Source: Opeltia flavorubescens
Taxonomy: Eukaryota > Ascomycota > Lecanoromycetes > Teloschistales > Teloschistaceae
NCBI GenBank assembly: GCA_000442125.1
Contig: KE546974.1
Span: 930,001 to 994,000 of the forward strand
Length of the DNA stretch: 64,000 nucleotides
Direction: 5' to 3'
Below the pieces are notes generated by a model. It did no database searches and was not told where the DNA came from. It saw only the letters and a list, made by a program, of their open reading frames with translations. The first letter of the stretch is position 1. Each line of letters starts with the position of its first letter. The position numbers and the translations under genes were made by a program. Of this stretch, positions 1-64,000 are shown piece after piece.

Positions 1-41
1 TAGTTTATCGCTAATTAATATATTATAGAAATTCTTTTTTT

Positions 42-1740
42 TAATATCGCGTTAATATAAATCAGACCGCTAAATATTATTAATATTTTTTTAGCTTTAT
101 ATATAAAAATAAATAAGTTTTATAATAATTTAATTTTAATAACTGTATATTTTTAATAATATATATAACCTAGTTTTAACTACTTATATATTCGTATATT
201 TAGCGTTTATAATCCGCTAGAATTTAAATCGGAATTAATAAAAGTAATAGGGAAGAAAAAAAATTATTTATTTTTTAACTAGATTTTTTACCTCCTTTTT
301 ATTTTCTATTAATAATTTATTATTATAAATATTATTTTTATTATTTTTAGATCCTTTTTATTTATTTTTATAAATACTTTTATTTTAGTAATTATTAATC
401 GAAGGGGTACTCGTTATAATATTTCTTTTTTTTTAATAATACGCGGAAATTAAAAAATTAGTATCGCTATTTTTTTAAATTTAAATCGCTGTTTTTTATT
501 AAAAAGAACTTAATTTTTATAAAAATCTATAAAGGCTAGCTATTAAAATATATAATATAGTTAATTAAAAGTAAATTAACTATTAAATAAATCTTTCCTT
601 AAATAATTATTTTATATATTAATAAAACCGGATTTTAAATTATTAATATATAATTCTTATAAACCGAGTTTTAAATTATTAGTATATATTTTTTATAAAT
701 CGAGCTTTAAATTATTAACGTACGTTTTTTATAAACGGGCTTTTTTTTTATTAGTATATAATTCTTATTTATTAAATTAAATAATTCGATTTATTAAAAA
801 ATTATCTTTATTTTTATAAATTTATAAATTTTAAAATATTTTAATTAACGATTTAAACTCCTATTAATAATAATTATAATATTAATATTATTAACTATAA
901 TAATTTTATAACTTTAAGTAAATAAAGTTAAATTTATATTATTAATCTAAAATTAAATATTAACAGGAATCTCCGCTATATTATACTATATATAATATAT
1001 AATATAGTTTATTAGATTACTATTATCCGAAATTATAACTATTATTTTATATTTAATAGAATACTACAGTAAATAATTAATAATAAAAAAGCTAAACGAG
1101 AATTTTTTTTATATTTATATTTAAAGCTGGTTAAAATTAATATTATTAAAATATAAAATTAATAATATTTAAATATATAAAATTTATTTTATAATAATAT
1201 AAAAGCTATTAATATATATATTTTTTAATAGTTTAAGTAAAAAATTTATATTATTTATATTAAAAAACCCGTATTGAATTTTAATAATAGAAAAATTTTA
1301 TATAATTAAAAAGATTATAAATATAATCGCTAGTAATAAAAATCTTTTAAATAATATTTACGCCGATAAATTTCTTATATTATTTATTTTAAATTCTTTT
1401 TTAATTTTTAATTCGAATAATAATAGATATTTAAAAATATTAAATATTAATTATTTTTTTAATTTTAGAAAACTCTTTAATATTAAACTCGCTATAAAAT
1501 TTAATTTTAATTCTATTTATATTTTTTAATTTTATTATTTTAAATAAATTTCTATTTTTTTTAAATACTTTATTATACGAATTATTTTAAAAAACTCGCG
1601 TTTTTATTTTATTAAAAATCTACTTCGGTTTATTATATTTGGTTATAGAATATATATTTTTATAAAATTTATATAACTAGTTTAAAGATTTAGTCAATTA
1701 ATTAATATAATCGAATTTTATATAAAAAATTATTATTAAT
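42..1740. repeat. Long direct repeat R1, left copy
   Basis: This stretch aligns over its whole length, in the same orientation, with 4,474-6,300. Landmarks shared in order are the start around the motif AATATCGCGTTAATATAA, the string AATCCGCTAGAATTTA near 210, the block around 970-1,090, and AGAATATATATTTTTATAAAATTTATATAA near 1,650, each with its partner about 4.4-4.5 kb downstream. The homology fades at about 1,740. I recognise no protein domain on either strand. It could be a long terminal repeat, the end of a larger dispersed element, or a subtelomere-type duplication. The 4.4 kb spacing and the unrelated DNA between the copies would allow an LTR-type reading, but no terminal dinucleotides or target duplication were found. 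Confidence 0.6.
625..768. repeat. 36-bp tandem repeat, four units
   Basis: Four units start at 625, 661, 697 and 733, exactly 36 bp apart. Each opens with AAACCG or a close variant and continues with a TTTTAAATTATTA-like core. The array lies inside R1. The matching part of the right R1 copy (about 5,130-5,290) keeps a looser version with recurring TCG and GGGCCGAA elements, so the array predates the duplication of R1. Confidence 0.7.
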
Positions 1741-4211
1741 ACTATTGAATTATAATTAGCTAGTAATCTATAATAAAAAAGTTAAATTAATAATTAAAAA
1801 TTAAATATTAAGCTTTATAAAAATTTAAAATAGAACCGGATTATACCAATTTTTAACTCGGATTTAACCGAGATTTAAACTAAATATTAGCTTTTTATTT
1901 AATTTAAAAAGCGCTAAAATATATTTAAATCGAGTTTTAATACGGTTTTATTATTATTTAAAAAAATTATAATTATTAATTATTTCTATAAATAAAAAAA
2001 TAATATATATAATATTTTATTATCAATTATTAAATCTAAAACTACTTTAATATTTAAAAAATATATTATTTTAATTGTTTATTATATTATATTTAATATA
2101 ACTTTTTTAGATTACCTTTTTTTATTGTTCTATCTTTTTATTATTTTATCGTTTCCCTTTTATTTTTAATTAAAAAAGTTTTTTTATCGAATCTTTTTTT
2201 CTTTAAATAGGTATTAATAGTATTAATTTTAATATTAAAATTTATCCGGATAGTATAATAATATACTTTATACTTTTAACTATAATAATAGGCTTTTTTA
2301 GGGACCTACTTTATTAGGTAAATTTTATAAATATACTCTATTAGAATTACTACTATTATTCTAGTAAAATAAAAGTCTATATCTATAATACCCGCTATAT
2401 CTATTAGACTATTGAATTTATTATCGGACTTTAAATATTTATAATTATTAGTATATTTTATAAACGAATTAATAGTATAGATTTTTATTTTTACCCTATT
2501 CTAAAATATACTAAATATTTATTAATTTAATTTATTTTTATTAATATACTATATATTAATTATTAATAGCGTTTTTAATTATTTTATAAAAAAAATTTAT
2601 TATTATAATTTAAATATATATTATTAAAAAATAATTCGATTTATTTAATAAATTATAACTATTATTTTTATAAATAATAATATAATAAGTACTTAAATTT
2701 TTAAATAATATTAAAAAATATTAATTATAGTTAATAATTTTAATACTTTCTATATATTAATTTATTTATAATCTAGAATATATCTAAATTTTATCGCGTT
2801 AATTAATTTATTATTAAATTTTATTTCTATTATCTAATTTATTTATTAATAGTTTTTATATAATAAAGCCGTTTTAATTAAAAAAAAAGTATTATATAAC
2901 TATAATATTCTAGTATTTAATACTTTAAAGGCGTTTTTTATATTAATTTTCGTCGAATAATTTAAATAATTCTATATAAATATCGGGCTATATTTATTTA
3001 AATTCTAAACTTTTTATTATATTTTTAATTACTTTATTATTATTCGCTACTATTTATTTTTAATATTATTATAGGCCTTTTTATATTTTATAAAAAAAGT
3101 AATTTATTTTTTTTAAAAATTAAACTTTTATAATTCGATTAAATTTTTATTATATTATTTAAAACTTTTATTTCTATAGATAAAAAATTTAAATAGCGAT
3201 TTTTTAAAATTTTTTATAAATATTTTTATTTTTTTATCCTCGCCGCTTCTATTAAAAGAATTAGCCTTTATTAATAGTATTTTAGGCCGGAAATAATATA
3301 AAAAATAGTCTAAACTATTCTATATATTATTATAAAAAAGTATTAATACTACTATAAAATTTTTAAAACGCGAGTAGATTATAATATACGATATAAATAG
3401 TACCTAGATTAATATATTAAATCTATTTTCTTTTATTATTTATAATAGTATTTATAGCTTTTTATTTGAAATAGTTATTTTATAATATTTATTAATAATA
3501 ATTAATCCGGTATAAAAGCAAGCGATTTTTTAAATTTCCTACTTTTTTTTTATTTTTCTAGAATTTATATATATATTTTATAATAAATTTTTTTTTAATT
3601 TTTATCTAGTTCTATTAAAATAAAATAATTTATATTTTTATATTTTCTAATAATAGAATTTTTTATATAGTTAAATAATCGGCTTTTTTAATTTTTAAGA
3701 GTTTTTTATAAAAATTATTAGAGTTTATTACTATTTATATTCTATTTATATCCGCTATTAATATTATATAATATTTATTTAATATATTAATATATATAAT
3801 AACTAGTTCTACGCTTAAATTTTTTAGATTAATTATTTAAAAAACTTTACTCGTTTATTAAACTATTTAAAAAGAAAATACAAAAAATATAATAAATTTA
3901 TTAATAGACCGGTAGTAATAAAAAGCTAAAATCAGTTAATAAAAATATTAAATAAAAAAATCCGATTAATATCGCTTTTTTTAAAAAATATTACAGCTAT
4001 AATATTTCCGCGATAACTTTAGGTTTAACTATTTTATATTAATTTTTTTCTAGTATATTTATAAAAGCTATTTTATTATAATTACCGCTATTAATATTTA
4101 AGTTTATAAATAATAATATATTAATAATAGAATATTTAATAAAAAGTAAATTATATTATTTTATTTAAACCTAGTTTATTACTAATTAAAATATTATAAA
4201 AATTATTTTTC
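1741..4211. other. Unassigned degraded DNA between R1 copies
   Basis: About 2.5 kb of RIP-altered DNA with no surviving frame. I see no second copy of it in the window. Around 1,850-1,890 there is a short stretch with TTTAACTCGGATTTAACCGA-like units that resembles the 12-bp-based minisatellites elsewhere in the window. It may be the interior of an element bounded by the R1 copies, but no domain is recognisable. Confidence 0.4.
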
Positions 4212-4220
4212 CTTGAATAT

Positions 4221-4472
4221 ACGCGTCGGAATGGGTTGGGTTTTGGGGTGGGTTTTAGCAAATTTTGAAAACCCAAAAAAACCCCGTTGGCCTTTTTAGC
4301 GCCGGGAGCTAATATTAGCGCGCTAGATTTTAATACGAGCTAGAGCCGTATAAAAGCTATATTTTTTATATATATTATTTTTCTATAGCTATTATAGTTA
4401 TCTAGATATTAAAAATACGCTAACGCGTTTTTTTCTCTAAGTCCGCAAAACGGGGCCCCGTTCCGACGAGGA
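4221..4472. mobile_element. GC-richer MITE-like inverted-repeat element
   Basis: This 252-bp segment stands out by base composition: it keeps G and C runs and TG dinucleotides that its surroundings have lost. Near its ends are imperfect inverted repeats: CGTCGGAATGGG at 4,224 faces the reverse complement of a segment ending CCGTTCCGACG at 4,468. It is flanked on both sides by the 9-bp direct repeat CTTGAATAT (4,212-4,220 and 4,473-4,481), whose last 8 bp would fit the 8-bp target duplication of hAT transposons. A second, internal hairpin is formed by GGGTGGGTTTT and its complement around 4,239-4,280. The inverted repeats start a few bases inside the direct repeats, so the exact ends are uncertain. 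It inserted at the very edge of R1 after most of the RIP. Confidence 0.6.
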
Positions 4473-4473
4473 C

Positions 4474-6300
4474 TTGAATATCGCGTTAATATAATCTAGA
4501 TTATTAATTATTACTAATATTTAATTAGCTTTATAAATAAAAGCTAGTAAATACTATTATAAATTAATTTCGCTAGCTATATATCTTTAATAATATTAAC
4601 TATCTAGTTCTAATTACCTATATATTTATATATTTTAGTAGCTATAATCCGCTAGAATCTAGATTAGAATTAATAGAAATAGCGGGGAAAAAATAAAAAA
4701 TTATCAATTATAAAGCTGAATTTTTTATTTTATTTTTATTTTCAATAAATAATTTATTATTATAAATTATTATTTTTTTTATTTTTAATATATTTTAATA
4801 TATTTTTTTAAATATTATTATCTTAATAACTATTAAATAATAGAAAACTCGTTATAATATTTTTATTTTTTTAATAATACGGGCTAGTTAACGGATTAAC
4901 GTTATAATTTATTTTATTCTTATTATTAAATATAACTAGCTGTTTTTTATTAAAAAAACTTTAATTACTATAAATATCTATAAAAGTTAGCCGTTAAAAT
5001 AGACGATATAATTAAAGTTAGCCGTTAAAATAGACGATATAATTATTTAAAAGTTAATTAATTATTTAATAAATTTTTCTAAAAATTATTTAATAGGATT
5101 ATCTTTAAATTATTTTTTTATATATAAAAAAGATTAGATTTCGGGTTAATAATATATAGTTTTTATAAATCGACTTTAAAACTATTAATATCTTTTTTTC
5201 GCGGGCCGAATTTAAAGTTACTAGCGTTTTTTTTTAATTCGGCTTTTTTTTCGCTAGTAGATAATTTTTATTTACTAGACTTAATAGATCGATTTAATAA
5301 AATAATATATTTATTTTATTAATATAAAAGTAAAATTTTATTTTTTTATAAATTTAAAAATTTTAAAATCGCTAAAATAATAATTTAAATTTATATTATT
5401 AATAGTTATATTATTAATATTATTAATTCTAATAATTTTATAGTTTTAGAAAAATAAAATTAAATTTACTTTATTAATTTATAGTTATAATATAGATATA
5501 AATTTCTAATATATTATACTATAAATAGTATATAATATAATTTATAAAATTATTTGTATTTAAAATTATAATTATTATTTTATTTATAATAGGGTATTAG
5601 AGTAAATAATTAAAAAGCGAAAAATTAAAAAAAAAATTTATCTATATTTAGAATTAGAGTTTATCGAAATTAATATTATTTAAATTTAGATATTTTAGTA
5701 TTAAAATAGATAAAATTTATTTTATAATAAAGTAATAGTTATTTATATATATTTTTTCCGATAGTTTAAAAAGAAAATTTATATTTTCTATACTAAAAAA
5801 CCCGAGTCTAATTTTAATAGTAATAGAAAATTGAATAAAAAAAATATATATATATATAATTAAATAAATTATAGGTATTATTATTAGTAATAAAAATTTT
5901 TTTAATACTTTTCGCGTTAATAAATTTCTATAATTATTTCTTTTAAACTTCTTTTTTATTTTAGCGCCGAATAATAATAAGTATTTAAGAATACTAAATA
6001 TTATTTTCTTTTTAAAATTCGGAAAGTTATAAATATTAAAATTATTAATAAATTTATTTTTAATTTTTTTTATAACTTTTATTTTAGCTATTTTAAACGA
6101 TTTTTTATTATTATTAAACGTTTTATTATATAATTTATTTTAAAGAATTCGAGCTTTTATTTTATTAAAAAGCTATTTAAATTTTTTATATTTTATTATA
6201 GAATATATAATTTTATAAAATTTATATAATTAGTTTAAAAACTTAATCGGTTTAATAATATAATTAAATCCTATTATAAAAAATATTTATTATATAATTA
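4474..6300. repeat. Long direct repeat R1, right copy
   Basis: The right copy of the repeat at 42-1,740, in the same orientation and similarly RIP-altered. It begins TTGAATATCGCGTTAATATAA directly after the small inverted-repeat element and loses similarity at about 6,300. It is slightly longer than the left copy, partly through the 31-bp duplication at 4,983-5,044. No coding domain was recognised. Confidence 0.6.
4983..5044. repeat. 31-bp perfect tandem duplication
   Basis: Two identical 31-bp units (4,983-5,013 and 5,014-5,044), each carrying GTTAGCCGTTAAAATAGACG. The left R1 copy has a single, more altered version. The two units are identical despite the heavy RIP around them, so the duplication arose after RIP had acted here. 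Confidence 0.8.
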
Positions 6301-8025
6301 ATAAATATTAAAATAATATAATATAGAAATAGGTTAGTATATAAATTATTATAGTATAAATTATTTAATAAAAAAAAAAAAGTATTATTACTACTTTTAA
6401 TATTTTACTTTTATATTTTAATTCTATTAGGCTAGAAGGCTACTATTAAAAGAAACTTTAGTCTATATCGGCCTAGTTTTTATATTTAGCGTATAGAATA
6501 CTTTTAGTACGAGTTTAGTCGAAATTTAATCTAATTTTTTTAATATAAATTTAATTTAATAAAAAATCGATTTTTTTTATTTAAACGAGTATTAACTGCG
6601 AATTATAATTATAAAAAAGTACTTTAATAAATCCCCTATTAAAATAATATTTAAAGTTATAAAAAAGCTAAATTTAAATAATAAACTATATATTTAAACT
6701 ATTAAATCGAAAAGTATTTAAAAATTTATATAATTAAGCTAAATATATATAGCAGCTTCTATAAACTATAGCGATAATTATATATTATAAAAATATAAAT
6801 TATAATATAATATACCGGTTTTTATTTTATAAACTATAAATCTATAAATATTATAGGTTTTTAATAATATTACTACTATTTTTTAAACCGGATCCTTTTT
6901 AATTTAAAATATTTAAATTTTTTTTATTATATACTATTTTATATTTATTTAATTCTATAATTTTTAATTATTAATTTCTAATCTTTAATTTTTATTCTTT
7001 ATTATTTTATACTAAATTTTTAATAACTTTTCCTATTAATATAATAAATATTTCTATATTTATTATATTTATATTACTTTATATTTTAAAAAAATCGATT
7101 ATTAAATAAACCTAATAAATATTAGCCCTTTTTATTATTTAATAACTAATTTTTAATTTTTATATTCTTCTTTAACTTAACTCCCAAAATTTATTTATTA
7201 TTATATTTTTTTATATTTTATCTACTATAATTTCTATTATATATTATATTTTTTTATAATTTATTTTTTACTAGTTTTAATTCTTTTAGAAAATTAATTA
7301 TAATATTTTTTAAAAGTATTTTTTTATTTAATAGTACTCCTTTTAAATTTATATATTAAAATATTAAAAAAGTTAATATATCGCTTTTAATTAAATATAG
7401 CTAGTAATTAATTTCGATTTTATATTAACTTATATTATATTAATAATATATTTAATATTAAATCTTTTATTAATATTTAACTTTTTTTTAATTATTTCTA
7501 TAGTTAATATTTATTTAAAATTCTAAAATTTTATTCTTTTTATATTTAATATTAGGCTCTTTATTATTTTTAACCTTTTTTTTTATTTATTTTTTATTTT
7601 TAGCTTTTTTCGCTTTATAAATACTATTATTACTAGCTTTATTATTAGATATATCTATTTCTTCGGCCTATTTATATTTATTTATAGCTTTAATTTTTAA
7701 AATTACTACTATTATATATTTACGTTTTTTAATATTATCGGTATTTTTATTATTATTTATAGAAACGCTTTAAGCTTTTTTTATAGCGGTTATATATATA
7801 TATAGATATATTATTTTAGAACGGCCCGCGGGTAATTAAAAATTCTTTTAGTTTTAAAACTAGAAAATAGTAAAAAATAAAATTAATAAAATAAATTATA
7901 GAATTTATAAACTAATTAATATAGGATTAAACTTTAAAAAATTATTAAATTAATTTTTTCTATTTTAATTTAATAATTTTTATTATTTTTAGTTTTTTTT
8001 AATATTATAAAATCGACTTATTTTT
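6301..8025. other. Unassigned degraded DNA
   Basis: About 1.7 kb with no surviving frame and no repeat partner that I could find in the window. Around 7,560-7,790 the reverse strand is very rich in AAA, AAG and GAA triplets, as in a lysine-rich protein tail, but the composition is so skewed that this cannot be taken as coding evidence. Confidence 0.4.
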
Positions 8026-8121
8026 AGTTTAATATTTAGTTTAGATTTTAATTTAATATTTAATTTAAATTTCGGCTTAATATTTAATTTAAATTTCAGT
8101 TTAATATTTAGTCTAAACTTC
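8026..8121. repeat. 24-bp minisatellite, four units
   Basis: Four units of 24 bp start at 8,026, 8,050, 8,074 and 8,098, with a short partial unit after. Each reads like AGTTTAATATTTAATTTAAA followed by TTTC. The unit can be seen as two 12-bp halves, related to the 12-bp units at 11,436-11,471 and to parts of the 57-bp array at 24.1 and 31.5 kb. Confidence 0.85.
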
Positions 8122-9899
8122 GGTTTATTTATATTTAAAGTAATTTTAATCAATTTATTAATAAATTAATAAATATATTAATAATAAAAAAAGACTGTAT
8201 AAATATATATTTTCGATAGAATTTTATTTTATTATTATACCGTTTATATAAATAAATACCGGATTTTTTTTTCCGTTATTATAAATAAATTTATTTAAAA
8301 TTTTACTTCTTTTTTTTTTAAATAAAAAGAGCAGCTTTTATTAAATATTATATACTAATTTCTGGTTTTTATATAGTAATTTAGGTTATTAGAAGAAAAA
8401 AAGACTATAATTTAAAAATATCTTTAATTAATTAAATATAGCTAATCGCGTTATAAATATTATTTTTAAAAAAATAAACTAGAATAATTATTTTATTAAT
8501 AATTTAACTCTATTTTTATAAATTTTTAATAAAGAGTAACTATTAATAATAAATAAATTTTAACTACAATTTAATTTTATTAAAGGATTTATATAATTTA
8601 TAAAAATAGAAATAATTTTTAATTAAAGCTCTAGTTAGATTATATTAAATTTTTACTATTTTAATTAGATTTAATAACTTTTTGTAAATTTTTAATAATA
8701 TTAATAACTATAATTACTAGATTCTAAAATTAAAATATAATTATCTTTTTCTCGCGTATAAATAGGATTATTATTCTTTTAATATAAATAATACTATACC
8801 TTTAAATATAGGCTCGTATTTTTTTATTTCCTTTTTATTTTTAATTATTAGCTATATAATTTATCTTTAAGGTATATCTATTTTCTATAATTTTTATCCG
8901 TTTATATTATTATATTAAAAATCCAAATATTAAAAAAGCTTTTTATATATATTTTACTAGTTTTTATTAAAATATTTAAAATAATTATATCTATAAATAA
9001 TTAAAACCCCTTTTAATATAAAAATACTTAATTCTTTACTTATTTATAATAATAAACTTTTATAGTTATACTATTTTTTTTAAATTATAAAAGAAACCTT
9101 TTAAATTAAAAAACCGAAATAATAATATATAAACTATTTACCGAATAAAAATAATAGTATTTATCTTCTAAATTTAAATTTGTAAATATTATTTAATAAA
9201 CTTCTTTAACTAATCTAATTATAAGTTTAATAATATAATTTATAGATTTAAAAATAAGTTAGTATTAAATATTTATATATTATATAGGTAAATTTTTATT
9301 CTAATTTATTAAATTTATTATAATAATTTTATATTATTAAAAAGAAAATCTATATAAGATTATATATTAATAAATAATATAATATAACCGAATTCTATAT
9401 TTTTTTATTTTATTTAATTACTATTTATTATTTATATTAATAAAATTTTATATTTTTTTTATTATATATTATAATTATTTATAATTAATATTAAAAAAAA
9501 TTATATTTTTTTATATTGGTTTACTTTAATTTTAATATTTATACATTTAATAAATATTAAATTTAAAAAATAATCTATATTAAATTTCTATATTTTACCT
9601 AAATTAGTATATAATATTAAAAATCCGCGATAAAATTTAACTTTAAATATTTAATATAATTATACTAATATTCTAGTTTTTTTCTATATATAAAATCTAA
9701 ATAAAAATATTATATATTAACTAGACGAAGATATTAATATAAATTAATAGCTATTTTTATTTTTATAATTTATATAATTTATATTTATATTTATAATACC
9801 TATATTATATAAAAAATCTATAAAAATATTACTTTAGCTTTTTAAAAGTTTATTTTTAATTATTTAACCGCTTTTAAATACTATATAAAACTTATCTAG
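8122..9899. other. Unassigned degraded DNA
   Basis: RIP-altered DNA with no surviving frame, no recognised domain and no repeat partner found in the window. Confidence 0.4.
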
Positions 9900-10060
9900 C
9901 TTTTTTTTATTTTTTAACAGGATAAAAATATTAGGCGATTTTTATACCCGGAGTTTTTAACCACGCGAATAATACTCCAGTTTATTATTAAGCCCTATTT
10001 TTATTTCCTTCCCTCCTATTTTACTCCCGGAAAAATAACGAGTATAATTTTTCTATATTT
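9900..10060. other. Less-mutated pocket, function unknown
   Basis: A short pocket keeps a few CA dinucleotides and GC clusters (TTAACAGG, ACCCGGAGTTTTTAACCACG, ACTCCAG, CCTTCCCTCC, CTCCCGG) in contrast to its neighbours. It may be a remnant of single-copy DNA or of a short element below the length at which RIP acts. No frame or known motif was recognised. Confidence 0.4.
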
Positions 10061-11435
10061 CTATTTCCTTTTAATTATTAATTATAATAACGAGTTTAAT
10101 TATATTAATTAAAATTATAAAATAAAAATTTATAAATTTTTTAAAATATAAATAAAAATAGGTCTTTAAATAGGATCGGGGATATAAATATAGCTAAAAA
10201 GGTATAGCAACCTATTAAATATAAAACGAAGTTAAATTTGAGCGGAATATAATAAAAAAAAAATATTAATAATTGATCGCTAGTTAGATATATTTATTAG
10301 TAGAAGGATATAAAAAAGGAATAGCTAATATAATATATCGTTTCGATTTTCTTTTATTTTATTTTTAATAGAATTTAAAATTATTTTATTATATTATTAT
10401 AGCCTTTTCTATTTATTCTATAAATAGAGTTTTTTACTTAATTTAAATAGTTAAATAAAAAGAATAAAATTATATATTTATAGGTTTAACTTAAATAATA
10501 AATTTAAACTTCGGTTTTATAATTTATATTATTTAATATATTATATTATAAAGTATTTTATTATTATTAATAAAATAATTATATAAATTTAATATTATTA
10601 GATTAAAAGAAGTATAAATTAAATTTTTTTTATTATAAACCGCTTATAATATATTAAAGAATAGATTATTTAAATAAATTATAGTATTTTTTAATAATTC
10701 TTTTTAAATAATTTTAGTAATAAAAAAAATAAATTATTTATTATCGCTTTTATTAAATTATATACCTATTATAATTTAAATATAAAAACTTAGATAATAA
10801 TATAAATCCGGGTTTTTTAGTATAATTATAGACTTTAAACTACTTATAAAAATTATAAAACGAGTTTTTTTATAATATTATTATTTTTTAATCTTTTTAT
10901 TTATATTTAAATTAATTTAGTATAATAATTATTATAAAATTTTATCTTTTAAATAATTACTTTTAAAACTAGAATTAAATCTAAAAAATAATTTTTAATA
11001 AATAATATCTAGTTTATATTATTAAAATATTAAATTAAAACTTTTTATTTTAAATAATTTTAAATATTTTATAACTACTTTAAATTTAATATAAAATATA
11101 TTATATTTTTTTTTTAAATAGCTTAATTAGTTTTTAATTTAATTAATACTTTATTTATTTTTTAAATATTAAAGGATTATTCTATAAAATAATTTATTTA
11201 TTAGCTAGGTTATATTATATAATATTCTTTTAGTAATTTAAAGCTTTAAAAAAAATACTATTATACCGGGTATAAAATATAGAAAATAAAATAGTAATAG
11301 TAGATACCGGCTGTTTTAATATAAATATATTAGAGTAGATAAAAAGAAATTAAATAATAAATTAAAATAATTAAAATAAAGAATTTTAATTAAATATATA
11401 CGAGATATAAATTATTAATTACTCTTTAACTTAAG
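10061..11435. other. Unassigned degraded DNA
   Basis: About 1.4 kb of RIP-altered DNA. No frame, domain or repeat partner was recognised. Confidence 0.4.
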
Positions 11436-11471
11436 TTTCAGCCTGAATTTTAGCCTAAATTTCAGCCTAAA
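11436..11471. repeat. 12-bp minisatellite, three units
   Basis: Three 12-bp units in a row: TTTCAGCCTGAA, TTTTAGCCTAAA and TTTCAGCCTAAA. This is the cleanest form of a motif that recurs, usually more mutated, at 8.0, 24.1, 31.5 and 35.0 kb. It lies about 300 bp left of the dispersed repeat S at 11.78 kb. Confidence 0.85.
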
Positions 11472-11779
11472 TTTTAAATAGCTATTTAACTAAAATATAG
11501 TTCTAATAAACGAGATAATAAAAATACTTTTTATATATTTAGCGCGTAATTTTTTATAATATTTATTCCCGCTTTTTTATCTTTATATATTTTTTAGTAA
11601 TAATTATATTAATAATATTATTAAAAGTTTTAAAAAAGCTACTTTTTATAATTATAGCTTTATATTATTATTTTTATTTAATACCGGAGTTTAAAACGAG
11701 CTATTATATAAATTATATACAAATACGCCCGCGAATAAAATTTAAATCTAATTTACTCTTTTTATAAAAAAATACGCAA

Positions 11780-12150
11780 ATAAAAGGTCCAGCTTATATA
11801 AAAAATTAATTTCTACCCGCTTATCTATTAGCAACAAGCTGCGTTTAATAAGCGAGGAAAATTAGATTCCAGCTAGATTTTGCAGTTGTAATAACTCAGT
11901 TAATTTCGTGTATAGTAATATACAAAGTGGCTTATTTTAAAGCGCTAAACGAGCGTATTCTAATGCTATAAAAATTTCGAAATTTAGATAAAAACTGGTA
12001 GTATTATCAGCTGTAGAAGATTTACGCTGGCGATTTTCATTGTACGCTCGCTGAAAAAGCTTATAGGGCTGAAATAGCTAGTAGGGCTAAAAAGCCTTAT
12101 AGGGCTGAAAGATTTTATAGGGCTAAAGAATCTAATAGGGCTAAAAAGCC
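11780..12150 (+). repeat. Short dispersed repeat S, diverged copy
   Basis: The reverse complement of this segment matches 35,456-35,838 over at least 150 bp. Shared strings include TTTTGCAGTT, AATTTCGTG or AGTTTCGTG, AAGCGCT, GCGTATTC, CTATAAAAA and CTGTAGAAG or CGTAGAAG. The two copies are therefore inverted relative to each other. This copy keeps some CA and TG but is clearly more RIP-altered than the 35.5 kb copy, and it also differs by changes RIP cannot explain, so the copies separated before RIP. Its left boundary is vague. The right part is the 18-bp tandem array. Read on the minus strand, one frame is similar at protein level to the plus-strand frame of the other copy, but in-frame stops occur here. 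Family unknown. Confidence 0.65.
12061..12150. repeat. 18-bp tandem repeat, five units
   Basis: Five units of exactly 18 bp start at 12,061, 12,079, 12,097, 12,115 and 12,133, each with the core TAGGGCTRAA. The length is a multiple of three, so a frame through it would give a six-residue repeat: on the plus strand it reads Ala-(Glu/Lys)-x-x-x-Arg. The minus strand also stays partly open. A shorter 16-bp array with the same TAGGGCT core occurs in the related copy at 35,506-35,537. Confidence 0.85.
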
Positions 12151-12567
12151 TAATAAAATTAAAAAAAAATTATTTAAAAAGAAATAGTTAATTTATTTAA
12201 TTTTTTAATTATCAATTTTTCTTTTTTTATTATTTAATATAAATTATTAAATTATAGAAAGAATTTAATTTAATTAAAATACTAAATAAATTATTTATTT
12301 CGAATTTTATAATTTTTAAATTTTTAATTTTTTAAATTTTTAATAGGATTATTATAAACAATAAATATAAATTTTTAATAAATTTTTTTGAAAATATTTC
12401 GGGCTCTTTTATAGCTTAATAATAAAATAAATTTTTAATATTTATAATATATAATTTATATTAACCTATTATTCTAGTATTTATTTATTTCAAACGATTA
12501 TAAAATTAATATAATAGCCTTTTTTAACCTATATATTAAATATATTGATATAAATAGTACTATAATT
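12151..12567. other. Unassigned degraded DNA
   Basis: About 400 bp of AT-rich, RIP-altered DNA between the 18-bp array and the first SINE fragment. Nothing recognisable. Confidence 0.4.
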
Positions 12568-12632
12568 AATATTACTATTATTAATATTAAATATATTCGA
12601 ATTATTTCTAGTAATACTTTATATAATAATAT
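12568..12632 (-). mobile_element. SINE-alpha fragment (body only)
   Basis: Closely matches the body of the tRNA-derived repeat at 15,256-15,396, through ATTACTATTATTAATATTAA, AATATATTCGAATTA and the following AGTAATA. The tRNA-like head seen in the other two copies cannot be traced to its right, so this is a partial or very altered copy. Confidence 0.5.
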
Positions 12633-14359
12633 ATAAAACTGTATAAGGTTTAAATATTAAAATAATTAGAATTTATATAAAAATATATAAAAGCTAAATT
12701 TTAAATAATAATAAAATATTTAATTATAAAAATTTTAATTACAAATCGTTTTTTTTAATATTTATTTTCTATAGATCGGTTTTAAAAGTATAGTATTTTT
12801 AAAATAAATAAATAAAATAATTTAAAAAATACCTTTTAAATTATTTTAAAATTAAAAGTATATATAAATTAATATATTTCTAGATTTTTTATAACTCTAC
12901 TAATATTAATTAAATATCGTTTATAAAAATTTCCTTTTATAAATAATCTATATTATCTTTTAATAATATTATTTAAAAGGTTATTTATACTATTTTTAAT
13001 AAAAAGTACACCGTTTTTTAAAATCTTTTAATATTAATACCTCTAGTTTATATAATAGTATTTACTAATTAAAAATAGAAGGTTAAACTTTTTAATAACT
13101 ATTTTTAAAATTAAAGCTATAGCTATTTAAATATTATTATTAGCTTCGATTAAATTATTTCCGCCGTCTACTAGCCTATATAAAAACTTAAACGTAAAAC
13201 TATAAATATTAGTTTTTTTATAAATTTTAATAATAATAATAGTAATAATAATATATCCGGTAGAAATAAAAGCGATATAAATTCTAATTATAAAGTAGTA
13301 AAAATAATAATAAAATTAGTAATAGCGATATTTATTACTAAATTTTTAAATATACGGTATAATATTTAATAATAAAAATATCCTAATATTATTATAATAT
13401 TTTTTTTAAATAGCTATTAATATTAAATCTACTTTTTAAACTATTTTATTATTTATTATTAATATTTTTACTAGTTTTAATAATTAAATTATCTAATTTT
13501 TTTAAAATAATTATAATTTATTATATACTATTATCGAAATAATTAAACATATTATAAAATATTTTAAACTAATTATTTATTAATAACCTATTAATTAATT
13601 TATAATTATATTATTAATTTAACTACCTTTAATATTTTTATAATTAATCTCCCGATTTATTAATAAAATATTTACGTTTATTTTTTAAAAATAATTATCT
13701 ATTGTATATTAAATTTATAATATAGATTTTTATAAAATTAAAAAAATATTATAATAAATTAAAAATTAATAAATTATTAATAATATATCGAATAATCTAA
13801 TTAAATATTAAATAGGTTAATTATTATTTATATTTAACGATTAGATTAATAAATAACTAATATCAAATATTAATTTTTTTCGCGACTTTATACTTAATAA
13901 AGAATTTATATTAAATAAATTTAAAAATTTTAAACTTTATTTTTTTCTAATTTAAAACTATTTTAAAGCTTAATTTTTTATTTTTACTTTTTTATTATTA
14001 TTAATATTTAGTATTTTACTATACTTAATAATTAAAGCTTTTAATCTAATAATAATATTTATTAATAATTAAAATATTCTATTATATTAAATAAATAAAA
14101 GAACTAATTTAATAAATTTATTTATTAATAATCTAGAAATCTTTTTTAAAAATTCTATTTTTTCTAATTNGTTGCTAAATACCAATAATTCTAGTAAAAT
14201 TTTATCTTTTCGATTATCTTAATATATAGACTTAATTATATCTTCGCTCTTAATAGATTTTAATAAAAAAATTCTTTTATTTTAATATTTTATAACTATA
14301 AAGTTAAAGCTATAAAATAATTTTATTTATTAATAATATCTTAGAGAAAAGAATAAATA
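12633..14359. other. Unassigned degraded DNA
   Basis: About 1.7 kb of RIP-altered DNA with one ambiguous base at 14,170. No surviving frame, domain or partner copy was seen. Confidence 0.4.
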
Positions 14360-14497
14360 AAAAAAAAATTACCTTTTAATATTAAATATACTCGAATTTC
14401 TTTAAATTATATTTAATATAATAATATCTACTAGAAATCGACTTTAAACCTTAAATATTAATATATATATATTTTATTATTTAACTATAAAATTTAT
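14360..14497 (-). mobile_element. tRNA-derived SINE, family alpha, second copy
   Basis: Read on the minus strand, it begins near 14,495 with a degraded tRNA-like head, has a B-box-like stretch at about 14,432-14,442 (complement of TAGAAATCGAC), and continues into the body motif shared with 15,256-15,330 (AATATTAAATATACTCGAAT). Head, spacing and body all align with the better-preserved copy 884 bp to the right. The RNA polymerase III promoter is RIP-altered, so it is not expected to be active. Confidence 0.6.
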
Positions 14498-14739
14498 TAT
14501 ATAATTTCAGCTTTTATTAAAATATATTAATATTCTTTTAAAGTTTAAATTTCTATATTAATAAATAATTTGATTTCGCGTTAATCGGGCGAATTATAGG
14601 TATATATTATATTAAATATTATTATTTAATAATATTAACTATAAATTAATAATTAAATTCTAAATATTAAATAATCTAATTTTTTTTTATAGATTTTATT
14701 TTAAAAATAAATTTACTTTTATATATATTTATTTATTTA

Positions 14740-15065
14740 ATATAATAGATTAAATAATTAGAATATAATTATATTTATAATTATAAAACTATTATTAATA
14801 GTATAATCTAGTTAAAAACTATTTTAAAATATAATTAATAATAACGCTATAAATAAAAATAACTAATATAATATAAATCTATTTTAATAGATTATATTCT
14901 AGTTAATATTATATTATTATTATAGATATATTATTTAATAATTTAGTTTTTTAAATAATATTTAATAAAAAAGCGAATATATTTCTTTAAATACGCCTAC
15001 TTTTATTATTTATTATTTTTTATTCGCAATAAACCTATTTTTATAAAATAGAAGCAGGCGTATTA
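14740..15065. repeat. Direct repeat R2, left copy
   Basis: Aligns with 15,440-15,735 in the same orientation. Shared landmarks include AAAACTATTNTARAATATAA, AATTTAATAATTTAG-like and AAAAGCGAGTAT-like strings, and the end segment with CTATTTTTATAAA followed by a purine-rich GGAGG-like stretch. No coding content was recognised. It is probably a fragment of an older dispersed element, now separated from its partner by two short SINE-like insertions. Confidence 0.5.
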
Positions 15066-15150
15066 TTATATATATAAACGGGAGTTCGAATCCTTTAAAT
15101 ATCTTTTTACTAATTAGATTTTTTTTTATATATATAGGATAGAACTATAG
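15066..15150 (+). mobile_element. SINE-like repeat, family beta, first copy
   Basis: Carries GGAGTTCGAATCC at 15,081-15,093, a good match to the tRNA T-arm or RNA polymerase III B box, followed by a conserved tail TTTAAATATCTTTTTAC and a T-rich segment ending near AGGATAGAACTATAG. Two other copies share this B box and tail (16,083 and 16,490, the latter split by an LTR element). The A box and left boundary are not clear, because the upstream sequence here belongs to repeat R2. tRNA origin is therefore likely but less certain than for family alpha. Confidence 0.5.
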
Positions 15151-15255
15151 ATAAACTATTATAATTATATATACTAACTTTATTTTACTACTTCTTAAAT
15201 TATTATAATCGCTTTTTATTATAATATTTTAAAAAAAGGAATAAAATAAAAAAAA

Positions 15256-15396
15256 AGATAATATTACTATTATTAATATTAAATATATTCGAATTACTTC
15301 GAGTAATATTTAGTATAATAAATAATATCTACTAGAAATCGAACCAGAACTTTATATATTAGTATATATATATTTTATTATTTAATTATAGGGGCT
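15256..15396 (-). mobile_element. tRNA-derived SINE, family alpha, best copy
   Basis: On the minus strand this starts at 15,396 with a tRNA-like head, AGCCCCTATAATTAAATAAT, in which the acceptor stem (GCCCCTA) and an A box with G-to-A changes can be placed. The B box GGTTCGATTTC lies at 15,345-15,335, about 51 bases from the start, as in a real tRNA. The head lacks the complementary 3' acceptor strand and instead runs into a body (about 15,320-15,265) shared with two other copies, which makes it a SINE and not a tRNA gene. A T- and A-rich tail follows on the left. Which tRNA it came from cannot be told, because the anticodon arm is degraded. Confidence 0.7.
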
Positions 15397-15439
15397 ATTA
15401 TATTATTTTTACCGTTATTATTAAATATTATTTACTTAA

Positions 15440-15735
15440 AATAGGCTTATATATTTAATAATATAATTATTATTAGAAATAAAATTTAATTTAAAACTAT
15501 TATAGAATATAACTAATAATAATAATAAAAATAAAAATAGTAGATAGAATACGGATTTATATTTATATATTATATTTTATCTAATATTAAATTATTAATA
15601 TAGCTATATAATTTAATAATTTAGCTTTTAAAGTAACTCTTAATATAAAAGCGAGTATTTTCTATTTAACGCGTCTAGTTTCTATTATCCGCTATCTATT
15701 AATTATAATAAATTTATTTTTATAAAGCGGAGGTT
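15440..15735. repeat. Direct repeat R2, right copy
   Basis: The right partner of 14,740-15,065, in the same orientation about 690 bp further on. It is followed by a loose tandem of TTAAATACTTTTTTT at about 15,733 and 15,767. No coding content was recognised. Confidence 0.5.
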
Positions 15736-16045
15736 AAATACTTTTTTTAAAATCGTTTTTAATAATTAAATACTTTTTTTAATATTTTTAATAAAGTAAA
15801 TAGTTTTTGAATATACAATTCGTCTAATAAAAATAATAAATAAATATAGCGTTTTTAAAAGTATAGCGGCTGTAATATATATTAATTAAAGCTAGTAGAA
15901 TTTTATAAAAAATATATTTTTTATTACTTTATTATTAAAGTAAATAAATTTAGAAAATAAAGATTAAATATAAATTATATTTAAATACACACGCTCGAAA
16001 TAATTAAAATAATTACTTTTATTTTTAATTTAACTCGAAAAATTA
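15736..16045. other. Unassigned degraded DNA
   Basis: About 300 bp of AT-rich DNA with a T-rich two-unit tandem at its left end and nothing else recognisable. Confidence 0.4.
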
Positions 16046-16165
16046 TAAATAGTATTTATATAAATTAATATTTTAATTATATATATAAATAGAAGTTTAA
16101 ACCTTTTAAATATTTTTTTTTAATCGGTCGAATTTCTTTTATAAATATAGAATAGCTTTATAAAT
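16046..16165 (+). mobile_element. SINE-like repeat, family beta, second copy
   Basis: A RIP-altered copy of the 15,081-15,150 repeat: TATATATAAATAGAAGTTTA, the altered B box at 16,094-16,103, the tail CTTTTAAATATTTTTTT, then TCGGTCGAATTTCTTTTATA. Its length beyond the shared core is uncertain. Confidence 0.5.
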
Positions 16166-16446
16166 ATAAATTTATATAATAGGTTTAAATATTATAATTT
16201 AATTTAAGATTCTAGCAAAATATTTATAATAAGATTATTATAATTTAATTTAAAAAAAAGTTTATAATACAAATTAAATATTTTTATATATTATATTATA
16301 GCTAATATATTTTTAATAATAGCTATATAATCTTATTTTTTAAATATTATTTAATATATAAAACCTTTCTTCTTTTTTTAAAAGGAAAATAAAATAGTTA
16401 TTATTAAAAAATAGATAGATAACTATTTTATCCGTATTTTTACCTT

Positions 16447-16514
16447 CTTTTAATTTTTAAATCGGTATTTTAACTAAAGAAAAAGTATATAAATAGGAGT
16501 TTAACCCTTTTAAA
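16447..16514 (+). mobile_element. SINE-like repeat, family beta, third copy (left part)
   Basis: Holds the altered B box GGAGTTTAACCC at 16,497-16,508 and the first part of the tail, then stops at the left end of the LTR element at 16,515. The missing tail resumes at 23,707 beyond that element. The repeat was therefore in place before the LTR element arrived. Confidence 0.6.
16510..16514. repeat. Target-site duplication, left (TTAAA)
   Basis: TTAAA here and at 23,707-23,711 flank the LTR element exactly outside its terminal repeats. A 5-bp duplication is usual for Ty3/gypsy integrases, and the interrupted SINE-like repeat confirms the site. Confidence 0.8.
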
Positions 16515-16719
16515 TATTGTATAGTAGGTATAGAGTAATAGTATTATATTAAAAGTAAAGAACTATCTATCTATAGAATCTATAACTAAATAAATATAGG
16601 CGCTAAAAGGCGTTAAATCCAACTAGATAAATATACTTAAAAGGCTTTATTCGAGCTATAGTAGCTATTCAGCCCTACCTACCTTATTAGCCTTCTATCC
16701 ACGCGGTATAGCCGTAATA
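16515..16719 (-). repeat. LTR of family A copy 1 (left, 3' in coding sense)
   Basis: A 205-bp terminal repeat matching 23,502-23,706. Shared marks include AATATAGGCGCTAAAAGGCG, a TCGAGCTA-TAGCTATT segment and CGGTATAGCCG near the right end. The terminal TG and CA are RIP-altered to TA. Confidence 0.9.
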
Positions 16720-19700
16720 GATACTAGTAATAAATAAAGCTATTAGCCTCTAATAATAGGCTTTTCCTTACTAATAAACGGCTTTTTAGCTTATTCCTAC
16801 TATTTAATATTAGTATTAGTATCGTTAACGGCCTTATTATAGTCTAGAGNTAATTTCGGGCTAAAACGGCGTTTATACTCTTCTATTAGTATTTTAATAT
16901 TACTTAAACGGTATTTAAATATTTATTAGTCGTTTTTAAACCTATAACTAACTTAATAAATAAGATATTAAGTAGAAAAACCTTTATTTTTATAGATACG
17001 GCGTTTATAAAGGATTTATTCGATTTTAAACTCTTTATTACTATTAATAATAATAGGGGGTATAGATATATAGTAGCGCTAATAGGGATTATCGCTAAAG
17101 TTAGTAATAGGCTTTAGATATACTATTAATATTATATTATAAATTTTTATAATAGGTAGTAGCTCTAAATAATAAACTAATAATTTAATATATTTAATAG
17201 TTTTAAAAAAACCTACTAGTTATTATTTAATCTTTTTAAAAATAAGTTTTAATATATAATAGCTTTAATATAAATATATTTTTATAAAATTATTAATTTT
17301 AAAATAAACTAATTAATAATATATATTATAATATTCTTTTATTTTTATTATAGTAAAGGTAATAATACTCTTAATATTAATATATATAAGCTAGTACTCT
17401 TTTATAGTTATTAGTACTATAGTATTCCGTACTATAAATAAATTTATAGGCTTATTAACTTCTAAAATAATCGGGTTATAGCGATAAGCTATTTATATTA
17501 TAGCTAGAAAAACAGCTGGTTCTTTTATAAAAACATTGGCGGGAGCTTTAAAACCTAGCGTATCTTCTATTTAAATAGCTTATTTAAGGTCTAGTAAATA
17601 TAAAAAGTCTAGAGCTTTATAAATTTTAAATCCGAATAATATTTAATTAAGTATTTTAAATATAAAGCTATAATTTATAGAATTATTAAAAACCGCTAAT
17701 ATTTATAAAAAAATAATAGGCTATTATCTAAAATTATCTAGTATAGCGATATAATAATATATAGTAATTTTAATAATTTAATTAGACTATTTTAATATAC
17801 TATTAATTTATAGATACTAGGTAGTAGAATACTATAGATTTACCTTTAATATTTTAAATATCTAGTATTATAACTAACCTATAAATTTTTTATCGGGATT
17901 TAAAATTACTATTTATAATACGCTTTAATTTAGCTTTACTAGTCTATCTAATAATATTTCGGCCTATTATTTACCGCTTTAAATAGTTTTTTTAGATATA
18001 TAGGTAACTACTTTAATAAATTTATCTATTACTAATATATAATAATTATATTCTTTATATAATTTTAGAAGGATAAGAATAAAATAAATAATAAATATAT
18101 AAAATAGTTTTATTAGGTTAAATATTAGTTATAAAGCTTTATATAAACGGTAATAAAGTATTTAATTAATTTAATATTATAAATAGTAGTAAATATATTT
18201 ATATAGCTTTATTAATATATTATATATATAAAAGCCTTTTATTAAACGTTTATATATATATATATAGCCGGAATAGCCTATTTTATTATATATTAGCTAA
18301 AATACTTCCTTTTTTATATCTATAGGTATTATTAAACGTAGGCCTTATTTATTATTATTAAAATAAAATAGTATATTAATAATATAATATAGTAGTTTAA
18401 TAGTATTATTTTTAGTTTTATATTAATTTTAATAAATTTTTTAATTTTAGCCTAACGGCCTTTTTTTATATATTTATTAATTAATTATTAACGNAATTCG
18501 GTTAATATTTCTACTAGGCTTATCGGGAAGTAACGTACTATAAAAGTATTTATATCTAGTAATTCGTTTACTTCTAAGCGGTATTTATAGCTAGCGAGCC
18601 TTAATAATATATTTAGAATTATATTTATAACTTTAGACTTATAGCGAATATTAAATTTAAAGTATTAAAAATATTTAAAAGTTTATATTAAATAAAAATT
18701 AAATTTTTTTATAAATATTATATTTAAACTAGTCTAGCGTAAAATACTAATTATAATAGAATAATCTATATAGATAATAATAATATATTTAACTACTTTA
18801 ATTATATAGCGGATTTTTTTAATTATTTAAATAATATCTATAATCTTTAATTTTATAAACTAATAATATATTTTAGCGTTTAATAATAAACGGTTAAAAA
18901 ATAGAATTAATTATTTAAATTTCTATTTAAATTCTTTACCTACTTTATAAATAGCTTCGTCTATATTATAATAGATATAGGCTATAAAACCGAACTTTTA
19001 ACTAGTATTTAGGTTTATATATAGTATTAAACTTTTATTAAAATAGATTAGAATCGATAATAATAAAAAATATTTCTATAGATAATAAAATATATTAAAT
19101 TCTTTAAATATAAATACTACTAGTAGATTCCGGGTAGTAGCTTTTTTATAAATATTATTTATTTCTAATAGTAATATCGCGGTTTATATAAATTTTACGT
19201 TTTTAAAATAATTTTATAATAGTTATATAATTACTAATATACTATTAAAGGTAGCCTATTAAATTTAAATATTTTTCTAATTATTAAAATATATATAGAA
19301 ACGAGAATTTTAAAATTACTTCTAATTTATTTTTTATTATAATAAACCCGAAGGTATTAATTTTCTAATCTAATAGATATATAAATATATAGCTAATAAA
19401 TAATTCTATAAATAATAAATATAGATTTATAATATTAAATATATTAAAAATTTAATTAAAATACTCTATATATTCTTTTATTAAAAAGAAAAAAACTATA
19501 ATATTATCGATATAAACTTTTTAAAAAGAATAAAATAAATATAAAATTTTATTTATTATTTATTATATATAAATTAATAAGTTATAATAGTTTATTACCG
19601 GTATTTTAAATATTTTTTATCCTTAATATAAAATTATTATTAAGTAGTAGCGATACTATTAGTTAATCTACTATTAATAAAAAAAGCTTATAAAGTCTAT

Positions 19701-22700
19701 TATAAAAAGGATTTTAGTACTATAAATTTACGCTAGAATTTCTATTTATAGTAGAACTAAGTAAGTATTTAATATTATAATTTTATTAAATACCCGAATA
19801 TTAATAATAATATAGCTTTTAAAATTTTAATTAGTATTTTTTTAAATTATAAAGTAAAGAAATAAAAATAAAGTAGTTATAATAGTCTATTTTATCTAAT
19901 TTTATTTATAAAGCTTATTAAAGGCTTTATTAATAACCTTTTTATTATAAGTATTAATAGGGTATATATAGGTTTATTTAAATTTATAGATCTATTTTTA
20001 GTTTTTTATTAATAAAATATTTATATATTTTAATTTTAGTATATTAATTATATTATTAGTATTCTATTATAAACGCGGGTAGCGTTTAATTAAAATAACT
20101 AGAGTAGTTCGTTTAGCTTATATTTTAAAAATCGTTACTTTTATAAAATATACTACCTTTATTTAATAATTAGAATTAATAAATAGTATAATAGCGGTAT
20201 TAAAAGCTATAATAGTTATTATAATAACTATTATATAGTATTTAAAATTCTTTAAAAACTATTTAAACTTTTATTTTAATATTTTAATAGCTAACTTATA
20301 ATTTTTTAAACTAATTTAATAGTATTTATTAGCTTTATATTTTTAAATAATACCTAGCTAAATTTTTATAGCTAATTAAATAAAGAATAATAAATTATTT
20401 TAAATATAGTTTTATTTAAATATATAATTTATAATATATATATAGCTAATAAAAATATTTAAAATTTTTAACTTATAAATAAAGTTATAGTTTTATAAAA
20501 AGTTTAAAGGTTTTCAATATAAACTAGTAATTTTAATAGCTCTACTAATATATAATAGTACTATAATAGATTAAATATTATAAATAATAATATTTATTCT
20601 AATATTTTTAATATTAATAGCGATTAATATTATTATATTATTATAGGAGCTAATAATTATTATATTTATAAATAGATATATATTAATATTTTTAAACTTT
20701 ATAATATTTATATTAATAAATATATTAACGTTTAAATCGTTTATTAGATAAAGTTTTTATATAATAATAATAAGCTTTATAGTTTTTTTATTAAATATAA
20801 AAATTTCGATAATTATAAATTTAATAATATTATATTATTTTTTATTAATACCTTTAATAGTTATAAAAGCTAGTATCTTCTAAATTATAATATATAGTAG
20901 TTATTCTAGTAGAAATTTTCGATTAATTAAGTTTATTATATAGTTTATATTCTAATAAAAATTATAATTCTTTATATTTAATTATAAGCGAATATCTATA
21001 GTTATATAATAGTATTCTTAAAAGGTAAAATCTATTATTAATATATTTTTCGCGGTTAAACGAATTAATTAGGGTATTTATAATAGTAGTTATTTAATAA
21101 CCTCTAATTTAATAACCTTCGGCGTATTTTTAAATAATTTAATTAGTTTTAAATAAGTTTATATTAGTATTAATAGAATATTTAGTTTAATAATTAGCTT
21201 AATTATAGTAGCTATAGCTAGGAGTGGTTTTTTTCTATAGCCGGAGCGTAGGTACTAATATAAAGTATTATTTAATTTAAAAATTTTATTATATTTATTA
21301 TATTAGTATATTTTAACTAGTTTAGGTTCCGTATATTTTACTATAATAAAGTAGAATTCTACTATATTATTATATTAGTTAGAATTTTTAATAGTAGTAT
21401 ATAGAGCTTTATCTAACTTTTTATTTATTATATATTCGGCTTTAATAAAATCTATTAATTAGTAGAAATTATTTTTATAATTTTAATACTATTTTATTTT
21501 ATCGCCTAGAATTTACTCGCCGGAAGCTTTTTATTAAAAGTAGGCTCGCTAATTATTTAACTAGCGGTTTTTATATAGATTCCGGCTATTATTATACTAT
21601 TAATAGCTATAGCTTTACTAATTTCTAGTTTAATTCTATTATAGCGGAATAATTATTTTAGGCGGAAACTATAAATAATTATTTTAAATAATATATTAAT
21701 TATTTTATATATTAAGCTTACTTTTAATTAATAGAGCTTATAGAGTTATAAAAAGATTCTAATATTAATATATAATAGGAAATATATTCGGTTAATTTCT
21801 TTATATATAGCTCGGGTATATAAATAAATATTTAGGTATATAAAAAGAGTTATTTTATAGCGGCTGGNATACTATTATTTTTTTATATTATTTATTTTTA
21901 TTCTTTTATAAAGAATTTAATTTTAATATTTTATAGTTTTTATTACTATTATAGATATTAAATTAATTATTTTTTTTATTTTAAAAAAACTTATAAAAGG
22001 CTTTAATAATAATTATTATAGTTTTATCTAAAATTAATATTAATAGCCGGGCGTTAAAATATTCGATACTAATTATTATTTAAGTATTTTTAAAAGATAC
22101 TATTTTTACGTTTTTTATTTTAATAATAATATTATTAAAATATTCTAAAAGGTCTTTTTAAACCCGTATATTATTAATAATATAATATATTTATTCTAAC
22201 TACGCTAGTATAGTAGACGGTAGCTCGCTGAAATAGTTTTTAAAAAATATATATTATAATTTAATACTTTTACCTAATTATAGCGATTTATAAGTAGGTT
22301 TATTAATTATAATAATAAATTATATAATTATTTTATTTTATAAATAAAAATCTAGATTATAATATATTAATAATATATTTATTATTTTATATTTAATTTT
22401 TATACGTTATATAAAAGCGTATATATAATAATAAATATTATATAACTTTATAGATTTTACGAGCTATTTATTATTATCTAGTTAAAATAAATTAATATTA
22501 TAAACCTTTTATTATAATTTAATAATAGTTAGTATAACTACTAGGTTTATTAGTATAGTAATTATTTAATTCTAGAAGTTTTATATAAAAAATCCTAGTA
22601 ATTAAACTAGACGGGCGTCTATAAATAGTTATCTATTTAAAGGGGTTTATTACTATTATAAATTACTATTATTTATAAATCCACTTTATTATTATTATAG

Positions 22701-23501
22701 TAGAATTCCTATTATATCTAGCGGTAGTATAATACTCCCTTCCGATTTTATTAAATAAAGTAGGTTAGATTTAGTACTAGAAATATAATTTAGCTACTTA
22801 AATATATTAATAAATTTAATAATATTTATAAATTTATCGATCTATTATAAATCTTTTAACGAGTTTAGAAAATAAAAATAAAGGTTTAAACTATTCTAAA
22901 TAAATTTTATAGCTAGTTTTTAAATATAAATTTAAAAGTTTTTATTTTTAAGGATTATAATAATATTATTATAGAAATCGTTTATTATTTTAATAAAAAT
23001 TTATAGATATTCGCTCTAATTTATAAAATAAGTAGTAATAAAAGCTATATTAGTTTTTATTATACTAGTTTAAATTACCCGACTACTAGAAGATTTCTAT
23101 ATTAAAAAACGATATAAGCCTAGATTTTTTTTATAGATATAGTCGATATAGGTTTTAAAGATTATTATAAAGGCTTAATCCTATTTTAAAAACCGCTTAA
23201 TATATTTTTAGAACTCTTTAATATAGAAGGTAGCTATAATAAAAGCTAGTATAATAGCGAGGTTAATTAGGTCCTCCGAATTATTATAGAAAATATCTAG
23301 AACTTTACTAAAAGGACTGGAAGCTAGAGTATATTTTAGTTAATTCTATTAACCGAGTATTAGTATAAAAGCGGTAGTTTAGTAGGCGGAAGAATACTAG
23401 ATCTATTTAAAAGATCTAGTACTATATAATAATTAATAGTATATATATACGGAAGTTAATAATATTATATTTTATACGGATTGCCTTTAATTACTACTAT
23501 T

Positions 23502-23706
23502 TATTATATAGTAGATATAAGGTAATAGTATTATATTAAAGATAAGGAATTATTTATCTATAGAATTTATAACTAAATAAATATAGGCGCTAAAAGGCGC
23601 TAAACCTAACTAGGTAAATATACTTAAAAGGCCTTATTCGAGCTACGATAGCTATTTAGCCCTACCTGCCCTATCAACCTTCTGCTTATACGGTATGGCC
23701 GCAATA
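23502..23706 (-). repeat. LTR of family A copy 1 (right, 5' in coding sense)
   Basis: The 205-bp partner of 16,515-16,719. It keeps CGGTATGGCCGCAATA at its right end, less altered than the left LTR. Confidence 0.9.
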
Positions 23707-23765
23707 TTAAATATCTTTTTACCAGTCGGATTTCTTTTATATATATAGAACGGATTTATAAATAA
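23707..23765 (+). mobile_element. SINE-like repeat, family beta, third copy (right part)
   Basis: Opens with the duplicated TTAAA and continues the beta tail as ATATCTTTTTACCAGTCGGA then TTTCTTTTATATATATAGAA, matching 15,095-15,140. Together with 16,447-16,514 it is one SINE-like copy split by the 7.2 kb LTR element. Confidence 0.6.
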
Positions 23766-24117
23766 AATCTAAATAAAGTTTTATAAATATAAACTTAGCT
23801 AAAGTTTTATAAATACGAGTTTAGCTAAAAAATAAATATAAAAAATAGGTTATAATAGTAGTTAATAAAATTATAAATTAATATTAATATATATTTAAAT
23901 AATATAATAAAGCTTAAAAAGAGCTATATTAGAGATTTTATATTTAATATATAAATATAAATTTATAAATACCTTAATAAATAATTTAGCTATAATAATT
24001 AGAAAAATAAATTATTTTACTATTAAAATAGATATATTAATATTATTATTCTCGATATTAAAAAATTATAAAAGTTTTATAAATATTAAATAGTTTAGCT
24101 TAATTTTATTTTTAATT
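23766..24117. other. Unassigned degraded DNA
   Basis: About 350 bp between the two family A elements. It has a short duplication of TTTTATAAATA followed by TAGCTAAA around 23,770-23,830 and otherwise nothing recognisable. Confidence 0.4.
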
Positions 24118-24276
24118 AGACTAAATTTTTAATAAATATATTAGCTAATTTTAAATTAATATTATACTAATTTTAAATTAAATTTTTAACGGATATTTTA
24201 AACGATTTTAAATTAATATTATATCGATTTTAAGCTAAACTTTTAACGGATATATTAGCTGATTTTAAACTAATAT
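24118..24276. repeat. 57-bp tandem array, left part
   Basis: Full units at 24,144-24,200 and 24,201-24,257, a partial unit before, and the start of a third unit cut at 24,276 by the LTR element. Each unit carries AATATTATAC or ATATCG, a TTTTAAATTAA-like stretch and TTTTTAACGGATAT. The array resumes at 31,458. The units contain diverged forms of the 12-bp motif TTTAGGCTGAAA. Confidence 0.8.
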
Positions 24277-24481
24277 TATTATATAATAGGTATAGGGAAA
24301 TAGTTTTATATTAAAGGTAAATAATTATCTATTTATAAAATCTATAAATAAATAAATATAGGCGCTAAACGGCGCTAAATCTAACGAGATAAATATATTT
24401 AAAAGGCCTCCTTCGAGCTATAATAGCTATTTAGTTTTATCTACTTTATTAACTTTCTACCTATACGGTATAACTATAATA
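24277..24481 (-). repeat. LTR of family A copy 2 (left)
   Basis: A 205-bp terminal repeat matching 31,253-31,457 and the LTRs of copies 1 and 3. It is heavily altered, so the conserved GCCGCAACA-type end is reduced to ACTATAATA. Confidence 0.85.
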
Positions 24482-27400
24482 GATACCGGTGATAAATAAA
24501 ACTATTAGCTTCTAATAGTAAGTTCTTTCTCGCTAATAAGCGGCTTTTTAGTTTATTCCTACTATTTAATATTAATATTAGTATTATTAGCGGCTTTATT
24601 ATAGTTTAAAGCCGATTCTAGGCTAAAATATTATTTATACTTTTCTACTAGTACTTTAATATTATTTAAATAGTATTTAAATATTTATTAATTATTTTTA
24701 GATTTATAACTAATTTAATAAATAAAGTATTAAATAAAAAAATTTCTATTTTTATAAATATAACGCTTATAAAGAATTTATTTAATTTTAAACTATTTAT
24801 TATTATTAATAATAACTAAAGATATAAATATAAAATAATATTAATAGAAATTATCGCTAAAACTAATAATAAACTTTAAATATACTACTAATATTATATT
24901 ATAGAATTTTATAAAAGGTAGTAATTCTAAATAATAAACTAATAATTTAATACGTTCGATAATTTTAAAAAGGCCTATTAGTTATTATTTAATTTTTTTA
25001 GAAATAAATTTTAATATATTATAGCTTTAATATAAGTATATTTCTATAAAATTACTAATTTTAGAATAAACTAGTTAGTAGTATATATTATAATATTTTT
25101 TTATTTTTATTATAATAAAAGTAATAATATTTTTAATATTAATATATATAAACCGGTATTCTTTTATAGTTATTAATACTATAGTATTCCGTTTTATAGA
25201 TATATTTATAGATTTACTAGCTTTTAAAATAATTAGATTATAGTAATAAACTATCTATATTATAATTAAAAAAGTAGTTAGTTTTTTAATAAAAGCGTTA
25301 GCGGGAGCTTTAAAGCTTATTATATCTTTTAATTAAATAATTTATTTAGAATTTAATAGATATAAAGAATTTAATATTTTATAAGTTTTAAATTTAAATA
25401 ATATTTAATTAGATATATTAAATATAAAGCTATAGTTTATAAATCTATTAAAAGCCGCTAATATTTATAAAAGAATAATAGACTATAATTTAAAATCGTT
25501 TAATATAGTAATATAATAGTATATAATAATTTTAGCGGTTTAATTGAACCGTTTTAATATATTATTAATTTACGGGTATTAAATAATAGAATATTATAAA
25601 TCTATTTTTAATACTTTAAATATTAAATACTATAATTAATCTATAAATTTTTCTTCGCGATTTAAAATTATTATTTATAATACGCCTTAATTTAATTTTA
25701 TTAGTCTATTTAATAGTAATTCGGCCTATTATTTACCGTTTTAAATAGTCTTTTTAAAAATATAGATAATTATTTTAATAAATTTATTTATTATTAATAT
25801 ATAATAGTTATATCCTTTATATAATTTTAATAAAATAAAAATAAAATCGATAATAAATATATAAAATAATTTTATTAGATTAAATACTAGTTATAAAGCT
25901 TTATATAAGCGGTAATAAAATATTTAATTAATTTAATATTATAAATAGTAGTAAATAAACTTATATAACTTTTTTAATATATTATATATATAAAAGCTTT
26001 TTATTAAATATTTATACGTATATATATAACTAAAATAGCCTATTTTATTATATACTAGCTAGAATATTTTCTTTTTTATATTTATAGGTATTATTAAGCG
26101 TAAACCTCGTTTATTATTATTAAAATAAAATAGCGCGTTAATAATATAGTATATTAGTTTAATAATATTATTATCTAGCTATATACTAGCTTTAATAGAT
26201 TCTTTAATTTTAATTTAACGGCTTTTTTTTATATATTTATTAATTAATCGTTAATAGAGTTTAATTAATATTTTTATTAGGTTTATTAAAAAGTAATATA
26301 TTATAAAAGTATTTATATTGAGTAATTCGTCTATTTTTAAATAATATTTATAATTAATAAACTTTAATAATATATTTAAAATTATATTTATAATTTTAAA
26401 TTTATAATAGATATTAAATTTAAATTATTAAAAGTATTCGAAAGCTAATATTAAATAAAAGTTAAACTTTTTTATAAATATTATATTTAGGTTAATTTAA
26501 TATAAAATATTAATTATAGTAAAATAGTTTATATAAATAATAATAATATATTTAACTATTTTAATTATATAATAGATCTTTTTAAAAATTTAAATAATAT
26601 CTATAATTATTAATTTTATAGATTAATAACGTATTTTAATATTTAATAATAAATAATTAAGAAATAAAATCGATTATTTAAATTTTTATTTAAGTTTTTT
26701 ATCTATTTTATAGGTAGCTCCGTTTAAATTATAATAAATATAAACTATAAAATCGAATTCTTTACTAGTATCTAGATTTATATATAATATTAAGTTTTTA
26801 TTAAAATAGACTAGAATTAATAATAATAAAAAGAGCTTTTATAGATAATAGAATATATTAGATTTTTTAGATATAAGTACTATTAGTAGATTTCGGGTAG
26901 TAGCCTATTTATAAGTATTATTTTTAATAGTAATATCGCGGTTTATATATATTTTATACTTTTAAAATATTTTAATAATAATTATATAATTATTAATATA
27001 TTATTAAAATTAGTTTATTATATTAAAATATTTTTTAAATTATTAAAATATATATAAAAATAAAAGCTTTATTATTACTTTTAGTTTATCTTTTATAATA
27101 ATAAGTTTAAAGGTATTAATCTTCTAATTTAATAGATATATAGATATATAGTTAATAAATAATTTTATAAATAATAAATATAGATTTATAGTATTAAATA
27201 TACTAAAAATCTAATTAAAATACTCTACGTATTTTTTTATTAAAAAAGAAAATATTATAATATTATTAATATAAATTTTATAAAAAAAATAAAATAAATA
27301 AAAAATCCTATTTATTATCTATTATATATAAACTAGTAAATTCTAGTAACCTATTATTAGTATTTTAAATATTTTTTACCCTCGATATAATTCTATTATT

Positions 27401-30400
27401 AGATAATAGCGGTATTATTAATTAACTTATTATCAATAAAAAAAAACTTATAAAGTTTACTATAAAAGAAACTTTAATATTATAAATTTATATTAGAATT
27501 TCTATTTATAATAAAATTAAATAGATATTTAATACTATAATTTTATTAAATACTCGAATATTAATAATAATACGGTTTTTAAAACTTTAATCGGTTTTTT
27601 TTTAAATTATAAAGTAAAGAAATAAAAATAAAATAGTTATAATAATTTATTCTATCCGATTTTATTTATAAAATTTATTAAAAACTTTATTAATAATTTT
27701 TTTTTTATAAATACTAATAAAGTATATATAGGCTTATTTAGGTTTATAAATCTACTTTTAATTCTCTATTAATAGAATATTTATATACTTTAACTCTAGT
27801 ATATTAATTATATTATCGGTATCTTACTATAAACGCGGGTAACGTTTAATAAAAGTAATTAAAATAACTCGTTTTATTTATATCTTTAAAATTATTATTT
27901 TAATAAAATATATTATTTTTATCTAATAATTAGAATTAATAAATAGTATATTAATAGTATTTAAGGTTATAATAACTTTTATAATAGCTGCTATATAGCG
28001 TTTAAATTTTTTTAAAAACTATTTAAACTTTCGCTTTAATACTTTAATAATTAATTTAAAATTTTTTAAATTAATTTAATAGTATTTATTAGCTTTATAT
28101 TTATAAATAGTACCTAATTAAATTTTTATAACTAATTAGATAGAAAATAGCTAATTATTCCGAATATAAATTTATTTAAATATATAATCTATAATATATA
28201 TATAGCTAGTAAAAATATTAAAAGTTTTTAGTTTATAAATAAAATTACGGTTTTATAAAAGGTTTATAAATTTTTAATATAAACTAGCGATTTTAATAGT
28301 TTTAATAGTATATAATAATATTATAATATATTAAATACTATAAATAATAGTATTTATTCTAATATCTTTAATATTAATAATAATTAGTATTATTATCTTA
28401 TTATAGGAATTAATAGTTATTATATTTATAAAGAAATATATATAAATATTTTTAAATTTTATAATATCGATATTAATAAATATATTAACGCTTAAATCGT
28501 CTACTAGATAAAGCTCGTATATAATAATAATAAACTTTATAGCCCCTTTATTAAATATAAAAATTTTAATAATTATAAATTTAATAATATTATATTATCT
28601 TTTACTAATATGTTTAATAATTATAAAAATTAGTATTTTCTATATTATAGTATACGGTAGCTATTTTAATAAAAATTTTTAATTAATTAAATTTATTATA
28701 TAGTCTATATTTTAATAAAAGTTGAAATTTTTAATAATTAATTATAAGCGAATATTTACGGTTATATAACGGTATTTTTAAAAAGTAAAATCTACTATAA
28801 ATATATCCTTTATAATTAAATAAATTAACTAGAATACCTTTAATAATAGCTACTTAATAACCTCTAGTTTAATAATTTCTAGTGTATTTTTAAATAGTTT
28901 AACTAGTTTAAAATAAATTTATACTAAGATTAATAGAATATTTAGCTTAATAATTAATTTAATTATAGTAATTATAATTAAAAATAGTTTTTTATTATAA
29001 CCGGAGCGTAAATACTAATATAGTATATTATTTAATTTAAAATTTTCGTTATATTTATTATATTAATATATTTTAACTAATTTAAGTTCCGCGCGCTTTT
29101 TTATAATAATATAGAATTCTATAATATTATTATATTAATTAAAATCTTTAATAGTAGTATATAGAATTTTATTAAACTTTTTATTTATTATATATTTAGT
29201 TTTAATAAAATTCGTTAATTAATAAAAACTATTTTTATAATTTTAATACTACTCTATTTTATTATTTAAAATATATTCACTAAAAGCTTTCTATTAAAAA
29301 AAAGCTCGTTAATTATTTAGCTAGCGGTTTTTATATAAATTCCGGCTATTATTATACTATTAATAGTTATAACTTTACTAGTTTTTAGTTTAATTTTATT
29401 ATAGCGGAATAATTATTTTAAACGGAAACTACTAATAATTATTTTAAATAATACGCTAATTATTTTATATATTAGGCTTACTTTTAATTAATAGAATTTA
29501 TAAAGCTATAAGAAAATTCTAGTATTAATATATAATAAAAAATATATTTAGTTACTTTTTTTATATATAGTTTAAGTATATAAATAGATATTTAAATATA
29601 TAAAAGGAGTTATTTTATAGTGGTTAATATACTATTACTTTTTTATATTATTTATTTTTATTTTCTTATAAAAAGTTTAATTTTAGCGTTTTATAGTTTT
29701 TATTATTATTATAAATATTAAATTAATTGTTTTTTTTCTTTTAAAAAAACTTATAAAAGGTTTTAATAGTAGTTATTATAGTTTTATTTAAAATTAATAT
29801 TTATAATCGAGCGTTAAGATATTTAATATTAATTATTATTTAAATACTTTATTAAGTATTATTTTTATATTACTTATTTTTAATAATAATATTATTAAAA
29901 TATTTTAAAAGGTTTTTTTAAACCTATATATTATTAATAATATAGTATATTTATTCTAGTTATATTAATATAATAAATAATAGCTCGTTAAAATAGTTTT
30001 TAAAAGAATTATACTATGATTTAATATTTTTACTTAATTATAGCGATTTATAAATAGATATATAAATTATAATAGTAAATTATATAACTATTTCGCTTTA
30101 TAAATTAAAATCTAGATTATAATCTATTAATAATATTTCTATTATTTTATATTTAATTTTTATATATTATATAAAAGCGTATATATTATAATAAATATTA
30201 TATAATTTTATAGATTTTATAGACTATTTATTACTATTTAATTAAAATAAATTAATATTATAAACCTTCTATTACTATTTAGTAATAACTAGTATAATTA
30301 TTAGATTTACTAGTATAGTAATTAGTTAATTTTAAAAATTCTATATAAAAAATTCTAGTAGTTAAACTAGACGGGTATTTATAAATAGTTATTTATTTAA

Positions 30401-31252
30401 AAGAATTTACTACTATTATAACGAATTATTATTATTTATAAATCCACTCTATTATTATTATAATAGGATTTCTACTATATTTAATAGCGGTATAATACTA
30501 TTTTCCGATTTTAATAAATAAAATAAATTAGATTTAGTATTAGAAAATATATAATTTTATTATTTAAATATATTAATAAATTTAGTAATATTTATAAATT
30601 TATTAAATTATTATAAGTTTTTTAGCAAGTCTAGAAAGTAAAAATAAAAATTTAAACTATTTTAAATAAAATCTATAACTAGCTTTTAAATATAAATTTT
30701 GAAGTTTTTATTTTTAAAAATTATAATAGTATTATTATAAAAATCGTTTATTATTTTAATAAAAATCTATAAATATTTACTTTAATTTATAGGGTAAGTA
30801 GTAATAAAAGCTATACTAGTTTAAATTACCCGGCTATTAGAAGATTTCTATATTAAAGAATAGTATAGGCCTGGATTTTTTTTATAAATATAGTCGATAT
30901 AAGCTTTAAAAATTATTATAAAAGCCTAATCCTATTTTAAAAACTATTTAATATACTTTTAGAGCTTTTTAATATAGAAGATAATTATAATATAAGCTAG
31001 TATAATAATAAAATTAATTAGATTCTTTAAATTATCGTAGAAAATATTTAGAATTTTATTAAAAGAATTAAAAATTAGGGTATATTTTAATTAATTCTAT
31101 TAACCGAGTATTAATATAGAGGCGGTAGTTTAGTAGATAAAAAAGCGCTAGACCTATCTAGAATATCTAGTATTATATAATAGTTAATAGTATATATTTA
31201 TAAAAATTAATAGTATTTTATTTTATATAAGTTACCTTTAATTACTATTATT

Positions 31253-31457
31253 TATTATATAGTTGATATAAAATAATAATATTATATTAAAAGTAAAGAA
31301 TTATTTATTTATAGAATCTATAACGAAATAAATATAGGCGCTAAATAGCGCTAAACCTAACTGGGTAAATATATATAAAAGGCCTCCTTCGAGTTACAGT
31401 AGCTATTCAGCTTTACCTGCCTTATCAGCCTTCTACTTATACGGTATGGCCGCAATA
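31253..31457 (-). repeat. LTR of family A copy 2 (right)
   Basis: A 205-bp terminal repeat. It retains CAGCTTTACCTGCC, CAGCCTTCTAC and CGGTATGGCCGCAATA, clearly less altered than its left partner. Confidence 0.9.
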
Positions 31458-31613
31458 AATATTATACCAATTTTAGACTAATTTTTAACGGATATTTTAA
31501 CCGATTTTAAGCTAATATTATACTAATTCTAGGCTGAACTTTTAGCGGATATATTAGCTAACTTTAGGCTAATATTATATTGACTTTAGACTAAATATTT
31601 AACCGAAGTTAAG
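31458..31613. repeat. 57-bp tandem array, right part
   Basis: Continues the array interrupted at 24,276: the rest of unit three, unit four at 31,500-31,556 and unit five from 31,557. Units here keep more C and G (CTAGGCTGAACTTTTAGCGG). About five units existed before insertion. Confidence 0.8.
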
Positions 31614-34600
31614 TCTAATTTAAGCTAGCTAGATAAGCGTTATATACGCCGGAATAATAATTATTAAAATAAGTCTATATATTTTTATTAATATAATATA
31701 AAAAATATAGCCGTGAATACTTTATATTCTCTAATCTAACCCGATATATATTAGTTTATAAAGCAATTAAGATACTATTAATAAAAAGAATAAAATTTAT
31801 AATACTATAAAGCGAGATTTAGCTAATAAAAAAATTGGAAAAGTTTTCGTATAAAATATAAATAAAAATAGAGATTATTAATTAATATAATACGGATTTT
31901 ATATTTTAATTATATAACTTTTATATTAAAAATAACGGCAGTAATAATTCTAATTTTATAGATATTAAATTTAATAAAATTACTATTTTAAAAAAATATA
32001 ATATATTTCCGATTATTTTATTTATATAATTTTTATTAATATTATAATAATAACACTCGGCTAGTCTATAATTTAACCGAGAATAATACTATTTTTATAT
32101 TTTTAAATATATTATTCTTAACTTTAAAAGATATTATTTTTATAAATAATATATTATATAAATAAACTTTCTATATATAAACGGGTAAAGATATTAGTAA
32201 TATTATATTTATTTATTTTAAACTCGACCGTATATAATTACGTAATTATTATCGCCGTATTTTATAATTAATAAACCCCTAAAATATCTATTTTCTATTT
32301 AAAAATAGAAGTATTGAAAAAATTATTTAATATTCTAATAAAATTTATTAAATAAAAAATACTATTAATATTTTATTTCGCTCCCGCGATTATTAAAAAA
32401 ATTAAAAGGATAAAATTTATTTAAAAGATATAGACTACTATTAAAAATTAATATAGTATAATATTATTTTAAATATCTACTATAATAATTTTATAATTAT
32501 AAATTTCTACGTTTTTAGTAAAATAGCTAGTAACCCTAATTTTAAATATAAAATATTCTATTATAATATTATTAAAATAAACCGCTTTTTATTAAATTAT
32601 ATACTTTTTAAATCTAATTTAATCTATATTTTTATCCGCGTGGAGAATAATAAAAATTAGCGTATTTATTATAAAATATATACAGACGAATAATAATAGA
32701 TAATATAGGGTAGAATCTATTTTAAAAATACTATTATATCTATAATTATTTATATAAATAAAACGGTTATATTATAATATTAAAATAATATTAAACTCTA
32801 TACCGTATATATAATAATTAGTAATCTCGACTATAGTATCTAGAAATCTTAAAAGCGCTCTAGGTTTCTATTTCTAAGCCTCCTTCTATTTATAAAAAAT
32901 AATAAAAAATTTAAGGAAGAAATTCGGGTAGATATCTACTACCTCGAATTATTTAAAATTTTTAAACGTATATTATATCTGGAATTATAAAGAGAAGATT
33001 TATACTAATAATATTTTCTAATAATTCAAAATCTAGTACTATAAAGGCTTAATATTCTTTATATTAATAATTAAACTCGGAAGTATTATTTAATCCTTTT
33101 AATAATAATAACGGACTATTTAAAATAATACTTAAATTTTTATATTAAATAAAATTGTTATTATTTTTTATATTAAATTAAATTAATAAAATATAAAAAG
33201 CTTTTAAAAATTTTTAAACTTTAAATATATTAATATAAAATAATAAAAATCTAAAAATAATAAATAAATCTATTATATTATAATCGCGATATAGCTAGAT
33301 ATAAATAAAATAATTTTATTTAACGCTATTACTATATAAATATATATACTATTTTTATAATTAATATATTATATTAACTCTTTAAAGGGATTATTATAAA
33401 GCTAATTATCTAAATATACTAATTAACTAAAAATCTATTAAATTTATACCGGGTTCTTTAAAAATAAAAGATCGGATTAAAAAAAATACTATTAAAATCT
33501 ATTATAAGTATATAACTAGACTATCGCTTTTATTAAATATTGAAATTTAAATATTTTAAACTTTTTAAATACTTTAATTGAATAGTAATATTAAATAATA
33601 ATAAATAAAAAGTTATAATATAATAAATTATTTTAATAAATACCCCTTTTTTATTATATATAAATTTAAAAGCCGTCCTTTATATAAAAGCTATTAATAG
33701 TTTTATTATATTTACCTAGTATAAATTTTATAATATAAAAATACGATACTATTTAACTTATAAATTAAATTTTATTAATAAATTTCAATATATCTTCTAG
33801 TAATATTAACCTATTAATACTATTAATCTCGATATTAATAACTTTAATAACTATACTTTTAATATATCGAAATTTCATTTTATAACCTACTTTACCAAAT
33901 ATATAAAGTAGTATAAAAGTATATAAAACTTCGATTTCTCCTAAAATAAAATAATATATATTTAATATCTAAAAAAACCGTAAAATCGGTCGAATAAAAA
34001 TAAATAGTTTAAAAAATAAATCCTATATAATAATATTATCGCGATAAATATAATAGCTATATAGAATAATATTAATATAATATTAGATATTATTATAGTT
34101 TATTAGGTATATAATAAATTCTAGGATTAAGTAATATAAATAAACTAGAAATAAATAAATTTATATAAGTTATTAAACTTCTATTATATAAAATTTATAC
34201 CTATAATTATTTATAATATTTTATTAAACTAATTCCCTATAACTAAAAAGTTTATATATATACTAGTAGTTTTTATTAGAGAAAATTGTAATAAATAGGC
34301 TGGTATATAAATTCCTATATTTATCTAACGCCGGAAAAATCCAGATTTAAATTAAATAGAATTGTTTTTTATATTTATTTATAAAACTATAATCTATTAA
34401 ATATATAATAATAAAAATAACCGCGATCTAAATCAATGGATAAAAAATCTAATATAAGATACGATAAATTAGCGAAATAAAAATAAATATTATAAAAATT
34501 ACGTTTAAATTAATAATAATATAATAAAATTATAATAATCTAATTTAAAAGTATTAAATATATTAATTAATTGTATTTAATTAATTATTATTATCTATAA

Positions 34601-35035
34601 TTATAACTATATAAATAAAAATAAATAATATAAAATTTATAAAAGAATTTTAACCAGCTTTTATTATATATTAAACTAAAAAAAGATTAATCCTATATAT
34701 AAAATATAAAAAATTCTTTTTAATTAAAGTATTTATTTTTATAAACTTTAAAATATTTATATATTTAATATATATAATATTATTTAAAGTATATATATTA
34801 TTTTTATAAAAATATTTAAATAATATTATATAAATAATTTTATTAATTAAAATTAATATAATATTATTTTCAACCCGAATTTTTTAAATAAAGGAAAAAA
34901 AATAGTTAAAAAATATACTAGAAATCGACTATATAAGTATATTTTTTAAAAGTAAAAACTATAATTAAATTTTAAAAAGATTAAAAGTTTTAAATATATA
35001 ATATAAATATTACTAAAAACTATATATTTAAGTTT
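31614..35035. other. Unassigned degraded DNA
   Basis: About 3.4 kb of RIP-altered DNA with no surviving frame and no partner copy that I could find in the window. A slightly less AT-rich stretch at 32,830-32,960 holds clusters such as AAAAGCGCTCTAGGTTTC and AAGCCTCCTTC, possibly the remnant of a coding region, but no domain is recognisable. A 13-base match to the alpha SINE B-box region at about 34,919 (ACTAGAAATCGAC) is too short to call. Confidence 0.4.
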
Positions 35036-35100
35036 AAATTTAGGCTGAATTTAAATTAAATACCGGTTAAATACCGGTTAAACCCTAATCTAAAAGTTAG
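35036..35100. repeat. Minisatellite-like stretch with 12-bp motif
   Basis: Contains TTTAAATTTAGGCTGAATTT followed by two units of AAATACCGGTT. It resembles the reverse complement of the 12-bp units at 11,436-11,471. As at 11.4 kb, it lies roughly 300-400 bp from a copy of dispersed repeat S. Confidence 0.5.
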
Positions 35101-35455
35101 TTTATTAGCTAGTATATATTTTAATTATAGTTGTATTAGTTTATAACGCGTTTTTATTTAGATTTCTATTATATTAATATTTTTTCTTCTAATTTTATAT
35201 TCTATTATTTACTTTTAACTTTCCTTTATATTCTTTACTATTATCTATTTTACTTTATTATATATCGGTCTCCTTATTAGATAATCTATATATTTATATC
35301 AATAGCGTCTTATTATTAAAAAAAAAATTTAAAAACTATAAATACTAATAGTTTTAACTCGGCCTTGTTAATAAATTAGAATTTTTTATTTAAAAGCGAA
35401 AAAAAGGTATTTAAAAAGATTAAAAAAATAAAATTAATAAATATAATATTATTTA
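35101..35455. other. Unassigned degraded DNA
   Basis: About 350 bp, pyrimidine-rich on the plus strand at 35,160-35,290, directly left of the unmutated island. Nothing recognisable. Confidence 0.4.
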
Positions 35456-35838
35456 CTAGCATTGGGCCACCGTCCCATTGGGATTTTGCTGCTAGCAGCT
35501 GGCAGCTGGTAGGGCTGGCAACTGGTAGGGCTGCCAGCCAGCGCAGTACAGCCAGAGCTTCTACGCGCTATAACGCCACCAATTTTAATCTGATTTCCAA
35601 AGTTTTTATAGTATTGGAATACGCTTATCAAGCGCTTCAAAATGAGCTACTATGCATGCTGCTGTGCACGAAACTGACGATGTTATTTAACTGCAAAAAA
35701 CCAGCTGTTTTGATGGTTGATAGGGGTAAAAATAGCCTAACCGAAGTAGGATCTGCAAACGTTCGATACCAACCGATAAAGTTTATACTTATTTCGGGTC
35801 GGGAAGCCGATAAAGGACGTTTTTCAATATATATATAA
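35456..35838 (+). other. Unmutated island: dispersed repeat S, intact-looking copy
   Basis: About 380 bp with ordinary base composition and many CA and TG dinucleotides, bounded sharply by RIP-altered DNA. It is the inverted, better-preserved relative of 11,780-12,150. One plus-strand frame stays open from the left edge to a stop at 35,836-35,838, about 127 codons. From 35,614 it would read 74 residues beginning at a TTG (the rest is LEYAYQALQNE, a Leu/Cys-rich stretch with LLCTKLTML, then a charged tail). The minus strand also has a 63-codon open frame (35,640-35,449), again without an ATG. With no early ATG on either strand, neither is a convincing gene. The related copy shows similarity in the same plus-type frame, but substitutions are not concentrated at third positions. 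A tRNA-like B box (GTTCGATACC) lies at about 35,760. It could be a recent short insertion, a SINE-like unit or a leftover of single-copy DNA. Function unknown. Confidence 0.6.
35506..35537. repeat. 16-bp tandem pair with TAGGGCT core
   Basis: CTGGTAGGGCTGGCAA and CTGGTAGGGCTGCCAG stand side by side within a CTGGCAG-rich, partly palindromic stretch (35,490-35,542). The same TAGGGCT core builds the 18-bp array of the related repeat at 12,061-12,150, on the same strand of the window even though the two repeats are otherwise inverted. Confidence 0.75.
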
Positions 35839-37003
35839 TAAAATCTTTAATTATATTTTTGTATATTAAAATTAATAATTCTTTATATTTTAAAATATAT
35901 ATTACCCTTTTACTTTAAAACGAATATTATTAATATATCGGTCTAGTTATTATTTCTAGTATTCAACTATTTTCTATAATCTACTCTATTTATAAATAAT
36001 AAAGCTATTTTTTTTTACTAATTTAAATCTTTTCGCGGTAATAAACGTTTTTTTATAATATTACTTTACTTTACTATAAATAAATAACAGTAAAAAAATT
36101 CTAATAAATTATATTAGATAAGTACCCGCTAATAAAATAAAACCTCGGAATTAATTAAAAATTAAAAAATCGTCTATATAATTAAATAAAAGCTTTTAGA
36201 AACTTTAATTACTACAATAAATAACTTTAAATATAATATTTAAGCTAATTTTATTAGTATAACCTGCTTAGATAAGTTTATAAAGAAGATATAGAGTAAA
36301 AAAACGGAAATAATAGCTAAAAGGTCTATAACGGTTAATACTGGAGCGGCGCCTGGATTTAAAAAAAGTTAAAAGATATTATAAATTATCTAATTATATA
36401 TATATTATAAATCGCTTTTTTATAGTAGATTTATTAAATAATCTTCGATATTAAATAATATAGAAAATTCGAGGAATTATTAAAATCTAATATTATCTAC
36501 CGGCTAATAATCGATTTAATTAAATAATTTCATATAATTTAATAAATAATAAATAGTATTATAATTATAGTAATAATATAAATTGTTAATATTATTTTAA
36601 TATATTTTTTATTTAATTTTAGTAATTTAAATTATTAAACTGTTTTTTAAATAAATTATTTATAAAATATATAACTATTTTATTTTTTAATAATAAGAGA
36701 GACACGTTTATAAAAAAATTAATAAAGTATATATTTAATCTATTAGTAGGATCTACTATTATATTAATATATATAATAAGCTATTATATTTTAAAAAGGT
36801 TAAGATTAAATTATAAAGAATAAATTATATTTAAAAATAAAAATATTACTAGTAATTTCTATTTAAAATTTATAAATATTTGGTAAAACTAATATATTAG
36901 CTAGATAAAACTATAGGGCGATATTAAAAAATTATAGGACGAGTTTACGCCGGAATATAAAGAGAAAATCTAAAAGGCGCTTTTAAAACTAATTAAAAAA
37001 GCT
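35839..37003. other. Unassigned degraded DNA with a less-mutated pocket
   Basis: About 1.2 kb of mostly RIP-altered DNA between the island and the family B element. Around 36,255-36,365 a few CA and TG dinucleotides and GC clusters survive (ATAACCTGCTTAG, ACTGGAGCGGCGCCTGG). No frame or known motif was recognised. Confidence 0.4.
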
Positions 37004-37008
37004 ATTAA
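37004..37008. repeat. Target-site duplication, left (ATTAA)
   Basis: ATTAA here and at 46,233-46,237 flank the family B element exactly outside two LTRs of equal length. Confidence 0.85.
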
Positions 37009-37305
37009 TATTACCCTCAAGCTATAAAAGCAGTTAGTATTCGGACTCCAGGTGGAAATTATATAATAGAGACAATATATTAAGTTACTAGTATAGCGGG
37101 CCCTTTAAAGAGCCTAAGCGGGATTATTTAAATAATTACTATCTAGTATAAAGTAAATATATTTTTAGATATATAGTAATCCCTTTTATTTTTTATTAAA
37201 AAATAAAAATTAATTTTTTAAGATATCTAAATATATATATTATAAATAATTCTTTTATAAAAGTTTACGCTTTTAAATTAGTTTAATTATATCTAGTATA
37301 TTATA
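37009..37305 (+). repeat. 5' LTR of family B element
   Basis: 297 bp, equal in length to 45,936-46,232. It shares AAGCTATAAAAGCAGTTAGT, TGGAAATTATATAATAGAGA, AATAATTACTATCTAGTATA and the end TATATTATA. The terminal dinucleotides are RIP-altered. A TATAAAAG box-like string occurs near its left end. Confidence 0.9.
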
Positions 37306-40300
37306 ATTCTAACTCTTTTTTTTCTTTATATTTAAAAGCCCGGATTACTATTAAAAATATTTACTAGATAAGCTCGCGGTTATAATAGAAATAGAAATAA
37401 TAATAATAGTATAATTATCGATATCTAGAATCTAAAAATTTAATTAGAAACTATATATATAAATTTAATAGACGGATTTTTTAGTATAACTAGTTTAATA
37501 ATTCTTTAGGATAAGTATATTATAGAGCTATTTAATAATACCGCGGGATTATAATAGAATAATAGTATTCCTTTAGTAGAATTAACGCCGGATCCTAATA
37601 CTTATCGTTATAAAAGTAAGAAGCTAATATATAATATAACTCCGTCTCCTTTATTATCTAGTTTTAATAATAGCTATAATAATAGCGATTTTTTAAATAC
37701 CTCCTTAAACGCGTAAACGGAATAGAAGATTAAAGATTTAAAGTATAGAATAGAAAGAACTATTAAGCGTACTCGTTATTTTAAAAAAACTAAAGTAGTT
37801 TATAAATAAGCTTAAATAATACTTTAAAAGCTTTATATACTAGTTAATATTTTTATATCTATTATTTCGTTTATCGATATTAAACCTTTTATTATTATAA
37901 AATTAAAAAATATTAAGCTAGCTTTTTTACTAAACTATTTATTAAAGGATAATTTTACCGGCTATTAAATAAAGATATTATAAGTAGATATAACGTTTAA
38001 ATTATTATAGGATTTATTTTTAATAAATAAAATAAAAATCTGGTTTATTATATTATTATTAAAAGATAACCCTCTAATATAATAAACTTAATATATAAAA
38101 ATAGATAAGATTAATATAAACTAGCTGAATTTTTATAAATAACTACTTAATTTTTTATTAAATAAAGAAAGCCGATCTTTAAACTTTTTATCGAAGTATT
38201 ATATATAAAAATAGAATATTATAATATTATAAAAGTTTTATAACTAAATAAAACTATTTAAAAATTAGTTACTAGGGCTATTAAAAAAATAATATATAAT
38301 AAATTTTATTATAAAATTTAAACGCGATATTTAAATATTAATATATTATTTTAAATATTAATATATTATTTTAAATATATATTTAAAAATAAAATAAAGG
38401 ATAAATAAATAGCTTTAATAATTTATATAAAAGGTATTAAGAAAGATATTAATATAAATACCTTTTATAAAAAGCTTCTCTCTTTAAATTAAAGTAACTA
38501 GGGTAGTTAAATTTTAAAAAAATTTTATAGTAGTTATATAGGGAATAAATAAAAATATAATAATTATAGGCCCTATAACGGGCCCTTTATAAGATTAAAA
38601 AATAGTAAAAATATTAATTTAAAGGATTTAAATTAAATAAAATATTATAATTAGTATAAAAAAGGTTATTATTCTACTAATTATCTTTATATAAAAAAGT
38701 TAATAAAAAAAATATTTATTAAAAGTACTAAATCTAGTATTAATAAAAATTCTAATATAGTTTTAAAAAATAATTAAATTTAAATAAAGTTTTAGCGTTT
38801 AAATATTATCTAATTAAAGTAATAAAAAGAATTAAAATAGTACCCTAATTTTATATAAATATTTAGATTAAAGGGGCTTTTATATTATTAAATATAGGGT
38901 TTAATATTAACTATATTTTATAAATTAAAGTAGTAAAATAGGACTTTATTCTAATAAATACTAGTTATCCTACTTTAAACTAGTTTTAAAATTAGTAATA
39001 TTACTATTATAGAATTTATAATTTAAAATAGACTTATATTAATAGTTAAAGTATAAAATAAATAATTTCTACTACTTTTTTTTATACTATTAATTTAGAT
39101 AAATATAATATAATTTTAAATATTTTAGAAATCTATAAAACTAGTTTACTTATTAATATATAAATTATAGAGTAGCGCTTTTTTATTAAAATTAATTAAA
39201 TATAAATAAACCGCTTATAAATCTTTAAATAATCCTTTAAAATATATTTTATTATATACGCTTTAATAATATTAGTAGTAAAAAATCTAATTAATATTAA
39301 TAATATTAAAATTTTATACTAAATTAAAAACTTTAAATTTATATTTTTTATAGTAGAATCGGGTAAGTTACTTTAATTAAAATCTAATAATTATATTATT
39401 AATTTAATAAAAGGTAAAGAACTATTATATTAACTAATATATAATCTATTAAATAACGAGTTAAAAGAATTACGCTAATATTTTAAAAAAAATTTTAAAA
39501 AAAGCTGAATCTAATATTTAATCTTATTTATAAGAGTTTCTATTATATTTATACTAAAAAAGGATAGTAGATTATATTTATAAATAGATTACCGTAGTTT
39601 AAATAGGATAATAATTAAAGATTAGTATTTATTCCTTTTAATTATTAAAATTTTAGATCGTTTATATAATATAAAAAAATTTACGAAGATAAATATACGC
39701 GATATCTATTACTAGATTAGAATTAAATAAAAAGATAAATAAAAGATAATATTTTATATTAAATATAAATACTTTAAATATTTTATTATATTTTTTAATT
39801 TAATAAATATCTTTATAACCTTCTAAATATATATTAATAAAGCGTTAATAAAAATAATTAATATTTTTTATATAATATATTTAGATAATATTCTAGTATA
39901 TTTAAATTCCGAAAAAAAATACTAGGAGTATATTTATATAATCCTATACCGACTCTATAAATACTAGTTATTTTTAAATTTAAAAAAATACGTATTTAAT
40001 ATAAAATAGCTAGAATTTTTAAAATATATTAAATTATTTAAAGGAGAAGAAATAGATTTTAAAAAAATAAATTAATTTAAAATTAACCTATTCTAAAATT
40101 ATATAAGGATATTTAAATACTTTTAAGCCTAATAAATTTCTATTAACGATTTATTAAATATTATTCAAAGATTATAGCGCTTATAATTAATTTATTAATT
40201 AGTATAAAAAATAATAAAAAATTACAATTATTAAAATAGAATAATACTATTTAAAAAAATTTTAAAAAATTAAAAAAAACTTTTACTATAGTACTATTAC

Positions 40301-42919
40301 TAAAATATTTTAATTTAATATATAAAATCCGGATTAAAATAAATACTTTAAATTTCGGTATTTTTAGTATTATAATTTAATTAAATAATAATAATATTTA
40401 TTATCTAATAATTTTCTAGTTAAAGAAAATATTAATAGTTAAATAGAATTATAAAATCTATAATTAAAAGCTATTCGCTATTATTAAAGTTTTTAAATAA
40501 TAGCAGTATTATTTTAAAAAAGCCTAATATATTAATAAAATATTCTTAGATTATAATAATTTAAAGGGATTTATATATATTAATCAATTTAATAATAAAT
40601 AATAACGCTAGATTATAAAATTAATAGTTATAAATTTTAAAATCTTTTATTAAATTAAGAAATTAAATCTAATATATTTCCTATTAAAAAAACTAAATTA
40701 TTAAAAAATTAACTTTAAAACTTTAATAATAATATTTATATTATAATAAAGGCTATCTTTTATTAATAATATATTACCTATATTAATAGCGATAAAAAAA
40801 ATAAAAGTAGTATATTTATATAAAAAATTTAAATAAAAAGTTTAAAAAACTTTTATTAAAGACTAATACTTTTAAAAGATTTAGTAGTAGCCTACTAGTT
40901 TAAAAGTTTTATATTATATTAACGCCGATAACGTCCTATAAAAGCCCCGCTAAAAGTTTTTAAAAAAAAAACCTATTTTTTAATAAAAAAAGTATAATAA
41001 ATTCTATTATTAAAATAATTAATTATAAATAACACGTTTTATATTAAATAATAAAGGATACTACTTCTAGCGAAACAGCTTATAATAATAGTTTAATAAA
41101 TATAAAAAAAATAATTTTATAATTTTAATAAAATAATAATCTTATTATTACTAGATAATATAATCTTAAAAGCGCTTATAAAAAGAATTCTAAATATATA
41201 AAAGCCGGATTATAAAATTTAGGAGTAAAAGGAAAGTTATTATTTTATAAATCGCTATATATTTTAAAAGATTCCGCTATTTATATAAAATTTATAATAA
41301 ATATTATAATAATCATTTAGTTAAATATTTTAAAATAGAATAAATAATAGAACTACTTTACCGCTAATATTAATAGCTTAACCTAAATAAAAAGATTAAA
41401 AAATATATACAGATATATAATATTTACTAATATATAAAAATATATTAATATAAGCCGTATAATAAACTATAGTCTATTTTTATTCCTAATAGTCTATATT
41501 AAAAAATTATTTTAAATTTTATAACGGGATTACTACTATTAAAATACAATATAAATATAATTAATATTATACTTATTATAATAGACTAATATTTAAAGAT
41601 AGTTATATATATTTTATATATTAAAACTCTTAATATAATAGAATTTATAGATTTATTCTTATAAATAGTAATTTATAAAAAAATTATACTAAAAAGTATT
41701 ATTAATAATAAAAATTTATTATTTATAAGCGAATTCTAATCTAAAATCTACTACTATTTAAAAATAAAAAGGAAGTTAAATACCGTTTTTTATCTATAAA
41801 TAAACAATTAGACGGAGCGCTAAAATTAATTAATAAAATACTATTTTCGAATTTATTTAAATAAAGAGTAATTTAATTAAATAAAAATTTTTTTTATTAT
41901 AGAATTTATATATAATAATAGTATCTATTTTATTATTAATAAAATTCCGTTTTTTTTAATAATTAGGGTATATTTAAATCTAGAGTTTAATATTATAAAT
42001 AATATTTATAAATAAAAAATCTATAAAATTAGTATACTAATAGTAAAAAAATATATAAAGAAATTAATAGAATTATATAGAAAGCTAAACTAGAAATAAT
42101 AAAAGATATAAAAAAAATAGACGAAATATTATAATCGTTTTTATATAAATATAGAATTTAGTTTAAATAATATAATATTTCTATTATTAAAAAATTTAAA
42201 ATTAAAGAAATTATTTAAAAAACTCGTTTATTATTATATTAAATCGTACTATATTAAAGAATATATTAGTTTCTAAATATATAAACTATTATTACCGTCT
42301 AATTCGCGTATTTATAATATTTTCTAAATTTTTTTTATTAAAGAAATATTAGTAGAAAAAAAATAAAAGATTTTTTAATACCTACTTTTAAAGCTTATAA
42401 ATAATAAATTAAAATAGAAAATAAAAGTAATTCTAAATAAATATATTAAAGGATCTAAAAGTAAAATAAATTAATATTTAATTAATTAAATAAATTAATT
42501 AAAGGAATATAATTTATAATAACCGAAATTAGATTTAATAAATATTAAAAATCTAGTAAAAAAGTTTTATTAAAATTATGAGAAACCGTTAAAAAAATAT
42601 AAAAGAAAAAACTAAATATTTTAATTATACTAGTTATTATTATTTTTTAAATTTTTAACGGGCTTTTTATAGGCTTAAATAATATTATACCTAAACGAAA
42701 AATAAATATAAAGAGAAATAATATAAATAACGAAATTTATATTAAATTTTTATAAATTAATTAATTTATTTAAAAAGAACTTATTAAATATAAATTAAAA
42801 GCGAATTTAAAATAATAAATAGAATTTATTAAATTAAAATTTAAGCCTATTTAATAAAATAAATATTTATTAGTAGTTATATCCTATTTAATTTTTTTAT
42901 ATTATATTTATATATATTA

Positions 42920-43019
42920 TTCTATAATTTACTATATTCTTTTATTCTATAACTCGCTATATTTTTTTATTTTATAACTCGCTATATTCCTTTATTTTAT
43001 AATTTACCGCGTTTTTTTA
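42920..43019. repeat. 25-bp tandem repeat, four units
   Basis: Units recur every 25 bp, with the marks AATTTACTAT at 42,926, AACTCGCTAT at 42,951 and 42,976, and AATTTACCGC at 43,001, separated by T-rich spacers. The array lies inside the family B element. Confidence 0.8.
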
Positions 43020-43304
43020 TATTAATAAACTCTCGGTCTATTTTTTTATATTAGCCCCGTTAACTAATAAAATTTTATTAATAACTTTATAAATAGCTAT
43101 CCAATAATAAAAAGTAGTATTACTCTTTAAAATTTTCGGTATCTTAGACTTTTTAGGTATTTTTAAAGTTTTTAGAATTTAAAAGCCTTAAAGCCCTTTT
43201 TATAATACCGGATTATCTTATTCTATTAGTAGATAAATAGCTTAAAGGATAAAGTTTTTATATTAGAGATAATTCCTCTCTTCCTATTATATATATCCTT
43301 CTTT

Positions 43305-43360
43305 AGTTCCCTTCGTTAGTATTTCTATTAGTAGTTCCCTTTATTAGTATTTCTATTAGT
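43305..43360. repeat. 28-bp tandem pair
   Basis: Two 28-bp units starting at 43,305 and 43,333, each reading AGTTCCCTT, then a short variable part, then TTAGTATTTCTATTAGT. The array lies inside the family B element. Confidence 0.8.
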
Positions 43361-45920
43361 AATTTACTACTGATTTAGTATAAAAAAAAATTAGTAGTTA
43401 TAAAGATATTATCAGCGTTAAAAATTTAAAGATACTAATAATCGAAGCGATATTATTTAATTAAAAAAGTATCGTTTAATTTATTTCTTCCTCTTTAAAA
43501 ATATTATTTAATTTATTTCTTCCTTTTTTAAAACGCTATAACCGAAGTTTTTAAGGCGTTATAGCCGAAGCCGATTTCTATTACTATACTAATGCTTATA
43601 TATTTTAAATTAATTTAAAAGCGATAAAATAAAATATAAATCTATAATTTATAATATTAAAGTAAATTATAAATTTATATTTACCTTTTAGTAAGTTATA
43701 CTTTTAAATTAGCTTTTTTTTTATACTCTTTTAACTCGCTAGTATAGTTATTACTTTTATTCTTTTATTTAATTTAAAGTCGCTTTTAGCTTTAATAAAT
43801 TATTTAGCTAGATAAATAGTAAAGAATAGCTTGTAATAGTCGGCGCCCTAATATTTAACTCTAGAGACTTTAATAAAGCCGGGTTTTATAATTATTAAAA
43901 GAACTTAATAAAAAATAGTAGAATTTAATATAATAAATATATATATACTAGGTTTAATAGGCTAGCCGGCTTTTTTATAAAAATAAATTATTTTTAATTG
44001 ATCTAGCTACTATTTAAAACCCTTTTTAGATTATTATTAAAAACCAACCGTTATTTTCGATCTAGATAAAATTTTTATTAGAGCTAAATAATATAGCGGG
44101 CTACTATTTTACGCTATTTAGCTACCGATTAGTTTAAAATAAAATTATTAAAACGGTCGGCTTTTAAAAGTATATAAAATAATATTAAAGGCTTTAATAT
44201 AAATTTAATAATAGATTTAATAGAAAAATTAACTAATATTAAATTTAGATAAACTATTATTAAAGGTTATATAAAAGGTAATAAAAGCCGTATTAAATTT
44301 TATTAGCTAAATTTCTAGTTATTAAATATCGCTTCTATTATAAAAAATACTCTATCTAGAAATAATTAATTAAAATCTTATAATAAAGTTTTATTATACT
44401 AATTATAGATTAATAGCGAATAAGTTAAAGGTAAAAAATTTAGTAATAATTTACTATAATATAATAAAAATTTATTTTTATTATTATTAAATACTATAAA
44501 TTCGGAATTTTTTTTTATTCCTCCTATCTACGCTATTTAAATAGACCTTTTCTTTTTATAAAAAAATACTTATTATATAAAGGCTGTTAAAGTAAGTAGA
44601 ATTAAATATACGGGTTTATTTACAGAATTTCTAATTCTATAAAAGCTTCTAAAGTCTATTATTAAATTATTTAGAACTCTAAAATAGAGTTTTTTCTCTT
44701 AAAAAATCTAGAAAGAAATTTTTATTTTAATCTATAAATAAATCTCGGTTATAAAAAAAATAAACCTAAATTTAAATAAAAAAAATAATAAACTTTTATA
44801 GATATAAATAATTAATAACCTATATATAGTATACTATTCTTTTATTTTAACTCGCGTATTTATTATTTAAAATTACGGATTTTCTAGTAAAAGTTTTTTT
44901 ATTTAGCGAAATCTTAATAGATCTCGCGTAAAAGCTTATTATTACGAGTTAATAATAAATTAGTCTAGCTATTAATTAAATTTACGCTTTAGCTATAAAT
45001 TTAGAGATTTCGAGCTATTTTTACTAGTTTTTTATTTATAGAAAGTATAAGATTCTATTTTTAAATAGTATCTAAATATTTCTAAATATATCTAAAATAT
45101 TTCTATACTATTAATCGTATAAAATAAAGAATATAAATAAGATAAGTATAAAATAACTAATATATTAATAAATTTACTACTAAATAATCTCGAGTATTTT
45201 TATAATTCTAGCGGTATATATAATATAAAAGCCCTGTATATTCCTTTTAATATAATATATATAGAATTTTATTATTAAAAAACGTAGCTTTTAATAGCGT
45301 ATGGAAATAACGGCTATATAATAAAAGTTTTATATTAGATTAAATTTATAATTTAAGTAATTATTTAAACTTTAAATTATTATATAAAAGTTTTATCTAT
45401 TAAAAAATAAATATAAAAATAGACGAAATTTATTATTAATATTTTTAAAGGTTTCGCTATTAATAGATTTACTACTATTAAATAAACTACTAGATATTAT
45501 AATACTTATAATAACTAGTAAAAAAAAAAAGGAAAATTTCTATAAAAGCCAATATTTATCTATTAATATAATTATTAATCCCTTTTATATTATATTAAAA
45601 TAAAGTTTATATATTAAATAAAAAGGAATTTTTAACTCCTTTAACTATAATAATAATATAATATTTTTTCTACTTTTTTTCTACCTATAAAGGTATATAT
45701 AACGCCGTGAGCCCTTAACGGGCCTTTAGCGGAATTTTAGTAGTAAAAAAATAACGGAAATTAGTAACTAACAACTGTTTCTACATTTAATAGTATTATT
45801 ATAGATAATTCTTTTTCTTCTTTTTCCTACTAGGTTTTAGACGGTTTTTAACGAGTATTTATTTAAATATTCTAGATAGCTTAAAATACTTTTAGACCTC
45901 GATACTAAAGATAATATCCT

Positions 45921-45935
45921 AAAAGGGGAGGCAAT
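45921..45935 (+). other. Polypurine tract of family B element
   Basis: AAAAGGGGAGGCAAT sits immediately before the 3' LTR at 45,936. A purine run here is the known primer site for plus-strand synthesis in LTR retrotransposons. It has survived because it contains almost no CpA site for RIP. Confidence 0.7.
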
Positions 45936-46232
45936 TATTACCCTTAAGCTATAGGAGCAGTTAGTATTTAGACCCTAGGTAGAAATTATATAATAGAGAT
46001 AATATATTAAGTTACTAGTATAACGGGCTCTTTAAAAGGCCTAAACAGGGTTATTTAAATAATTACTATTTAGTATAAAGTAAATATATTTTTAGGTATA
46101 TAATAATCCCTTTTATTTTCTATTAGAAAATAAAAATTAGTTCTTTAATATATCTAAATATATACGCTATAAGTAGTTCTTTTATAATAGTTCACGCTTC
46201 TAAATTGGTTTGATTGCACCTAGTATATTATA
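45936..46232 (+). repeat. 3' LTR of family B element
   Basis: 297 bp, the partner of 37,009-37,305, followed at once by the second ATTAA. Slightly less altered than the 5' LTR (for example TTGGTTTGATTGCACCTAG near its end). Confidence 0.9.
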
Positions 46233-46237
46233 ATTAA

Positions 46238-47468
46238 TATCGGGGATTTAAAGCGGAATTAATATAAAAACTTTATTTATAATTAGAAAAAATTAAACAA
46301 ATAATTTAAATAAATATAATTATTTAATAAATAAAAAGAAAAGTTTTTTTTTAATAAAGTACTCTATTTTAAAAATAATTCTAAAAATAACGGGCTAAAT
46401 TTAATTAATTTATTATAACAAGCTTCTATTATAATAAAAGAGCTAAATAATATATATCTATAAAACTAAATACTAGTTTTTTACTAATAGCTTTCTTATT
46501 TTATTATAGATATTAAATTATAAAGCGGTATATTCTAATATATCTATATCGTTTTAATTGAAAAATAAAAATAATAAGTTTAATATAGTATATAAAGTTC
46601 GGTCTATATAATATTATAATTTTAAATAGTTAATAAACTAATTAATATTCTAGTTATTATTCTATTCTAGCGGTAATAAAAAATCAATATAAATAGATAA
46701 TACTTTCCGCCAATTATCAACTAATATTAAATCGCTTATAATATAGTAAACTGCCCCGGTTAAAAAGAACTACTTTAAAGGCCTCTATTAATATAACCAC
46801 TTGATATTAACAATATAGTAAAATTGCGTTAAACGCCACGAAGAATTTATACGCGATCTATCGCGTATATAACGCGTATATTATATAGTATATATACCTT
46901 TAAAAAAAGCTCTTTTTATTGAGCTACGAGTATTGCTTAAAGTAAATTATAGTAGAATTATAGATATATTTATTATTTTTATAGCTATTTTATCGTATTA
47001 AAATAAGGCGTAAAAAAATATTTATTATATACTTTTTTAATTTTATATTACTAGAATATTAGTATAATATTAGCGGAATATTAGTAGATATTATATTTAG
47101 TAGGCCTCTAACTATTACTCGAACTAATATTTTCTAAGTAAAAAAAAATATTTTTCTAGTATATAGGCTTTAAATAGAAATTCTTTTAATATTAGATAAA
47201 AACGTAATTTAAAAAGCTTGATATATTAGGAAATATTTAGCTAGATAGCGTAAATAAAATAAATAAGGTATTATAGATATAATTAGATATAAAGTAATAT
47301 ACCAGCCTTTAAATAAAACTATTAGGATTTACTATATTATAATATATATATTATAATATTATTATTATTATTTTTTCGTTATTAATATAGATAAAATAAT
47401 ATATTATCTAGAACTAAATATAGTAACTACCTAAGTAAAAAGAAATCACGAATCTATCCTTGCTATTA
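46238..47468. other. Unassigned DNA with a less-mutated pocket
   Basis: About 1.2 kb between the family B element and family A copy 3. From 46,690 to 46,870 the sequence keeps CA dinucleotides and clusters such as CCGCCAATTATCAAC, CTGCCCCGG, AACCACTTGA and AACGCCACG, so RIP was milder here. The pocket ends in a perfect inverted repeat (46,850-46,867). No frame or domain was recognised. It may be a fragment of former single-copy DNA. Confidence 0.45.
46850..46867. repeat. Short perfect inverted repeat
   Basis: TACGCGAT and ATCGCGTA with a 2-base spacer, followed by a second CGCG palindrome (AACGCGTATAT). It could form a small hairpin. It lies at the right edge of a less-mutated pocket. Role unknown. 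Confidence 0.6.
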
Positions 47469-47673
47469 TATTACGGCTATACCGAGTGGGCAGAAGGCTG
47501 ATAGAGCAGGTAGGGCTGAATAGTTACCGTGGCTCGAATAAGGCCTTTTAAGTATATTTACCTAATTAGGTTTAGCGCCTTTTAGCGCCTATATTTATTT
47601 AGTTATAGATTCTATAAATAGATAATTCTTTACTTTTAATATAATACTATTACTTTATATCTATTATATAATA
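47469..47673 (+). repeat. 5' LTR of family A copy 3
   Basis: A 205-bp terminal repeat matching 54,455-54,659 and the LTRs of copies 1 and 2 in reverse complement. It retains GTGGGCAGAAGGCTGATAGA and GCAGGTAGGGCTGAATAG. Confidence 0.9.
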
Positions 47674-50600
47674 AATAATAGTAATTATAGGTAATTTATA
47701 TAAAATATAATATTATTAACTTCTATATATATATACTAATAACTATTATATAGTACTAGATCCTTTAAATAAATATAGTACTTTTTTATTTATTAGATTA
47801 TTACTTCCGTACTAATATTTAATTAATAGAATTAATTAAAATATATTCTAATTTCTAATTCTCCTAATAAAATTCTAAATATTTTTTATAATAATTTAAA
47901 GGATATAACCGACTTTATTATTATATTAGTTTTGATTATAGCTACTTTTTATATTAAAAAGTTTTAAAAGTATATTAAATAGTTTTTGAAATAGAATTAG
48001 GCCTTTATAGTAATTCTTAAAGCTTATACCAACTATATTTATAAAAAAAGTTTAGACTTATACTATTTTTTAATATAGGAATCTTTTAATAGCTAGATAA
48101 CTTAAACTAATATAATAAAAGCTAGTACAGCTCCTATTACTATTTATTCTACAGATTAGAATAAGTACCTATAGATTTTTACTAAAATAATAAGCGATTT
48201 CTATAATAACGCTATTATAATTTTTAAAGATAAAAGCTTTTAAACCTATATTTAAGAGCTAGTTATAAATTTTATCTAGAATAGTTTAAGCTTTTACTCT
48301 TACCTTTTAAACTCGTTAAAAAATTTATAATAAATTAATCAATTTATAAATATTATTAAATTTATTAATATATTTAAGTAGCGAAATTATATTTCTAGTA
48401 TTAAATTCAGCCTACTTTATTTAATAAAATTAGAAGAGAGTATTATACCGCCGCTAGATATAATAGAAATTCTATTATAATAATAATAGGGTAGATTTAT
48501 AAATAATAATAATTTATAATAATAGTAAGTCCTTTTAAATAAGTAACTACTTATAAACGCCCGTCTAGCTTAACTATTAGGATTTTTTATATAGAATTTC
48601 TAGAATTAAATAATTACTATACTAGTAAATCTAGTAGTTATATTAACTATTACTAAATTATAATAGAGGGTTTATAATATTAATCTATTCTAATTAAATA
48701 GCGATAAATAGCCTATAGAATCTATAGAGTTATATAATATCTATTATAATATATACGCTTTTATATAACGTATAAAAATGAAATATAAAATAATAAATAT
48801 ATTATTAATATATTATAACCTAAATTTTTATTTATAGGGTAAAATAGTTATATAATATATTATTATAATTAGTAAACCTATCTATAAATTATTATAATTA
48901 GGTAAAAATATTAAATTATAATATATATTTTTTAAAAACTATTTTAATAAGCTACTATCTATTATACTAGCGTAGCTAAAATAAATACGTTATACTATTA
49001 ATAATATATAGGTTTAAAAAAACTTTTTAAAATATTTTAATAATATTATTATTAAAGTAAAAAATATAAAAATAATATCTATTAAAAATACTTAAATAAT
49101 AATTAGTATTAAATATTTTAACGCCCGGCTATAAATATTAATTCCGGATAAAACTATAATAATTATTATTAAAACTTTTTATAAATTCCTTTAAAATAAA
49201 AAAATTAATTAGTTTAATATTTATAATAATAATAAAAACCGTAAGACGTTAAAATTAAACCCTCTATAAAAGGATAAAAATAAATAGCGTAAAAGAATAA
49301 TAATATACTAGCTACTATAAAATAACTCTTTCTATATATCTAGATATTTATTTATATACCCGAGCTATATATAAAAAAACTAATTAAATATATTTTCTAT
49401 TATATACTAATACTAAAATCTTTTTATAGCTCTATAAATTTCGTTAATTAAAAGCGAGTCTAGTATATAAAATAATTAGCGTACTATTTAAAATAATTAT
49501 TAATAGTTCCCGCCTAAAGTTAATATTCTATTATAATAAAATTAAGCCAGAAATTAGTAAAACTATAACTATTAATAGTATAATAGCAGCCGGAATCTAT
49601 ATAGAAGCCGCTAGCCGAATAACTAGTAAATTTATTTTTAATAAAAAGCTTCTAGCGAGTAGATTTTAAGCGATAGAATAGAATAGTACTAGAATTATAA
49701 AAATAGCTTTTATTAATTAATAGACTTTACTAGAGCTAAATAAATAATAGATAAAGAATTTAATAAAGTTTTATATACTACTATTAAAAATTCTGACTAG
49801 TATAGTAATATAATAGAATTTTACTTTATTATAATAAAGTAGACGGTATTTAAATCTAGACTAGTAAAAATATATTAATATAATAAATATAACGAGATTT
49901 TAAAGTTAAATAACGTTTTATATTATTATTTACGCGCTAGTAATAATAAAAAATAATTTCTAGCTATAGCTACTATAATTAAACTAACTATTAAACTAAA
50001 TATTCTAGTAGTACTAGTATAAACTTATTTAGAACTAGTTAAGCTATTTAAAAATATACTAGAGAATATTAAATTAGAAGTTATTAAATAATTACTATTA
50101 TAAGTACCTTAGTTAATTTATTTAATTATAAAGAATATATTAATAGTAGGCTTTATTTTTTAAAAATATTATTATATAACCGTAGATATTCGCTTATAAT
50201 CTAATATAAGGAATTATAGCTTTTATTAGGATATAGACTATATAATAAGTCTAATTAACCGAAAATCTCTGCTAAAATAACTATTATAAGCTATAATTTA
50301 GAAGATACTAGCTTTTATAAATATTAAAGGTATTAATAAAAGGCGATATAATATTATTAAATTTATTATTATTAAAATCTTTATACTTAATAAAAAAGCT
50401 ATAAAGCTTATTATTATTATATATAAATTTTATTTAATAAACGATCTAAGCGCTAATATATTTATTAATATTAATATTATAAAGTTTAAAAATATTAATA
50501 TATATTTATCTACGAATATAATAACTATTAGCTTCTATAATAATATAGTTGTATTAATCGCTACTAATATTAAAGGTACTAGAATAAGCGCTATTATTTA

Positions 50601-53600
50601 TAATATTTAATATCTTATAATACCGCTATATACTAGTAAAACTATTAAAATTACTAGTTTACGCTAAAACCCTTTAAACCTTTTATAAAACTATAACCTT
50701 ATTTATAAACTAAAAATTCTAAATATTTTCGCTAGCTATATATATATTATAGATTATATATTTAAATAAATNTATATTNNNAANNATNTNTTATTNTTTA
50801 TTTAATTAGTTATAAAAACTTAACTAGATATTATTTATAAATATAAGGGTAATAAATACTATTAAATTAGTTTAAAAAACTATAAACTAGTTATTAAAAC
50901 GCTAAAATAAAAGCCCGGATAATTTTTAAAAAACTTTAAACGCTATATAATAGCCGTTATAATAGCTATTATAGCCTTAAATACCGCTATTATACTATTT
51001 ATTAATTTTAACTATTAAACGAAAGTAGTATATTTTATAAAAGTAACGATCTTTAAAATATAAATTAAACGAGCTGCTTTAATTACCCTAATTAAACGCT
51101 ATCTATATTTATAATAAAATACTAGTAATATAATTAATATATTAGAGTTAGAGTATATAAATATTTTATTAATAGAAAACTAGAAATAGATTTATAAGTT
51201 TAAGTAAGCTTATATATACCCCGTTAATATTTATAATAAAAAGGTTATTAATAAAATCTTTAATAAATTCTATAAATAAAATTAAATAAAATAGATTACT
51301 ATAATTATTTTATTTTTATTTTTTTATTTTATAATATAAAAAAATATCGATTAAAATTTTAAAAGCTATATTATTATTGATATTTAAATATTTAATAAAA
51401 TTATAATACTAAATACCTACCTAGTTCTAATATAAATAGAAATTCTAGCGTAAATTTATAATACTAAAGTCCTTTTTATAATAGACTTTATAAACTTCTT
51501 CTACTAATAGTANATTAACTAGTAGTACTATTATTATCTAATAGTAGTTTTATATTAAGGGTAAGAAATATTTAAAATACTAGTAATAAATTATTAGAAC
51601 TTATTAATTTATATATAATAGATAATAAATAGAATTTTATACCTATTTCGCTCCTTTTATAAAGTTTATATTAATAATATTATAATATTTTCTTTTTTAA
51701 TAATAAAATATATAAAGTATTTTAACTAGATTTCTAATATACTCGACGCTATAAATCTATATCTATTATTTATAAAATTATTTATTAGCTATATATTTAT
51801 ATATTTATTAGATTAGAAGGTTAATACTTTTAGATTTATTATTATAAAAATTAAGTTAAAAGTAATTTTAAAGCTTTTATTTCTATATATACTTTAATAA
51901 CTTAAAAAATATTTTAATTTAATAAACTATTTTTAATAATATATTAATAATTATATAGCTATTATTAAACTACTTTAAAAGTATAAAACTTATATAAACC
52001 GCGATATTACTATTAGAGGTAATATTTAAAAAAGAGCTACTACTTAAAATCTACTAACAATATTAATATCTAAAAAGTTTAATATATTCTATTATCTATA
52101 AAAGCTTTTTTTATTACTATTAATTCTATTCTATTTTAATAAAAGCTTAATATTATATATAAATCTAAACGCTAGTAAAAAATTTAGTTTTATAATCTAT
52201 ATTTATTATAATTTAAATAAAATTACTTATAAAATAGGCGAAAAACCTAAATAAAAATTTAAACGATCGATTTTATTTTTTAACCGCTTACTATTAAATA
52301 TTAAAATATACTATTAGCCTATAAAATTAAAGGTTATAGGTATTATTTAAATAATAAAAAAGATCCGTTATATAATCGAAATAGTTAAATATATTATTAT
52401 AATCTATATAGACTATTCCGCTATAATTAATATTTTATACTAAATTAACCTAAATATATTATTTATAAAAAAGTTTAATTTTTATTTAATATAAGCTTTT
52501 AAATACTTTTAACGTTTTAAACTTAATATTTATTATAAGCCTAGAATTATAAATACTATTCTAGATGTATTATTAAAACTTATTAGCTATAAATACCGCC
52601 TAAAAATAGATAAATCGTTAAATGTAGATATTTTTATAATACGTTACTTCCTAGTCAACCTAGTAGAAGTATTAGCTAAATTCCGCTAATAATTAATTAA
52701 TAAATATATAAAAAAAACCGCTAGATTAAAATTAAAGAATCTATTAAAATTAATATAAAGTTAAATAGTAATATTATTAAACTATTATATTATATTATTA
52801 ATAGGCTATTTTATTTTAATAATAATAAATAAAACCTACGTTTAATAATATCTACGGATATAGAAAAAAAAGTATTCCAGCTAGTATATAATAAAATAGG
52901 CTATTCCAGCTATATATATATATATAAATATTTAATAGAAGGCTTTTATATATATAATATATTAATAAAACTATATAAATTTATCCGCTACTATTTATAA
53001 TATTAAATTAACTAGATACCTTGCTACTATTTATATAAAGCTTTATAACTAGTATTTAATCTAGTAAAACTATTTTATATACTTACTATTAATTTTATCT
53101 TTATTCTACCGAAATTATATAAAAAATACAATTATTATATATTAATAATAAATAAATTTACTAAAGTAGTTACTTATATATTAAAAAAGACTATTTAAAG
53201 TAGTAAATAGTAGGTTAAATAGCTATTAGATAAACTAGTAAAACTAAATTAGAGTATACTATAATTAGTAATTTCGAATTATAATAGGAAGTTCGTTAGT
53301 TAATTATAGCGCTAGATATTTAAAATATTAAAGGTAAATTTATAGTATTTTACTATTTAATATCTATAAATTAATAATATATTAAAATAATTTAATTAAA
53401 CTATTAAAATTATTATACGCTATTATATTATTATATTAGACGATCTTAAATTATAGTTTACTATTTTTTTATAAATATTAATAGTTTTTAATAATTTTAT
53501 AAACTATAATTCTACGTTTAAAATATTTAATTAAATATTATTCGGATTTAAAACTCGTGAAGTATTAAACCTTTTATATCTATTAGACTTTAAATAAACT

Positions 53601-54454
53601 ATCTAGTTAAAAAATATACTAGGCCCTAAAATTTCTACTAACGCTCCCGTTAAAGAACCAGCTATCTTTTTAGTTATAATACGGATAGTTTATTATAACC
53701 CGATTATTCTAAAAGCTAATAATCCTATAAACGCACCTATAATATAGAATATTATAGTACTAGTAGCTATAAAAGAATACTAGTTTATATATATCGATAT
53801 TAAAAATATTATTGTTTTTACCGTAATAAAAATAAAAAAATACTATAATATATACTATTAACTAGTTTATTTTAAAGTTAGTAATTTTATAAAAATATAT
53901 TTATATCGAGGCTATAATATATTAAAGCGTATTTTTAAAAAGATTAAATAATAGTTAATAAGTTTTTTTAAGATTATTAAATATATTAAACTATTAGTTT
54001 ATTATTTAAAACTACTACCTATTATAAAAATTTATAATATAATATTAGTAGTATATCTAAAGCCTACTATTAACTCTAGCAATAATTCCTATTAGCGCTA
54101 TTATATATTTATACGTTTAATCGTCGTTAATAATAATAAAAAGTTTAAAATCGAATAAATCTTCTATAAGCGCTATATTTATAAAAATAGAAGTTTTTCT
54201 ATTTAATACTTTATTCGTTAGATTAGTTATAAACTTAAATATAACTAGTAAATATTTAAATACCGCTTAAGTAATATTAAAATACTAATAAAAAAGTATA
54301 AACGCCGTTTTAGTTTAGAATCGGCTTTAAATTATAATAAGGCCGCTAATAATACTAATACTAATATTAAATAGTAGGAATACGCCAAAAAACCGTTTAT
54401 CGACGAGGAAGAGCCTATTATTAGAGGCTATTAGCTTTATTTATTACCGGTATC

Positions 54455-54659
54455 TATTACGGCTATACTATATAAGTAGAAGGCTAATAAAATAAGTAGG
54501 GCTAAATAGCTACTATAGCTTAAAGGAGGCCTTTTAAGTATATTTACCTAGTTAGGTTTAGCGCCTCTTAGCGCCTATATTTATTTAGTTGCAGATTCTA
54601 TAAATAGATAATTCTTTACCTTTAATATAATACTATTACCCTAAATCTACTATATAACA
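54455..54659 (+). repeat. 3' LTR of family A copy 3
   Basis: The 205-bp partner of 47,469-47,673. It ends TATATAACA, the only place in the window where a family A LTR keeps its terminal CA unaltered at this end. Confidence 0.9.
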
Positions 54660-57600
54660 AAAAAGGTATTATTATAAATTATTGCTAATACTAAAATTAC
54701 GCTTTTTAATCGTGATTTTAATAAAATATAATATCTATAATTAACAAAATACTCGGAGTTATAAAGAACACGCCTGGTAATAATTTTTTATTTTAAGTAT
54801 TAAACGATATTAACGATTCCTATAATATAATCGATCCTATAAAAGATTTTTTTAAAGTTGAAGAAAATATACCCCTTTAAAATAATATTATTGATAATAA
54901 TAAAGTATTTTAAATAAAATTTTTAAATTTTAATAAAAAAATAAATATATAACTAATAATACTATTTAAAATATTATAAAGTATACTTTTTATTTATAAA
55001 AGCTCTACTACTATTATCTCTAATAATTTCAAGTTAATTCCTTATATATCTACTAAATAATATCTATTATCTTTTATTTTTATCTTTAGGATATAATATA
55101 ATATTATTAGAATTACGCGCTGTTAATACTAAAGCTTACTAGAAGTTTTTAAGCTATTAAAAGATAATATAGAATTATTATACTATTTACCTAAGTTAAT
55201 AGCTACTTTTAAAAAATATATTAGATAATAATTATTATTACTACCTATAAAACGGTAAAAAATAGATTTAAAAAAGGAAAAGCTTCTTATAATAAATACT
55301 ATAGAAAAGGTTCGGGTTTAGGTTTAAAAAGATTAAATAATATATAATATATCTTTTAATATACCTCCGATATTAAATTATAATATATATTTCTTTAATT
55401 TAATAGAACTATTTTATATAATTTTATTATCGATTTAGTTTAGGTTAAAAATATATATTAAAATATTATATTTCGTAGACTAATTAAGAGAAATCTACTG
55501 TTTTAATATCTAAACTACNTTTATTCTATTCTATTTAGAGGAGTTTATAAGGTATAAAAATAAGTCCCTAATATTTCCTTCTAATATTATTAGCCTAAGA
55601 TATTCTAATCTCGAATATAAATATTAATCCGGTAATAAATATTATATTAGGCGAGTATTTATTATTAAAAAAAATTTTCTTATAAAAGCTATTAAAAATA
55701 TTATACTATATATTTAAAAGTTATTTCCAATTTCCTTTTTTAAAATTTCTATAAAAAAGCCACGGTTTTATCCTAATACTACTATTAAAAAACTTTATTT
55801 AATAGAAAACAAATATTATAATATTAGTCTAGAATATATTTTTAAATAAATTAGTAATATTTATTTCGATTATTATTATAAAGGTTTAGATTTTTTATTT
55901 ATAAAATATAAAGTAAAATATATTATACGAAATACTATAGTTTTTAATATTAAAAAATTTAATTCTTTATAACTTTTACCCCCGTTTAAAAAAAAGTTTA
56001 AATTATTATATTATAGGCGTGTTTATTTAGAATAATATACTTTTAGAAAAAAATATTTATTTATATTATTATTAATTTTTATCAATATTTTTAATCTATA
56101 TAAAAATATATACTATTCTTTTATAAATATATATATAACTATATAAGCCCTTTTTTTTTTTTTTTTTCTTTTTACGTATAGTATATATACTGATTTCCTT
56201 ATAGTATAGTATTGGATTAGCGTAAATATAAAAAAAAAGTAAATATTTTCCTTTTAATATTAGGACTATATACTAGTAACCTTCGTAATATTATTTAAAC
56301 GTTATAACCTGGTTTAGTATAATTCGATAAAAGTATTAGTATAAATATAAATAGTTAGAAGATATTTATTTACGTTTATACTATTACTTTTATAGCGGAT
56401 ATATCTTAATAAGCTATAAATTCTATATTTATATCGCCTCTAGCTAATAATAAATATATAAAATACTTTATTACTAAGTTAAAAAAAGGAAATTTAGTAT
56501 TTAATATCTATATTAATATTAGAGTTTATTATCGAGTACTATATAAAAGAGTTAAAGGTAATATATTAAGCCGGGTTAGTAGAATAAAAGCCGATATATA
56601 TTTTAATAGCTTAAATAAGTATTTTCCTAACTATTTAATCTATTATTCTACTAATATTATATCTAATAAATATAAAAAACAAGTAATCTTTATTAGTTAA
56701 TATTACTCTTTAATTAAATCTTATCTAGTTCAGGTCTATAGATACTATATATTCTAAATATATCGGTATAGTAAAATAATCTTTTACGTTTTTATTTAAT
56801 ACTATTCTTATATTTAAAGGTTAAATAGTTTATTATATAATATTAAAAGGTTTTTAAATTCCTTCCAATATAAATAATATTTATTTATTACTTTAAATAT
56901 TCTATAAAATATTAAAATATTAATTAATTTATTTATTTAGTAGGCGATATTATAAAGTCCTTTCTATTATTTTCGAAGCTATTATATATAAGAATATACC
57001 CAGCTATTAATTATTAATTTTATTCTTTTAAAGCTATAGCTTAAACTTTTATTTATCGAGTTTATTTATTTAAACGCTATTAAAACTATTATAGTTTATT
57101 ATTTAAAAATAAATCCAGTCGATTATATCGTTTAATACTATATAAATATTATAAAAAGTAATATAGTTATTCTAGCGCTTTAAACAATATTTAAAGATAA
57201 AATTAAAATAGATTAATTTTTAAATAAAATAAAAAAGTCTTTTAGTATTTATACAAATATATATTATTATTATATATACTAAGCTTTTATTATAGAGAAA
57301 GCCTAAGTTTTTAAAGGTTTATTACTTTAGTTATTCCCTTTTAATAAGATTCGATCGACTTTAAAAATAAATTTTTTATTAATACCGCTAATAATAAATT
57401 AGACGCGAGTCTTTTTAAAATAAATCAACTAGTAGAAACTTTTATAATTGATAGAAACTATATAAAAAAAGCTTTTTTATATTATAATATATAATCGAGG
57501 CTAAATGTTTATACTATACTTTATTTTATTGATATTGTAAGCGAATATACTATACTAAATAACTATACTACTTTTATAAATAAAGATAAATATTAATAAA

Positions 57601-57999
57601 TAGATTTCCTTTATTTTATACCGTTTTAATACTATTTTTATTAATTTTTTAAAAAGGATATAAATTTATTATACTAAAAACTAATAAATATATATTATAA
57701 TTGGCAATGGTCTAACTTATTATAATATTGTAGAACCGTTATATAGTTTCGGCTAAGACGTTATATCGCTATATTATACTAGTAGGAAAGGAGGCCTATA
57801 TAGTTAAGGGAATTCCTCTTAATATTTATAGCTTTTTAGATATTAATATATATATATTCTTTATATATAGCTTTATATATACAATAGTAGAATACTAGAT
57901 TATTACCTATATTTTTATATAATTTCCCTACTATTATATTNTTTTTATACCTTAATATCTTTATTTTTTATAGAAGGTAGTTCGACTATATCGTAAAAT
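54660..57999. other. Unassigned degraded DNA
   Basis: About 3.3 kb between family A copy 3 and the family C element. No surviving frame. Around 55.7-56.0 kb and 56.3-57.5 kb there are less AT-rich stretches that could be eroded coding DNA of a transposon, but I recognise no domain. A run of 17 T occurs at 56,151-56,167. The segment 57,710-57,990 (with GGCAATGG, GTAGAACCG and GGAAAGGAGGCC) should include the 5' end of the family C element, but no matching LTR was found further right. Confidence 0.4.
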
Positions 58000-60900
58000 T
58001 ATAATATAAAGTAGTAATAGTAATACTACGCCTATAACTAGATTATAACCGCTAACGAATACAGCTATACTATAAGATAATAATATAGATAAGCTTATTA
58101 GCGATATTTTAGATATAGAAATTCGAGCTTTTAAAGTAGAATAAGCTCTGGTTTATTAGTAAAGAAGGTTAGAAATATTAAAGGCCGAAAAGGAATTAGA
58201 ATTTCTAGAGTTATTTACTACTATATATTAATAATAAACTTTTAAAACCTTAATTAACGATTTTAAACGTATTAAAAGATAGAAAATAAATAAATAATTA
58301 AAATTAAAAATTCCTAACTCTATTTAATATAAAAGTAAAAGTTATATAAAATATACGCTATTTAAGCGCGAATATAAATATATTTTTAAAATTTATCTAG
58401 TTATATACGAGATAGAAGTCTTAAGGATTCTATTTAATATAGACTACTTTAGTTATTATTTAGTAAATATATAGGATCGAATTAAAAAAGCGAATTTAAA
58501 TACTAGATTTAAAATAATCTAAAAGGAATAGCTAAAACTTTTATTAGATTAGCTTGATTTTTAAACTATCCACGGTATTAAAATAATATTATAATACTTT
58601 AAAATAAAGTACTATAATAAATAAAATATTTTTTTATTTATTAAATATTTAAAAGATTTTAAAAATTATATAAAAAAATCTTTATTAAATTATATTCGGG
58701 TAAATATCTTAAGAAACGCCTTTTAAAATAGTATAGCCGACGAAATATTTAAAATATTTAACCTTTTAAAAATATATTAAAGGATTATTAATTAAATAAT
58801 AAAAATTAAATCGATTTAATTATAATATTAAGCGTATACTAGTTATAATAATATAAATACTAGAATATTAAGTTTTAAAAGTTATAGAAATAGTTAAAGA
58901 GGATAAAATTTATTTAATACTATTATATTAATAATTAACGCGAATATAATAATAATTAATCGCGGAAATTATAAAGGCTAGTATAATTTTTAAGGATATA
59001 GTTTAAATAGTAGCCGCGGATTTTATAAGAATAGCGATATATTAATAATAATTATTTATTAAAAGTATAATAAAAAAGGCTATAAAAGACCCGATTACCT
59101 TTATAAAAATAAAAAGGAAAAAGATAAAATTTAATAAAAATTACTTTTATATTATTAAATTACTAATAAATAAAATTATAAATATTTTATCTAGTTACAA
59201 ATATAACTATTTAGGAAAAAAAATAAAAAGTTAAATTAGCTATACTTATTAACTATAATATAAGCCTAGATTTTATATTATAATATTATATAAAAAAGTT
59301 AAAGCTATATAATAGCTGTAATATTAAAGCGCTAGTTAGAATATTAAATAATATAAGCTTAACTTATTTTTAAAAATATAAACTTTCGGTTAACTTTATT
59401 AATTTAAAAAAGGAATCTAGAATAATAATAAATAAATATATTAAAGCGAATATTAAATCTTTTAATATTATATTTAGCCTTTTATAATTATAATTATATA
59501 ACCTAGATATTAACTAGATATATATACGATAAATATAACGCGATCCCGGCGTTATCCTAATAAGAATAGATATTAAATTAATCCCAGCTAAAAAATTAAA
59601 ATACCTATTAAAGGTAAAAGAATTTAAATAATTATACTTTTTTAATATAAAGCTATATAATAGAAACGATATAATCGCTTTATATAGCGTTAAAAAAGCG
59701 ATTTTATTTAAAAAGTATACTAATTTAAAAAGAATTTATAATTTTTAAAAAGTTAATAAATTTTTTAAATATTTTATAAACGATTATACTTTTAAAATAA
59801 TAAGTAATCTATTATTTAGATTTTTATATAATTTTTTAATTATTAAATTAAAAGTTTTATAAATTTATATTAATAAAAATTTAATAAAAAGGTTTATTTA
59901 TTATTTAATATTATAAACTAACGCTTTAATTATATTTATAAAAAAAAAAATAGTTATTTTTATTTTTATATCGATTACTAAGGGCTAAATCGGGTAATTA
60001 TTAAAAACCGGTATCTTTTTCCCTTAATATTAAAAGCTTTAAATAGGCTATATAAAATAATAATCTTTACTCGCCTAAATATCCGGAATACCTATTATTA
60101 TATTAGGATCTAGAAGGGCAATAAATAGAAAATAGCGTTTTATACTTATTATAACTACTTTAAATATTATATTATACTATTTAATTTAGTAAATACCCCG
60201 GCTATTTTTTAAATATATATTAATAATATTTTTAAAAACTTCCTAGATCTTTTTATTATAATATATATAAATAATTTACTAGTCTATTTTAAAAATAAAG
60301 CCGAATACCTAATATATATATAAAAGATTTTTATAAAGCTATTATAATATAGACTATATATTAAATTAGAGAAATATTTATTTAATATATATAAAGTTAN
60401 ATTTATAANNTTTATTATTCGCTTTANTAGTATTATAATAAAAAAGTCCTATATTAAATATATAAGGAATTAGTCCTTTTTAAAATTATACCGCGATATA
60501 TAATATTTTCTTAAATTTATAAACTTTTATTAATATTTTATTAAAGTATTTTCGCTAGTAGTATTATTATTAATATTACTATTAAAAAGTGGTAATAAAA
60601 GAAAATTTAATATTAAATTTATTTTAATTAAAAAAGTAACTAGTATATTTAAAATATTAAAGGAACGTTTTATAATAGTATCTATCTTATAATAATTTAA
60701 TTATATACTTTAGATTTATATTAAAATAAATATTTTAAAATATATTATTTTAATAATTATTTTATAGCCTTTTAATACTAGTATATAGATCTATTAATAC
60801 TTTATTACCTACTAATTCTAAAAGAAAACGATAGTTAAGCGTAACTATAATATTAAAGATTCGGAGATACTAGTTATTATTTACGCCTATAAATAATAGC

Positions 60901-63410
60901 AATATTATATTAAAAGAGCCCTTTATAAAATAAAAATTATTATTAATTATATAAATTTTTATAATTTTTTTATAAAGAAGGAGCTTAGCTATAAAAACGC
61001 TAGATAGTAGGAGCGGCTAATTAGATTAGATCTAGACCTAAAATATAGATTAAATAAACTAAACCTTATTAATATAATATTATAAATAAGCGATTATAAA
61101 GTATTTAAAGTTTATACCGCTTTTAATATTTTAAATTAAAAGTATATTTATTTAATTTTATATTTTAGAGAGTTTTAAAAGAATTTTAAGGAAAATATAA
61201 AACTAATTATAGATTCTTTAAAGATTTAGCGCTATCTATTTAGAATTTTTATAAGATAAGATAGAAATAAATTCGAGAGTTTATAAGAAACTTTAAATAA
61301 TATTAAAAAGTCGCTAAAAAGTAATAAAAAGAGCTATTTTAATAATAAAATATTATTAATTAATTTTAGAGATATTTAAAAAAGTTTTTAAAAATTATTT
61401 AAAAATATTAAAACCGCTATTAAAAATATTTAAAGAGCGATAATAATACGTTATATAATAAAAAAAATAAAAGCTAATATTTTTAATAAAAAGAGCGAAC
61501 TTTTAAAAAATACTTTTAAGTACGGATTTCTAATAAAGAGTTATATATTTAATACCTATATAAAGGAGTATAATAATATTATATTATTTATACCTTTTTC
61601 TAATTAGAGGATACCTTTAATATTAATAGGGAAAAGAGATAAAAATATTTTAAAGAGCGATATAAAAACGTCGACTCCACCTTTTATAATTAAAGGAAAG
61701 TCTTTTAAAATAAAAAAAGGTAGATATTAATAAAAACTTATAATTCTAGGGTATATAAAAAGTTAAAAGCTTTTTATAAATCTAATACTATTATATATAA
61801 TAATATTTAGTCGATTCCTTTAAATAATTTTAATAATTTTAAAAATCTATAGTTAAAATAATAAATTATTAAGAAAGTAGCTTTAGAAAATATATATAAT
61901 ATACCTTTATTATTCTTTTACTATATTATAGAAGGGTTTTAAGAGTTTAATAGTATAATTAAAAAATTAGTATTTTTAAAAAAGAAATTATCTAATAATT
62001 TATTAAATATTTATATAATATTAAAATAGTTTAATAAAGGCTATAAATAGTATTAAAATTAAGAATTACTCTATTATAATAAAAAATAGTATCTACTTTT
62101 TAATATAATTAAATAAAAGGCTTTTAAATATAATTATAATGATTTTATAACGGATTACTTCGATTATAAAAGAATATTAGAGTTTATTCGCTAAAAATAT
62201 TTTTAATTAGATATAGTAAAGGATATTAAATATTATATATATACCTATAATATATATTATTAGGTAAAATCTATAAAGTATAAGCTGTATAGCGAAATAT
62301 AGCCGCTAGAAAGACTTTTAAAACCTTATCCCTATATAAACGCCTCTGCGTTATATATAATTCGATTTTTATAATAGTCGACCGCTATATAAAGCTCGCT
62401 ATATATATTTTATACTAGATAATTATAANTATAAAANANCTAGNNGATANNTTTATTAATAANGTATATAATTATTATAATATATTTAAATCGCTAGTCT
62501 TTAATTAAAGGACTTTTTTTATTTTATAATTTTAGTCTGCTTTTTACTATTATTTAAAAATTAAATGCTATTTAAATACCGCTTTTTATTTATAAATTAA
62601 TAGGTAAATTAAGCGATAAAATTAAACTCTAGAATAATTTTTAAAGGGCTTTATTAACTATAATTAAAATAATTAAAATAAATAGCTATTTTTTATAGAA
62701 TTTACGTATAATAATAATAAATATATTTCTACCGGTATAATGCTATTTTTTACTATTATTAATAAATATTTTAATCTAAAAAATAATATTTAAATCGATA
62801 ATACTAAAAGTAATATATTTAGAGCGTGTTAATATATAAAAAAATATACGCGTATATATATTTAGTTTAAAAGTTAATAGAAAATAATAATAGAAAAATA
62901 ATTTAAATATTATAAATAAAAGTATTCTATAAAATCTTTTATAACTAGTAATATAATATAATTAAATAAGCGTAATATTAAAATAAGAAGGCTATTAAAA
63001 AAACTAAATTATAAATTCTATAGGCCTTTTAAAGTAATAGAACTAGTAAATTTATAATTATACCGCCTAGAACTTCTAGTATTAATAGGTTGTATCTATT
63101 CCGTTTTTTATATCTTTTTTCTCGAACTATATATAATAGTAGAAGGAAAAGATAAAAAAAATCTATTACTTCTACTTATCGATGGTAAAAAATAATATAA
63201 AATAAAAGAAGTACTTAATTTAAAATAGTATTATAGGAAATTATAATATCTAGTAAAATAGTTTAACTATAATTTTAAAAATAATAACTAATTTAATATA
63301 AAAAAATATCGGGAGCTAGCGAGTATATAGAGGACTTCTATTATATATATCCTAAAAAACTATTAAATAATAGTAAAAAGGGCTTTTTAAAAAGGAGATA
63401 AAAAAAAAGA
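58000..63410 (+). mobile_element. Ty3/gypsy chromovirus fossil, family C, ends not seen
   Basis: Interior of a third LTR retrotransposon family on the plus strand, different from A and B in sequence. Domain traces in order: gag from about 58.04 kb with a zinc-knuckle-like trace at about 59.05-59.11 kb, protease near 59.4-59.6 kb, reverse transcriptase near 59.99-60.56 kb (catalytic box at about 60.27 kb), RNase H near 60.78-61.15 kb, integrase near 61.75-63.1 kb, and a chromodomain-like segment near 63.19-63.32 kb. A purine-rich run at 63,389-63,410 may be the polypurine tract. No LTR pair was found, so the 3' LTR is probably beyond the window or too altered to see. The element is broken in very many places. 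Ambiguous bases cluster at 60,400-60,427 and 62,430-62,463. Confidence 0.8.
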
Positions 63411-64000
63411 ATAAATTATAGCTAAACTATATATAAATATATAAATAAAGTAATAAGTAAAATAATAAATAATACTAAAAATATAAAGTAATAATAGAAA
63501 CGAAATTTTATATAATTATTAAAATTTACTAGTAGAATATATATTAAATAATATATATTATAAAGTATATTATTAAAAAAAATTAAAATTAAAAAAAAAC
63601 TTTATTAGAATATAGACTTTAAAATTATAACTACCCGAAAGTAATATAGGCCTAAAAATAATATATAAGAATAAATATATAAGAATAAATATTAAAAATA
63701 GATATAAAACGCTAGATAAATATAAAACTATATAGTAGTACTATTTTTTTCTATTTTATTTTTATTAGTAAAGGAAAAATTATTTTTTTTAATTAAATTT
63801 AACTATTTTTTTTTAATAATTAAAAGATTTAAACGGTTTTAATATAAAGTTAATATATAAAATTATATAAAAAGAATAAATATATAATAAAATATATTAT
63901 ATTAATATCTATATTAATCGATTTTTTTAAAGTATAAATAGCTTCGATAATATTAAGAATACTAATAGTCTTTTTTTACCGTATTTTAGTTTTTTTTTAA
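63411..64000. other. Unassigned, possibly start of family C 3' LTR
   Basis: About 590 bp of AT-rich DNA after the purine run. It holds a 14-bp tandem pair (ATATATAAGAATAA) near 63,664-63,692. If the purine run is the polypurine tract, an LTR should start here, but no matching copy is present on the left side of the element. Confidence 0.35.

Follow-up and report, generated by a model that had tools for sequence, protein, structure and literature searches.

The bat transposon Helraiser starts with TC, ends with CTAG, inserts between A and T without target duplication, has been found with joined ends, and prefers A/T beside its 3' end (PMC4778049). These features are also found in the short transposon family described here, of which an island in RIP-degraded fungal DNA is one copy, and a RepHel resembling that of Helraiser is likewise present in the island's genome. 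In contrast to Helraiser, the family is only about 380-430 bp long and non-coding, its hairpin lies directly at CTAG, and most of its copies are RIP-mutated.

Among fungal Helitrons, FoHeli of Fusarium oxysporum is likewise accompanied by non-autonomous derivatives, FoHeliNA1 and FoHeliNA2; RIP marks are reported for FoHeli1 in F. solani and tandem copies for Metarhizium acridum, both as in the island family (PMC5148889). The FoHelis differ, however, in being of the Helitron2-like type: their inverted repeats are asymmetric and they end differently (TCAG...ATTTT in FoHeli1 and 2), and FoHeliNA1 and NA2 are 830 and 1929 bp long and low in copy number (PMC5148889). HELPO1 and HELPO2 of Pleurotus ostreatus resemble the island family in inserting at AT and in their T[C/G] and CTRR ends, and HELPO2 ends with CTTG as does one of our copies (L048); they differ in their basidiomycete host and their size of several kb (PMC4289320). 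For the canonical Helitron layout we follow the definition given in PMC5148889 and PMC4289320. Canonical TC/CTAG ends in an ascomycete are notable, since a broad survey judged most Helitrons of the Pezizomycotina to be non-canonical (PMC5148889).

Other comparisons concern RIP and centromeres. The code DHH in the name of DHH_Sana from Cladonia rangiformis presumably stands for Helitron. DHH_Sana is described as partly RIPped (PMC12542154), as is the island family. DTM_Hades and DTX_Dionysus from the same species, about 730 bp long, may escape RIP through their size; they occur at about equal frequency in RIPped and unRIPped DNA (PMC12542154), while the island family is almost confined to RIP blocks. 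The length threshold of RIP varies: in Stagonospora nodorum a repeat of 275 bp is affected (PMC2621366), while Mycosphaerella graminicola has short MITE families that show no clear bias (PMC4522978). Plant centromeres contain truncated Helitrons whose tandem insertions were attributed to circles (as cited in PMC5148889); unlike these, the island family is fungal, sits in RIP context and consists mostly of single copies plus four zero-gap dimers. VdLTRE9 of Verticillium dahliae is likewise one repeat family that is concentrated, on each chromosome, in one AT-rich block of about 150 kb, but it is an LTR retroelement that makes up about 70% of the centromeres (PMC7482064), compared to about 2% of the clusters for the island family. 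In the passages of the literature searched, no report of this Helitron family was found; it is of a known kind.

The island lies in a window of 64,000 nucleotides (C10:930001-994000), which we analysed together with the genome of 34,397,415 bases in 23 contigs. Over its 383 bp (positions 35456-35838) the GC content is 0.44, the ratio (CA+TG)/(AC+GT) 1.37 and the density of CA+TG 125 per kb. For the remaining 63,617 bases of the window, values of 0.154, 0.108 and 5.6 per kb were found. A preliminary description of the window had noted this sharp switch of composition inside RIP-degraded DNA, and the boundaries it gave coincide with exact transposon ends. Counted per 383 bases, CA+TG reaches 48 in the island and 23 in the best other segments (starts 11691-11771). 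This second CA+TG-rich stretch overlaps a decayed copy of the same family (75-80% identity across about 141 bases), such that the island is not quite the sole segment of its kind. The window also contains a heavily RIPped repeat, for which 251 candidates were found in the genome and the best 40 scored; empty-site paralogues of several Helitron copies overlap this repeat. All features are collected in Table 1.

Table 1. Features of the 64,000-nt window (positions within the window).
Feature	Position	Strand	Basis or remark
Non-autonomous Helitron copy, 383 bp	35456..35838	- (transposon 5'->3')	Ends common to at least 87 paired copies; 51-copy alignment; host A 35455, host T 35839
Helitron 5' terminus: TC (TT in island), then ATATATATATTGG tract and GTC	35814..35838	-	Pattern match C10:965814-965838
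Helitron 3' terminal CTAG (CTRR motif)	35456..35459	-	CTAG in 45 of 53 complete copies
Subterminal imperfect hairpin adjoining CTAG, 7-bp stem, 7-nt loop	35460..35480	-	
Internal minisatellite, GCTGGCA-type units	35498..35529	-	Direct repeat; large alignment gap columns fall here
Open reading frame of the preliminary description, judged non-coding	35458..35835	+	
Truncated, decayed second copy of the island's family	11878..12029	+ (opposite strand to island)	BLAST matches to island and another copy; second-highest CA+TG stretch in window
Broken reverse-transcriptase relic	39557-40000 (C10:969557-970000)		Below family cut-off
Heavily RIPped repeat, three copies	22022-22825, 29782-30591, 48350-49153		
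Empty-site paralogue of copy in L021 (e13)	40852..41150		299 bases, no gap, A^T junction
Empty-site paralogue of copy C2:1552182 (e1)	19418..19716		299 bases, no gap, A^T junction
Second empty-site paralogue of copy C2:1552182 (e1)	51465-51762		

The preliminary description had proposed a BLASTN search for further copies and shared boundaries and had listed a short mobile element among its options. A search of the same genome returned many copies with shared ends: the island gave 43 matches (40 of 118 candidates scored) and another copy used as query 44 matches out of 153 candidates. A genome-wide pattern search for the ends provided at least 87 complete copies paired end to end, 369-444 bp long with a median of 394 bp, whose common ends lie in different flanks and speak for the mobile element. 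Merging both end lists gave at least 123 elements; for these lower bounds the 5'-end places were merged from two pattern searches and one 3'-end place was added from a further search. The end patterns were found 122 and 113 times compared to 5 and 0 times for the respective reversed-pattern controls.

An alignment of 51 copies (with L083 and L087 left out) reads on the plus strand as a host A, CTAG or a variant of it, the body of the element and a ATATATATAT[A/G]A tract, mostly followed by a host T. The reverse complement is 5'-TC...CTAG-3' flanked by A and T, i.e. the canonical Helitron arrangement. The host base was A at the CTAG side in all 53 distinct complete copies of the DNA examined and T at the other side in 48 of them. 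At the 5' end TC was found in six copies, TT in 46 and another dinucleotide in one (GA, AA and AT on the plus strand). When the 53 copies are ranked by mutation, four of those with TC fall within the five least mutated, and the remaining two rank 21st and 31st. As TT is the RIP product of TC before A, we infer from this ranking that TC was the original state of the family.

Close to the 3' end, 74% of the cells of the hairpin (60 distinct tips) form Watson-Crick pairs, compared to at most 42% when the partner is slid by 1 to 4. All seven pairs are present in none of the 60 tips, and the island hairpin alone folds no better than its shuffles (z -0.03). It also lies directly beside CTAG, whereas the canonical 16-20-nt hairpin is located about 10-12 nt before the 3' end. 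A search against Rfam stayed below threshold, with a best score of 20.9 bits where the gathering score is 60. The internal minisatellite probably causes much of the length variation between copies. One diverged, little mutated relative (L048, G000:C8:1064960-1065309) ends with CTTG and sits where gene-like DNA meets degraded DNA; a recognisable 5' end was not found in it.

Searching the DNA examined with the joined flanks we found a full-length empty paralogue for 27 of the 53 copies, two of them tandem dimers. For 23 of the 25 non-dimer copies at least one paralogue had a junction free of gaps (no gap within 14 bases), while for two none had. Gap-free empty junctions are indicative of insertion without target duplication or loss. 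The DNA beside the CTAG end is particularly poor in GC: over 10 bases a content of 4.2% was obtained, compared to 11.9% on the side of the TC end and 13-16% at distances of 21-100 bases. Four copy pairs (on C4, C14, C17 and C22) are joined head to tail with zero gap, which fits joined-end circles or rolling-circle concatemers. One copy (L007, C5:679190, e6) is inserted within a RepHel relic; its two empty paralogues read G^C and G^T, the filled site A^T. The family thus has exact common ends, A/T flanks, intact empty sites and zero-gap head-to-tail pairs. Taken as a whole, the island is best explained as a non-autonomous Helitron whose copies were then mutated by RIP, a reading to which we assign a probability of about 93%.

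The preliminary description had called the island untouched by RIP. For the family this does not hold: In columns of the 51-copy alignment that have a single clear neighbour, a C followed by A reads as T in 52% of the cells, compared to 14% if followed by T and 1% if followed by G (from 15, 15 and 3 columns, respectively, the original C being assumed). Correspondingly, G reads as A in 47% of the cells after T and in 1% after C. Columns of A change in only 2.3% and columns of T in 1.5%, and transitions make up 69% of the pairwise differences between copies. Even for the island copy the statement is slightly wrong, as it has C-to-T type differences from other copies, e.g. it reads CATTGGG at a place where CACTGGG is present in about half of the tips. 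Densities of CA+TG range from 33 to 147 per kb between copies with a median of 83 per kb. The short Helitron family is RIPped, but incompletely.

Domain searches of the genome returned four loci for PF14214 and 24 matches for PF05970. Four of the latter were excluded (two as presumed PIF1 genes of the host, located on C2 and C15, and two for falling below the cut-off), which left 20 helicase loci including one on C8. The 5' end of the short element was found upstream and on the correct strand at nine of these, eight times at a distance of 4235-4284 bases and once at 4453. When the ends were shifted contig by contig as a control, 0.109 loci on average and at most 3 in any of 2000 trials had such an end within the counting window of 4150-4550, which was chosen after the distances were known. 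One of the nine 5' ends (C9:1076200) was obtained only with a RIP-tolerant pattern, and 11 of the 20 loci have no family 5' end at this spacing. Downstream of the nine loci, the matches listed contain no 3' end of the short family, such that the partner is tied to the family by its 5' end only. The common 5' end points to a RIP-killed RepHel element as the candidate partner.

An un-RIPped RepHel was found at the C8 locus (L089, PF14214 match at 1042205-1042744), the other three PF14214 loci being full of stops. Its candidate frame was counted as 1669 aa without stops, across unread letters and with four further unknown letters in the part examined, and the 962 aa searched matched Helraiser (PDB 7lcc) with E 6.7e-154. 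L089 gives no blastn match to the RepHel relics, only tblastx matches (best E 1e-44), and may thus have arrived separately and later. The matches listed include no family 5' end in its vicinity. Also on C8, L095 is a fragment resembling L-ornithine N5-monooxygenase, L099 an AMP-binding_C match just under its cut-off, and L100 resembles an NRPS adenylation domain by eye. Together these are perhaps a siderophore locus near the RepHel frame, adjoining RIP-degraded DNA. A single giant cargo Helitron in an un-RIPped stretch of C8, made up of RepHel, the NRPS-like gene and the 3' end of L048, was rejected: samples taken between RepHel and the NRPS-like gene are RIP-degraded, and the 100 bases examined at the left border of the NRPS-like stretch hold no Helitron 5' end.

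Throughout the genome, 120 of the 123 listed elements fall into one main cluster per contig, a cluster being a group whose neighbouring elements lie no more than 200 kb apart; on one contig there is just one element, and two groups span more than 300 kb. The densest 200 kb of each contig contain 116 listed elements compared to 53 expected for a uniform distribution, with the sizes of C1, C3, C14, C15 and C23 guessed. As these clusters are defined by the elements themselves, we compared the proximity to another element across markers, 19 of the 20 helicase loci being taken into this comparison. Another listed Helitron was found within 100 kb for 114 of the 123 Helitrons, 23 of the 40 best matches of the RIP-degraded window repeat and 21 of 38 broken reverse transcriptases (the PF00078 matches with stops, out of 40; Fisher p ~1e-6). 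Degraded DNA thus extends beyond the range of the Helitron. For 16 of 50 copies (L048 left out) the nearest neighbour in sequence is on the same contig, compared to a mean of 3.7 and a maximum of 12 in 1000 shuffles. This similarity comes largely from C7; without C7 the mean distance is 0.0788 within and 0.0837 between contigs. Overall the family covers about 2% of its clusters (at least 123 elements with a median of 394 bp in 2.85 Mb). In Cladonia rangiformis, with 34 Mb and 23 chromosomes, most chromosomes have one RIP block of 100-500 kb, which the authors read as the centromere (PMC12542154). Size and contig number of the island's genome agree with these values, which by analogy suggests, but does not prove, that the Helitron clusters are putative centromeres.

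Other identities of the island can be weighed against these data. A remnant of single-copy host DNA spared by RIP, as considered in the preliminary description, would agree with the normal composition and the sharp edges. At least 87 paired copies, spread over many contigs and sharing their ends in different flanks, and the precise empty sites refute it, such that we give it practically no chance. A SINE or a TIR-type MITE would also be short, non-coding and dispersed, and the AT-rich end resembles a retroposon tail. Moreover, positions 35761-35770 (GTTCGATACC) bear what we take to be a resemblance to a Pol III B box. SINEs are recognised by a target duplication and a variable 3' tail, TIR-type MITEs by terminal inverted repeats and a target duplication. 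Here, no target duplication was found, no inverted repeat links both ends, the length of the AT tract is fixed in nearly all of 48 copies, and the zero-gap dimers as well as the 5' ends in common with RepHel loci also speak against either class, which makes it highly improbable. Helitron2 or Helentron elements, which have other ends and insert after TTTT or in TT (PMC5148889), are ruled out by the A^T insertion and the CTAG end. The plus-strand frame without early ATG seen in the preliminary description is real, being open across about 125 codons with its stop as the island's last codon, and a fully open plus frame arises in only 7 of 5000 base shuffles of the island. However, an open run of at least 110 codons is found in one of 51 aligned copies, the island itself, the median being 55, and the peptide has no Pfam family match at E up to 10. 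The open frame is a product of chance, the odds for a small protein are negligible, and the proposal that the island is the only segment that could still be functional is, in the coding sense, unsupported.

Within the Helitron reading, the island could look normal merely through its youth, with shortness being no shield from RIP. Since RIP reaches the family and its copies span such a wide range of CA+TG densities, time since insertion must matter, and we regard this as a real possibility though one short of even odds. Against it stand the RepHel relics, of which three have 4.6-11.8 CA+TG per kb. One pair (L090 and L091) differs by 568 transitions but only 19 transversions in 3552 aligned bases (0.5%), and is already down to 4.8 and 11.8 CA+TG per kb. 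Transversions between short copies amount to 2.5% (within C7) to about 8% (between contigs), such that the short copies seem older yet are less mutated, which supports partial protection by length; this comparison involves one relic pair, and the transversions of the short copies may have arisen before these were amplified. Dimers, about 800 bp in size, point in neither direction, two of them having 30 and 90 CA+TG per kb. Escape from RIP through shortness is therefore plausible and partly supported. The preliminary description had suggested that the island might stay below a RIP threshold of roughly 400 bp: while partial protection of short copies finds some support, RIP clearly reaches 380-430-bp elements, so there is no absolute threshold of this size here. 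A different question is whether the element serves the centromere, e.g. as a chromatin or kinetochore landmark. The main cluster on each contig, the closer proximity of copies to each other than that of the two other RIP-degraded markers, and the excess of nearest relatives on the same contig would agree with such a function. Yet among the matches listed C1 and C23 have no copy and C15 has one unpaired 25-base match, and these three contigs nonetheless carry the same degraded target repeat. The A/T insertion preference together with loss from gene-rich DNA would account for the pattern, Microbotryum likewise shows an expansion of Helitrons in its non-recombining DNA (PMC10502011), and the centromeres themselves are putative. 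We therefore consider a centromere function very unlikely.

For the non-autonomous Helitron, the following course can be proposed. The Rep/helicase of a longer Helitron with the same 5' end would nick the TC end, peel off one strand and stop at the hairpin and CTAG. The peeled strand would form a circle and be joined into an A^T step in A/T-rich DNA, and RIP would later mutate the inserted copies. Long RepHel copies would be saturated and killed, while the 380-430-bp copies would be hit only partly and appear as 'normal' islands in a degraded block. An insertion of the island copy after its surroundings had been degraded would fit this course.

RIP and the Helitron could moreover form a loop, in which RIP makes A/T-rich DNA with A^T targets and shortness lets the copies survive there. 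For e6 and e37 every gap-free empty paralogue reads G^T or G^C at the junction compared to A^T at the filled site, and for e7, e9, e32, e33 and e34 some gap-free empty paralogues differ at the junction in RIP fashion. Such differences are expected if RIP made the target first. Against the loop, e35 and part of e7 and e15 differ at the junction in a non-RIP way, and for 14 of 23 copies all gap-free paralogues equal the filled site at the junction. We thus consider the loop a tentative and rather unlikely idea. If it were true, a parasite that has settled and spread locally in putative centromeres would owe its landing sites as well as its refuge to the defence of the genome.

The points of interest of the family are its RIP gradient by length and its concentration in centromere-like blocks. 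Short elements and long RepHel elements with a common 5' end lie in the same type of block and bear very different mutation loads, which makes the family a natural test of how RIP depends on length. Among fungi, it also provides an example of a Helitron that is concentrated in blocks resembling centromeres and forms head-to-tail dimers. Finally, an island of 'normal' composition surrounded by RIP-degraded DNA need not be host sequence that was spared but can have inserted late.
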